From Lunularia cruciata (taxonomy: Eukaryota; Streptophyta; Marchantiopsida; Lunulariales; Lunulariaceae), in contig OX419755.1 of the NCBI GenBank assembly GCA_948567375.1, forward strand, positions 75,104,931-75,168,930: a stretch of 64,000 nucleotides of DNA, read 5' to 3'. Each line of letters starts with the position of its first letter. Positions within the stretch are counted from its first letter, which is position 1. The notes under the pieces are model-generated. The model saw only the letters and a list, made by a program, of their open reading frames with translations, did no database searches and was not told the origin of the DNA. The translations under genes and the position numbers were made by a program. This document shows, one piece after another, positions 1-64,000 of this stretch.

Positions 1-2
1 AG

Positions 3-116
3 AGAACACAGGAGGACAAAATTATGGTGGAAGAAAATGAGAAAACCCCCCGATCAGTTTATATCGTTCAGGAGTCAGATAAGGTAGTTAGAACTCTTGA
101 AGTGATGGAAAGATGA
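3..116 (+). CDS. Possible C-terminal end of a host gene, cut by the window edge
   Basis: An open frame of about 37 codons enters from the left edge and ends in TGA at 114-116. The composition is protein-like and charged, with the short stretch VEENEKTPRSVYIVQE. Two AATAAA-like signals follow near 147 and 187, which would fit a 3' untranslated region. I do not recognise the protein and the piece is short, so chance openness is possible. No neighbouring gene helps to identify it. Confidence 0.22.
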   Translation, partial: RTQEDKIMVEENEKTPRSVYIVQESDKVVRTLEVMER

Positions 117-244
117 ACACCCAGTCTGTAAATGAGACGACTTTTAATAAAAGTGGTCAAATTCTAGTTCTGGCCTTTTGTTGTTTCTAATAAATTATTT
201 TGAACACCCAGTCTTGGAATCAGCGACTTGTGCAATCCGTAGGA

Positions 245-425
245 GAGCAATCACACTAGGTGATGCTTCTCGGATGCTCCAGTTGTTTGTAGACCACATG
301 ACTTGCATAGGTGGGATATATTAGGTAGTGGGACAGATTTCTCATAAAGACTATTGGTGCTTAGTTCCATTTTACCTTTTTCATCTCTCGCTTGTCCGGC
401 TTGATGGGGTCTTCCCATCCATCAT
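245..425 (-). repeat. Inverted dispersed repeat, left copy
   Basis: Read on the minus strand, this segment matches 1,105-1,235 read on the plus strand. Shared landmarks are GGAAGACCCC(C)ATCAAGCC, then GGTAAAATGG, AGAAATCTG, and CTATGCAAGT followed by GTCTACAAA. The similarity is imperfect, with several small gaps. It is probably two copies of an old dispersed repeat whose family I cannot name. Confidence 0.55.
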
Positions 426-654
426 TTTCTCTGCGCGGCCGTCCTTTTTCGTCTCGGAATAAGATGATGACTTTCCCGTAGAAATGGTCAAATGCTCATT
501 CAGGCTTCATGCATTTTCCTAATAGATCACTTTTGAACTGCCGTAAGTTCGTCCACTCATCTTAGTCTTCGTCGTGCTTCTCATCCTGGTCTACGTCAAT
601 TATTTAGAAATGAACTTTAAAGATATATAATTAAGCGACTCATCGAAATAGCGA

Positions 655-826
655 AGCTTTGAAGAAATTTTAGAAAACTAAAAAGTCTAGCTGCATGTGA
701 GAAGAAAAATAGAAAAGCTTTCAGGAAAGTTACGAAACTAAAGGTCTAGCTGCATGTGAGAAGAAGAAGAAGAAAAGCTTCTAGGAAAGTTTAAGAAACT
801 AAAAGTCTAGCTGCATGTGAGAAGCA
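655..826 (+). repeat. Tandem repeat, three units of about 60 bp
   Basis: Three consecutive units share AAACTAAA(A)GTCTAGCTGCATGTGAGAAG, here split as AAACTAAA and GTCTAGCTGCATGTGAGAAG, followed by an A/G-rich tail and AAAGCTT. The period is 60 bp. It is non-coding in appearance. Confidence 0.8.
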
Positions 827-1104
827 GTGCCGAGTTGGGGACAACACAAAACTTGCTTTGCATGAAATAACATCTCTCGCACTCGTAGGAGTGAAAGGCG
901 TTTATCTTGCAAAACAAAATATGTGGTGTACAACAAACGTAGGTACACCATATTTCTGTAACTAGGTTGGAAAAGGGAGCTTCCTAAGGGAGGAAAGAAA
1001 AGTTTCAATATTCTTCATGAGAAAGGAATGGGAGTGATCTCCTTGTTAATATTTGAATACATATCCACATTATAATATAAGAGTGAAAATGTGACCTCAG
1101 GGAA

Positions 1105-1235
1105 GACCCCCATCAAGCCCGTACAAGGGTGAAACAAAATAGGTAAAATGGGGTTAAGCCCCAATAAGAAATCTGCACTACTGCACTTAATATAACCGAG
1201 CTATGCAAGTAGTACAGTCTACAAAGGTGTCACCT
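1105..1235 (+). repeat. Inverted dispersed repeat, right copy
   Basis: This is the partner of the minus-strand copy at 245-425, with the same order of landmarks starting at GGGAAGACCCCCATCAAGCC. The two copies are about 0.7 kb apart in opposite directions. Confidence 0.55.
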
Positions 1236-1881
1236 TTTTCCCTTTCTGTTATATTTGAATGTTGAATCTATTGCTTATAAATTTTAAAATTTATGAAATG
1301 TTTATTTAATACTAACTTAAATCTTTAGAAATTTTATGTAGAGATTGATATGGACACATACAATTACTATCCAACTATGTTTACTCTAGCAAAATGCCAA
1401 TATAAAATCATATTCAAAACTAATAATTTGAAAATATCATCTTTATATTAATAATAAAATAAAGATTCTAATTGGATTCTAATTCTAATTGTGGTGGATT
1501 CTAAGTGGGTGATCCATTGGGCAGATAATTTAGTTACATTTCCCATACTTGTGTGGAATCAATCAATTCTGATGATCAATTAGAATCAATTATAAATTTG
1601 GGGTGTCAACCTAAACATTTTTTAAAACTATAGGAATTCACATTCATATAACTAGGTTAGAAAAGTATAAATAGGTTTGAAATGGAAAGTTGTCAGAAGA
1701 GGAAAGAAAAGTCACAAATGTCAGGTGTTTGGTTCTTGATGTCAAATAATGACGACGATCTACTTCTTCCCGTCTATGTTTGGATTTCTAATTTATTAGA
1801 TTAAAATTAAAAATTCTAATCAATTTAAGTAATAAGATGTAAATAAATATGTATTTTATATTAAATTATAATTAAAACACT

Positions 1882-2266
1882 TTCTTTAGAAAATCTATTG
1901 TAACCATCACGGTAACTAAATGCATTTACTTTAGCAATACCTCAATGTGAAATATTTTATTTAAATAACACTAAACTTTCATAGTATACACTATACTACC
2001 ATCACATTTAGATAAGGGAATGATGACCAATGGAGGTAGACGAATCATTGACATGGTGACAATTAAATAAAACAAATTCTTAAGAAAATCTACAGTAACC
2101 ATCACAGGCAACTAAATGCATTTACTTTAGCAATACTTCAATGTGAAATATTTTATTTAAATAGCACTAAATTTTTATAAGTATATATTTTACCATCGCA
2201 TTTAGATCATGAGAATGATGACCGGTGGAGGTGTCATGGTAGACGAATCGTTGACATGGTTATTAA
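1882..2266 (+). repeat. Tandem duplication, two units of about 195 bp
   Basis: Two AT-rich units share AAATCTA..GTAACCATCAC, ACTAAATGCATTTACTTTAG, AATGTGAAATATTTTATTTA and a GAATGATGACC..TGGAGGT tail. Matching points are 195 bp apart (1,891 and 2,086). The second unit has a short extra TGTCATGGT segment. No coding potential is seen. Confidence 0.85.
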
Positions 2267-2430
2267 AATTAATAAAAAATAAAAATAAAAATATTTTTTA
2301 ACAATTTATAAATTAAAATTTATGATAATAAATATATAATATTTTAATTAATATTTATAAAATAATAATAATAAAATATATTTTAATATTAAATTTTAAT
2401 ACACAATATAATCAACTTTAAATATGTTTT

Positions 2431-5400
2431 TAATTTATGAAGTTGGTTTGCTTTCGGCGATTCGCAGCCGAAAGGAGAGACTGGTGGAGGCAGAAAGTGA
2501 AAAGCACAGTGTCGGCGTTGAAATGTCCTTTAGTGCAGAGGAAAAGTGAGGGATATGCCGGGCAGGTAGATTGTGTTCTGCTCTGTGTTTGTCTAAAATT
2601 GAACATTTTATGGGGAAGTGCTGTCCAGTCACTCCCGACCACGGTATATATTTTATCATCTATGCACCCGACCCCTACAGCCCATTTCGTGCCGGGCGCC
2701 ACGTCTCGGCAGGTTTAATATTCATCATTTTCCTAAATGGACATTCATTCATGTATTTGACTTCCGCCAATCAAGACATCGAGGCCTTGGGGCAATACCA
2801 TCTGTCAGGTTGATCAGGCGTTGTCAGGTACACGGTAGGAAGATAGCAGAGAGAGGAATCGACCGGTCTTCGAGGTATGCTATCGCAACACCTAGTTCTG
2901 GTCCCGAATCGGTTTCGAGAAGCCGCAAACCTTGTGCCATCTATTCTGGCGGAGGACGGGACTGTGAACTTGTGTGAAGTTCTCGCTGTTGGGAGAACCA
3001 GTTCAAAGATAAGGATCTACGGAAGTGCGAAGCAAAACACCTTGAGAATTCATGTTGAGGGGGTCGCTTTTCACTGCTCGGATGCAAGTGAAGCTCGATC
3101 GTGAAGATTCCAGGTGGATACAGTGAGATGAAAGATGCGCTTAAGAGACATCTACGCACTCTATTAGGATCCATGTAGAAGAAAGGAATCTAAGAAACAA
3201 ACAAGATTTAAACAGCTGTGCTCTTTAACCAAAACACGGGATCTGTGCAGACTTAAAGAACTCAAAGTCTTCTTACATTCAAGAAGCATGGCGTCGTGGA
3301 GTTGCAGCGCGCGAGGTTAGGAGATACTGCACGAGCCGCCGGGGAGCGAACAACAAGAATTGCCCAACAATAGGCATTGGACTTTCAGTGCACTTGGACC
3401 GTTGCGGTAAATGCGGAAGCAGGTGTGACTTCTAAGGCTTTGTTTCCAAGGTCACCGGAGCAAAGCAGAGTAGTTTAGACAGGCACGGGGTTTAGAGAAT
3501 GAACAAAAGAAGCCAAGCGAAGGACCAGGACTCTATACCTCCCTCGGTGGAGAAGATCATCATGATCTCCGCTGTGTGCGCTTAATTTCGTTCTCTCCCT
3601 CATTCTACTGACAGGTCCTGATCAACCAACTCACCCCATATAGAGCCGTATACGCTTGACGAATCAGAACTGGTGGACATACTCGAACACCCACACCTCG
3701 AGTAAGGCGCTTTCACACTCCCCTCTCGCTCACCCGCACAAAGTGGCAGCAAGAATGCGGCACCCACAGTTTCTTCCTTGTGAGACACTGACTTAGCAAC
3801 ATTGATCGGCTACCTAATTTTCAAGCAGAGGCACAGTCTCATTCTTCTCCACACCCCATCGCGGACCAGAAGACTGTAACGATACTACTCTGCCAGTTCC
3901 CAAGTGGTAGTGGTTGGCTTCTTACTTCCTCCCCAGAAAAGCACTTCCTCGCTGAATGAGCGACTTCACCTCCATCTACCTCAGCTTCAATTTGTCGTAG
4001 AAATTACTTTGAACTAAAATCATCAGCTTGCGGGCGTGGTAATCTCTACAAAGAAAATACCGTATGAAGTAGACGATAGGTGGAATTCTCTTAACTACAG
4101 GTAGTAGCATAAGTGGGAATTTCCATGTACAATTTAATTACATTAATATTAAATAATTAATAATTATAGTGCATGACCAATAAAAAGCTCAACTGGATAG
4201 CTACGTAAAGTGGCCAATGAGATCTGAATAGGCATAAAAAGTAGAAAAGCTGTTCACGCGTTTTCTGATCAACGCGGCAGAACTGAAGACTCTCGCGCCT
4301 TCTGGAACCAACAGATATCGGAGGGACAAAAGTTGTCTCGCCACTTGTCAAAGCAAATCGCTTTGCAGGACAGGTCACTTCAGTTCTATGAGTGCCAGGG
4401 AAATTTCCCAGCACCCAGCATGACGCCTAGTTTTTCAACGATATGTTCGATTTCGAGGTTGCATGCAAGTTAAACAAGGGCTACTTCGGAGTGGCGATGA
4501 AACTCGGAGAATGATCCATGATCCAATTCGATAAACTAATTTAGATTCCACATCGGGTTCGGTCAGTTGAAGTCGGTAAATTTTGTTTTGTTTTGGTTTT
4601 CGAACCTAATGTCCGTCTCTTATCGTCAATGCCGTCTTCACTATGCTCAATTACTATCTCTCATTATGAGCCTCAAGCGGCGGCAGTCTTTCTAGCTGCT
4701 TTTAAACGTGCTCTTCTCATTTATGTAATAGAGGGATTTCAAATTCTCACTGGAACGGATGTCAAAATGTGATTTGAGTTAGAGTTACGTATCCGCTTCT
4801 GATTTGTGTTGAAGGAATTGCTGCCATAGAAAGCTCCCAGTTCACATGGATACACGTGGATGTTCATTTTAGAACCTCACCTGACGTTCGAAAGCGATCG
4901 CAACCGTGACAATACTACGGTTTGATCAGTTCTGAGGTCCGAACATCAGACATCTTTGAGTACAATGTTCTTCAAACTCCAGAACTCCTCAATGTCAATG
5001 TGGTCAGTTAGTCAACTCGACCGGCCAATTCTTCAAAACCCTACTGATATAACGGTGCTGTATCTAGAAATTATGCTTGTGTAGCTGAACCTGAGGCTAG
5101 CCGTCGTGCTGACGGAATTGAGTCGTAGGTGATGCAGTACCCAACCTCCCACATTACTACTGTAATGGTAATGGAGATGCTCTTTACTTGATAGGATATA
5201 ATTGAAATTCCAAGCACCCTCTCTTGTTACCTTAGAATTACTTTCTGCTTTATCCACATCCAGATCGCAATAAACACGGATTGTGAGGGATCTCGATTGT
5301 CACATGTTTCCTAACCTTGTATTATTCTAGTTTGGTGAGATGCAGTTGAAATCGTAGTCTCCTCGACCCACTTTGTCAATCGATGCCTTGACAAAAGTGC

Positions 5401-5451
5401 ATGGCACAGGAGATAACAGATTGGGTGCATACTCTCTTTTCGTTTTTCAGT
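2431..5451. other. Unassigned host-like sequence, no gene recognised
   Basis: Composition is balanced and unlike the AT-rich transposons downstream. Open frames of 60-119 codons overlap on both strands near 2.4-3.2 kb and at 4,157-4,414, but none shows a recognisable motif and none is clearly favoured over its shadows. Small exons of an intron-bearing gene cannot be excluded. I see no tRNA or clear promoter. Confidence 0.5.
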
Positions 5452-6172
5452 GTGGCCAGTATTATCTCACCATGCAAAATATGCCATCACTACACATCTA
5501 ACAGTTGTTGACAACCAGCCAGTCGACCGAACAGTTCAAGAGGAAGAGAAGCATGAGAGATTTGTGTACACTAATCCTCTAACGTCGGTTAATTGAGATA
5601 AGTGGAACTGGGAACTTACAAAAAACTTCATGACTATAGCGAGAAGCACAGAACAACTTGTATTGATTTCGTTCCAGAGAACGACCCTTCAAATCCTTTT
5701 ACCCAAGGAGTTGAAGTTCTCACAACGGCGTCCAACCGAGTATGCTTAGCATGTGCGTATCTTCACAGAATATATACGGGTATCAGGATGGGACGGTGGT
5801 TAAGTTGGTATTTGGCTTCTGACATCGTTGGACGAATACCGCCTCCGTATTTATCAAAACGATATTCTATGCTATAATGCACAAGGAAAGCTCCTAAGAA
5901 AGCTCCTAGCAAACCCATCTAAGACACGCGCAAAAACACTTCCTGATGTTCCGCCTCGAGTCGGAGACCGTCACGTCACCACTTGTAAAAGAAGAGCATC
6001 ACAAGAAACCATCAAAGCACAAGGAAGAATAACTCAGATTAAATTGATGATTAACCCAACCACGGTGTCGAGCGGAATTGTGCATCTTGAAGAGAAGACT
6101 TCTGTTCTTTATGCCTCAACTTTAGAACATAGTGAACTTACATGGTATAGAGAGGGAGAGAAGAGGAGCTGA
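5452..6172 (+). CDS. Unrecognised exon-like stretch, possible partial host gene
   Basis: A pyrimidine-rich CTTTTCGTTTTTCAG that resembles a splice acceptor precedes a frame containing HHAKYAITTHLTVVDNQPVD and RTVQEEEKHERFVYTNP, which runs to about 5,594. Longer frames follow at 5,602-5,877 and 5,828-6,172. The last one is basic and protein-like (DEYRLRIYQNDILCYNAQGK). The pieces lie in different frames, so either introns separate them or the gene is decayed. No family is recognised. It lies just before the composition change into transposon sequence. Confidence 0.25.
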
Positions 6173-6649
6173 AAGCATCATAAACAAGCATGAACAGAAA
6201 AAGTTTAGACATTGCCAAACACCAGATTCACCCAAACGTGGTGATGGCAAAATTTGACTTCCTTAGAGAGAGCTTTTACATAATAAGTTAAGCTAGATTT
6301 TGGACGGACGAGGTGGTAACAGAGAAGATTAATATCTTTGAGACTGCATTTATAGTTTGCTCACGTTATTCTCTTTTATTGAGCAAAAAGATCGGAAAAA
6401 TCATGAAATGCTTTGCTAAATTACAGGTGAAAGATGTTATATATATGTTCAAAAACCAAGGAAAGAACTGTGTACAAACTATAAATGTCTTTGTAAACTA
6501 TATCCAAATATTGAATCTATGCACATTTAGTTACGATTATAAAAATCCTGCAAAGAGAGAGGACTTTAGATGCTTTGCCAGTTTTAGGGCTTACTTGAGG
6601 CTAGTGTCTTTTTTACTAGCTTGTCTTCTCTAAACCTCTCCAACCGCAC
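6173..6649. other. Non-coding transition to transposon territory
   Basis: A 106-codon frame spans 6,313-6,633 but it is Lys/Phe/Leu-rich AT sequence with no motif. I regard it as chance. Downstream of about 6.65 kb the composition becomes that of decayed retroelements. Confidence 0.4.
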
Positions 6650-8689
6650 GGAGGCATGTTGCCTCTAAAATTAAGGATAATAACATGAATTACAAATGTA
6701 CACAACATCTCTCCTTAGAGTCTTGTGGCCTGCCTTTAGCACAGTTTAATGTGGTAGTTGCAAACCATCTTCGAATAGACTCAATGGCACAAGTATGCAT
6801 TTAGGTGGGAGTACTAGAGATCATTGTAACAAGGCAAAGGAGGATCATTATGTACCACGACTATCCTTTGTACCTTTGGTTGTAGAAATTATTGTGCATC
6901 TTCATAACTAGGTTAATGATCTCTTTTGAGAGGTAGCATGAGGTTCCTTGTAGAGGAGAGTAGTTCTAGCTATTTCACTAGCCATGCTCACCTCATATTT
7001 TAAACAGATAGAGTCCATCACTTACAACTCTCTCATGAATTATGTCTTCATAGATGGTGCACAAGACTAATTTCCACAGTTGACAAGTTAGTATTTAGTA
7101 GTGCCCCAACAAGGGATATGCATGAATTTGTGTTAATTATAGAAAGTGCACTTCCTTAGTGCCATCATAAAAAGAGATCATACTATCCTTTGTTATGCTA
7201 ACTGTAGCCTTAAGGAAAACAAGTCCAAAATGTCTTTATGGTCCTAAGATCCGGAACCAAAATGGGTCTTGACCAGAACTGATATGAATCTGGAAGTAAA
7301 GCAAGCATATGTAGATGGTACAGTGTCAAGGCACCCTGATTGGATGCGATAGGTGCTAAGTTGACCTCAAAGTGCAAGTGGAGCTAGGCCAGACATCAAG
7401 ACAAGATTGGAAGTTAAAACTATTTCAATGGAGAAGGAGGGAGGAGGTTTCCCTACTATTTGAAAGGGAACACTCAACAAACCTATGCAATTGGTAGAGA
7501 GAGATCTAAGGACCATTCAAGGAATAAGTTTGGGCTTCACACACTTGCAACTCTTGCTTAAAATTCAAAGATGGCTCAAAACTCTACAAGTGTACTTCCT
7601 TTTGGATAGAATTGGCCCATATTAAGGAAGAGTGTAGTAGCCAAGATAGCTAAGGCAAAGATCTTGGAATTGAAGTGCACTCACTTTGAATAGGTGCAAC
7701 AAAGAAAGGGAATAGAAATTGTTGCAATTTGATAATTTGCAACACTTTGTAGGCTTACCAAGTGAAAATTAGGCATATGGGTCAAGCTAAATCAAGGTAG
7801 GAAGAGAGGAAGAAGCAGTAGCCAAGTTTTTTCAAGATAAAACTATGAGAATTTAGTACATTGCCTTCTTGAAAAATCACAATAGCAAAGGGAATGCAAG
7901 GTAGCATTCCCTTTGCCAAGCAAGAAGAGGACAAATTGCAAGCTTCCCAAAAATCCTTAGATACATGGACTGAGAGGGACGAGAGCACCAAGTATCAAAG
8001 AAGGGATAGCCAAGCTAGGCCAAGAGGGATTTGGTAGCATTCTAGCAAGCATAGAGATAGTTGGGAGTCCAGGATAAAAACCAAAGAGAAGTAGTACCAG
8101 ACCAAGCAAAGCAAAGAGACTATGGTAAGGCAAGGTGTAAGCTGAAATGACTAAGGGAATACTGAGCCAAAGGCAAAATTGAGTGAAGGAGAAAATGCAA
8201 CATTACATCATTAGCTGCCTTGCACTTTGCTAGAACTATGGTTAGGCTTTGGATTGGCCCAAAGGTCACCTTAAAACATTTTAACTCCATTGTACCTATG
8301 ATAACCTCCAAGTAGGAGGAATTGAGTGAAGATTTAATAAAGATAGGCTATGAACATATCTTAGACTTATCTTAGAGGTTTAGGGTAGAACCCACCATTT
8401 TGGAATTATTACTGAGATACATTCTTATGGGAATGGATTTTTCTATATGAAGAAATACTATGGGTTAGGATATATAGGTGATCCTTGTTATATATATAGG
8501 AGAAGGCTTATTGCCCAAGGGTGGAGTTCTAGTCAAGGCAAAGAGGGAGATTTTTGGGGATAATGAGTATAATGCCAAGGAAAGGTATACCTTTAGCTCA
8601 ATTGTCAACCAAAAGATTTTGTAGAGTCTTTGAGTTCCTTTTGCCTATTTTGCATCTAGATTATCCTAATAGGATTAGCAAGATCTAGG
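6650..8689. other. Decayed repeat-like sequence of unknown family
   Basis: This is AT-rich sequence scattered with CAAGG and CAAAG words and ending where the 3' LTR of element E1 begins. Short minus-strand frames (7,782-7,991 and 8,120-8,311) show no recognisable domain. It is likely an old repeat into which E1 inserted, but I found no partner copy in the window. A perfect hairpin near 7,900 is listed separately. Confidence 0.4.
7885..7916. repeat. Perfect 13-bp inverted repeat with 6-bp loop
   Basis: GCAAAGGGAATGC at 7,885-7,897 is followed after AAGGTA by its exact reverse complement at 7,904-7,916. In a strongly decayed region a perfect 13-bp arm is noticeable. There is no T run after it, so it is not called a terminator. 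Confidence 0.8.
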
Positions 8690-9159
8690 TGTAAAAGACC
8701 AAGGAGTACGGAAGATCACATTGAAACTCTTGAATGAGAGAAACTCCAAATTCTAGCATGAGCTTAGGCTTTGGTATTTATAGAAAATATACAAGGCTCT
8801 TGAGAAGCTTCCTAAAAGCCACCTTCTTAGAGTGCAAGTTAAGCTAACTGGGAAGCTTCTTGAGAAGCTTCCTTCTAGAAACTGTGTACTTGGCATGCAA
8901 GCTAAGCTAGTTGGGAAGCCTCCCAAGAAGCTTCCTTCTAGAAACCACCTACTTGGCATGCAAGCTAAGCTAGCCGGGAAGATTCCCAAAGACCTTCTTC
9001 TTAGAAATCAACACTTGGCATACACATTAATCATTACTTAAAAGGTACTAAGTAACTTCCTAGATGCTTTTAGAATAACTTTATAATTCTTGGCTAATTT
9101 GGCCTATTTGCTACTTTGTTAATCTTGATTACCTTTTTTGTAAACTCTACATTGTTACA
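8690..9159 (-). mobile_element. 3' LTR of chromovirus E1 (L-family LTR)
   Basis: The LTR runs TGTAACAATGTAGAG ... TCTTTTACA on the minus strand, with the TG...CA ends of the L family. Three relatives lie at 25,404-25,788, 29,563-29,960 and 55,908-56,300. Shared features are AAGCTTCTTGAGAAGCTT-like words, CATGCCAAGT and TAGCTTAGCTTGCA. It is about 80 bp longer than its relatives because of internal tandem units. It directly follows the chromodomain-coding end of E1. Confidence 0.85.
8802..8990 (-). repeat. Tandem units of about 63 bp inside the E1 LTR
   Basis: About three units share AAGCTTCCTTCTAGAAAC, CTTGGCATGCAAGCTAAGCT and GGGAAG. Equivalent points at 8,863 and 8,926 are 63 bp apart. This expansion explains why this LTR is about 470 bp against 385-398 bp for its relatives. 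Confidence 0.75.
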
Positions 9160-9189
9160 TATTCTCCCACTACTAGTTGGTGACATCTT

Positions 9190-9420
9190 CATCACCATGG
9201 AAGTTTCAAACTCTTGGATGGCCATTTGTGCATTGTAGGGATGAGAAAGAGGCTCCCAAGTGGCATCATGAAGAGGATATCCTTTCCAAAAGACTTTATA
9301 CTTAGTATGTTGTTGGTGGCCATGTTGAATGTAGCCACGTTGAATGTGGCTACGTGCAAGGATACAATCAACTTCATACTCCTCATGATTGTTGATAGGG
9401 ATGGGAGGAAGAGGAGGTTG
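9190..9420 (-). pseudogene. Chromodomain at the integrase C-terminus of E1
   Basis: The minus strand encodes YEVDCILARS, then KYKVFWKGYP and ATWEPLSHPYNA. This is the three-strand-plus-helix pattern of a chromodomain with its aromatic W/Y positions. It ends the polyprotein about 30 bp before the LTR, as in other plant chromoviruses. The same module, more decayed, sits at about 25,190-25,330 (E2) and 55,660-55,850 (E3). Confidence 0.85.
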
Positions 9421-12400
9421 GACACAAGAGGAAAATGAAGATGGATTAGAAAAAAGGGTTTTAACTTGGAAACATGAAAGACAAAGTAGATTTGCATATG
9501 ACAAGGCAATGCAAATCAGTAAGCAATAGGAGAAATGATTTGGGTGACATCAAATAGACCTATCTAATTAGAAGCAAGTTTAAAAACTTGGGTATCAAGT
9601 GGGAAGGGTAGAGCATGACCTTATCATTAGTTGAAAGGTGAGTTCATCATGATGTTGGTCCATATATTGTTTTTGACAATTTTGAGTAACAAGGAGATGA
9701 GATTTGGCTTGTTGTAGGGATTGGGATATTATGGTCAAGAAGGTGGAAATATTAGGGACATGAGATGGAGAAGGAGCAAGAAGGGAATATAGAACAAGTG
9801 GGTCTTGGAAAAAATTAAGGAAGAAGTGAGAGAATAAGATGCTTGCATGCTTGGAGTTATTTTAGGTAAACTCAACAACTATAAGACATTCATTCCAATT
9901 GGTATGGTGAGAATTAACAAAGGCATGAAACATATCTTCCAAGGTGGAATTTTCACATTTGGTTTGTCCATCAGTTTGAGGATGATAGGCCCTAGACAAG
10001 CAAACTTGGTGTCGAGTAGTTGGAAGAATGCTTGCCAAAATTTTTTGGTGAATTGAGGATCAAGGTCGGGGATGAGTAAACAAGGCATCCTATGATGCTT
10101 GAAGATATTGTCAAAGTAGATCTAGGCCAATGTTGGAGCATCGATTGTATCAAAGGTTGGTGTCAAATGGATTTGATTACTAAGCTTATCAACAAACATC
10201 ACAATTGATATGTGACCTTGCTTTGTCTTGTGCAAGGATATGATGAGATCTAAGCTTACATATTCCCATCAAGCAGATGGGATAGGAAGTGGTTGAAGGA
10301 GTCCATTTGGTTTCTAGTTATTGGCCTTGTTACATTGATAACTCTCAAAAGATTGGACAAGCTCTTGAACCTCTCATGCCATGTTAGGCCACCACCATTG
10401 GCATTGTAGGGTACCCAAGGTCTTGTCCAAACTCATGTGACCAGCCATTGGTAAATCATGGGCTTCTTGAAGGCGCACAAGTCATAGATCACCCTTGGCT
10501 AGAACATAGATCTAATTCTCACAAAATAGAAGGCCTTCCTTGAAGGAGAAGGTGTTTTATTCATTGTCATAATGTTGCAAGACAATCTTGTACCATCTAA
10601 AAGAAGGAGTCTTGTTGTAAAGTGGTCCTAAACTTGATTTGGACTTTTGAGTCAATTGACATTATTGTAATTGCCACCATGTTGAGAGGAAGATTCTTCA
10701 GATCAGGTTATCTTGATAGGGCATTAGGGATGACATGGAACCTACCAATTTTGTACTCAAGTTTGATGTCAAACAATTGTAGTTGTTCCTCCACTTGATG
10801 ATGTTGACTCTTCATGTGCTCCAAATGTAATTTTTGCAACAAGAGTTTTTGATTGGTTCACATGATCACTTGTTTTACCAAGAGATAATACCTCCATACC
10901 TTGGTGGCATATATTATTGCTAGTTGTTCTTTATCACAAGTCAAGTAATTCATTTCTAAGGTGTTTAGTTGGTGAGACACAAAAGCAATAGGATGTAACC
11001 CATCTAGAAATTCTTGTTGCAACACAAATCCAATGGCAAAGTTAGAAGTATCAAAATCAACCACACAAGGTAGTTGAGGATCATATGGTTGAAAAATAGA
11101 TCTTGAAGACACCATATGTTTTAGCTTTTGGAATACTTCTTTGTGCTTGGTAGTCCATTGAAAGTTTGAGGTCTTCTCCAAGAGATTAGTCAATGGTGCA
11201 GCCACATGAGCCTAGTAGTGGATGAACCATTGATAAAACTTGCCAAGCCATTAAATGCCCACAATTATGTGGCATCCTTTGGAGTAAGCCAATCAATAAT
11301 GGCCTTGATTTTTTTCTCTTCCATCTTGATCCCGTCTGATGAGATCTTATGAACCAAGAAGGTAACTTCCTTTTGCCAAAAAACGCACTTTGACTTTTTG
11401 TAATAAAACTTCCGTTGACATAGTCTTCTTAGGACTTCTTGCACATGAGTCATGTGTTATGTCTCCGTCTTGCTATAGATTAAAATGTCACCCAAGAACA
11501 CCATCTTGTACCAATCCAATAGCCTATCCAACACCAATGCACATGATCCATGAAGAATATCAGAGTATTAATGAGTTTGAAAGATAGAACTCTCAATTCA
11601 AAATGCCCATACCTTGTGCAAAAGTTATTCTTTTGCACATCCTCTCTATCAATAGGAATCTAGCAATACCTACTTTGGAGATCCAACTTGTAGAAGTATT
11701 GCACTCCACTCAATTGATCTAGCAAGTCATCAATTTGGAGCAAGGGATATGCATTCTTCATTGTTTGTTTATTTAGACCATGATAATCAATATAGAAACA
11801 AAGTCCTCCATTCTTCTTTGGGACAAATAGTATTGGTACTCCCCAAGGAGATGTACTATGTCATATAAAATCCTTTTCCAACAACTCTATTAGTGTTATT
11901 TGAAGCTTTTCCAACTCCTTTGGTGAGAGTCAATAGATTGATCTACTCACTAGAGTACTTTTTGGCAATAACTCAATCTTGAAGAGCATACCATGGTCAA
12001 AGGGTTACCCATTTGGAAAATCATAAAAAGAAACATCTACAAACTCCTGAACTATTTAATCAACCATTGCTTGATGAGGTTTTTGGCCTCTCATTAGATT
12101 CTCCATGTGCAATTGACTTGATCCACATCGCAAAAATAAGAATATCTTCCTCCAAAGCTTGCTCTACGGCTGCTTTACTAACAAACTTCCCATCTTGGGA
12201 TTGATTTTTCTTACCAGTCTTACTCAAAGGTACCAGACAACCTAATTAGTAATTCTTACCTTGGTGTTATAGTTGAATTTTCCATGGGACCTAATCAAGT
12301 TGAACATTATGACATTCAAGCCAAGGCAAACCTAAAATGACATCATAGTGCAAAGATGCCATTACAAACCTTGTACACTCCAAATACTCTATCCCAATCT

Positions 12401-13323
12401 TGAATGTAACAAGAGGTGAGGTATGATATGCAGATCCCTTTCTAGCATTTTCCATCATAAATCTACTTATAATTCTAAGTTTGATATGAATACTTAATTC
12501 TTGGTTTGATAAGAATACCTAATTCTTTTGTTAATTGCATGGATATGCAATTATTTGATTTCCAAAATCAACCAAAATCCTATAACCACAATCAAATATC
12601 ATACCTTACAAGTGAAACAAACTTACATAGGTTGAGCTTTCAATCCTATTGGAACTAATACTATTGAAATTAATAGGTGGCTTGAACTCTCCTATTAGAA
12701 TTATTTATTTCTTTGATCATCATGCTCCACAAACTCCATTTGGGCAATTTGTTGAGGTCACTCATTCTTGAGTGAACATTTAGCAATGCAATGTATAATT
12801 TGGTGACAATAAAAGCAACCATTATTTTGTTACAACCTTTCTTTATTTTCACTACCAAGTGGTCTCCATTGGACAACATCAATCTCCATCTATGCCTGCT
12901 CCTCCACCAGAGTGTAGTGTGTTAGCAAGTTTTGTGAAGGTCAAGGTCAAGACCAAGTTGTTGCAACCAAGGAATCAAAATGATCAGCCAATTGCATGGC
13001 TTCCTCCAAGTGTTTGGGCACCCATATGATCATTTCCAATTTGGTATGTGATTTCAAGCCCCTCATAAATTTATCCAGAGCTTCATCTTCAAGTATATAT
13101 GGAATTTGCATTACGGTGTTTTAGAATTGAGTGATGTGGCTTCTCACAGACCCAATATGATTCAATTCTACCAATATATCTTGTGCAACATGTAGCTTAG
13201 AATCTCTCAATTATTTTGCTCTTGAATTCTTCTCAATTTATTCAATTTTCTCCACAAAAAATGTCACCATAGTTTTACCACTCCATCCAATTGGCTTGAA
13301 GCCAAGGAAATCAATCTTCATTT

Positions 13324-14005
13324 TGTGAGCCTGCTTGTCTCTCACTTAGGATGATCCTTTGGTGGCTATTATGGTAGTGCATCATGTACTAATAAGGCAA
13401 AGAACCCCAACTCCATCATACTCCTCCAAGGCTAACACTCCAAGACTCAAGACATTGCTCACGAGAGAACTCAATGAGAGAGAGATAGTTGCAAATAAAT
13501 GGATGATTAGTACCTCCTCACCCTAGTTTATATACTTGTGAAATATTTATGCACCAAATTTATTAATTACTAGAGTAACTCAAGTTACTAGGCTAAAAGT
13601 CAAATAAAGTAAAAAATTCTAAGGAATATCCATACTCATGGGAATATTCCCCTGAGCATATAGTCTTATCTTGACCCAACCATTAAGTCAAGAATTCCTT
13701 CACATGGGTTATCCTTAGACTATAAAAGAATCCAAAACAAAAAAGCTTGTGGGTCCAAGAGTTCTCAACTCTTTCCTCAAAGCCAAACACCTAGGAATAA
13801 TACCAATTCAATACAAGATAATCTAAAATAATGGTGATCATCTTTTCTATTTCCTCTAAAGTAAGGTCCCTCTATCTTAACTATGACTAACTTTAGCTAA
13901 TCATGACTAATATAGAACTATTAACTATCTTTATATAAATAATATCTTTCAATTACTTATAATACAAAACTAAATATCACAATATATGCACAAATGGGTG
14001 TTATA
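13324..14005 (-). mobile_element. T-family LTR, copy A
   Basis: This is a 0.68-kb LTR in minus orientation. It begins TATAACACCCATTTGTGC and ends GAGAGACAAGCAGGCTCACA. It matches copies at 25,820-26,505, 34,675-35,358 and 40,232-40,921. No T-family internal region is seen in the window. The flanking 5 bp do not match, so this copy may be a rearrangement edge rather than a clean solo LTR. It separates the cut gag ends of E1 and E2. Confidence 0.85.
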
Positions 14006-14305
14006 GGTCAAGCTTGTTTGACCAACAAGATAGGATAAAAATCAACATGTCACCCATCCATGTAACTAATCTAAGGGTGGAGCTTGTTGACATATCAACA
14101 ATCCATGTATTTGATCCAAGGGTAGAACTTCCTTTGAATGGACCCTCTTTGCTATATAATAAAGACAAGGTGCTCCTTTGGAGCATCAAAGTAGTGAGTA
14201 TTGAAGCATTGTGTTTCTTCTCTTGTGTTTCTATTGTTTTCTCTCTTGTTTCTTATGTCCTCGAAACGTTGCAAAAACCTATAAACACATCAAGCATAGG
14301 TAGAA
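14006..14305. other. Short segment of unknown origin between two retroelements
   Basis: A 300-bp stretch holds a TATA-like CTATATAATAAA near 14,153 and a T-rich end. It resembles the tail of an LTR, but no second copy was found here. A 117-codon plus-strand frame (14,014-14,367) has no recognised motif. Confidence 0.35.
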
Positions 14306-17300
14306 GAACCAATACTTATGGAGATTTATGCCATCCAATGGAGACCACCCAACATTGTAAATTATGAATGGTTAAAATAAAAGGGAGGTTATTTCTATTG
14401 TCACCAAATTGGACATCAAATTGCCAAATACCTAAGCAAGATGAGGTGACCTTCATCAATTACCCAATGGAATTCTTGGAATATGATAATTAGACAAAAT
14501 AAATAAATAATTCCTAATAGGGGATATCAAGTCACTCACTTGTAGTTTGATTAGTTCCAATGGGATTGAAGTCTTGATTTATAGAAGCTTAATCCACTTA
14601 GAAGGTATGATATTAAATTATGGTTGTAAGATTTTGGTTGATTGTGGAGGTTTTGAGAATTTGTCCATGTAATTAGCAAAAAAACTTTGTATTGTTATTA
14701 AACATGTATTAGATAGTAAATTGATGATGGTATATGGTAGAAATGTTTTTTCATTTATGTCTTATGTCTTGTTGAATTCAAGGTTGAGAAAGAATATTTA
14801 AGGTGCATGAGATTTGTCCTAGCTCCCTTATGATATCATTTTAGGTCTTTAGTGGCTTGAATATCATAGGGTTCAATTTGATTGGGCTCAATGAAAAGTT
14901 TAAGTACACAACCAAGATAAGAATTATTGATTAGGTTGTGTGGCAATTCTAAGTAAGACACTTAAGAGCAATCAATCCTAAAATGAGAAGGTTTTTAGTG
15001 TAGCAATTATAGAACAAGCTTTGGAGGAAATTTATTCTTGCTTTTGCAATGTGGGTCACATCTATAATGCAAGGAGAATTTGTTGAGGACAATAAGCCTA
15101 AAAAGAAGTGGTTGATGAGATAGTAAATGATATTTTCAAAAGACTACCCTTTGATTGAGATATACCTCTCAACCAAGTTATTGCTGAGTAGTATTCTAAT
15201 GAGTAGACCAATTTTTTTGCTCAGACCAATTTTTTTGCTCTCACCAAAGAAGTTAGAAAAACTATGAATAACACCGATTGAGTTGTTGGGGAAGGATTTT
15301 ATACAACATAACACGTCTTCTTGGGGAGCATTAGTACTATTTGTACCAAAGAATGATGGAGTGCCTTCATTTTAAATTGATTACTATGGTCTTTAAAATA
15401 ATGGTGATAAATATGTATCCCTTACCTCAAACTGATGACTTGTAGGATCAACTAAGTAGAACACAATGCTTCTCTAAGTTAGATCTTCAAAGCAACTACT
15501 AGAAAATTCTAATTGATGGGGAAGATGTGCAAAATATTAGCTTTTGTACAAGGTATGGGCATTTTAAATAAATAGTTTTACCTTTACAATCATTAATGCT
15601 TGAGTAGTTTTCATGGATCATTGGGTGCTAAAACTGCTATTAGTTAAATATAAGATAATGTTCTTGAATGACATAAATTTATGATAAGTTGGAGTTAAGT
15701 TAGAAGAGAAGGATTATACAACATAACACATCTCCTTGGAGAGTATTAGTATGATTTGTACCAAAAAAGGATGGAGTGTTTCAAATTTTTTATTGATTAC
15801 TATGGTCTTTACAAAAAAATGAATATGTATCTCTTATCTCCAATTGATGACTTTTTTGATCAACTAAATGGAGAAAAATACTTTTCTAAATTGGATTTTT
15901 AAAGTGGCTATTGGAAAATTACAATTGATGGGGAAGGTGTGCAAATATTAGCTTTTGTATAAGGTATGTGCATTTTGAATAAAGAGTTTTACCTTTGGAC
16001 TCTCTAATGCTCTAGCAATTTTCATGGATCAAATGTATTAGGTGCTTGAAAAGCTATTGCATTTATACATGATAATGTTCTTGAATGACATTAATTTACA
16101 ATAAGTTGGAGGTAGAATACAAGGATCATATATGAGAAGTCTTATGAGAAGTCTTAAGAAAACTATGATAATGGAAATTTTCCTATAAGAAATCAAAGTG
16201 TACTTTTTGGCAAAAAGAATTACCCTTTTGGGCCATCAAGCTTCAATAAAGAAAATCAAGATAAAAGAGGAGAGAATCAAGGCTTTTACTTACTGGCATA
16301 CTCCTAAGATGCTATAAAAATCCTAGGATTTAATGAATTGATGAACTTTTACATATGGTTCAAACACTATTATGCTCATGTGACCTCACCATTAACAATC
16401 TCCTTAGGAGAACAACACACTGAAAGTGGACCACAAAGGAAGTAGAAGCACCCATAAACCTTAAGGATATGGTTTCCTCACAACCCATCCTTCATCCATA
16501 TGATCCTCAACTACCTTGTTGGTTGATTTTGATATTTATACTTTTGCAATCAAAATTGTGTTATAATAGGAATCCTTTGATGGGTTATATCCCATTGCCT
16601 TTATATCTTGATAGCTAAACTAAATAAAGAGGAATTATTCTACTAAAAATCAAGAAAAGATTTCAATCTAGTATATGCAAGAGGTATCAAGATATTATCT
16701 TTTGGAGAAACAAATAATAATATGTACCAATCACAAACCATTATTTTAGACCTTATATATTAGTACATGAAGAACCAACTATCATCATTAGGAGGAGAAA
16801 CCATAATTATTTGATATCAAACTTGAGTATAAAGCATGATGCTTACATGTCATTCTTGAGGTTTGGTTACAATGAACTCATTTGTAGATTCTCCTTGAAT
16901 CTCTCATAAAAATAGCAATTACTATGGTTTTGATTGACTTAGGTCCAAATAAAGTTCAAGACTACTTTAAATTAGGATTTCTTCTTTCATCCTATGTGAA
17001 GTCAAACAAAACAAGCCAATTGTACCTTGAAAGAATTGTACATTGAAAGATATGATACATGCTATTGTTGATGTTTATCACACCAATTGGGATATTGTCT
17101 TGAAATTACCAAATTTACCTAAATTAATTCCATGCAAGCTTGTATAAGATTCTCCCCTTTCTTTCTTAAGTATGTGATAAATTTTGCTTATCCAAACTCT
17201 CTTCTTACTCAGCCGCAATCTCATGTTACTCATTCTTCCACCTTCTTGTCCATATTATTTGAATCCTTATACCAAACCAAATCTCATCTTCTTTTTGTTC

Positions 17301-17557
17301 AAAGTTGGGAAAAGAAATATACTGATAGATATTGTTATGATCTCACCTTTCTAGTAGGTGATAAGGTCATGCTTTCCTCTAGTAACCTTTTTCTCCTTCT
17401 TGACACCTAGGTCTATAAACTTGCTACAAACTAGATAGGTCCATTTGATGTTATTTAGTGCATTTCTCCTAATGCTTAAAAACTTGCATTTCCTATTCAC
17501 GTGAAGATCTACCTTATCTTCCATGTCTTAAATTTCAAACCTTCTATCTTTAACCAT
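14306..17557 (+). mobile_element. Chromovirus E2 (Ty3/gypsy), left part
   Basis: The fragment starts inside gag (ATGCCATCCAATGGAGACC matches the same place in E3). It continues through a zinc-knuckle zone (about 14,390-14,450), a protease zone, reverse transcriptase (about 15,290-16,300, with an internal duplication), RNase H (about 16,420-16,800) and the integrase C-terminal zone (about 16,980-17,557). It is then interrupted by the X1/X2 units and resumes at 25,137. The copy is heavily broken, with dozens of interruptions, and its 5' LTR is missing. It is an old copy. Confidence 0.75.
15292..16116 (+). repeat. Tandem duplication of the E2 reverse transcriptase core, about 416 bp each
   Basis: Two consecutive segments begin AAGGATT(TT)ATACAACATAACAC and end near AATTTA..ATAAGTTGGAG. 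Each holds the same reverse-transcriptase landmarks. They start at 15,292 and 15,709. No other chromovirus copy in the window shows this duplication, so it is private to E2. Confidence 0.8.
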
Positions 17558-18892
17558 TGTAACAACCCAACAAGTAGCACTTTTGTGGTAATCAATAAGT
17601 AATTATTTGTTCCCATAGAGATACTAGTCAGAAATGGTCAAATACAAACTAAAATGTCAAAAAGAAGTTCTTCTTGATTGCTTCTTTAATTTCTTGGGTA
17701 GAAACCCCACCTAGAAGAGAGCAATAAGTACTCACTTCACAATATTATCACAAATTACACCACTCATAATCACAATTTATCAGTTATTTCCAAACCAATC
17801 TCATTTATGATGATTCAGTTTTCCCAAAGAAGGCTACTTCACCACAAAACTACTTCACCTTGGAATTGTGTTCCACCCCTCCACTGAAGGCAAACATTCC
17901 TCAATTAAAATTGCTTTGCATCAATCCAACATCATGATCACAATTGTAGAATACTACCAACAGTACAATTCCTCTTAGATTTGTCAAGGGATTGCCTTGA
18001 TTGCATTCCACTAAGGATCAAACACATATAATAGAAATTAGAGTTGCAATATCCAACATCTAGCACATTCGAACTTGCAATTTGATAATCATACACTCAC
18101 AAACACAAATATAGGATTGATAATCAAAATTAAGCGGAAATGATGAGCATTGAGTTACAACACTTCACTTGACTCAGCTATGAAATTATAGTACTGAAAA
18201 ACAACTCATTGTGAATGCCTCCTTTAAATAGGTAGAGCGCTAACAATTACCTAACTACCTAAACCGCTTTAACTGCTATGTTACCAACCTATAGATCCAA
18301 ATTGACATTCCTTTTCTTCATATCTACCTCTTCAAATCTCAAAACTATTAACAATCCAATTTGATGTCTACCTTTACTTCAGCTTCTAAACCACTAATGT
18401 AATTACAAACTGAACTTTGGGTTCTTTTATTATATCAACTTCTTCTATGCTTGTCCTATCTTTAGTCTATGCTAAACCAAAGTCATCTTTAATCTTACTA
18501 CTTCCTTCTCTATTCTAACTATATTAGTGAAGTCAGGTAACTCACACAAAGACACTTGCACTCCTACCTCAACTACTTTGCATTTGATTTCTTCCTTTAC
18601 TCTACTGCAAAGTCTATCTAACTTTGATATAACCAAATCTAATTTGAGATTCACATTGTCTCCTACTTCTAACATCTTTTTGTCTACCCTCTCTCTTAGA
18701 CAAATCAAAAGATTATTCATGTCTAATTCCTTTGCTCTTCTCTTCCGTGTCTCTTGCACTAAAATTTTTAATTTGTGCAATCTTGCTTCCTTTAACTTTA
18801 CCTCAGCTTAATACTCAACATCAGCTTCATTCTCCCAATGATCTTTCCTATTTATTTTGATGTATACCCACAAGTTCTATCCACCTTCAACT
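17558..18892 (-). mobile_element. X1 unit, 3' part (minus strand)
   Basis: This is the 3' portion of a TG...CA unit that reads on the minus strand and ends GGGTTGTTACA at 17,558. It contains a non-coding zone (17,558-18,470) and the C-terminal coiled-coil coding zone (18,472-18,840, with LKILVQETRKRRAKELDMNN). It mirrors the 3' part of X2 at 21,363-22,679, forming a large inverted repeat. The rest of X1 lies at 22,680-25,136. Adding both parts gives 3,792 bp. Confidence 0.8.
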
Positions 18893-19708
18893 TGTCACAA
18901 TACATTTGCAATTTGTCTTTGTTTTCTCAATTTTGAAGAAGAAGTGTACAGAGAAGTTGAATTGTGCCTGTATGGCCAAAGAAGGCAAAGAAAAGTGTCC
19001 TCAAGATGTAACCTGAGGTAACCTGACTTTGGGTCATAAGGCAAGGTAATCGGAATTGCCCTATCAGCATACAACCTGAAGTAAGGAGTCTTTGTCTCAG
19101 CGGTGCTCAACCCGAGGCGAGGACAATGTAACAACTTTTCTTTGGGCAAGACATTCAAGAAAGTACCTTTCAAAAATGGCAGTCATACGCGTGAAGTACA
19201 CTTGACAGTGATAGGAGCATGCAAGAGGTGTGATTTCTTGGTAGAAACTTGAATTGAATAAAGATGGAGAAGATGTGACTCTATAAAAGTTGGTCTAAAG
19301 ACAAAGCGATGACAAGCAATTTCCCATCGCTGTTAAGAAGTCATCCTATAGGAGATCATGGGAAGGGAAATATAGTCAAAGATGCGCTGGTGTGTTGAGA
19401 GGAAGTCAAGAGAGTTAAGCCAGGAATTAGTAGGAAGAATAGTCCTCAGCCCAAAGTGGAAAAGAGAAAGATGGGAGGTGGGAAGAAGAACTCCGAATTT
19501 GTAGTGAGAAATCATGCAATTTGGAGGTTAGATGTGATCACAAGAATTGAGGTCTTGAGTAGGCTTTGGATCACATTCTTGGCATGGAATTGGAATGTTA
19601 GCTTTCTAGGGTTCATGACTAAGATCATCAAGAGTAAGTGTCTTGATGGCCTTGAGGAAGAAAGGAAGAGAGGAAATCCGGCTTGATAGATAGAGTCGGA
19701 TTGGAGGT

Positions 19709-20179
19709 TTGTACTCAAGGAGAGAAGCAGATATAGAGCATGGTGCCATGTTCTTGGCAAAGGAAGAAGTAGCCAAAGAAACCCAAGAAGCAAGAGATGC
19801 CTTCTCTTCAAAGCGCATGAAGAATGGCTACAAAGTGGAGAGCTACAAGGATCCTATAAAGAGAGAGATCGTGAGTGCTCTAATGGAAATCTTGAAGCCG
19901 GAAAGAATGACTTATGTGATGAAGCACCAAGCGGTGTTCTTCCATAAGATGTTTGCAAGAGAGCCAATTAACTTGGCAAAGTGTCTTCATGGGAGGACAA
20001 GACAGATGGTGTGGAATTTGTGGGACAAGTCACCTCCACATTACATTGTGCCATTTGCAGCCCATTTCTATCTGGGGCTGAACTTGCTCAATGCGGCAGA
20101 GCAAAACAAGATGGTGTCCCATTTCCATCCCGACTTAAGAAAAGATGTCAATGCGGAGGAGCAGCAATACATTCTTTAG
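19709..20179 (+). pseudogene. X-family conserved domain (Gag-like or plant transposon protein domain)
   Basis: This is the best-preserved part of the X reading frame, with YKVESYKDPIKREIV, LKPERMTYVMKHQAVFFHKM, INLAKCLHGRTRQMVWNLW and VPFAAHFYLGLNLL. The same pattern recurs on the minus strand at about 24,054-24,428 (X1) and 56,335-56,749 (X4), and on the plus strand at about 60,240-60,490 (X3). The layout loosely resembles the helical domain of proteins labelled as putative plant transposon proteins in non-autonomous LTR elements, but that link is my inference. No enzyme motif is seen. Confidence 0.6.
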
Positions 20180-20221
20180 ATCGGGAGCAGTGATGAGGAC
20201 TATGCGCAGACGGGGTAGAGT

Positions 20222-20500
20222 GTGCAGTTGGAAGTGAGCACTCCAAAGTCAAAGAAGAGGAGTCAACAAGGAGAAGAAGAAGTAGAGAAAGCAAGACCTT
20301 GGAAGGCTAGAAGGGTAAACTTGAGGAAAGAGTTGGTGGAAATTGCATTGTCAGAAGAAGAGTTGGAAGGAGAAGCCAAGTGCAAGTCCAAAGACTTGGA
20401 GAGGGAGGAAGAACCCAAGTCCACACTGCAGAGTGGAGACACAAGTAGTGACAACAATGATGGAATGGAGGTGAAATTGGTACCCAAATAAGAGGAAGCC
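20222..20500 (+). pseudogene. X-family charged linker
   Basis: A highly charged, low-complexity segment follows the conserved domain, with KKRSQQGEEEVEKARPW, a basic patch and then an acidic run EEELEGEAKCKSKDLEREEE. The same basic-then-acidic order is seen on the minus strand at 23,589-23,795 (X1) and near 29,400-29,520 (X5). It is probably a disordered linker or nuclear-type signal region. Confidence 0.5.
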
Positions 20501-20894
20501 AAGATAGAGACGAGAGAGAAAGGTAACTAGAAACTGGAAGACAAAGTTCTAGAGCAAGAGGAGAAAAGAGTTACAATTCAAAGGGAAGTCCATTCCAGAC
20601 AAAAGGTGAAGTATGGAGTGGGGCCAAGTAAGGTAAGAGAAGAGGAGGATGGAAGTTCGGGGAGTGAAGAATCCATCCCTATAAGATGACTGCGGCTTAG
20701 AAGATGAGTGTTGAGTGAGGAAGAGGTGAAGAAGGAGATAAGTCAAAATGAATGCAAATGAAGGAGTAGAGTATCTGTGGGAAGTTGTGTGCCCGTTGTT
20801 GGTGAAGTTAGAGCACAAGAAGAAGGAGATGCAGTCAAAGTGTCCGGAGGTGAAGACTATATTGCAAGTGTCAGCTTGATTAGAAGAAGAGAAC

Positions 20895-21668
20895 TTGGAG
20901 TTAGAAAAGAGTATAACCCGAGGTGAGGAGGAAAGGGAAGTACTACGAGTAGACACAATAGTACAAAATCAAGTGATCAAGAACTTGAAGAGAGAAGCAA
21001 GGAATAGAGAGGGACTCATAGAGCAAAGTGACATAGCGAGGGAAAGGCAAGTGGTTGAGTATGAAATCTTGAAGCAACAGTTTGCTGATTCAAGATTAGA
21101 AATTATCCATGCTATGGCAAGAGTAGTAGAGAAGGAGCAAGAGCTCAATAGAGTGATGGAGAGTGGAGAAGAGAAGAAGCATTGGCAAAGAGAGTTGACA
21201 GTGAGATATAGAGAGGAAGAAAGGTTGAGAGAGTTACTTTGCAATCAAGAGGAGAAGATTGTGCAGAAGGAGAAGGAAAAGGAGATTGTGAAAGCCGAGT
21301 TTGAAGTAGAATTAGCAATATGTAGAGAAGATTGGCTTGCAGATCAAGAACAATAGAGAAGAATGAGATTGGAGCCATTGAAGGAGATTGTGATCAAGAT
21401 GAATGCAATGCTGAGTACAGAAGCCAACGTGCAAATTGAAGAAACAAGACTGCATGAGTTGAAGTTGTTGGTGCAGGAGACGAGGAGGAGAAATGCAAAG
21501 GATAAAGATTTGAATGCTTTACTTATCAATCTCAGAGCTCGTGTAGATAGAAAGATATTGGAAGTAGAAGACAATATCACAATTAGATTAGACTTAGTGA
21601 AACTAGAGATAGAGAAACTTTGGAAGGATGTAAGAGCAAAACCCGAAGGAGATGACATAGGAGTGTAG
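20895..21668 (+). pseudogene. X-family C-terminal coiled coil
   Basis: About 250 codons are rich in Glu, Lys, Arg, Leu and Gln with heptad-like spacing, for example QNQVIKNLKREARNREGL and LLVQETRRRNAKDKDLNALL. A homologous segment lies on the minus strand at 22,680-23,110 (X1) with the same order of residues (AMEKDHAWQWELTSRNQDKE against the X2 equivalent KKHWQRELTVRYREEERLRE). It is likely a self-association domain. No membrane segment or catalytic motif is visible. Confidence 0.65.
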
Positions 21669-22679
21669 ATGACTTTGGAATTACCATTGGAGATGTTAAA
21701 GAAGAGTGGGCCGGGAGACAAGGAGTTAGATGGATTACCCACTAGTGGAATTGCAGATCAGGAAAGATAAATGTTAGAATTGGTAGAGGAATTAGGAGTT
21801 GTGAAACCCAAGGATAGAGTAGTAGTGAGTGAAGTTACTTTGGGATTGAAATCTGAGGAAGAAGTAGACATCGGATCGGATTAGTAACAAATTTTGAGAT
21901 TTGAAGAGGTAGATATGAAGAGGTGCATTGTCATTTTGGATTTGTAGGTAGGAAGAGTTTTTAGGAAACAGTATAGTTGTTAGAACTATCGTTTGCTTCA
22001 CTATTTAAGAGTGGAATTTGCAGTCTTATGATGTTTAGTGCTAATAATTTCTGAGAATAGATAAAGCAAAGTGCTATGAAGTATTGCTTGTCGTTTGAGC
22101 TTAATTCTGAGTATAGATTTTGTGTCTGTGTTTGTAGGTGTTGGGAGAATTTTGAAGTGCAAATCATTGTGTTTGTTGGATGTTGGATTCCGTAGCCTTG
22201 ACTTCATTTTGTGTGTTTGATCTTGAGTGAAGTGCAATCGGAGCAATGCCTTGACAAATCTAAGAGGAATTGTAGTGTTAGTAGTATTTTGCATTTGTGA
22301 GTGCAGCGCAGAGTTGATGTAAAGCAATTTTGATCAAGGAAGTTGTGCTTTCAATGAAGGGGTAGAACACAATTTTGAGGCAAAGTCATTTTGTAGTGAA
22401 ATGCCATTTTTGGGAGAGCCTGAATCATCACAATCAAGATTGTTTGGAAAGATTTGATAGAGTTGTGATTAAGTGTGACAAATTGTCGTGATGAGACTAC
22501 GAGTTAGTGCTTATTACTCTCGTCTAGGTGTGGTTTCTACCTGGGAGATTAAAGACATAACCAAGAAGAACTGAAGATTGTTACTTTGCTTTGTATTTGA
22601 ACAATTTTAAATTGTATCTCTATGGAAATGAACTTACTTACTTGATTACCGCAAAAGTGATATTTTCCAGGTTGTCACA

Positions 22680-25136
22680 TGTGCCTTTATTATTTTCTTC
22701 TCTTTTGCATCTTGAGCAGTCTGAGCTTTTGCACTCCTTACTAATTCTTGCAGCCTCTCTTTGTCTTGATTTCTACTTGTCAACTCCCATTGCCATGCAT
22801 GATCTTTCTCCATTGCACTCGATCTTAAGCTCTCTAACTCTTGCTCCATTATGATTGCAATGGCCTTTGAATGTATCACCTTAAGTTGCACTTCATCAAA
22901 TTTGCTCTTCAACTTCTTGAATGTTTCCCTTTGATTCTTTACTTCTTTGGCTTGACATTCAAGATCTCTCCCACACTTTTCAAAACTCTCACTCAAGTTG
23001 CCTAGGGTCTTCTTTTGGAGTACTGCATCCACTTGAAGTTCTTTGGCTTCCTCTTTTCTTTGGGTTAACTTCTTCTTCAACTCCTGAACTTCTTCACTCA
23101 AGTACTTCACTACTTTCAGCTCATCCTTTACTTTAAGATGATCTTGCTATATCTCCTTCTTCTTCTTTTGCAATTCTACAAGCAATAGACAAACAATTTT
23201 TGATAGATAACTCGCTCCTCAAAAATCTTCATTTGATTCTCTTTCTTTGGCTTTGATAGACAATTCTTCTACTGGTGCCTTACTTCAAAGTCTTGATTGT
23301 CTCACCTTCAAACTGATTTTTTCTGAGTTGTGTTCATCTTCTCTTACTTGGCTCGGTCCTGCAATTGCAAACTGTAGGTCTCTTTTGACATCACTCCTCT
23401 TGGAAACACCAAGGCTGGCTCCTCTTCCCTCTCCTCCAAAATATCTACTTTGGCCAACTCTAAGTACTAAGTATCTCCACCTTCCATGCATGCAATCTGC
23501 ACATGAAACTCCTTATCTTCTTCTTAAGCCACTTTTTCCATAGACTACTGGACCTCTGGCTCTCTATTACTCTTGCTTGACTCCTTCTCTATAGTGTGAG
23601 TTCATCTTCTACTACATCTTCTTCTTCTTCCAAGTCCTCACTCTTGGACTCACTTGTACCTTCAGATTCTGCCCCTAAAGATAGGTCCATCACCACTACC
23701 TTTTGCCTTGGGTTCAATCTTCTTGTCTTTTGTGGTTGAATAGGTGACACCACCTCTTTAGGTCTATTTTGCTTCTTTGTCTTTGGAATAGCCACTGCTA
23801 ATATCTTCTATTGTTCCATCCTGGCAAAGTGTTCATCACTCCCTTGGATTTGCACGATATAATGTTGCTCATTTGCATCTACCTCTCAATGCAGATCTAG
23901 GTGGAAATGAGGAACCATTCTTTGTTTCTCCTCCAAAGTTAGCAAGTTTAAATCTAAATAAAAGTGTGCTGCAAATTTTACAAAGTAATGGAGTGGCATA
24001 TCCATCCTCTAGTTTATGATCATTTGTCTTGTCTATTGGTGAAAGCAGTTTGCTCAATTCATCTTTTTACTTGTGAACATTTGATGGAAGAATACTGCTT
24101 GGTTCTTTGTTATATATGTGGTTTGCTTGGGTTTGAACATTGTCATCAGGGCCTTGATGATACTTGGCCTCAGCGGGTCTTGATATGTATCCACCTTATA
24201 TCCATGTTGGTGCAAGGAGCATTGAAGGATTCTCACCTCTACGGTTTCTTTCAAAGACTCATCCTTCTGATAGAAGGTGATCCCGTCCACATATCTATTT
24301 TCCTTCCCTAAGACTAATCTCCAATATGACTCTATATGTTGAGCCAAATTGCCTTTCTTTCCCTCCACTTTGGGACCATCCTTACAATTACTTGCAGCTA
24401 TCTTTGCCATGAATCTTGGAAACCTCAAGTTCCAATTTCAAGCCAAAAATGTGATCCAAATTCTACTCAAGACTTTGATCCTTACCACTACATCCAACCT
24501 CCAAATTGTAGGATTCCTCACTATGAGTGAGGAACTCTTCCTACCGCCATTCCTTGGCATCATGCGCTCATAAATTTTTGGTTGTTAGAACACTATCCTC
24601 TCTCTTGGATGTGTAATTCTAACTCCCTTAGGTCTTTGTAAAATTAAACTCTCATTTAGCCTTGTGATTTGCATTCCTTTGGGACAACTACTGAGAGGAA
24701 CTGGATATCTTCTTGACATTTTGGAATTTCTTGAACAAACTTTTAACCTATAGCATTATGATGTGTGGTCATTCTTCAATTGTTCCTCACTTGATACTCA
24801 TACCTTTTGCATGTGTTACTCCTATCACTCTCAGTTTTATCCTTCTCATGACTCAACCATTTTCTTGATTGTACCTTCTTGATTGGTTGGCCCAAAGAAA
24901 AGTTGTTATAGTTTCTTTGCATTGAGTTGATCATCCCAAGGCAAAGTATCCTTACTTTGAGTCTAACCCATCTCAAGTACAATCTGAGTTTTTTCCTCCT
25001 CTGACATATAATCAACTTCTTTGGGTCTAACCCAAACACACAATTCTTCTCCTTTCTACACCATTTTGCTTCAATTCAACTTCAACTATGTCCTTCTTCT
25101 TTAAAACTCATCAAAACAAAAAATATAGGTACCACA
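22680..25136 (-). mobile_element. X1 unit, 5' part (minus strand)
   Basis: X1 begins at 25,136 on the minus strand with TGTGGTACCTATATTTTTT. It carries an untranslated zone, then the conserved domain (24,054-24,428, with YKVDTYQDPLRPSI and KNQAVFFHQMF), a charged linker (23,589-23,795) and a coiled coil (22,680-23,110). It is then interrupted by X2. X1 itself sits inside the integrase C-terminal part of E2. Flanks ACCAT and ACACT do not make a clear target duplication. The frame is broken several times. Confidence 0.78.
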
Positions 25137-25788
25137 ACACTCCTCTTTTCCTACTTGTATACAACATCCTTTTGCAATCTCTATTAATGACCATGAAGAA
25201 TATGAAGTTGATAATATCCTTGCACAAAGAGACATCCAACATGATTTTCACCAACATATTGAATATAAGATTCTATGCAAAGGGTATTCTCTTCACCATG
25301 CTACATGGTGTCTCTTTCTTATCTCCAAAATGATCAAGCAACCATACAAGAATTCAAAGATTCCATGGCAACAAAGCCATTACCAACTAGCATTGGAGGA
25401 ATATGTAATAATACCAAGATAACATATGCTAAGTATAGCTAAAAGGAGATAGAACTAGCAAAAATCCAAGATTTCTACAAATATTATAGAGGCATCTAAG
25501 AAGCTTCATGGTGAGAAGCTTCTAGAAATTTCCATAGGGTTGTGTAGCTTGTAAGCCAAGTAAAAAGGCTAGTTGAGCTTATATGCCAAGTAAATGGCTG
25601 GCTTAGCTTGTACTCCATTAAATATGACTTCTAGATAGAAACTTCTTTAGAAGCTTCCTTAGGAGTATTATACCTAGTTTACCTATAAATACCCAAACCC
25701 AGTTGAATCCAAGCATTTAAAGTTTCTTGCAATTGAGAGTTTGTAGTTTGATATTCCATTCTTCTATTTCTCTGCTTGGTCTATTACA
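25137..25788 (+). mobile_element. Chromovirus E2, right part with chromodomain and 3' LTR
   Basis: E2 resumes just after X1 with the integrase tail, a chromodomain remnant (about 25,190-25,330; the DNA corresponds to DHEEYEVDNILAQRDIQH) and then the 3' LTR at 25,404. The junctions at 17,557 and 25,137 fit each other when compared with the same place in E1 and E3. Confidence 0.75.
25404..25788 (+). mobile_element. 3' LTR of E2 (L family)
   Basis: An LTR of 385 bp runs TGTAATAATACC to CTATTACA. It contains a TATA-like CCTATAAATACCC near 25,681 and the AGAAGCTTC words shared with the other L-family LTRs at 8,690, 29,563 and 55,908. Confidence 0.85.
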
Positions 25789-25819
25789 TTAACATACAAA
25801 TTAGAAGGACAAGGAGTAC

Positions 25820-26505
25820 TGTAACACCCAATTGTGCATGTATGTGCTATTGTGATATTTAATTTGATATTATAAGTACTTGAGAGATATTATTTATATA
25901 GAGATAAAGGATGGTTTTACATTAGTCATGATTAGCTAAAGTTAGTCATAGTTAAGTTAGAGGAGACCTTACTTTAAAGGAAGTGGAAAAGATGAGCACC
26001 ACTATCTTGGTTCTAGTGTATCGACTTTGTATTATTCCTAGGTGTTTGGATTTGAGAAAAGAGTTGAGAACTCTTGGATCCACAAGCCTTTTTGTTTCAA
26101 ATTCTTCTATAGTCCAAGGATAGCCCATGTGAAAGAATCCTTGACTTAGTGGTTGGGTCAAGATAAGATCCCATACTTAGGGGAATATTCTTATGAGTAT
26201 GGATATTATTTTAGATTTTAGACTTTATTTCAATTTTAGAATAGTAACTTGAGTTATTTCAATAATTAGTAACATTGGTGCGTAAATATTTTACAAGTAT
26301 ATAAAATAAAGGTGAGGAGTTACTCATCATCCTTTCATTCGCAACTATTTCTCTCTCATTGAGTTCTATGGTGAGCAATGTCTTGAGTCTTGGAGTGTTA
26401 GCCATGGAAGAGTATGATCACCCTATCCTTGCTTTCTTAATCCATGGTGTGCTACAATAATAGCAATCAGAGGTTCATCTTAAGTGAGAGACAGGCCGGC
26501 TCACA
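25820..26505 (+). mobile_element. T-family LTR, copy B
   Basis: A 686-bp LTR in plus orientation runs TGTAACACCCAATTGTGC to CAGGCCGGCTCACA. It contains a TATA-like AGTATATAAAATAAAGG near 26,297. It lies 31 bp after the E2 3' LTR. No T internal sequence follows, so it is probably solo, and its flanks AGTAC and ATACA are only partly alike. Confidence 0.85.
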
Positions 26506-27360
26506 ATACAAAGACCTATATGAACCAAAATAAAAAGACCTTGATACAACTAAGCACAAGTGCATATTCAAGTAGGATGGTAGAGTGTAAAGAGAATTAG
26601 TATTTTAGAGTCCAATGAAGCAAAAGCATGTAGGTGGTGCAACTATATTAAATAGATTAAGGAGTGGATTTTTCACAAGCCTTTGTGATGATGCAAATAG
26701 AAGAGAATATGTGTTGTAGAATATCCTACAGGCTCATTTATAAGAATTTCATCAAGCTCATTTATAAGAATTTCATCAAGCTCATGAGAGTTTTCAAGGT
26801 GGTTAAATAATAAATGCATGTATAACATTATAATAGATGAAGGAATAGCTAATTGGAATGATTTAATTTTAACATAAAATTATTGAAAAGGCATGAATCT
26901 CTTTGGATTTTGAAAGAAAGCATACAAATTAGCGGTTTGATGGTTTATGCACTTGCTATTAAAAAGAATGGATTGCAAGAAGTAGCACAAGATACAGAAG
27001 GTTTTTCAAAGATAAAAAGTCTTTTATCTATTCTTATATAACATATGATCCAATATATATTAAAGGAGGAGGAAACTTCAATGAATGATTTTATACACAC
27101 CCTTGGATTTACATCTTGTAATTAAAATGCCTCTTGAAAAAGCAATACAATAGATAGAACAATTAATCTTGGAAAATATGGTTCAAAGTAATATCATAAC
27201 CTAATGTCACATAAAAGTACTATATTGATAAGAAACAAGTTGTTGCTTTGAGGATATGCGCAAAAATTATTGGAATTGAAGACTTGTGTCACTATATTGC
27301 ATTTTTATTATTATCATATTTAACCTCTTGGGGGTAGGAAAAACTCCTAAAAGAGGGGAG
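26506..27360. other. Decayed AT-rich sequence, no gene recognised
   Basis: No domain is recognised. A 27-bp unit containing CTCATTTATAAGAATTTCAT is tandemly doubled near 26,730-26,785. The segment ends in AAAAGAGGGGAG followed by TGTTATCCC, which resembles a polypurine tract before an LTR start. It may be the 3' tail of an unidentified plus-strand retroelement. Confidence 0.4.
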
Positions 27361-29562
27361 TGTTATCCCTTGTGGTGCAATATGGAAAATGGAAAACTAA
27401 AAGATCACATTTACTCTATTTACATTTAACTAACTCATAAAGATGATGACTTACTTAGTTCCAAAGGCCACATCACCATGAAGATGTCAACTCCTAAGGT
27501 TCCATGCTACTCTTGAACAAAATGCACTACTCAAAATGTATCTTTGCATTGGTTAAATGTCTTTGCCTTTTGATCCCATGGTACTCTCAACATTATAGCT
27601 CATCCTTGATTCATCAAGACATTGTCTTGCTCCTTCAAAACCATAAAAAATTAGACATTCTGATCATGTACAAGTATTCCTTGCTAAACTCAAACAATTG
27701 TATTCCTACTACAAAGTTCCTCATCACTACTCCATAAAGACTTTCACTAATAATCAAGATGCAAGTAAACAATGACAAAGAACTCTTTCAATTAACTTCA
27801 ATTAAGAAAGAATAAACTTGATTTATAGCTAGCTTAATCCTTAAATACTCACTCTTGCTCAATTCTTAAGATCTAATGATGAAAGTACTCCAAAGATCTC
27901 TTGCCTACATCTACAATATACATTATAATTCTACTCCTATCTAATCCTAATCACATGCAAGTTAATTAGGCAGCTTACATAGGTCAAGAAAGGAATCAAG
28001 TCTTCTACTAAGACAATTTGAAATTCTATCCCTTGGATATACAATTCCAAAGGTTACATGTGCAAAGGCCCTTCACTATGAGGATATATAACTACAAAGG
28101 CCTTCAAATTGCTTCTACCTAATGATCCTATAACTATGAAGAACTTCTTTTAGTGAAATATCTTTGGCCTAAAGAACCATTGCAGAGAACTAAATTTGCC
28201 TTAAATATTCCTAATGAGGACATTGATCCTTTCCTTTTTATCTGCTATACCTAAGAGGTAGGTGTCACAAGCTTTGGTGAACTTCCTATCTATTTTTTCT
28301 CAAAGCCTAATTGCTAGTTGGTCCATCTTTTTATCTTTTTACCTCTTCCCTTCTAACTTTTGCACTTGTAGCTTCAATTTGTGTAGTTTGGTCTTCTCCA
28401 TCTTACTTTGGGCCACTTCCTCCAACATCTCAATGAATTGGTCTCTAATTTCCTCTAGCTATTTGAAGATCTTTGCACTCTCTTCTTCCAAATGGTTTGC
28501 AAAGCCTCCACTTCTTTCTTCATCTCATCCATCTTTTGAGGTTGATTTATTGTCCTCTCTTTCTTCTCCTTCTTGGGATCAATAGCCATCCTTTTCAATT
28601 GAACAACCACTTTGCTCTTGGACTTGTTGAATTGTACATCAAGGATCACTAAGTATATCTAGGCCTTTTCTAATTCCCCTTGGATGCTCATGACTTCTTC
28701 ATCCTTGGCCTTCAACTACTCTTTGTACCCCTAGTGCTTACCTCTAGCCTTGAGCCAAAGAGCTCTTAACTCTCTTTGTAGCTTTTTGATTTCTTTCTCC
28801 TTCTCCGCTTGATCTACAAGAAGCAAAATATTATGCTTCTTTGCCTCAAAGTTCTTATGTACTAGATTATTTACCTTCTTTGCTTCCTCTATGTACAAGT
28901 TTGCATCTTCCACATCTCTTCCTTTGCCTTGGCATGCTTTGCCTTCATCAATTAATAATTCTTGTGAAATCTTTGGAAAATAGAGATTTAGTTGGTGATG
29001 TCTTCATAGAAATCTTGGTATGCTGGCAAGATATTCTCCATCAAATCCAAGACTAGCCCCAGAAAATGTATAAAAAACTTAATTCCTTCCATCATTGGAG
29101 CTTTATGTTCTTGGGGCAAAATTGTACTTGCCAATGCCTACACTACCCTTGAAGATTCTTCAGCTTCACCTTTGATATCAATCTTCACTTCTCTCTAACC
29201 TTTGGATGACTAAGGCTCTTCCTCTTCCTCTTTGTCTTTAGTCTCCTTTCCAACCTTGGCTTTGGACCTTATTGCTTGTTCTTGTCTTTGGTTAGCTTGT
29301 CCTTGGGTGTGCTATCCCGCTCCTTATTCAATTTTTTTTTTCATCTTCATAATAGTCTACTCCTTTAGACTTGGCTATTGAATGTTGCAAGGTGAAGGAG
29401 TTTCTCTTCTTCCTCCTCTTCTTCCTTTGTGTATTTGGCCTCTTCCTCCAAAGATACATTGATGAGTTGTGAATTCTTCTTTAGTCTCTTTGCTAATTCT
29501 TATGATCTTGCAGACATACTCTTCTGCTTCACCACTATCACTCCTACTTCATCCATCTTTAC
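27361..29562 (-). mobile_element. X4/5 unit, 3' part (minus strand), split by E3
   Basis: The minus strand carries the X-family charged linker (about 29,400-29,530), coiled-coil pieces (28,731-28,913 and 28,455-28,649, for example RKEVEALQT-like and EKEIKKLQRELRALWLKARG) and the 3' non-coding zone (27,430-28,260, similar to 17,760-18,470). The N-terminal part of the same unit lies at 56,306-57,714. The sequence TTTAC at 29,558-29,562 is repeated at 56,301-56,305. The left border is uncertain by about 100 bp. The unit is heavily broken and old. Confidence 0.7.
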
Positions 29563-29960
29563 TAAAACAATGTGGAGTTAACAAAAGCTAATATGAAGCT
29601 AGCAAGAGCTAAATATAGCTAAAAGGAGTTAGAACTAGCATATATCTAGGAAATTCTAAGAATATTTTAGAAGCATCCAAGAAGCTTCTTGGTGAGAAGC
29701 TTCTACTTTCCAAGGATTGAGTAGTTTTTGTGCAAAGTTGAAGGCTAGCTTAGCTTACATGCCAAGTAAACGGTTAGCTTAGCTTGCACTCTAGGAAAGG
29801 CAACTTTTAAAAGGAAATTTCCTTGGAAGCTTCTTGAAAGACCTTGTACCTAAGTTGCTTTTAAGTTCTAAAGCCCAAACTCAAGCTAGGCACTTGTTAT
29901 TTATCTCATTTGAGAGTGAGATTTCCCACTCTAAGATTTTATTCTATTAAGTCTTTTACA
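29563..29960 (+). mobile_element. 5' LTR of E3 (L family)
   Basis: A 398-bp LTR starts TAAAACAATGTGGAG and ends AGTCTTTTACA, directly before a primer-binding site. It pairs with the 3' LTR at 55,908-56,300 across the nested G elements. The two are clearly diverged, in keeping with an old insertion. Confidence 0.88.
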
Positions 29961-29975
29961 TTGGTATCATAACAA
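29960..29975 (+). promoter_or_regulatory. Primer-binding site of E3
   Basis: TTGGTATCATAACAAG follows the LTR end directly. TGGTATCA is the usual start of the initiator-methionine tRNA primer site in plant gypsy elements, so minus-strand synthesis was probably primed by that tRNA. Confidence 0.75.
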
Positions 29976-32922
29976 GAATGGGATGAATGGAATCTATGGA
30001 CCACCAAACCCATTTCCCCAAATCATTGGGATTTCCATGTCCATGTACATGCACTACCAAAACATTGTTTCATGATTACTTTGTCTAGTGAACCATTTAT
30101 CCTTCTAATTGTCACTTATAGAGAGCATTGACCTATTGCATTCATTTGTTAACCTATAAATTTGGAGTAAGTAGTTTGGTAGAGTAGCAGTCATGGTGGT
30201 GATGGCCATAATTATCATTGCTATACAACAACAAATAGAGCATTTTACTTTATTGTTATAAGAGAGAGATTGTGATGGTCAACAACAACAAATGGAGAGA
30301 GAAATTTTTTGAGAAGAAGAAGATTGAGTATGATTTTGAAAGCCTAAACCATTTGAAGGAAAGAATTTACCAAGTGTAATGGAGAACTTTATGTTTTATT
30401 TTGAGTGGTTTTTTGAAGGTAAAGATCTACTAGATGAACAAGAATAGATCCTCCTAGCTTCAAGCTAACTAGATTAAATGGTACAATTATGGTGGAGATT
30501 CTAGGTAGAACAAGCTTAATGGCAATTTGTTACTCCAATCTCAACATGGGAAAAATTCAGGAGTGTAATAATAGGAGAATCTAGGTGGTGAATGCTACAC
30601 AAAATGAACTAATAGATTATCAAAATTGAATCAAATTGGTTCTATGAGGAGCTACCTCACTCAATTCTATAACATAATAATGTAGATTATGAAAATACTA
30701 GAAGGCAAAGTTCTGGATTGATTAATGAGAGACTTAAATGCATGTACCAATTTTGGAAATAATTATGCACAAACACAAACATTTGGTAAAAGCTATGCAG
30801 TTGGTTGAATGCTTTGATTTCTTGGCTATCACAACTTGGTCTCGACCTAGATCTTCACCAAACTTACAAATACACCACACACATATGGAGTAGTTAGCAA
30901 CAATGGAAATTAATGCCATCCAACAAAGACCCCTTGGTCTGGTAGATCAAGAACTATTGTGATAAAATGGTGGTTGCTTGTATTGTTGCCAAATTGGATA
31001 TTAGATATTACAATATCTAAGCATGAACAAAAGACCTTGAAAAATTGCACAAATGTAGTTCTTGCCAATAAGAGATACTGAATTATTTACTAGGAATTTG
31101 ATTAATTCCAATGGAATTGAAGGCTAGACCTAGGTAAATTTGATTTACTTATGACATAAGATATCCAATTGTGGTTATAGGATTTTAGTCAATTTTGGGA
31201 GTTCTCAAAATTGCATATCTATATTATCAGCAAATGAATTATGCATTCATATTAAGCGAGTATTAAGTAGAAAATTGATGATGGCAAATAGTAAATAGAA
31301 TTCTACATTCTATACCTCACATCTTGTTGCAATTTAAGATTAGAAATAAATATTCAAAGTGTATGAGATTTGTAGTAGCTCCCTTATTTTATGATATTAT
31401 CTAGATTTTCTTTGGCTTGAACATCTTAAGGTTCAATTTGATTAGGTACACCAATAATTTCAAATACAACACCAAGGATTATTGATTAGGTTATTTAGCA
31501 CCTTTGAGAAAGACATTTAAGAATAGTTAGTCCCAAGATGAGAAGTTTGTTAATATTGCAGGTGTAAAAATAAGCTTTGGAGGAATATATTCTTGTTTTT
31601 GCTATGTGAATCAAGCTTATTGTGCAAGGAGAACCTAATGAGGATAAGAAGCCTTAAAAATCAAAGGTTGATCCAATAGTTCAAGAATTGGTAGATGTGT
31701 TTTGGATGATCTTCCAAAGGAGTTACCCCTTGATTGAGGTATGCACTTCAAGATCAAGCTATAGTCAAGTATCACTCTAGTGAGTAGACTAATATATTGG
31801 CTCTCACCAAAGGAGTTAGAAGAACTTTAAAATAACATTGACCAAGTTGTTGGAGAAGGATTTCATATGACATAATATATCCTCTTGGGGAGCAATTATA
31901 ATATTTATACCCAAGAAGTATAAAACGCTTTTATTTTTATTAACTACTATGGTCTTAATAAACAAACCGTGAAGAATGCATATCCCTTGCCTCAAATTGA
32001 TGACTTGTTGGATCAATTGAGTGGAACATAATATTTCTCAAAGTTGGATATTTGAAGGGGCTATTGGCAGATTTTAGTTGATGGAGAAGACATGTAGAAG
32101 ACTAAATTTTTGTCCAAGATATAGGCATTTTTGAATTTATAGTTTTACCTTTCAGTCTCACTACCCTTGGAAATTTTCATAAATCAAATCCATTGGGTAT
32201 TAAAAGGATTATTGGATCAAAATGTGATAGTGTTCTTGGATGCCATTTTAATTTACACTAAGAAAAAGGTAGGACAAAAGAACCATATATGAGAAGTCTT
32301 AAGATGATTACAACAATGGAAGTTATATTGCAAGAAATACAAGTGCATATTTTGGTAGAAGGAAGCTACTTTCTTGGGCCATAAGGTATTAGTGGAGGGG
32401 ATCAAGATGGAACAGTAGAAGATCAAGGACATTACCAATTGGCCTACTCCTAAGGATGATATGGAATTTTGGGGATTCAATAGTTTTATGAGTTTTACCA
32501 ACAATATCTCCATGATTATGCTCATGTAACCGCACTATTGATTGATCTCTTAGGGAAAAAAATAGGCTTTGAGTGGACTATCAAACAAGAAGAAGTATTC
32601 AAGAGACTTAAGGATATGATGTCTTTATGACCCATCCTTCAACCACATGATCCTCAACTATCTTGTGTGATTGATTTTGATGCTTCTAAATTTGCAATTG
32701 GAGATGTGTTACAATACAAATTCCCAAATGCATTATATCACTTTGCCTTTGCAACTCAATGATTAAATGAAGTAGAAATGAATATTCTACTTAAGATCAA
32801 GAACAACTTGCAATGATGTATGCAACAAAGGTGTGGAGACATTATCAATTGGGAAAATAAGTGATAATGCATATTGATCACAAATCTTGTTATTGGTTTT
32901 AGATTTGGATCAAATGAAGAGT

Positions 32923-33028
32923 TGTTGTGCGTATATACATTGCTACACAACATACATTGCTGTCAACATCATACTCTATAGAAGCACAACTCACACATAA
33001 GTCATACATAGGCTCTAAAGTGCCACAA
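32923..33028 (-). repeat. G1 outer A repeat (3' end of the element)
   Basis: A 106-bp A repeat ends, on the minus strand, in TATATACGCACAACA at 32,923. It follows the 3' B repeat directly. A second A copy lies at 33,491-33,596 on the other side of B. Confidence 0.88.
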
Positions 33029-33488
33029 TAATCAGATTGTTTATAACTCTTGAATCCACTCAACTTAGATCATTACTTGATATGTCACTCTATAAACTGC
33101 CAACAATTGAGCACTGATTATAGTCAAGCCGCACCCAATCTAGCTAAGAGAATCTAGGTGATGCTCACCGGCCTTTGTCCACCATAGCCAAGAACTTAAA
33201 GACTCAACATCAAAGAAGTGAGCTCTCTCGAGCTGCACTTCAAAAGTTTACCCCTTGGACTCAAGCTAGGTCTGAAACCCTAATGGTCCTCCTGACGGCA
33301 CACTCGATGGTGCAAATAGTGCAAATGGTGCAAAGGGATGGTGGGCCCTACCGTGAAGTCAGTACCCCAAACACAAAATCTGACCGTCGCAACGTAGTCT
33401 TTGAGAAACTACTGAAATAACTCTAACTACTATCACTACAACTCTAGTGTCCGAGCAATCTAGATGCAAAACTACAAATGGCATGATA
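33029..33488 (-). repeat. G1 3' B repeat
   Basis: About 460 bp, beginning on the minus strand with TATCATGCCATTTGTAG and ending CAATCTGATTA. It is flanked on both sides by A repeats. It matches the 5' B at 53,487-53,925 and both B copies of G2. Confidence 0.88.
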
Positions 33489-33490
33489 GT

Positions 33491-33596
33491 TGTTGTGCAT
33501 ATATACATTGCTACACAACATACATCACTATCAAGATCATACACTATAGAAGCACAACTCACACATAAGTTATACATAGGCTCTAAAGTGCTACAA
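33491..33596 (-). repeat. G1 inner A repeat
   Basis: A 106-bp A copy lies upstream of the 3' B and is separated from it by two bases (33,489-33,490). It follows a purine-rich CAGCTAGGGAGGCAA on the minus strand, the place expected for a polypurine tract. Confidence 0.85.
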
Positions 33597-33789
33597 TTGC
33601 CTCCCTAGCTGGCGGTTAGGTCCCTCCAACTCCAAATAGCCATCTACTCCAAGTATATGGTATACCCTATGATGGGCAAAGATTAGGAGGCAGGGTGCTA
33701 TGGAGCCCCATCGTTAGTCACCTGTCTGCAATCTATACCATATAAAGAATGAACTAGCTATAGGTCAAGTACATCTAGGACATAACCAC

Positions 33790-33930
33790 TATCCTTGAGG
33801 AACTACCATGAGGAGAGGAGTCATACATGCCATATGCCATCCTCTCAAATAGCTATCACACACTAACATAACAGTAGCTGCACCAAAAGAGCCACATAAC
33901 ATACACCTCAAGCTTGCACATACAAGTGCC
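33790..33930 (-). pseudogene. PHD-finger region of G1
   Basis: The minus strand encodes LRCMLCGSFG, then LVCDSYLRGWHMACMTP, which aligns with the PHD finger at the C-terminus of the G2 integrase. The finger is decayed but its position after the integrase is the same, so the PHD module was present in the common ancestor of both copies. Confidence 0.75.
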
Positions 33931-34259
33931 AAGCTTGGGTCCATAGTACCATCAATGTTTTGGAGGTGGCATGGCACACAATTGCACACATGATCCTTCC
34001 AAACTACACCATTATATCCTTCTAACACAAGGGCTCCAAATCGCAAAACCTCACGCACTCTCAAGATAGTGTGGCTTGTCAAAACATCAAGTATCATCGA
34101 TGTTGTCTGCTGTAGATATACATAGTCTCTTGGATGAAATCAACAAATCAAGGGTCTATAACTTCCTCCTTGAATGGTAGCATAGCGTAAAGTATCTCTA
34201 TGCTGAGCAATCGCCAAGTTCTCAAAGGCCATCAACATCACTCTTCAAAAGATCTCTAC

Positions 34260-35800
34260 CCATTGAGAACATGTGCTCATCTATATATCGAGGTCATCCA
34301 AGTCCAAAATGATAGTAGCATCTTGATGAATGGCTGTAGGTAAATCTGGATCTCGTCCATAGAGTAGAAAGTATGGAGAGGAGGATGCTAAGGAGGCTTG
34401 CCGGCTGAACCGATAGCCCATGGCTAACCAAGGTAATTGGAGATCCTAATCTCCCAAGTGGCCTCTTTGCAAACCATACTTTTGCAATCCTCTCTTCACC
34501 GTTTGAACCACTCTCTCTGCTAAGCCATCTGCCTCAAGGTGATCTTGGGATGTAGTATAATGATCAATCAAAGCCTTGTCACACAAGACCTGAAACTCTC
34601 CCAAGAACTTTGTACCCTGATCCGTCAAAACCTCAATTGGTGCACCAAAATGACTAAGAACTCAATGCAGGAACTGTGAGCCAACCTGTCTCTCACTCAG
34701 GATGAACCTCTGATGGCTATTATGGTAGCGCACCATGGACTAAGAAGGCAAGGAACCCCAACTCTTCCTCCAAGGGTAACACTCCAAGACTCAAGACATT
34801 GCTCACTAGAGAACTCAATGAGAGAGAGACAATTGCAAATGAAAGGATGATGAGTACCTCCTCACACCTTGTTTATATACTTGTGAAATAGTTACATACC
34901 AAAGTTACTAATTATTGGAGTAACTCATGTTACTAGGCTAAAAGTCAAGTAAAGTCAAAAAGTAAAAAGGAATATCCATTCACATGGGCATATTCCCCTA
35001 AGCATGTGATCTTGTCTTGACCCAACCACTAAGTCAAGGGTTCCTTCACATGGGCTATCCTTGGACTATAGAAGAATCCAAAACAAAAAGGCTTGCGGGC
35101 CCAAGAGTTGTCAACTCTTTCTTCAAAGCCAAACACCTAGGAATAATACCAAGTCAACACACTAGAATCCAAAATAGTGGTGCTCATCTTTTCCACTTCC
35201 TCTAAAGTAAGGTCCTCTCTATCTTAGCTATGACTACCTTTAGCTAATCATGATTAATGTAGAACCATCCTTTATCTCTATATAATAATATCTCTCAAGT
35301 ACTTGTAATACCAAGCTAAATATCACAATACCACACACATGCACAAATGGGTGTTATAGAACAAGTAAGCTATCCCTTCACTAGACTTATCAGTAAGTGC
35401 CACCAACTTAATCCACTTGGAGAAGTGCTCCACCATCACCAAAACATACCAATGCTGTCTCACAATCAGCGGTAAAGGTCTAGCAAAGTCCAAACTCCAA
35501 CGGTAACCCAATCCCATGATAGGTTATGGGTGTAATTGTGGTGTAGGAGCATTGAATGATGCTTTAACTCGGTCAAACCACACATCTGGCAACAAATGAC
35601 TGTACCTTGGTCTCCATACCGCGCCACCAATAATGACTTTGGAGTAAGCTATATGTATGCTTTACTCCAAAATGTCCCAACTCCTCATGAGCATGACGGA
35701 CCAACTGTGGTCTCTAAGATGGAAGTGGTACTACTCGCACTCTACCATCCTCCCATACATGCAAAAGGTGTCTGCCTTCCAATTTGAACCGTTTGGCTTG
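34260..35800 (-). pseudogene. Integrase region of G1, split by a T-family LTR
   Basis: On the minus strand the region shows WSLDFARPLP (35,460-35,510), TDQGTKFLGEFQVL (34,570-34,625) and LAERVVQTVKRGLQKYGLQ (34,460-34,530), the three parts of a DDE integrase core. The zinc-binding N-terminal part maps to about 35,560-35,750. The T-family LTR copy C splits the core. The matching G2 region is uninterrupted by any insertion. Confidence 0.82.
34675..35358 (-). mobile_element. T-family solo LTR, copy C, in G1 integrase
   Basis: A 684-bp LTR in minus orientation, flanked by GAAC on both sides (34,671-34,674 and 35,359-35,362). The unfilled site is visible in G2 near 51,392 as ACTCGTTCCTGGATCG, which shows that only the LTR and a duplication of about 4-5 bp were added. 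It inserted after G1 was in place. Confidence 0.92.
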
Positions 35801-36119
35801 CTGAAGAACATGGTCTCTCTCCTTGGCCCCAGCTGTGCCACCCACAACACCAATGCAAAGATAGTCCATCACTAAGACATCATCATGAATGTGTTGTTGA
35901 ACTGTACCAGTATCTTCACTCTTTGGATCTATAACCTCAATAACTCCTCCTGTATGCGCTAAGAGAGATACCACCAGAGCCTTTGAAAATATACATAGAG
36001 AGGCCGATGCATGCCAACATGACACCATCTCCTCATCTATCTCACCATCCCAATGTGCTCTGGTCTGATCCTACTGGCTGGGACATGGGTTTCTACTCAA
36101 CCCATCTGCATCATGGTTC

Positions 36120-37500
36120 ACCACTCCAGGTCTGTGAACAACCGTGAAATCATACTCTTGTAAAATCAGAGCCCATCATACAAGCTTCCTTGAAAGCTTG
36201 TCGGACTCCATCAACCCCACTTTAGTGGCTGATGATCAGTTGATGACAGTGAAGGGGTTACCAAATAAGTAACATTGGAAATGTGCTACTACCCAAACTG
36301 CTGCCAAGCGCTCTCCCTCATATGAACTATACTTCACCTCCACTGAATTGTTGGAGAAACTTGCATAAGCCACCACAAACTCCTCCCCCTCATCATCATG
36401 TTAGGTGAGCACCGCTCCAAGCCCCAACATACTCTTATCAGTATGAACCTAAAATGGTCGTCCTTTGATCGGTCTCCTCAAAATAGGAGTAGATGTCAAC
36501 CTCTCCTTGAGCTCTACAAAAGCTCTCTCCTACTCATCTCCCCAACACCACTCCTATGTAAGCTTGGTCAGCTTTGTCAAGGCCTTGGCAATGGCACTAA
36601 ATCCTCTAACTTAGCGGTGATAGAAGTTTGCCAACCCAAGGAATGCTTGCACTCTACTCACATCCGTAGGCCAAGGAATACCTGCAATAGCCTCCACCTT
36701 GGTCTGCTGAACACCAAGTCCTCCGGGGTAGATAGTGTGACCCAAATACTCAACCTACGTGTGGATTAACCTACACTTCCCAGGATGTAATTTGAGTCCA
36801 TGAGATCTCAACCTCTCAAACACCTCCAACTACTGTCTCTCATGCTCCTCCCCAATAGTGCTATAGACCAAAATGTCATCAATATAGCACCGAGAAAAAT
36901 CCAATCCAACTAAGATCCTATCCATGACCCTTTTGAACTTAGCAAGAGCATTTTTTAACCCAAACGGTAAGAACCTCCACTGATATAACACATCCTTGCT
37001 ATGAGGATCAATAGACCAAAATGCTATCTTCGACTTATCCTCCTCCCTGATCGGCAATCAATGATATCTTGCTTGAAGATCCAAAGTACTAAAGACCTTT
37101 GCATGCCTAATTGCATCAAAACTCTCCTCCAATGTAGGCATGGCATACCAATCAGCCCTAGTCTATTGGTTGATAGGACGGTAATCTCTACACATCTGCC
37201 TATCTATGTAGTTACCATGCATATCCTTCTTGGTTGGCATCATTGTCGCTGATGCATACTCTCCATGTGAAATCTCTACCAAACCAACCTCAAAAAGATC
37301 ACTACTATGACTCTAGATCAATCTCCTCTCCATCTCACTATATTGATAAGGACATCAGAAAACTGGTGTTTTGCTAGTCAGCTCAATCCATATACCAGGT
37401 CCTTTCAGAGCACCTAGATTCTTCTATTGAAGAAAAAAGAACTCGTGTGGCTCCTCAAGAACCTCCAAACCCTCCGTCTTTCCTCTCCAATAAGCTTGGG
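36120..37500 (-). pseudogene. Reverse transcriptase-RNase H region of G1
   Basis: On the minus strand the region holds FLPFGLKNALAKFKRVMDRI and CYIDDILVYSTIGEEHERQ, with the Y-x-D-D box of reverse transcriptase. RNase H remains lie toward 36,150-36,450. The order and spacing match G2. The region is broken in several places. Confidence 0.85.
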
Positions 37501-37839
37501 TCCAAGATCTGGCTCTCCCAAGTATCCTCTATAATTGTAGTAGGAGTGGAAGACGTCCTGATTGGTTGCTACACTGGCCCTTGGGAGCAATAGTGTCATG
37601 CCCTTGACCACTAGAGGTCCCAACCTCTGTGTGAAAAACTCCTTCCACTCTAGCTGCAAGCTCCACACATCCTCTAGTTGCATTCCAAGTGGACCAAGGG
37701 TGTAATCCAAGTAGCTCACGCTCACCTAGATGGACTCCAAGTAGACCACTTTCCCTAGTAGCTACTGGCTGTGTCTCAAGAATACCATGCCCACTCAGTC
37801 TATTGTCCCCAGCATGTGCCTGAATTGTCTTGATAGGCA

Positions 37840-38840
37840 TAGGGCTCACAAGTATCTGAGTGGTGATGCCTATCAAGTGCATCCTATGCTGCTCTGGCAA
37901 GCCAAGGCTCACAATCCAGGTCAAACAGTTCAGGTCTATAGCCTGATCTAACACCTAATGCTTGGATACCTCTAACACTTCTAGAACAGTGGTAATACCG
38001 GTGTGAAAACCCATCACATGCTCTCTCTCACCAGCTTTGAGCTCCACCAACTGTTGTAACTGTGAGTCCCAAACAAGTCCAAGTCCTCCCTCTCAAAAGC
38101 ATGAGAGCATGGGAAACTCATGAGTGTAGGAAATGCGGCTCTAGGCTGTCTAACTAGGTTCACCACTGCCATAGGTGACCTATCAGCCACTGTCTGAGAC
38201 TGACGCCCAACATCCAAGATATCATTAACAAGGATGTGGTCAAGTCGTTGAATCTCATCATAAGCACGCTATAGAACCTCTCTAGGTAAGAGGTTTGTCC
38301 ACCAAAAACAAAGATGATGAGCCCGTGATCCCACTCTGGCTGCATCTAACAATACAACAAGTCCCATCTAAGAATGGACCTGATGTGTACTTGCCACTAC
38401 TCTGGTGCAAGAAAAAGTAAGCTGGAGGAACGGATTGATGAACCTAGAGATGTCATTGTATCCATAACATCTCCCAAAACACACCAAAATAAGGATCCTG
38501 AAGACCCAAACCTCAGCCAGTATGTGTATGTCCCTGACATGGCCATCTAAAAATCACCAAGTGAATAGGTCTATACCTCTCTAGATCATGCGCCCCCAGT
38601 AAGGAAATGTCTATTGGTAGGGCCTTATGGTAACCTCTAACTGCTGATATTGGTAATAACTCCGGATACCAATAGACCAAGTGTGCCACATGATGTAGAG
38701 AGACTTGCCTAGCAGTCTCATCTCTCTCTAAATACAAGTACCTTTGTACTTGTATACCCGTCTGTAATATTGTAGCTAGTCTGGTGCTAATCACACTAAA
38801 CAACTCCAGTAGACATATCCCTTCTATTAGATACTACCAA
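37840..38840 (-). pseudogene. Cytosine-5 DNA methyltransferase region of G1
   Basis: The minus strand shows VQRYLYLERDETARQVSLHH, LVIFRWPCQGHTHTG (catalytic P-C motif IV), VGRQSQTVADRSPMAVVNLV and LDQAIDLNCLTWIVSLGL, in the same order as in G2. Its presence in both elements shows that the domain belongs to the family and is not a chance insertion into one copy. The region is decayed. Confidence 0.82.
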
Positions 38841-39299
38841 GCAATGTGTGTGGTATCCCAATGTGTCAAAGTAATCAACTATGGAGGCTCATCCTCACTC
38901 TCATCTCCTAATGGTATGAAGGCTCTACTCCAAACTTGCTGCACCAACTGATCTGCATGTTGCTACAATGCCTCCTCTGAACTCCATAATGGAACAATCC
39001 CACTTGTACTCCAAATCCAAGTGATCTTCTCTGGTACTGAGTATCCTCTACATGGCTATTCCCCTCCAACAAGTCACCAGACCAAGTAATTGTACCACTG
39101 AAAGCTAAAATTGATGCTGCAATAGTCTCGGACTGTAGTGAGCCAAGACTGCCACTACTAAAGCGTACTAGTAGGCAACATACCCGTCCCTCACCAGAAT
39201 GCCAACCTCGTCTATAGGAAGATGTCTCCTCCCAATAGTCAATGTTGAAACCCATGGGGTATAACACTGCTTCCCCAACTAGCACATCATATGACTCAA

Positions 39300-39900
39300 C
39301 TATTGTTGCAATAGGCTGAGCTCTCACCACCAAGCTATTAGTTGGATGACTAGGCTGGACCTAGACAACAAGCTCCCCACGTGTGATGTACTGTGTCAAA
39401 CCACCACCTAGAGATGTCTAGATCTGAAATGGACATCTCTCTACATCGGTCTTCCGTAACTACATACCGACATCTACAACCTTTCCCAACATAAAGGGCT
39501 ATGCACCAGAGTCTAACAAGACTCTCTGTGGTGTATAGACCTTCCCTGAAGGTCCCACCAAACGGAAAATCCCCCTCTGGTTATCCAATAGGACAACACC
39601 AAGTGTGAACCGTGCTCTCTCAAGGGCCACTCTAGCTGGCAACCCCTCCAATCTAGCCGTAGCTGCCTACCATAAACCACTAGTCGCTGAACGGATCCCA
39701 TGCTCCTCAACCAAGTCAGCTCCACTATCCACCACCTTTGCTCTAGTAGTAAGAACCGCATCATCCCTACTCTCACACAACATGGCAGCCAACCGGAACA
39801 CTGGGGCTGGGTCAACTCCCAATGTAAACATGTCATAAACAAAGAATGCCACATAATCAGCTAAGCCACCCCCAACATCATGCTAGACTTAGTCTGTGTA
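39300..39900 (-). pseudogene. Protease-like region of G1
   Basis: This is the minus-strand counterpart of the G2 protease zone, with DMFTLGVDPAPVFRLAAMLC upstream and the LLDSGA-type active-site segment near 39,500-39,530. It lies between Gag and the methyltransferase. It is broken. Confidence 0.65.
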
Positions 39901-40231
39901 GTAGTAGGTAGCTGACTAGTAGGTAGTCCATCATGCACTTCATCACCACCTACCACACCTGCAATGGGATGTCTAGGAGCCATGGATGTCACTACAATGC
40001 CTCAAATAGTGTGAAAGATTGAGAAAGTCCGACCTATCTCCAACCTCTCCTCTTTGTGGGTCCATCTCCACTGATGCTCCTCTAGGCTCTAGAGCATGCA
40101 CTGCACCCCTAGTCACTATTGTAGATGCATCCACCTATGTTGCTCTGCACATGAAGTCCAAAGCATCTCTATCACTATCATATGAGGTGGAAGCCTCAAC
40201 ACCCAAATCCGATCTCCTCTAAGCCATGGCC

Positions 40232-40921
40232 TGTAACACCCATTTGTGCATGTGTGTGGTATTGTGATATTTAGCTTGGTATTACAAGTACTTAAGAGAT
40301 ATTATTTATATAGAGATAAAGGATGGTTCTATATTAGTCAGGTTAGCTAAATTTAGTCATAGCTAAGATAGAGGGGACCTTACTTTAGAGGAAGTAGAAA
40401 AGATGAGCACCACTATTTTGGATTCTAGTGTGTTGACTTGGTATTATTCCTAAGTGTTTGGCTTTGAGGAAAGAGTTGAGAACTCTTGGGCCCGCAAGCC
40501 TTTTTGTTTTGGATTCTTCTTTAGTCCAAGGATAGCCTATGTGAAGGAATCCTTGACTTAGTGGTTGGGTCAAGATAAGACCACATGCTTAGGGGAACAT
40601 GCCCATGTGAATGGATATTCCTTTCTACTTTTTGACTTGACTTGACTTTTATCTAGTAACTTGAGTTACTACGATAATTAGTAACTTTGGTACGTAATTA
40701 TTTCACAAGTATATAAACAAGGGGTGAGGAGGTACTCATCATCCTTTCATTTGCAACTATCTCTCTCTCATTGAGTTCTCTAGTGAGCAATGTCTTGACT
40801 CTTGGAGTGTTAGCCTTGGAGGAGTATGATGGAGTTGGGGTTCTTTGCCTTCTTAGTCCATGGTGCGCTACCATAATAGCCATCAGAGGTTCATCTTGAG
40901 TGAGAGACAGGCCGGCTCACA
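40232..40921 (+). mobile_element. T-family solo LTR, copy D, in G1 Gag tail
   Basis: A 690-bp LTR in plus orientation (opposite to copy C), with a TATA-like TATATAAA at 40,710-40,717. Its flanks share about four bases (GGCC before, AGCC after). The unfilled site is seen in G2 near 46,475 (AGTATGGCTATTGCTCAG). It inserted after G1 was in place. Confidence 0.92.
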
Positions 40922-40924
40922 AGC

Positions 40925-42240
40925 CATACTAGCCAATCTCTGCTCCAATTGCTCAATCCAAGTAGCCATGGTTGTATCAAAAGTAAGGGCAGGTACTGCA
41001 CCTCTCCTAGGTGTAGATCCTCTACCACCACCTCTACCACCTTTTCCTCCATGAACTAGAGCTCCTCTACTACCTGCCATAGCAGCCCTACCACTCCGTA
41101 ACTCCGAGTGTAGATCAAAACATCGGTCACTAGTGTGACCAAATCTATGGCAATGTTCACATTGTCTCTAAGCTGGCTATGATGCACCCGAGGTATTAGG
41201 TCCACTACCTTGAGTACACTCTCTCTGATGGTGAGGTCCACCACAAGTCCAACAAGCAACACCAACACTCACTGGCTACTATTGACCCAAGAATGAAGGT
41301 AAGGGTCTAACTCCACTAGGCCCTCCACTTGCTCCATATGATCTAGGCTGTCCACCCAATCCTCAAAAACCAACTAGGCATGGTGCACTCTACTACATTC
41401 TAGAAGAAGTCACAACCGTGGATGAGGTCTCCCTACCAAATCCAGATGTCTACACTCTCTCCTCCACCATGTTGAGCTCAATATGCTCAGCCAAACCAAA
41501 GACCACTGCCAAAGTAGGCAAAGTAGCCTGTAACAACGTAACATCACAAACTCTATGTCACAACTCCTTGTCAAGTATCCCATACCAAAATTCAGCTACT
41601 GGGTCTCAATAAATCCCTGAGTGAAATTGATCAGCCGCCTCATTCAAGTGTATGCCTCACGTAGGCTCTCTCTAGCCTTCTGTTGGAACTCTTCCAAGCT
41701 CCTCAGCTTATCACTCCGCACTCCCTTGTAGTTCTGCCTCAAACACTCAAAGAACTCCACCATGGGGTTAAACCCCAGTACCACACCACCTCCTACAGCA
41801 GTACCTCTACTTGTGGTAGCACTATCTCCAGCTAGTGCACCTCCACTAGCTCCACTAACACTACTCAAGCTAGAACTCGTAGGTACAACCAATCTACTCT
41901 TGGCCACCAAACCTGAAGTGATAGAGACATAGTTCAGAGACCAATATTGTCTCTATAACTTGATCTCCTCCAAATGAGCTCTCCTAAACTCATGGGAGTC
42001 ATCCATTGGTGGACCCTCTAGATGCTAAAACAACCCATTCCATGCCATGAAGGGTATAAACAAAGTTGTGTTATGCATCTGCTGCAAATTATACCAACTA
42101 TCAAACTCCTAGATGAAGTCATCCAACTCAATGGTACCCATTGTACCAAAGTAACGCCTAGGGCCTTTGGAGGCCCCCTAAATGTTGTCCATGTCCCACA
42201 ACAACGGTGTGAATACATCAAGTGCACTCTCAATTGAATT
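40925..42240 (-). pseudogene. Gag region of G1
   Basis: The minus strand encodes a Gly/Arg-rich tail (about 40,990-41,080, GGKGGRGGGRGSTPRRGAVP), a zinc-knuckle zone (about 41,120-41,260) and Gag body pieces such as LRSLEEFQQKARESLREAYT (about 41,650-41,710). The layout is the same as in G2. It is broken. Confidence 0.78.
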
Positions 42241-43305
42241 CACTCCTATGTCAAACTCCAACCTAGAGTCAATTTCCTCCCTCACTTGGACCTAAGATAC
42301 AGGTTGATATCAAGTACCACTCCGAGTAAACCTATTGCGTAATGCAAGGCTATCTCTTCTGGAATCCCCAAAGAACTCTATTGTGACAAAGTAACGGCAA
42401 CCGCAAGTACACCACCAAGTGCCAATACCAACTAAGCACCACCCACTAATGTAACTCTAACCAAGATAACTACACCAAGGGAAAGGGCAACCTGTGACCT
42501 GCCATCACAACGCACACTCTCACGGTCTACAAGTCATCATTTCCTACCTCACCTGAGAGAAACAAAGGTAGTTTGACTAGTCATCACTCCAACCTCACTA
42601 CCGAGAGCACACCAAAGCACCAATGCTCAAAAGTCAAGGCACCTCACACAAACGTGGTACAAAAATAGGAAGTAGAGAATGGAAGGGGTCCAATCACAAG
42701 AAATCTAAATGAAAACCCTCCATCTCATTGAACAGCATGGGATTGACTCTACCACCATTTGGCTTTTGACATAAGAGAAGTTTGTATCTAAGTCCTAAGC
42801 TACTAGGATCACCAAGAATGGGATCAAACTGCCTCTCCTAGCCAAAAATACAAGTGTATAGATAACAATGGCATAGTCACTAGGACAACAAGTGAGGGTG
42901 GACCAGTTGGCTAGGGCACCAGTCTAGGTACAAGAGATCTAGGGGTCAAACCCTATTACACACAATCTAGCAAGATGGGCAGATTTTGCTAACCAATGAC
43001 CAAGATCTACTCTAAACTAGCTAGCCTTGCGCCAGCAAGCTGGCTTGCTGGCCCTTCTAGGCCTTAATAGCCTCTCATAGCCCATAGCCCTATGCCTCAA
43101 AGCCTCTAAACGCCCAAATGAGGCCTTTCTTCTTGCCACTTCAAACCTCCTCCAAAATCTGGCAAAACTCCTCCAAACTTGCAAAAGTCCTCCAACTTGG
43201 CAAAACTCTTCCAAATCTGGCCAAAATATGATGTAAAATCCAGCCAAAATCTGACGTAAAATCTGACATAAACCCTAAAGTTGGCTAACAGCCAAATCCT
43301 CCATT
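42241..43305 (-). other. Leader of G1, main part
   Basis: This non-coding leader lies between the 5' B repeat and Gag. It matches 44,122-44,910 of G2 in reverse. The remaining part is at 53,139-53,486, beyond G2. A tRNA-like segment lies at about 42,868-42,955. The sequence CATT at 43,302-43,305 is the left half of the G2 target duplication. Confidence 0.8.
42868..42955 (+). repeat. tRNA-like (SINE-head-like) segment in the G1 leader
   Basis: In plus orientation, antisense to G1, TGGACCAGTTGGCTAGGGCA resembles an RNA polymerase III A box. GGGTCAAACCC about 40 bp later resembles a B box. The same segment is in the G2 leader, so it was in the family before the two copies separated. It is not a functional tRNA gene by appearance. 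Confidence 0.4.
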
Positions 43306-43754
43306 TGTCACGCCATTTGTAGTTCCGCATCTAGTTGCTCGGACACTGGAGTTCTAGTGATAGTAGTTAGAGTTATTCTAGTAGTTTCTCAAGGACTACT
43401 TTCCGACAGTCTGATTTGGTGTTCGGGGTACTGACTTCACGGTGGGGCCCACCATCACTTTGCACCGTTCGCACAGTCGAGTGTGCCATCAGTGGGACCG
43501 TTAGGGTTCTAGTGCTAGCTCGAGTCCAGGGGGTATAGTTTCGAAGTGAGCTCCAGAGAGCTCACTTCTTTGATGTTGAGCCTTCGAGTTCCTGGCTATG
43601 GTGGACAGAGGCCGGCGAGCGTCACCTGGATTCTCTATGCTTGAGTGGGTGTGGCTTGATTGTAATCAGTGCCCAGTTGTTGGCAGTTTATAGAGTGATA
43701 GATCAAGTACTGATCTGAGTTGAGTTGAGTGGAGAATGTTAAGCAATCTGATTA
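43306..43754 (+). repeat. G2 5' B repeat
   Basis: 449 bp, TGTCACGCCATTTGTAG to CAATCTGATTA, directly after the target duplication CATT. No A repeat precedes or follows it. The leader starts right after it. It matches the 450-bp 3' B. Confidence 0.92.
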
Positions 43755-44914
43755 CATTAGAGAAGTGAAGTCAGGGGGAAATCGGGTGTAGGAACATTGA
43801 GTGTTGGTGGTATCTCAAAGCTCGATGGATCGTGGTAGCTCAATTCAAGTTCTGTGTTTCCCTAGTGTGCAGAAGCTCATTTAGTTGATGCACATTTGGC
43901 AGTTAAGCGGATGGTGTGCGGAAGCGCTGGCTAAATTTTGAGCAAAGAAGGGGCAATTTTTGAGCAGTGTTGTGATTTTAAGCTCAGGAGGTGAAGGCAG
44001 GACCAATTTGCTGCAAGTTGGGCTCAGAAAGTGAAATTGAAGGTGGAGTTGGGAAGCTCTTCTCATGAAATTGTGATTTGGAAAAACCTGTTTTGTCAAT
44101 TTGGCTCGAGTAGAAAGTTAGTGGGGGATTTGGCGGACATCTATCTTTAGGGTTTATGTCAGATTTTACATCAGATTTACGTCAGATTTTGGGCCAGGTG
44201 GCAACAAGAAAGGCCTCATTTGGCTAAATTTTGGCGTTTTGAGGCTTTGAGGCATAGGGCTGTGGGCTATGAGAGGCTACGAAGGCCTAGAAGGGCCAGC
44301 AAGCAAGCTTGCTGGGCGTGAGGCTAGCTAGTTTAGAGTAGATCTTGGTCATTGGTTGGCAAAATCTGCCTTTCTTGCTAGATTGTGTGCAATAGGGTTT
44401 GACCTCTAGATCTCTTGTTACTAGACTGGTGCCCTAGCCAACTGGTCCACCCTCACTTGTTGTCCTAGTGACTGCGCCACTGTTATCTATACACATGTAG
44501 CTTTGGCTAGGAGAGGCAATTTGATCCCATTCTTGGTGATCTTGGTAGCTTAGGACTTAGATACGAACTGCTCTTATGTCAAATGCCAAATGGTGACAGA
44601 GTCAATCCCGTGTTGTGTTATGAGATGGAGGGTTTTCATTTGATTTCTTGTGATTGGATCCCCTCCATTCTCTACTTCTTGTTTGTGCACCACGTTTGTG
44701 TGAGGTGCCCTGACTTTTGAGCGTTGGTGCTCTGGTGTGCTCTCGATGGTGAGGCTGGAGTGATGACCAATCAGACTACCTTTGTTTCTCTCTGGTGAGG
44801 CAGGAAGTGATGACTTGCAGACCGTGAGAGTGCGTGTTATGATGGCAGGTTACAGGTTGCCCTTTCCCCTAGTGTAGTTATCTCAATAGAGTTACATTAG
44901 TGGGTGGTGTTTAG
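43755..44914 (+). other. Leader of G2
   Basis: A long non-coding stretch between the 5' B repeat and Gag. No standard tRNA-Met primer site is seen after B (the sequence is CATTAGAGAAGTGAAG), so the primer is unknown. It holds a tRNA-like segment in antisense at 44,393-44,480. Confidence 0.75.
44393..44480 (-). repeat. tRNA-like (SINE-head-like) segment in the G2 leader
   Basis: The minus strand reads TGGCGCAGTCAC, then TGGACCAGTTGGCTAGGGCA, and then GAGGTCAAACCC. This order resembles A and B boxes of a tRNA-derived SINE. The counterpart in G1 is at 42,868-42,955. Function is unknown and the match is partial. Confidence 0.4.
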
Positions 44915-46320
44915 TTGGTGTTGGCACGTGGTGGTGTTGGCACTTGGTGGGGTACTTGCGGTTGCGACTTGCGGTTGCAGTTGGTGGTTCAGGTTTGCTA
45001 TTGCAGTTACGTGGTCACAACGGAGTTCTTTGGAGATTCCAGAGGAGTTAGCCCTGCAGTACACAATGGGTTTACTTGGAGTGGTGCTTGGTATCAGCTT
45101 GTATCTCAGGTCCCAGTGAGGGAGAAGATTGACTCTGAGTTGGAGTTTGACACAGGAGCTAATTCAGTTGAGAGTGCACTTGGTGTGTCCGCACCGTTGT
45201 TGTGGGACATGGACGAGATTTATGGGGCCTCCAAAGGCCCTAGGTGTTACTCTGGTACAGTGGGTACCATTGAGTTGGATGACTTGATCCAGGAGTTTGA
45301 TAGTTGGTGTGATCTGCAGCAGATGCGGAACCCGACTATGTTCACACCTTTCATGGCATGGAAAGGGTTGTTTCAGCACTTGGAGGGTCCGCCAATGGAT
45401 GACTACCATGAGTTCAAGAGAGCTCATTTGGAGGAGATTGAGTTATGGAGACAGTATTGGTCTCCACACTATGTCTCCATCACTTCAGGCTCGGTGGCCA
45501 GGAGTAGATTGGCTGTACCTACTAGTTCTAGCTTGAGTAGTGTTGGTGGAGCTAGTGGAGGTGCACTAGCTAGAGATAGTGCTACTACAAGTGGAGGTAC
45601 CACTGTAGGAGGTGGTGTGGTATCGGGTTTAACCCCATGGTGGAGTTCTTCTTGTGTTTGAGGTAGAACTACCAGGGAGTGCGGACTGACAAGCTGAGGA
45701 GCTTGCAGGAGTTCCAGCGGAAGGCTGGAAAGAGCCTACGTGAGGCATACACTCCCATGAGGCGGCTGATCAATTTCACTCAGGGAGTTATTGAGGCCCA
45801 GGCAGTCCACTTTTGGTATGGGATATTGGACAGGGAGTCGCGACGTAGAGTTTGTGATGCTACGTTGTTGCAGGCTACTTTGCCAACTTTGGCAGTAGTC
45901 TTTGGTTTGGCTGAGCGTATTGAGCTCAACATGGTGGAGGAGAGAGTGGTGACATCTGGATTTGGTAGAGAGACCTCATCCACAGTTGTGACTTCTTCTA
46001 GAGTGCAGCAGAGTGCACCACGCCCAGTTGGTTTTTGAGGACAGGGTGGACAGCCCAGATCCTATGGAGCGAGTGGAGGGCCTAGTGGAGTTAGACCCTT
46101 ACCCTCATTTTTGGGTCAGCAACAGCCAGTAAGTGGTGGTGTTGCTTGTTGGACTTGTAGTGGACCTCACCATAGGAGAGAGTGTACTCAGAGCAGCGGA
46201 CCTGATACCTCTGGTGCATCACAGCCAGCATAGAGGCAGTGTGAGCACTGCCACAGATTTGGTCACACTAGTGACTGGTGTTTTGACCTACACCCGGAGT
46301 TACGGAGTGGTAGGGCTGCT
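44915..46320 (+). pseudogene. Gag of G2
   Basis: The Gag structural protein of the fossil element. The body has a helical stretch LRSLQEFQRKAGKSLREAYT and VIEAQAVHFWYGI typical of retrotransposon Gag. Two zinc-knuckle segments follow, ACWTCSGPHHRRECTQ and CEHCHRFGHTSDWC (about 46,141-46,285). The second is a classic C-x2-C-x4-H-x4-C knuckle that would bind RNA. The N-terminal part is Gly/Val-rich and less certain. The same region is present in G1. Confidence 0.82.
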
Positions 46321-46500
46321 ATGGCAGGTAGTAGAGGAGCTCCAGTTCATGGAGGACGAGGTGGTAGAGGTGGTGGTAGAGGATCTACACCTAGTAGGGA
46401 TGCAGTACCTGCCCTTACTTCTGACACAACTATGGCTATTCGGATTGAGCAGTTGGAGCAGAGATTGGCTAGTATGGCTATTGCTCAGAGGAGATCAGAT
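46321..46500 (+). pseudogene. RGG-rich Gag tail of G2
   Basis: Directly after the zinc knuckles lies a Gly/Arg-rich run (HGGRGGRGGGRGSTPSR), then a short helical segment IEQLEQRLASMA. RGG boxes bind RNA in many proteins, so it probably supported the nucleocapsid role. G1 has the same tail. Confidence 0.7.
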
Positions 46501-46549
46501 TAGGGTGCTGAGGCTTCCACCTCATATGCGGGTGATAGAGATGCTTTGG

Positions 46550-47880
46550 ACTTCATGTGCGGAGCAGCACAGGTGGATGCATTTGCAGCAGTGACTAGGA
46601 GTGCAGTACGTGCTCCAGAGCCTAGAGGAGCATCAGTGGAATTGGACCCACAGAGAGGAGAGGTTGGGAGACAAGTCAGACTTCCCCAGTCTTTCACGCT
46701 ATCTGAGGCATTGCAGACGACATCCATGGTTCCTAGACGTCCCAGTGCAAGTGTGGTAGGTGGTGATGGAGTACATGATGGAGTACCTGCTAGTCAGCCA
46801 CCTGCTACTACACAGACTGAGTCTAGCATGATGTTGGGGGCGGCTCAACTGATTATGCGGCATCCTTTATTTTTAGCCAGTGACATGTTTACATTGGGAG
46901 TTGACCCAGCCCCAGTGTTCCGGTTGGCTGCCATGTTGTGTGAGAGTAGGGATGGTGCAGTTCCTACTACTAGAGCAGAGGTGGTTGGTAGTGGAGCTGA
47001 CTTGGTTGAGGAGCATGGGATCCGTTCAACGACCAGTGGTTTATGGCAGGCAGCAGCGGCTAGACTGGAGGAGTTGCCAGCTAGACCGGCCTTTGAGAGA
47101 GCGCGGTTTACACTTGGTGTTGTCCTATTGGATAACCAGAGGGGGATCTTTCATTTGGTGGGACCTTCAGGGAAGGTCTATACACCACAAAGAGTCTTGT
47201 TAGACTTTGGTGCGCAGCCCCTTATGTTGGGGAAGGCTGCAGTTATTGGTCTGGAGTTACGGAAGACCAATGTGGAGAGGTGTCCATTTCAGATCCAGAC
47301 ATCTCTTGGTGGTGGTTCAACATAGTACATCACATGTGGAGAGCTTGTTGTCTAGGTTTAGCCTGGTCATCCGACTGATAGCTCGGTGGTGAGAGCTCAG
47401 GCTATTGCGACGATAGCTGAGTCATATGATGTGCTAGTTGGGGGAGCAGTGTTATACCCTATGGGTTTCAACATTGACTATTGGGAGGAAACAACCTCTT
47501 ATAGACCTGGTTGGCAGTCTGGTGAGGGACGAGTATGTCGCCTACCAGTACGCCTCAGTAGTGGCAGTCTTGGCTCACTACAGTTCGGGACCATGGCAGC
47601 ATCAATTTTGGCTTTCAGCGGTGCAGTCACTTGGCCTGGTGACTTGTTGGAGGAGAACGCCCATGCAAAGGATACTCCAGTACCAGAAGAGATCACTCGG
47701 CTATGGAGTACGAGTGGGATTGTTCCATCCACCTTGGATGTTCCATTGTGGAGTTCAGAGGAGGCATTGCAGCAGCATGCAGATCAGTTGGTGCAGCAGG
47801 CTTGGAGTGGAGCCTTCATACCATCAGGGGATGAGTGTGAGGATGAGCCTCCAGAGGCGATTGCTTTGACACCTCTGGAT
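46550..47880 (+). pseudogene. Retropepsin-like protease region of G2
   Basis: The segment FHLVGPSGKVYTPQRVLLDF followed by GAQPLMLGKAAVIGLEL (about 47,145-47,260) has the hydrophobic-D-x-G-A active-site pattern of retroviral-type aspartic proteases. A further part, YDVLVGGAVLYPMGFNIDYW (about 47,415-47,480), resembles the C-terminal half of gypsy proteases (L-L/V-G ... ) known from algal and plant elements. About 400 bp of linker lead into the methyltransferase. I am confident of the family but not of the exact borders. Confidence 0.7.
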
Positions 47881-47899
47881 ACCACACTCATTGCTTGGC

Positions 47900-48900
47900 A
47901 GTATCCAGTAAAGGAGATATGCCTATTGGAGTTGTTTGGTGGGATCAGCACCGGACTAGCTGCGGTGTTACAGGCGGGTATCCGAGTACAGAGGTACTTG
48001 TATGTAGAGAGAGATGAGACTGCTAGGCGAGTCTCTCTACATCATGTGGCACACTTGGCATATTGATATCCGGAGTTATTACCGATGTTAGCAGTCAGAG
48101 GTTACCAAAAGGCCTTACCAGGAGACATTTCCTTATTGGGGGCGCATGACCTAGAGAGACATGGGCCTATTCACTTGGTGATTTCTGGATGGCCATGTCA
48201 GGGACATACACGTGCGGGCCGTGGTTTGGGTCTTCAGGATCCTCGTTCTGGTGTGTTTTGGGAGATGTTACGGATACTACGACATCTCCAGGTTCATCAG
48301 TCTGTTTCTCTAGCTTACCTTTTGGAGAACGTTCCATTGATGGGTGATTCCCGCACTAGAGTGGTGGCAAGTACACATCAGGTCCATTCATGGATGGGAC
48401 CTGCTGTATTGTTAGATGCAGCCAGAGTGGGATCACGGGCTCATTGTCTTTGTCTTTGGTGGACAAACCTCTTACCTAGAGAGGTTCTACAACATAGTTA
48501 TGATGGGATTCAGCGACTAGACCACATTCTTGTTGATGATATCTTGGATGTTGGACGTCAGTCTCAGACAGTGGTAGTGGCTGATAGGTCACCTATGGCA
48601 GTGGTGAACCTAGTTGGATAGCCTAGAGGTGCATTTCCCACACTCATGAGTTTCCCAGGCTCTCATGCTTTTTGAGAGGGAGGACCTGGACTTGTTTGGG
48701 ACTCACAGTTACAGCAGTTGGTGGAGCCCAATGCTGATGAGATAGAGCGGGCGATGGGTTTTTGCACCGATATTACCGCCGTTCCAACGGTGTTAGAGGC
48801 ATCCAAGCATCAGGTGTTAGGTCAGGCTATGGACCTGAACTGTTTGACCTGGATTGTGAGCCTTGGTTTGGCAGAGCAGCGTAGGATGCGCTTGATAGGC
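47900..48900 (+). pseudogene. Cytosine-5 DNA methyltransferase domain of G2 (DNMT3/DRM-like)
   Basis: A domain that would transfer methyl groups from S-adenosylmethionine to cytosine in DNA. Motif I is LLELFGGISTGLAAVLQAGI (about 47,924-47,985), followed by RYLYVERDETARRVSLHH (motif II zone). Motif IV is SGWPCQGHT with the catalytic Cys at about 48,196. Motif VI is LLENVP (about 48,319-48,336). Then come a motif VIII-like LWWTNLLP (about 48,455-48,480), VDDILDVGRQSQTVVVADRS, and motif IX/X-like ERAMGFCTD and HQVLGQAMDLNCLTWIVSLG (48,745-48,870). The VERDE and WxxNLP features recall DNMT3/DRM enzymes. It sits between protease and reverse transcriptase. The copy is broken. Confidence 0.88.
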
Positions 48901-49299
48901 ATCACCACTCGGACACTTGTGAGCCCTGTGCCTATCGAGACGATTCAGGCACATGCTGGGGGTAATGGACCGAGTGGACATGGTATTCTTGGGACACATC
49001 CAGTAGCTACTAGGGAGAGTGGTCTACTTGGAGTCCATCCAGGTGAGCGTGGGCTACTTGGATTACACCCTTGGTCCACATGGGATGCAGCTAGAGGACG
49101 TGTGGAGCTTGCAGCCAGAGTGGAGGGAGTTTTTCACACAGAGGTTGGGACCTCTAGTGGTCGGGAGCATGACACTATTGCTCCCAAGGGCCCAGTGTAG
49201 CAGCCAGTCAATACGTCTTCCACTCCTACTATAGTTATAGAGGATACTTGGGAGCCAGATCTTGGACCCAAGCTTACTGGAGAGGAAAGATGGAGGGTT

Positions 49300-50690
49300 T
49301 GGAGGTTCTTGAGGAGTCACACGAGTTGTTTTGCCTTTAGTATGAAGGATTTGGGTGCTCTGAAGGGACCTGGTATACAAATTGAGCTGACTAGCGACAC
49401 ACCTGTTTTCCAACGTCCTTATCGATATAGTGATATGGAGAGGACATTGATTCAGAGCCGGAGTAGTGACCTTTTTGAGGCTGGTTTGGTGGAGATTTCA
49501 CATGGAGAGTATACATTAGCAACAGTGATGCCAACCAAGAAGGATATGCATGGCAACTATACAGATAGGCGGATATGTGGAGATTACTGTCCTATCAACC
49601 GACAGACCAGGGCTGATCGGTATGCCATGCCTACACCGGAGGAGATTTTTGATGCGATTGGGCATGCAAAGGTCTTCAGTACTTTGGATCTTTGAGCAGG
49701 ATATCATCAGTTGTCGATCAGGGAGGAAGATAAGTCCAAGACAACATTTTGGGCTATTGATCCTCACGGCAAGGATGTGTTATATCAGTGGAGGTTCTTA
49801 CCATTTGGGTTGAAGAACGCTCCTGCTGAGTTCCAGAGGGTCATGGATAGGATCCTAGCTAGATTGGATTTTGCTCGGTGTTATATTGATGACATTTTGG
49901 TCTATAGCACTACTGTAGAGGAGCATGAGAGACAATTGTTGGAGGTGTTTGAGAGGTTGAGATCTCATGGACTCAAACTACATCTTGGGAAGTGTAGGTT
50001 CTTCCATGAGCAGGTTGAGTATTTGGATCACACTATCTACCCCGGAGGACTTGGTGTTCAGCAGACCAAGGTGGAGGCTATTGCACGTATTCCTTGGCCT
50101 ACGGATGTGAGCAGAGTGCGAGCATTCTTTGGGTTGGCGAACTTCTATCGCCGCTATGTTAGAGGATTTAGTGCCATTGCCAAGGCCTTGACAAAGCTGA
50201 CCAAGCTTACACAAGAGTGGTGTTGGGGAGATGAGCAGGAGAGAGCTTTTGTAGAGCTCAAGGAGAGGTTGACATCTGCTCCTATTTTGAGGGGACGACC
50301 ATTTCAGGTTCACACTGATTGGAGTATGTTGGAGCTTGGAGCGGTGCTCACCCAACATGATGATGAGGAGAAGGAGTTTGTGGTGGCCTATGCTAGTCGC
50401 TCCAACAATTCAGTAGAGGCAAAGTATAGTTCATATGAGGGAGAGTGCTTGGCAGCAGTTTGGGCAGTAGCACATTTCCGATGTTACCTATTTGGTAACC
50501 CCTTCACTCTCATCACTGATCATCAGCCGGTGAAGTGGTTGATGGAGTCTGACAAGCTTTCAGGGAAGCTTGCACGATGGGCTCTGATTTTACAGGAGTA
50601 TGATTTCACGGTTGTTCATAGACCTGGAGTGGTGAACCATGATGCAGATGGGTTGAGTAGAAACCCATGTCCCAGCCAGTAGGATCAGAC
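49300..50690 (+). pseudogene. Reverse transcriptase-RNase H of G2
   Basis: RT copies the element RNA to DNA, and RNase H removes the RNA. Seen are IELTSDTPVFQRPYRYS, YAMPTPEEIFDAIGHAKVFS, FLPFGLKNAPAEFQRVMDRI and CYIDDILVYS (active-site Y-I-D-D at 49,883-49,894). RNase H follows with VHTDWSMLELGAVLTQ, LITDHQPVKWLMESDKL and NHDADGLSRNP (about 50,310-50,670). This is a typical Ty3/gypsy order with the so-called RNase H-like second type. The region is well kept. Confidence 0.92.
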
Positions 50691-50969
50691 TGGAGCACGT
50701 TGGCATGGTGAGACAGATGAGGAGATGGTGCCAGGTTGGCATGCATTGGCCTTTCTGTGTATATTTGCAGAGGCTTTGGTGGTATCTCTCTCAGCGCATA
50801 GAGGAGGAGTTATTGAGGTCACAGATCCAAAGAGTGAAGATATTGGTACAGTTCAGCAAGACATTCATGATGATGTCTTAGTGATGGACTATCTTCGCAC
50901 TGGTGTTGTGGGTGGCACAGTTGGGGCCAAGGAGAGAGACCGTGTTCTTTAGTAAGCCAGACGGTTCAG

Positions 50970-51750
50970 ATTGGAGGGTAGACACCTTTTGCATGTATGG
51001 GAGGATGGTAGAGTGCGAGTAGTACCACTTCCATCACAGAGACCACAGTTGGTCCGTCATGCTCATGAGGAGCTAGGACATTTTGGAGTAAAGCATACAT
51101 ATAGCTTACTCCAGAGTCATTATTGGTGGCGCGGTATGCAGACCAAGGTACAATAGTTTGTTGCCAGATGTATGGTTTGTGACCGAGTTAGAGCATCATT
51201 CAATGCTCCTACGCCACAGTTACATCCATTACCTATCATGGGATTGGGTTACCGTTGGAGTTTGGACTTTGCCGGACCTTTACCGCTGACTGTGAGACAT
51301 CATCGGTACGTTTTGGTGATGGTGGAGCACTTCTCCAAGTGGATTGAGTTGGTGGCACTTCCTAACAAGTCTAGTGAAGGGACGGCTTACTCGTTCCTGG
51401 ATCGAGTTCTTAGTCATTTTGGTGCACCAGCTGAGGTTTTGACTGATCAGGGTACAGAGTTCTTGGGGGAGTTTCAGGTCTTGTGTGACAAGGCTTTGAT
51501 TGATCATCATACTACATCCCGAGATCACCCTGAGGCATATGGCTTAGCAGAGAGAGTGGTTCAGACGGTGAAGAGTGGATTGCGAAAGTATGGTTTGCAG
51601 AGAGGCCACTTGGGAGATTGGGATCTCCAGTTACCTTGGTTGGCCATGGGCTATTGGTTCAGCCAGCAAGCCTCCTTAGCATCCTTCTCTCCATACTTTC
51701 TACTCTATGGACAAGATCCAGATTTACCTGCAGCCATTTGTCGAGATGCT
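50970..51750 (+). pseudogene. DDE integrase of G2
   Basis: The enzyme inserts the cDNA into chromosomes. The zinc-binding N-terminal part shows HAHEELGHFGVKHTYSLLQ and ARCMVCDRV (about 51,056-51,188). The catalytic core shows WSLDFAGPLP (about 51,256), LTDQGTEFLGEFQVL (about 51,439) and HPEAYGLAERVVQTVK (about 51,526), the D, D and E parts in that order. This matters because split terminal repeats are otherwise known mainly from tyrosine-recombinase retroelements, and no tyrosine recombinase is seen here. Confidence 0.92.
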
Positions 51751-52302
51751 ACTGTAGTTTTGGACTTGGATGACCCCAATGTGTGGATGAGCACATGTTC
51801 TCAACGGGCAGAGATCTTTCGGAGAATGATGCCGATGGCCTTTGAGAACTTGACGATTGCTCAGCATAGAGATACTTTATGCTATGCTACCATTCAAGGA
51901 GGAGGTTATAGACCCTCAATCCGTCGATTTCATCCAAGCGACTATGTATATCTACAGCAGACAGCACCGACGACACTTGATGTTTCGATAGGCCGCACTA
52001 TCTTGAGGGTGCGCAAGATTTTTCCATCTGGTGTCCTTGTGTTAGAAGGACGTGATGGTGTTGTTTGGAAGGATCATGTGTGCAATTGTGCGCCATGCCA
52101 CCTCCCAAACATTGATGGTACTATGGACCCAAGCTTGGCACTTGTACGTGCAGGCTTGAGGTGTATGTTATGTGGCTCTTCTGGTGGAGCTGCTACTATG
52201 TTAGTGTGTGATAGCTGTTCGAGAGGATGGCATATGGCATGTATGACTCCTCCCCTCACGGTGGTTCCTCAGGGACAGTGGTTATGTCCTAGATGTACTT
52301 GA
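51751..52302 (+). pseudogene. Integrase tail with PHD finger of G2
   Basis: After the integrase core comes a C-terminal domain (FHPSDYVYLQQTAPTTL, VRKIFPSGVLVLEGRDGVVW). The chain then ends in a PHD zinc finger at about 52,162-52,300: CMLCG, CDSC, GWHMAC and WLCPRC give the C4-H-C3 order, with the conserved W two residues before the final Cys pair. PHD fingers read histone H3 tails. The place at the integrase end is where chromoviruses carry a chromodomain, so the finger may have guided integration. G1 carries the same module. Confidence 0.88.
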
Positions 52303-52454
52303 CCTATAGCTAGTTCATTCTTTATATGGTATAGATTGCAGACAGGCGACTAACGATGAGGCTCCATAGCACCCGGCCTCCTGATCTTTGCCCATTAGAG
52401 GGTATACCATATACTTAGAGTAGATGGCTATCTGGAGTTAGAGGGACCTAACCG

Positions 52455-52470
52455 CCAGCTAGGGGGGCGA
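52455..52470 (+). promoter_or_regulatory. Polypurine tract of G2
   Basis: CCAGCTAGGGGGGCGA lies directly before the inner A repeat. In LTR elements such a tract primes plus-strand DNA and marks the start of the 3' LTR. Here it marks the start of A, not of B. G1 has the related CAGCTAGGGAGGCAA at the same place. Confidence 0.7.
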
Positions 52471-52576
52471 TTATGGCACTTTAGAGTCTATGTATGACTT
52501 ATGTGTGAGTTGTGCTTCTATAGTGTATGATGTTGACAGTGATGTATGTTGTGTAGCGATGTATATACGCATGACA
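52471..52576 (+). repeat. G2 inner A repeat
   Basis: 106 bp, starting TTATGGCACTTTAGAG and ending TATACGCATGACA. It is followed by the two bases GT and then the 3' B repeat. It is the partner of the outer A at 53,029-53,134. Confidence 0.92.
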
Positions 52577-52578
52577 GT

Positions 52579-53028
52579 TGTCACACCATTTGTAGTTCCG
52601 CATCTAGTTGCTCGGACACTGGAGTTTTAGTGATAGTAATTAGAGTTATTCTAGTAGTTTCTCAGGGACTACTTTCCGACAGTCTGATTTGGTGTTCGGG
52701 GTACTGACTTCACGGTGGGGCCCACCATCACTTTGCACCGTTTGCACCGTCGAGTGTGCCGTCAGCGGGACCGTTAGGGTTCCAGTGCTAGCTCGAGTCC
52801 AGGGGGGTATAGTTTTGAAGTGAGCTCCAGAGAGCTCACTTCTCTGCTGTTGAGCCTTCGAGTTCCTGGCTATGGTGGACAGAGGCCGGCGAGCGTCACC
52901 TGGATTCTCTATGCTTGAGTGGGTGTGGCTTGACTGTAATCAGTGCCCAATTGTTGGCCGTTTATAGAGTGACAGATCAAGTACTGAGTTGAGTTGAGTT
53001 GAGTGGAGAATGTTAAGCAATCTGATTA
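52579..53028 (+). repeat. G2 3' B repeat
   Basis: 450 bp, TGTCACACCATTTGTAG to CAATCTGATTA. It matches the 5' B at 43,306-43,754 with about 18-20 differences and one single-base gap by eye. Most differences are C/T or G/A. Confidence 0.92.
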
Positions 53029-53134
53029 TTGTGGCACTTTAGAGTCTATGTATGACTTATGTGTGAGTTGTGCTTCTATAGTGTATGATGTTGACAGCGA
53101 TGTATGTTGTGTAGCGATGTATATACGCACGACA
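53029..53134 (+). repeat. G2 outer A repeat (3' end of the element)
   Basis: 106 bp, TTGTGGCACTTTAGAG to TATACGCACGACA. It is followed at once by CATT, the right half of the target duplication, which fixes the 3' end of the element here and not at the end of B. Confidence 0.92.
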
Positions 53135-53138
53135 CATT

Positions 53139-53486
53139 AAATCTTCACTCGAGCCAAATTGAAAACATGGGTTTCTCCAAATCACAAATTTGCAAGAATA
53201 GCTTCACAACTCCACCTTCAATTTACTTTCTGAGCTCAACTTGCAACAAATTAGTCTTGCCTTCACCTCCTAAGCTCAAAATCACAACCACTACCTTAAA
53301 TTTGCTCTATTTGTGCTCAAAAATTAGCCAACGCTTATGCACACCATCTGCCTTATTGCCAAATCTCCATCAAGCAATGAGCTTCTGCACACCGGGGAAA
53401 AACTGAACTTCAATCGAGCTACCAATGATCCACCGAGCTTGGAGATACCATCACACTCAAAGTTCATGCACCCTACTTCTTTGATG
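53139..53486 (-). other. Leader of G1, part beyond G2
   Basis: This part continues the G1 leader from 43,305 across G2. On the minus strand it matches 43,755-44,120 of G2 (for example GAAGCTCATT and GCAAGTTG.GCTCAGAAAGT). Joining it to 43,305 across one copy of the duplicated four bases gives an uninterrupted match to the G2 leader, which shows that G1 is one element split by G2. Confidence 0.85.
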
Positions 53487-53925
53487 TTATCAGATTGTTT
53501 ACAACTCTTGAATCCACTCAACTCAGATTAGTACTTGATCTGTCATTCTGCCTGCCAACAATTGGGCATTGATTATAGTCAAGCCGCACCCACTCTAGCT
53601 AAGAGAATCCAAGTGATGCCCGCCGGCCTCTGTCCACCATGGCTAGGAACTCAAAGGCTCAACATCAAAGAAACGAGCTCTCTGGAGCTGCACTTTGAAA
53701 GTATACCGCTGGACTCAAGCTAGGTCTGAAACCCTAATGGTCCCACTGACGGGGACACTTGACGGTGCAAAGTGAAGGTGGGCCCTATCGTGAAGTCAGT
53801 ACCCCAAACACAAAATCTGACCGTTGGAAAGTAGTTTTTGAGAAATTGCTGAAATAACTCTAACTACTATCACTGCAATTCCAGTGTCCAAGCAATCTAG
53901 ATGCAACACTACAAATGGCATGATA
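53487..53925 (-). repeat. G1 5' B repeat
   Basis: About 439 bp, starting on the minus strand TATCATGCCATTTG at 53,925. No A repeat lies outside it; E3 sequence begins at once with TAGT. It has the same 5' border as in G2. Confidence 0.88.
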
Positions 53926-53988
53926 TAGTTGACATCATCAATGGGAAAAACAACTACAATTTTTGATACTAAGCTTGAATACAAACCC

Positions 53989-54525
53989 ATAAATTTTTAT
54001 GTCATTTCCAATACCTTGTCATGATAACTTGATTTGAAGATGCTTTCTAAATCTCCCATAATAACAAAAATCACCATAATGTTGACAAACCTAAAGGTAC
54101 ACATAGAGTTCAAGTTTTCTTTACAACAAGATGCTTTCTTTCATTTTGTGCAAAGTTGTTGTGTAGCAAAAACCATAAAGTTCTATGTCATCCCTATTAT
54201 CTTGTCACAACAACTTGATTTGAAGATTCTTTCTAAATCTCCCATGATAACAACAATCACCAAATTGTTGACAAACTCAAAGGTACACATAGAGTTCAAG
54301 ACTACGTTACAACAAGACCATTTCTTTCATTTTGTGCAAAGTAAACTTGTAGCAAAAACCATAAAGTTCTATGTCATCTACGATGCCTTGTCATGACAAC
54401 TTGATTTGAACCATGATAACATCAATAACTACAATGTTGACAAACTCAAATGTATATATAGAGTTCAAGACTACTTTACAACAAGACCCCTTCTTTCATC
54501 TTGTGCAAACTTGTTTTGTAGCACA
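53989..54525 (+). repeat. Tandem triplication in E3, 186-bp unit
   Basis: Three units begin ATAAA(T/G)TT(T/C)TATGTCAT at 53,989, 54,175 and 54,361. The first two are exactly 186 bp and the third is shorter. Each holds CTTGATTTGAA, ACACATAGAGTTCAAG and TTTCATTTTGTGCAAA (or close variants). 186 bp equals 62 codons, so the repeat keeps a frame open across the first two units (HIEFKTTLQQDHFFHFVQS is a unit marker). It lies between RNase H and integrase. Confidence 0.88.
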
Positions 54526-55907
54526 TGAAAAGGAGTGCAACACCTTTTCATTAAAAGATGACCTTTTTTTTGTTTGTAAAAACCAAATTTATGTTTTAGC
54601 AATTGGTAGATCTATGATTTGTGCAATTTCAAGAGGCACATGACTTACCAAAATTGGTGACCTTGAGTACCTTATAATGTCAATGGTGGCAGCCAAACAT
54701 AGCACAAGAAGTTCAAGAGTTTGTCCAATCTTATGAGAGTTACCTATGCAACAAAGCAAACAATCATAATCAAGGTGTACTACTCTAACCACTCCCTATT
54801 TTTTTTTGCCCAAAGAGAACATGTAAATCTATACCTCATTACATCCTTGCCAAAGATGGATCAAGGCCATACAACAATTATGGTGTTTGTTGATAAGATT
54901 AACAAGCAAATCTACCTAGCATCTACCATGAATATTGTCTATGCTCAAACATTGGCCCAAATATACTTCAATATAGTCTTCAAATACCATGGAATGAAAA
55001 GGGTCCGCATCTTTGATTAAGATCCACAATTCACTAGAAAATTTTGGCAAGCACTTTTCAAACTCCTTTGTACCAAGCTTACCTTGTCTATAACCTATCA
55101 TCCTCAAATTAATGGACAGAACAAATGAGAAAATCACATTTATGTGTTGTTGTCAATGTGCATCACATTGATTGGGATACTTATTTTGTGGATACCAAAT
55201 TAACGTACAATAATTCCAAGTAGACAAGTATAGGCTCTTCTCCCTTCTTCCTTAATTATGAGCAAAATCCACTTGTTCTAGATTCTCTTCTTGCTACACC
55301 ACCATCTCATGTCCCTCATACTTCCACCTTCTTGTTCCTAACTATCTACCACCACTACCACCACCAAGTCAAGTCTCATCTTCTTGTTGCTCAAAATTAA
55401 CAAAAGCAATATGTTGAGAGCCATAATCATGATCTTCCTTTTCAAATCAATGAAAGATTATACTCTCCTCCAATAAACTTCCTCTCCTACTTGACACCCA
55501 ATTTTATAAACTTGCTCCTATTTGGGTAGGTCCCTCATATATCATTCATATAATTGCTTGTGTTGCTTACAAACTTGCACTTCCTAGTCCATGTCTCAAA
55601 GTTAAAAACCCTTTGTTTCTTATCCATCTTCTTTTCCTACTTCTACACAACCTCCTCCTCTGATCTTATCAATAATCATGAAGAATAAAAGTTTGGTTAT
55701 ATATTTGCAAATTGCAACATCCAACATAATTGGTAGTAAAAAATTGAAAATAAGATCATCCTCTTCACTATGCTACATGGGAGCCTATTTCACATCTCCA
55801 AAAATTGCAAGCACTTATATGTGAGTTTGAAGATTCCATGGTGACAAGGGTATCACCAATATAGAGGAATATATATATAGATGGAGGAATATATTCTTGG
55901 AGGAATA

Positions 55908-56300
55908 TGTAACAATATGGAACTAGAAAAAGCTAATATAGAGTTAGAAAGAGTTAAATATAGCTAAAAGAGGAAAAATTAGCATATATCTAAGAAATTT
56001 TAAGAATGTTCTAGAAAGATCCAAGAAGCTTGTTGGTGAGAAGCTTCTAAAAACTTTCCAAGGATTGAGTGACTTGTATGCCAAGTTGACATTTAGCTTA
56101 GCTTACATGCCAAGTAAATGACTAACTTAGCTTGCACTTCAAGAAAGGTGGCTTTTAGAAGGAACCTTCCTTGGAAGCTTCTTGAGAACATTGTACCAAA
56201 ATACTAAAGCCCAAGCTCAAGCCAAGGATTTCAAGGTTCACTCATTTGAGAGTTCCTAATGTGATATTTTATTCTAATACTTCTCTCCTTGGTCTTTACA
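55908..56300 (+). mobile_element. 3' LTR of E3 (L family)
   Basis: 393 bp, TGTAACAATATGGAAC to GGTCTTTACA, followed by TTTAC (56,301-56,305), which repeats the five bases before the 5' LTR. This pair of ends shows that E3 spans the whole G1/G2 nest. Confidence 0.9.
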
Positions 56301-56305
56301 TTTAC

Positions 56306-57714
56306 AAATTTCCTTGTTTATATATACTCTTGATCTACATTATGATACTTTCAAATGAGTGACTTACCTTTGGGTTGTGAAGTGAAGTAACAATCAAGTG
56401 CGGTTGGTTGGGGAATTTCTTTCCTTTTGCCTTGGTCAATATGTTCAATCCCATGTAGAAATGGGTGGCAAATGGTGCAAGATAGGTAACCCTAGTATCT
56501 TCTTCCAACTCTTTGAACAAGCTACTAGTTTGCACTAAAACATATGAGCTTTTTCATTGGTTATCCTTGGTACATATATTCAAAGAAACTGGCTTGGCTA
56601 TTGTTCAAATAAGCCATTCTCTTTGGTTTGAACAACTTCATAATTGCTTCCACTATTGCTCTTTTAGTAGGATCCTTATAACTTCCCATCCTCCATCCCT
56701 TGTTGGTCCTTGGCTCACTAAAGGAGGTAGTGAGTACATTGAATAGCATAGCATTTGGGGCAATGTTCTATGTGTTGTATCATTGCACTTGGCTACAAAA
56801 TTTTTGGGCCAAGAACATTCCTAACAATTCTCTTTTGTCCATGCAAATAGATTTCCTCATAGGTTTCTTGGCTCCTTCTCCTCCCAATGTCTCATTTCTT
56901 GGATAAGAAAGACATTTCTCAATTCCCAATTTCAAAGCAAGAAAGCAAGGTGCTTGCTTTGTATTAAAATTGTTCTACAATACACTACCCACTTGTTGAT
57001 GGCTAAGGCACAAAGGATAACTTCATGAACTCTCCTCCTTTACTTAGGTGTGAAAACCATGTTTCTTATCAAATTTAACCTAGGTACAAAGGTAAAGACT
57101 GGAAAATTATTATAAAGGTTGTAAAGTACTATGAAGAATTGCTAAGATTTAAATTTTTTGAGCTCACTTTGGACCTAAGACTAAAATCAACAAAAAAAAG
57201 GGAAATTGATTAATTTACACTTGATTTTATAGCCATATTTTTCAGTCATAATTTTTCAATGGCCAAATAAATAGTGAACCATCATTATTTGCACATGCCT
57301 CTCCTTGAATGCAAATGGTCTTTGGTGGCTATTCTTTATCCAAGTGGTTGCACATTCAAATTGATATCTGTCCTTTGGATTATAAGTCTTTGGGGTAGAA
57401 GGTTTTTCTAGGTGAAGGTCTTTTAGGCAAAAAGTCTTGGGTTCCAAAGGTCTCCAAATCCAAAGGTCCTTTGTTTGTATGTTCTTTGTTGCCAACCACT
57501 CTTTGGACTTATTTCCTTTGGAATTATTCCTTAAGAGGGCCTTTGGCTTGCTCTTTTCTCTTTGTACCTTTGCATGAATAGACACAATTCCAAAAGGAAA
57601 ATAAAATTCAACTAAGATGTCTTACTTCGTAAAGAAGAAATTATTCTACACATTCTTTACAAAAAGAGTGAAATTAATAAAAATAATAATTTTTGGAAAA
57701 ATATGAGCACCACA
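56306..57714 (-). mobile_element. X4/5 unit, 5' part (minus strand)
   Basis: The unit begins on the minus strand at 57,714 with TGTGGTGCTCATATTTTTCC, close to the start of X1 (TGTGGTACCTATATTTTTT). It carries an untranslated zone with many CAAAGG words and then the X conserved domain (56,335-56,749, with WRMGSYKDPTKRAIVEAIM and YLAPFATHFYMGLNILTKA). The C-terminal half is at 27,361-29,562 beyond E3. The two parts add up to about 3.6 kb. The base before 57,714 on the minus strand ends a purine-rich gypsy tail. Confidence 0.75.
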
Positions 57715-59429
57715 TACCCCCCTCCTCACATGTAAGCATCCCCACAAACACAAGGATAGTCCTCCACTCCGTAATATCTTTGTACATGCAACCATTCACT
57801 TGGATGGCTAACAAATTCCCTTCTAAAGTTGCTAGTTGTAAAGGCCTATTGTCATACATGTGCACTATTCTATATGGTCCTATCCATTTGAGATGTAACT
57901 TCCCAAGGAAGAGTTTTTGTTGAGAATATTACTAACTCTCCTTCTATAACCATTACCCATTTGATGTTCTTATCATGGTGTTCCTTCCTTTGGAGTTGAT
58001 TCTCCTTTGTATGCTAATGTGATTCATCTTGTTTTTTCATCTAGCAATATTAGCTATTATATTCAAAGATCTTGACCCTCATCTTTGGATATTTGTAGAG
58101 GATCCTATAAGTGGGGATGTCAAACTTGATTGGCAAGATCAGATGTAAAACATATATTAAGAAGTATAGGATCTACTTTGTAGTGATCTTCTCAATGGTG
58201 TGGTAGGCCTACAATGCAACTGGAAAATTCATATCTAATTGTATGCATAATTGACCAATACCTTGTTCAATGTTGTACTTAAAAATAAAAAGATAAACTT
58301 ACTTGGTTAGCCTCTTCCTAGACCAAAAGGTAGAAGGAAGTTGTTTAGCCTTTAGATTTAGACTTGAAGGACTATAAAGAAGTTTTGCCTTTGGGTAAAG
58401 GCCCAAAGGTCTGGAATAGTAGTATAGACATTGATTTCAAAGACAACTCTAAAAGGTCTAAGTAGTGTATACTTTAGGTGCAGAACCAAAAGCTTGAGAA
58501 GTAGGTTAACCTTTGGGAGGCAGAACAAAAGGAGTGAAGGCTTAACCTGAAGGAAAGCCAAAGGTTGCAAAAGAAATTCACCTTTAGGGTTAGAACCAAA
58601 GGAAGGAAAGAAGGTATGAGGAACTAATGTGTATAACGTTTGGAGAAGTAGTTAGAAAAAGTAAGAGGTATGTGAAAACTCATGACATACTTGATAGCAT
58701 TAACGGTTAAACACTTGTAAGTCTTATCACCAAAAAAGTACAACGTACATGAGAAAATAGACCTAAAGATGAGCTGATGGCTCTTGGATAGAGTGATATA
58801 ATGATAGATGGTTAGTTGGCAGTCAAGATCATTGGAAATTAAAAAATGGGGATGACTCAATCATTCACACATTTGAAGTTCAGAGAATGGAGCATATTTG
58901 TAGATTGGCCTAGACTTGGGCCCATTTTCACTTTTACTTTCCAACAATGAGCTTAGTCAATAGGCAAACCTCAACATCAAGTGCAAAACTAGATTTGAAG
59001 GGAAGTTAGGCCCAAAGGCAAGGAATTGACACTTGTCTTTTTCAAGGTGCCCAACCAAAGGATGAGGGTACCAAGGCATAAAAGAGCAATACCTTTAAAC
59101 CTAAAATACTCAAAGGTCAATACCTTGGAAATGTATGCTAGGCAAGATTTCCTTGAAGCTAAAGAGTTGCCATCTTTTGTGTAGGATTGGCCCTATCCAT
59201 CCATAAAAACAAGGCAAGAGATCAAGGAGAGTAGTTTCAAAGACCATGATGGATTGTGAGGAAATCACTATTAGTGGAGACAAGAGCATTGGACTGAAGT
59301 ATTAGGACCATGTGTCTATATTGAGCATGAGCTATAATGAGATGTACAATTTCTAAATGCCAAAAAATTGGTGGACAAAGTGGCACATTTGTTTTATCGC
59401 CCAAAAAACTCAAAGAATGATTGGAGAGT
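57715..59429 (-). mobile_element. Gypsy fragment (Tat/Athila-like integrase tail), minus strand
   Basis: The minus strand ends in an integrase C-terminal segment (about 57,775-57,905) with GKLHLKWIGPYRI and NRPLQLATLEGNLLAIQVNG, as in non-chromovirus plant gypsies. A purine run GAGGAGGGGGGTA (57,715-57,727) follows and is immediately joined to the TG start of the X4/5 unit. This is the arrangement internal region - polypurine tract - LTR. The remainder up to 59,429 is decayed, rich in CAAAGG and CCTTTGG words, and truncated by X3. Confidence 0.65.
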
Positions 59430-61900
59430 TGTGGTGCTTGATTTTTCAGTTTTTATGTTAATATTATGGAGTTTAGTGCAAAATTCTTTGGCTTTAATGA
59501 GAAAAACATGAATTTTAGCCAAAATTTGCAGTTATGTACATAGAAGAGAGCAAGCCAAAGTCCTTTTTGATTCATGTAATGTACCTTCATTGGAATGTTA
59601 GAACTTTGGAGTAAACTTCAAAGGATTTTCATGTTAGATTGTGTAGATGTTTAAATCGTTTTGCCAAAAGAATGGTCAAAGAAGGAAGAACTAACATCTC
59701 TATGCAATTCTCACATGAGACTACCAATGGGTGAATAAAAAATGACAAACAATGAGCAAGGTTATAAAATAGAAGGAAATTTGGTGGTAGAATTTATCAT
59801 TGTGAAGGAGACATGTCAGTTCTTTAGTGCATTTGTAATTGAGTAGTTGGTGATGTTGTTTCTTATATTCTTCAGTCAGAATGTTGAAGAAAGGAGGATG
59901 ACGGAAGTTGATAGGGTGGAACATTCAAAGTTCCCAAGTTGATAAGTAGGAGATGGAAGCAAGGCATGCCAAATTGATAGAATTATAGCTCAAGTTCTTT
60001 CTTTGGAATTGGGAGTTAATTTCCCTTGGATTTTTCATGAAATGATTGATGGTGGTACGGATGGTAGTGAGAACCATTGAGGTAATTAGAAAGCTTGGGA
60101 CCAGATTGATTGGGCTATGGTATTGGGAGCAGAAGGTGGGGATCTAATAGGTTTAACCTTTGACTATAAGTTTGGGCCAAAGGATGAGATAGATGAAATC
60201 AAGGTAGCCTTCTTTGAAGAACAATTAGGGAATGGGTACTGTGTGGGATCCTACCAAGATCCTATTAAGAGGAATATTCTCAGCTAAATAACTTGCCTAT
60301 TCAAGAGAGAACAACCTACATTAGTGTCACTCTAGCAATTTTCTTTGACCATCTATTTCTTGGAGGTATACACACATATGTGCAAAAGATGGTATGGGAC
60401 TTAGATAGGGACTTATGGCTACACTACATTAAATTTTTTGCTATGCATACATATTTTGGGCTGAAACTACTTTCAAGAGAGGACTGCTAGAATTTTCTCA
60501 GTCACTTTTATTTGGACAAAGTCCTATATGGAGATCTAGACAACATTCGCTTCATGGAGCAAATTCAAGCAAGTGCTAAGTATTTTAATTGACAAGAGAG
60601 TTGGTAGTAGTAGAATGTGAGTGGACCAAGAAGAATTTGAAGTGAGCACTTTCTCCACCCCATGCAACAAATCTTTAGCCTAAGTTGTGAAACAACCTTG
60701 TTAAGAACCTAAAGAGCCCACTGAAGTTTCCTTGGAGCATGATGTCACTATGGGGTATCAAGTTAAAAATACCATCAAGGAGGATGAGTTAACTTGTGGG
60801 CATCAAGATCAAAGACTGATTTGGGAGAAGATGAAGATAATGATGATGTATAATTGGTACCTAGAGTTAAAGATGCAACAGACAAGTCTATTCATGTTGA
60901 ATTCAAACCTATGTGAGATGAGATAAAAGTGTCCAGAAAGGGTCTTTGAAGTCAAAATAAAGCCAAGAATAGAACCCAAATTAGCTTAAGTTTTTTTAAC
61001 CATAGCTTAAGGAATTAGAGATAAGACATCTCTATCATTGTGGGTTATGAGGCCTAATGTTAGTGATGAACAACAAGTTGATGGGCCTAAATTCATCATG
61101 GGCACTTTGTAGAATTTAGTGAGCTGCCTATAAACATTGTTGCCAATGTATATGGTTGACCATTCTAAAGTCAAAGATTGCACTTCACTTGTGAAGACAA
61201 TCTAAGCTAACAAAAATATTCTACTAGGGAAACTAAACAATGTTATGGTAAGTTAGAACAACTAAAATTACAACAAATTGCTGATGATGTGAGGATTGAA
61301 GCCTTGGTAGTGAAAGAGCCTAGTGCTCCTTGTTTTTCTTCTTATTTCCTACAAGCAATGCTTGAAACTTCATGTTTAATTTGTCTGATGAATCTTTGCA
61401 ATGAGATACTGAGTGTTTGGTATGATGGATCCCAAACATTTGTGACTTTGTGTGTTTGATCCTTGGTTGATTCTCTAGAAGTGATGCCTTGATAGATCTT
61501 AAGTGAATGCTTAAGTGAATGCATAATGCTTCTTAAGTGAATTGCTTCAAACTTTGAAGCAAAGTTCAAGAGTATACGACAAAGTAATGTCATAAGAAAT
61601 ACATGCCTTTTGAGCAAGGTGGAACATGTTCCAAGCAAAGAAACTTTGTAGGGAAGTAGACTCCTTTTTATTAAGCTAAATCATCATATTAAATTCTAAT
61701 TTGGATTTAGATTATAGAGACTATGATTTTTGATTTTTGATTTCTACTATATGCCTTGATGTTGTTGTGCTCTCTTGGGAGTGGATTTTGCCCAAGAGTT
61801 TTAAGATGTGATAGCAAGAACTACATTTGTGATTGGTATCTCCTTGTGGGAACAAACAATTACTTGTAGTTTTACTACAATTGTGTTGGTTTTGCATAAA
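59430..61900 (+). mobile_element. X3 unit, plus strand, internally shortened
   Basis: X3 starts TGTGGTGCTTGATTTTTCAG, matching the start of other X units, and ends near 61,900 (right border uncertain). The conserved domain is recognisable at about 60,240-60,490 (VQKMVWDLDRDLWLHYIKFF and MHTYFGLKLLSRED). The 3' zone near 61,420-61,500 shares TTTGTGTGTTTGATC and GATGCCTTGA with X2. At about 2.5 kb it has lost about a third of the usual length. The frame is heavily broken. Confidence 0.7.
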
Positions 61901-64000
61901 AAAATTAGCACAATTGTCAAGGATACATTCCTTGGGAGTAGAAGCATATGAAGTTTTTTGTACCTTTAGTTTGATGGAGCAATGAATATTTTTGAGAAAT
62001 TCCACCCAAGAAAAAACCACTTTTTTAGGCTAGACATATGTTTGCCACTAATTATGATCTTTTACACAAAGTAGAAGAACATAATCTAGAGAAGCTCAAG
62101 AGATTCTTAGAGAAGACAAGGAGAGAAAGATTGTGTTTGATACCGGGTTGCACTTCAATGGTTATCTAATGAGAAGAGGGAATTATGTTGGGAGAATCTC
62201 TTTGGTATCCCAAGAAGAATGCAAAGTCTCAATTCATCTTTCAACCATTTCACTTTTCAAAAGTGCACCTACATCTCCAACATCTTGAGAAAGAAAAGAC
62301 TACTTGAAACAACTCATTCAAGAAAGGACATCTTGAATTTTTACAAAAGAAGAATATCAGATACATTTTTAACCACATTTGTCAATCCATTTGACAAGAC
62401 TTAAAAGGGAGATACAAAGTATAGCCAAGGGAAATATTCAGTAACTTTGATATTGAAGCAAGACCGAGTTATCTTCAAAATTTGGAATTAAGGAAGGGAT
62501 TGCATATTTCTAGCTCAACTTGGTCTTTGAGAACAATAAACAAGGAAATCCAAGTCTAAAAAATCAAGAAGAAGAAAAGGAGAATCAATGGTATGATGAT
62601 GAAGCAGAAAAAATTCAAAACCAATTGAATGAACTTGTTCAATACTTTATCTTGCATTGGTTTTGACAAAGATTGCAACTTCAGCACCATTTACATGTAA
62701 ACTTTATAAAATATTCCAAGGACTAGATTAAGATGATGATCTAGATATCTTTATATAAGAATATGAGGCAATATATATTGCCAACAAAGCAAAGATGAAG
62801 ATTGTCTACAAAATTTTCCTTGCCTACTTTGGAAAAAAATGGTATACTCATGCTAGCAAAGAATCAAAAAGCATAACAAAATGGCCTCACCTTAGAGACT
62901 TATTCCTTGAATTTCTTTGTGAGTAGATAAAAAGGTGAATGTTTTTGTGTTGTTGAATAATTTGGAAAGAAGGCATAGCAAAAAAATTTGTGATATTTCT
63001 CCAAAGATACACAAGTCTACTCAATCTTATGTGTGATGATCATCCTAGTTATTCAAACACTCAAGCAATGCCTTGGTTTTGAGGATGATTACCTTCTAAC
63101 ATTCAAATCTTTGCAAAAGAACAATATGCATCCATGTTACAGAGAGTCTTCTGATCAGTGGAATTGTATGGAGAGCCCAAATAAACTCCTTGGGATGACA
63201 TTGGAAAGATGTGAGAGAGAACCATACAAAGAAATTCAAACATCAAAAGATCCAAAGTTCATCATCTTCATCCTCTTGAGAATCAAATTCTTCTTTGTCT
63301 TTGGAAGAAGATGAGAAAGATGGGTAGAGGCAAAAAAAAGTACAAAATCATAAACAATTTATGTGTTTCATCCAAGCAATCAATCAAATCGGATACTAAA
63401 TTGGAAGCTTTGATAAGAGATTTTGCAAATTTCAAAGTATAGATGATTGGTGCAAAGGAATGACGGCAACCTTTATCCTTTTCAAATCTAAAAATTTAGT
63501 GCACTACTTATGGGACACCTAGTCTTGCCAATGCTGAATTTTTAACCACACAACCTACATACCTTGTACAAAAAATGGATTGGGCATCTATGTGGGGATA
63601 ATCAACAATATTTTGTGGAGGAAGAAGAACCTATCTTTGTAGTTTAGGATGCACCTTTGATCTACTCTATTGTTTTCAATCCCCCATTACTTAGCTCCTA
63701 AGTATGCAAGTAATATACCCCCATAGAGAGTAGTGCCTCTCAGGCAAAATCAAAATCCAAGAGCATGTTACAATTGTGGATCTACAAGACTTTGGTCTCC
63801 AAATTGTCTAGAACCAAGGAAACAAATTGGTTATGTGTTCTTGTGCTCTTGAGTTGAAAGATGTTAGGACATGACATGTGGTTGCAAACTGCCCAAGCCC
63901 CTGAATCTGAAACCTCCTATGAGATATGGTCCTATAACTCTTCAAATAAAGGTAGATACAAATGTAAATTGTGTTACATAGAAAAATTAATAAAAGGATA
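61901..64000 (+). mobile_element. Gag-like region downstream of X3, runs off the window
   Basis: Decayed plus-strand sequence, Lys/Asn-rich, with a zinc-knuckle-like segment CYNCGSTRLWSPNCLEPR at 63,766-63,819, followed by a Pro-rich stretch. If X3 is a 5' LTR, this would be the gag of the same gypsy family, but no clear primer-binding site was found at 61,900. Calling it Gag is an inference from the knuckle and the position. Confidence 0.4.

What the first reader, a model, noticed from the sequence alone, without database searches (positions are those of the whole stretch)
47900..48900. A Ty3/gypsy element that encodes a DNMT3/DRM-like cytosine methyltransferase
Seen: motifs I (ELFGGISTGL), II zone (YLYVERDE), IV (GWPCQG), VI (LENVP) and IX/X-like segments lie in canonical order between protease and reverse transcriptase. 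The antiparallel sister G1 has the same domain at 37,840-38,840, so it is a stable part of the family. Known: cytosine methyltransferases captured by retrotransposons have been reported from dinoflagellates and a charophyte alga, as far as I recall; I cannot check whether this lineage is covered. Inference: the element once methylated DNA, perhaps its own copies, to reduce damage or to hide among silenced repeats.
Basis: partly seen in the sequence, partly recalled or inferred. Interest (0 to 1): 0.93.

Follow-up and report, generated by a model that had tools for sequence, protein, structure and literature searches.

The report
Plant retrotransposon with DNA-methylating enzyme
A family of virus-like jumping genes in a bryophyte-like plant, with relatives in mosses, liverworts and green algae, carries its own DNA-methylating enzyme and a histone-reader-type domain, so it may write the same chemical marks that plants use to silence jumping genes.

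Summary
Window 47,857-49,035 (+) encodes a cytosine-5 methyltransferase (PF00145, 33 bits, cut-off 22) inside a Ty3/gypsy element. It is family-wide: 66 of 111 scored own-genome matches have no stop in it, and relatives occur in Marchantia, Calypogeia, Sphagnum and green algae. DNMT3 is the nearest solved relative and motif VIII is DNMT3-like, but trees do not settle that origin. The kind is published: KnitGypsy-Dnmt3 in Klebsormidium (PMC5890265).

Not met in the papers searched: the enzyme ends ORF1 (gag-PR-MTase), before an in-frame UAG-CAR-YYA leaky-stop word (31 of 31 copies); a PHD finger follows the integrase; repeats are DIRS-like (A1-coding-B1-2 nt-A2-B2) although the integrase is DDE-type, with TGTC...GACA ends and 4-bp duplications (8 of 10 copies); algal relatives hold the enzyme between RNase H and integrase.

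Most likely the enzyme methylates the element's own cDNA before integration; this is inferred. The window copy is dead (3 stops in the domain, motif VIII broken). Verdict: new variant of a known kind.

The parts
43302..43305 (+). 4-bp target-site duplication CATT, left side of element G2 (right side 53135-53138)
   Evidence: perfect 4-bp duplications in 8 of 10 copies with both ends located (8 of 9, G2 included; G1, read, is ACTA/ACTC)
43306..43754 (+). repeat A1, starts TGTC: left end of G2
   Evidence: 96% identical to A2
44915..46600 (+). gag part of ORF1 (frame broken in G2; limits approximate)
   Evidence: open frames; relative P0138 has a zinc knuckle upstream of protease and MTase
47083..47481 (+). 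aspartic protease (DxGAQPLMLG)
   Evidence: sequence; Asp_protease_2 in relatives P0138 and P0139; no Pfam match in the window piece itself
47857..49035 (+). cytosine-5 methyltransferase domain, C-terminal part of ORF1; 3 stops in this copy
   Evidence: relatives
49198..49206 (+). in-frame TAG CAG CCA between ORF1 and ORF2: UAG-CAR-YYA leaky-stop word
   Evidence: 31 of 31 copies match CAR-YYA; consensus in PMC3542737 (passage)
49300..50677 (+). reverse transcriptase and RNase H (ORF2)
   Evidence: RVT_1 3e-23, RT_RNaseH 2.6e-35
51055..52149 (+). DDE-type integrase (rve) and conserved C-terminal part ending CAPCHLP
   Evidence: rve 4.4e-13; alignment with algal relatives
52150..52299 (+). PHD finger, C-terminus of ORF2
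   Evidence: PF00628 6.1e-11; matches to solved PHD fingers of CHD4, KMT2D, KDM5B, PHF21A, ATXR5
52457..52470 (+). polypurine-tract-like AGCTAGGGGGGCGA directly before B1
52471..52576 (+). repeat B1, ends GACA
52577..52578 (+). 2-nt spacer GT between B1 and A2
   Evidence: 2-nt spacer and A2 in 31 of 32 copies where B1 and its downstream side were seen
52579..53028 (+). repeat A2
53029..53134 (+). repeat B2, ends GACA: right end of G2
53489..53925 (-). repeat A1 of the older element G1, cut off from its body by the insertion of G2
37700..38860 (-). methyltransferase region of G1, decayed (limits by proportion from the alignment to G2)
   Evidence: open pieces
32923..33596 (-). B1 (33491-33596), 2 nt, A2 (33029-33488), B2 (32923-33028) of G1

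Best explanation
A Ty3/gypsy-related retrotransposon of a bryophyte-like plant makes two proteins from one frame: Gag-protease-methyltransferase, and, when a leaky UAG is read through, a longer form that adds RT-RNase H-integrase-PHD. The methyltransferase is thus made at Gag level and should enter the particle. The protease frees it, and it methylates the newly made double-stranded cDNA, most likely de novo at CG as shown for other retrotransposon DNMT3s, so that the new copy arrives already marked like host heterochromatin. The PHD finger on the integrase reads an H3 tail, probably unmodified at K4, and steers integration or anchors the complex. Termini A1 and B2 are regenerated each round from the internal B1-A2 junction, and the integrase joins TGTC...GACA ends with a 4-bp duplication. 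Shown: domains, order, conserved leaky-stop word, repeats, ends, target duplications, copy number, dN/dS below 1. Inferred: expression, readthrough, packaging, enzyme activity, substrate, PHD ligand, replication path, benefit.
For: Domains. Nearest solved relatives of P0001: DNMT3A 6.1e-12, DNMT3B 1.4e-9, DRM 1.2e-8, HaeIII 3.5e-4, HhaI about 4e-3; profile A1: DNMT3A 3.7e-16. Motif VIII AHR.R.[YWF]W in 128 of the 161 (of 268 held) family proteins that have a GWxC word and over 130 residues after it, in 0 of 10 bacterial/phage controls. ORF1 and ORF2 abut in one frame in 5 of 10 copies fetched whole, the others having a further stop or frameshift there; UAG-CAR-YYA in 31 of 31 (CCA 28, CTA 1, TCA 1; G2 CCA). 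Median pairwise dN/dS: MTase 0.40, PR 0.29, RT-RNase H 0.30, IN 0.51 (27-30 sequences per region). PCQ in 28 of 29, ENV in 29 of 29 own-genome copies; all three motifs and no stop in 10 of 29. 66 of 111 MTase matches without a stop. Ends and duplications; B1-2 nt-A2 in 31 of 32. Integrase C-terminus plus PHD 42-47% identical to algal relatives, no match in another gypsy of the same genome. De novo CG methylation by the DNMT3s of two SymbioDIRS copies in yeast: PMC5890265 (passages).
Against: No expression, protein or methylation data. The nearest published relative, KnitGypsy-Dnmt3, gave no methylation in yeast (called inconclusive because human DNMT3B failed too). The MTase dN/dS is higher than that of PR and RT, and only 12 of 30 sequences have no stop in it (PR 20 of 30, RT-RNase H 5 of 30). 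Copies are close kin (mean dS 0.03-0.07), so shared words partly reflect descent. Trees do not show a DNMT3 origin. Many algal relatives carry GWECQ instead of GWPCQ (37 against 150), so activity may differ. Non-DNMT retrotransposons transpose in the hosts studied by de Mendoza et al., so the enzyme is not needed to transpose. PHD similarity does not prove a ligand.
Confidence: 0.55

Rival explanations
1. The methyltransferase acts on RNA (the element's genome or the primer tRNA), or only binds nucleic acid, rather than on cDNA.
For: It rides on Gag, which handles RNA; many algal relatives have ECQ and some ENT instead of PCQ and ENV; de Mendoza et al. raise RNA methylation for SymbioLINE (PMC5890265, section 11).
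Against: Solved-structure ranking places DNMT3 far above the DNMT2/tRNA enzymes (E 0.007-0.021). PCQ and ENV are kept in 28 and 29 of 29 own-genome copies.
Confidence: 0.15
2. The enzyme is a self-restraint or host-manipulating device: it marks element copies for silencing (slowing its own spread) or disturbs host methylation, rather than protecting cDNA.
For: Plants use cytosine methylation to silence repeats; the host has its own DNMT3, DRM and CMT-type genes (L001-L004). De Mendoza et al. list slowing of transposition as one option.
Against: The family is numerous and 66 of 111 matches have an unbroken MTase stretch, which does not look restrained. No methylation data.
Confidence: 0.22
3. 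The methyltransferase is of bacterial or viral rather than host DNMT3 origin and only resembles DNMT3.
For: The element enzymes sit on a long branch; in one tree a bacterial sequence is nearest at 91/98; holding elements with bacterial enzymes is not rejected, p-AU 0.51.
Against: The 10 bacterial and phage controls have P[QH]xRxR at motif VIII, none AHRxRx[YWF]W (controls were those fetched); rank order.
Confidence: 0.2
4. The A-coding-BAB arrangement is an ordinary LTR element with rearranged ends, or arises because a symmetric two-LTR circle is opened at either B-A junction.
For: PPT-like sequence right before B1 and repeats that could make an LTR of the form B-nn-A.
Against: 31 of 32 copies have the same 3' arrangement with the same 2-nt spacer, and 4-bp duplications flank A1 and B2. 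A symmetric circle would give the other isomer half the time.
Confidence: 0.08

Closest known systems
KnitGypsy-Dnmt3, Klebsormidium nitens (de Mendoza et al. 2018, PMC5890265)
   Same: Gypsy domain set, DNMT3-related unrearranged methyltransferase in the coding frame, repeats arranged as in DIRS (their Fig. 4c legend), purifying selection on the enzyme domain.
   Different: Named bryophyte and chlorophyte members here. The paper's main text has no occurrence of PHD or target site and puts the enzyme in the Pol ORF. The exact domain order and sequence of KnitGypsy could not be compared here.
SymbioDIRS-Dnmt3 and SymbioLINE-Dnmt of Symbiodinium (same paper)
   Same: Retrotransposons with cytosine methyltransferase; the DIRS type has A-coding-B-A-B repeats; the two SymbioDIRS forms also differ in domain order.
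   Different: Tyrosine recombinase or LINE machinery instead of DDE integrase; the paper treats them as unrelated acquisitions.
PAT/Ngaro-type tyrosine-recombinase retrotransposons (PMC4157794)
   Same: Split direct repeats A1-B1-A2-B2.
   Different: They lack the integrase gene and transpose without target-site duplication (passages); here the integrase is rve-type and 4-bp duplications are seen.
Chromodomain gypsy elements (chromoviruses)
   Same: A chromatin-reading domain at the integrase C-terminus (recalled; PMC2864245 seen only as a listing).
   Different: PHD finger instead of chromodomain.
UAG-CAR-YYA leaky stop of plant viruses
   Same: The nine-base word (PMC3542737, passage; its tobamovirus origin is recalled).
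   Different: Here it separates gag-PR-MTase from RT-IN in a retrotransposon; readthrough itself is not shown.

Membership tests
Ty3/gypsy LTR retrotransposon | RT, RNase H, then DDE integrase in this order | tested here: met
   (algal relative P0163 best match Ty3 7q5b, 6.5e-75)
Ty3/gypsy LTR retrotransposon | two identical direct LTRs at the two ends | tested here: not met
   left end has A only, right end B-A-B; 31 of 32 copies with located B1. Hence gypsy-related, not a standard LTR element
Ty3/gypsy LTR retrotransposon | TG...CA ends and 4-6 bp target duplication | tested here: met
   TGTC...GACA; 4-bp duplication perfect in 8 of 10 copies, G1 and G2 included
DIRS/PAT/Ngaro | split direct repeats A1-...-B1-A2-B2 | tested here: met
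DIRS/PAT/Ngaro | tyrosine recombinase and no target duplication | tested here: not met
   rve integrase and duplications
DNMT3 methyltransferase family | canonical (unpermuted) motif order | tested here: met
DNMT3 methyltransferase family | DNMT3 closest among solved relatives, DNMT3-type motif VIII | tested here: met
DNMT3 methyltransferase family | groups with DNMT3 in a supported tree | tested here: inconclusive
   72/77, p-AU 0.51 for the alternative; contrary placement
DRM | rearranged motif order (VI-X before I-V) | tested here: not met
   order I-IV-VI-VIII-X in the element; the host DRM is rearranged (L002)
KnitGypsy-Dnmt3 | Gypsy coding set with DNMT3-related domain and DIRS-like repeat arrangement | tested here: met
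   against text of PMC5890265
KnitGypsy-Dnmt3 | sequence kinship with the Klebsormidium element | not testable with these tools
Active de novo methyltransferase | methylates CG in a test system | not testable with these tools
   needs bench work

The most novel reading that the evidence does not exclude
A deep green-plant lineage of gypsy-related retroelements, in chlorophyte algae, bryophytes and this plant, is built as a self-contained chromatin machine: it writes cytosine methylation on its own cDNA with a Gag-borne or Pol-borne methyltransferase, reads histone H3 with an integrase-borne PHD finger (a DNMT3-ADD-like pairing assembled anew), and replicates through split direct repeats with a DDE integrase, which would be a replication scheme of its own between LTR and DIRS elements. 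The enzyme was captured once and later moved within the polyprotein.
Probability: 0.4. Interest if true: 0.85.

Novelty: new variant of a known kind. Interest (0 to 1): 0.62.

Why it matters
Cytosine methylation is a main weapon of plants against transposons. A transposon family that carries a writer of that mark plus a histone-reader-type domain, is numerous with many copies unbroken in the enzyme, and has relatives in bryophytes and green algae would turn a single published algal gypsy case into a testable general phenomenon: are new insertions born methylated, and does that hide, protect or restrain the element? Split repeats with a DDE integrase and 4-bp duplications break the usual link between split repeats and tyrosine recombinases. 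Marchantia polymorpha, a laboratory plant, carries relatives with long frames, so these questions can be asked in a tractable host.

Tried and rejected
Rejected: chance match (then 111 own-genome matches); private insertion (same); DRM (motif order); prokaryotic contamination (84.9-Mb contig in a genome with DNMT3, DRM and CMT-type exons); symmetric opening of a two-LTR circle (31 of 32 copies have one 3' arrangement). A first reading of a 4-nt B1/A2 spacer (second notebook entry) was wrong and is corrected to 2 nt.

Led nowhere: Rfam on the window (no match); IMG/VR scans (2 distant phage-type enzymes; none); GTDB contigs (8 bacterial enzymes, used only as controls); Foldseek (switched off), so the AlphaFold model of P0001 (mean pLDDT 72.5, pTM 0.78) was not compared. 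The domain search inside one search returned nothing, probably because of an option error, and was redone, where the PHD probe was out of frame and is ignored. The test for within-copy sameness of A1/A2 and B1/B2 was weak: own partner uniquely nearest in 4 of 9 and 3 of 11. RT identity separates little: 37-44% to nine algal relatives, 35% to another gypsy of the same genome. No primer binding site was identified. No DNA of other algae or bryophytes was at hand, so split repeats outside this genome are known only from the Klebsormidium legend.

Dropped rows: sequences with 20% gaps or more per region were left out (of 31: PR, MTase, RT-RNase H 30 kept, IN 27, IN C-terminus 28, PHD 12). In one search, two of 55 proteins flagged as not RT-MTase-IN by the script (P0153, P0185) were reclassified by eye: P0153 has no RT domain listed, and in P0185 the word match lay outside the Pfam-placed MTase; hence 54 of 54 with an RT. 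In the B1-A2 count, L038 (cut off inside B1) and L040 (B1 deleted, partial A then B) are not counted. In the duplication count, L025 and L027 (no A1 within the fetched 7 kb) are not counted; L013 matches A1 only over its first 74 bases but is counted.

Full report
WHAT IS THERE. The window lies on contig C1 (84.9 Mb) of an unnamed 565.8-Mb, 74-contig genome. Element G2 spans 43306-53134 on the + strand. Pfam finds DNA_methylase (5.7e-8, 33 bits against a cut-off of 22), RVT_1, RNase H, rve integrase and a PHD finger. One + strand frame carries them all, broken by stops. The methyltransferase region is 47857-49035. G1, the antiparallel sister, is older: its 5' end lies at 53925 and its body at 43139-32923, because G2 is inserted into the 5' untranslated part of G1.

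IT IS A FAMILY TRAIT. A PF00145 search of the own genome scored 123 of 2,161 candidates, at least four of them host genes. A search with P0001 scored 111 of 13,362 candidates, all at 72-74% identity, 66 of 111 without a stop inside; the tool calls such counts lower bounds. In 29 own-genome copies (30 fetched, one dropped for gaps), PCQ is present in 28, ENV in 29, the motif VIII word in 21, and all three with no stop in 10. G2 keeps PCQ and ENV but has 3 stops in the domain and lacks the motif VIII word. Pairwise dN/dS medians are MTase 0.40, PR 0.29, RT-RNase H 0.30, IN 0.51: the enzyme has been under constraint, a little less than PR and RT. Without an internal stop are PR 20, MTase 12 and RT-RNase H 5 of 30 sequences.

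READING FRAMES. In other copies ORF1 (up to 1,428 aa in rows) is gag-PR-MTase and ORF2 (1,037 aa, open throughout in L019 and L021) is RT-RNase H-IN-PHD; the two abut in one frame in 5 of 10 copies fetched whole. Between them stands TAG CAG YYA: CCA in 28, CTA in 1 and TCA in 1 of the 30 fetched copies, and CCA in G2. This is the UAG-CAR-YYA readthrough consensus of plant viruses (PMC3542737, passage). The copies are close kin, so 31 of 31 is not 31 independent trials; by my estimate a given UAG meets CAR-YYA by chance about once in 512. ORF1 also ends at the matching place in Marchantia (P0123, P0124), Calypogeia (P0122) and the unnamed P0012 (sequences; my reading by eye).

ENDS. BLAST shows A1-coding-B1-2 nt-A2-B2. 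A1 begins TGTC and B2 ends GACA. Of the 10 copies fetched whole, 8 had both ends. With G2, 8 of 9 show a perfect 4-bp duplication; the failure is L019, whose A1 and A2 are also unusually different (89.9%). G1, which I read, has ACTA/ACTC, so 8 of 10 in all. In 20 further copies sampled only at the 3' end, 20 of 20 have B1-2 nt-A2; with 9 fetched copies, G1 and G2 this makes 31 of 32, the exception being L027, where B1 runs straight into other DNA. Split direct repeats are described for PAT and Ngaro elements, which use a tyrosine recombinase and make no target duplication (PMC4157794, passages). Here an rve integrase and duplications go with split repeats. A PPT-like tract stands just before B1. 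A symmetric two-LTR circle opened at either junction would give two isomers equally, which the counts speak against, so some directed regeneration of the ends from B1-A2 is needed; I cannot say which.

WHAT KIND OF METHYLTRANSFERASE. Against solved structures P0001 finds DNMT3A 6.1e-12, DNMT3B 1.4e-9, DRM 1.2e-8, HaeIII 3.5e-4, HhaI about 4e-3; the profile A1 gives DNMT3A 3.7e-16, with an alignment down to the C-terminal motifs. Motif VIII is AHR.R.[YWF]W in 128 of 161 family proteins with enough sequence (268 held), as in DNMT3A (AHRARYFW), and in 0 of 10 bacterial/phage controls. Motif order is canonical, so it is not DRM. Trees: the element enzymes form one group at 99-100, with a supported algal-type group (95/92, 96/92, 100/96) and, a supported group of the rest (100/99, 97/97). 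Their bond to DNMT3 is weak (72/77) and not exclusive (p-AU 0.51 for elements with bacteria); a bacterial sequence was nearest (91/98). Most cellular references were single exons or short printed segments (24-40% of columns), which limits these trees.

WHO ELSE HAS IT. (MTase piece): 149 proteins, 120 listed, species named from Calypogeia, Sphagnum and Marchantia (and one record named as a bacterial MAG). (longer piece, region of the MTase): 29 proteins, named rows mostly Marchantia polymorpha, with Calypogeia and Sphagnum fallax. (MTase region of P0145): 161 proteins, 120 listed; rows with a species name are Scenedesmus sp. PABB004 and Haematococcus lacustris (and one bacterial MAG); the rest are metagenome or EukProt entries without a species. 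In this algal type the order is RT-RNase H-MTase-IN-PHD: 54 of 54 proteins with an RT that show all marks (53 by script, P0185 by eye), PHD word after IN in 48 of 55. Pfam maps of P0145, P0163 and P0185 agree. The backbone is related too: own IN against nine algal INs 40-54% but 33% against another gypsy of the same genome; integrase C-terminus plus PHD 42-47%, with no match in that other gypsy; RT separates less (37-44% against 35%). Both enzyme types share a stretch of about 18 residues before motif IV that the host DNMT3s and DNMT3C lack and DRM mostly lacks (alignment). This suggests one capture and a later move within the polyprotein; exchange between elements is not excluded.

HOST. The best named relatives are bryophytes. 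The genome has own DNMT3 exons (L001, L004), a rearranged DRM (L002) and a CMT-type exon (L003). Eight contigs of 60-85 Mb (C1, C2, C6, C7, C8, C10, C11, C12; lengths) make up about 558 of 565.8 Mb, which would suit a liverwort; this is inference.

PHD. The window PHD matches solved PHD fingers of CHD4, KMT2D, KMT2C, PHF12, DPF3, KDM5B, PHF21A and ATXR5; that of algal P0163 best matches UHRF2, Lid, KDM5, UHRF1, BAZ2 and ATXR5. Several of these read H3 unmodified at K4 or R2 (recalled). A ligand is inference.

MECHANISM. Most likely: enzyme made with Gag, packed into the particle, methylating the double-stranded cDNA before integration. Shown: architecture, conservation, ends. Inferred: everything about activity. 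De Mendoza et al. propose cDNA methylation for SymbioDIRS and showed de novo CG activity for those enzymes in yeast, while KnitGypsy-Dnmt3 was inconclusive (PMC5890265; seen: outline and abstract, sections 9 and 11, passages).

NOVELTY. The kind is published (KnitGypsy-Dnmt3: gypsy set, DNMT3, DIRS-like repeats). PMC12344493 (passages) restates retrotransposon-embedded DNMT3 in streptophytes and dinoflagellates, there assigned to LTR Copia and DIRS families. My searches of the open library (read as listings) did not show a report of the bryophyte or chlorophyte members, the PHD finger, the leaky stop or the target duplications; most subscription journals, preprints and supplements were not searched. 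Hence: new variant of a known kind.

Noticed in passing
window 13315-14012, 25816-26514, 34675-35365, 40227-40922: A repeat of about 690 bp occurs four times (83-93% identical), two of them nested inside element G1; probably a small element or solo LTR.
   Followed up: no
window 9339-17541, 30624-32922, 54366-56306: Several degenerate copies of another repeat family (mostly 67-71% identity to each other); an open frame at 54703-55020 looks copia-like by eye.
   Followed up: no
window 53970-54523: Tandem array of about 186-bp units beside the 5' end of G1.
   Followed up: no
P0195, P0200, P0206 (algal relatives): After the PHD finger these proteins carry a C-terminal segment with DPF(A/S)G, recalling adenine or N4-cytosine methyltransferases; no Pfam match there in P0206.
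   Followed up: partly
family proteins P0001-P0268: Motif IV reads GWECQ in 37 proteins against GWPCQ in 150; some of these also have ENT for ENV.
   Followed up: partly
L027 (G000:C2:62723604-62730603): One copy ends at B1 and runs directly into unrelated DNA, with no A2-B2: possibly another integration product.
   Followed up: partly
P0054, P0228: Records named as bacterial MAGs (Obscuribacterales, Minisyncoccia) hold these element proteins: likely contamination.
   Followed up: no
L001, L004 (own genome C7, C1): At least two cellular DNMT3-type loci in the host beside DRM and CMT types.
   Followed up: partly
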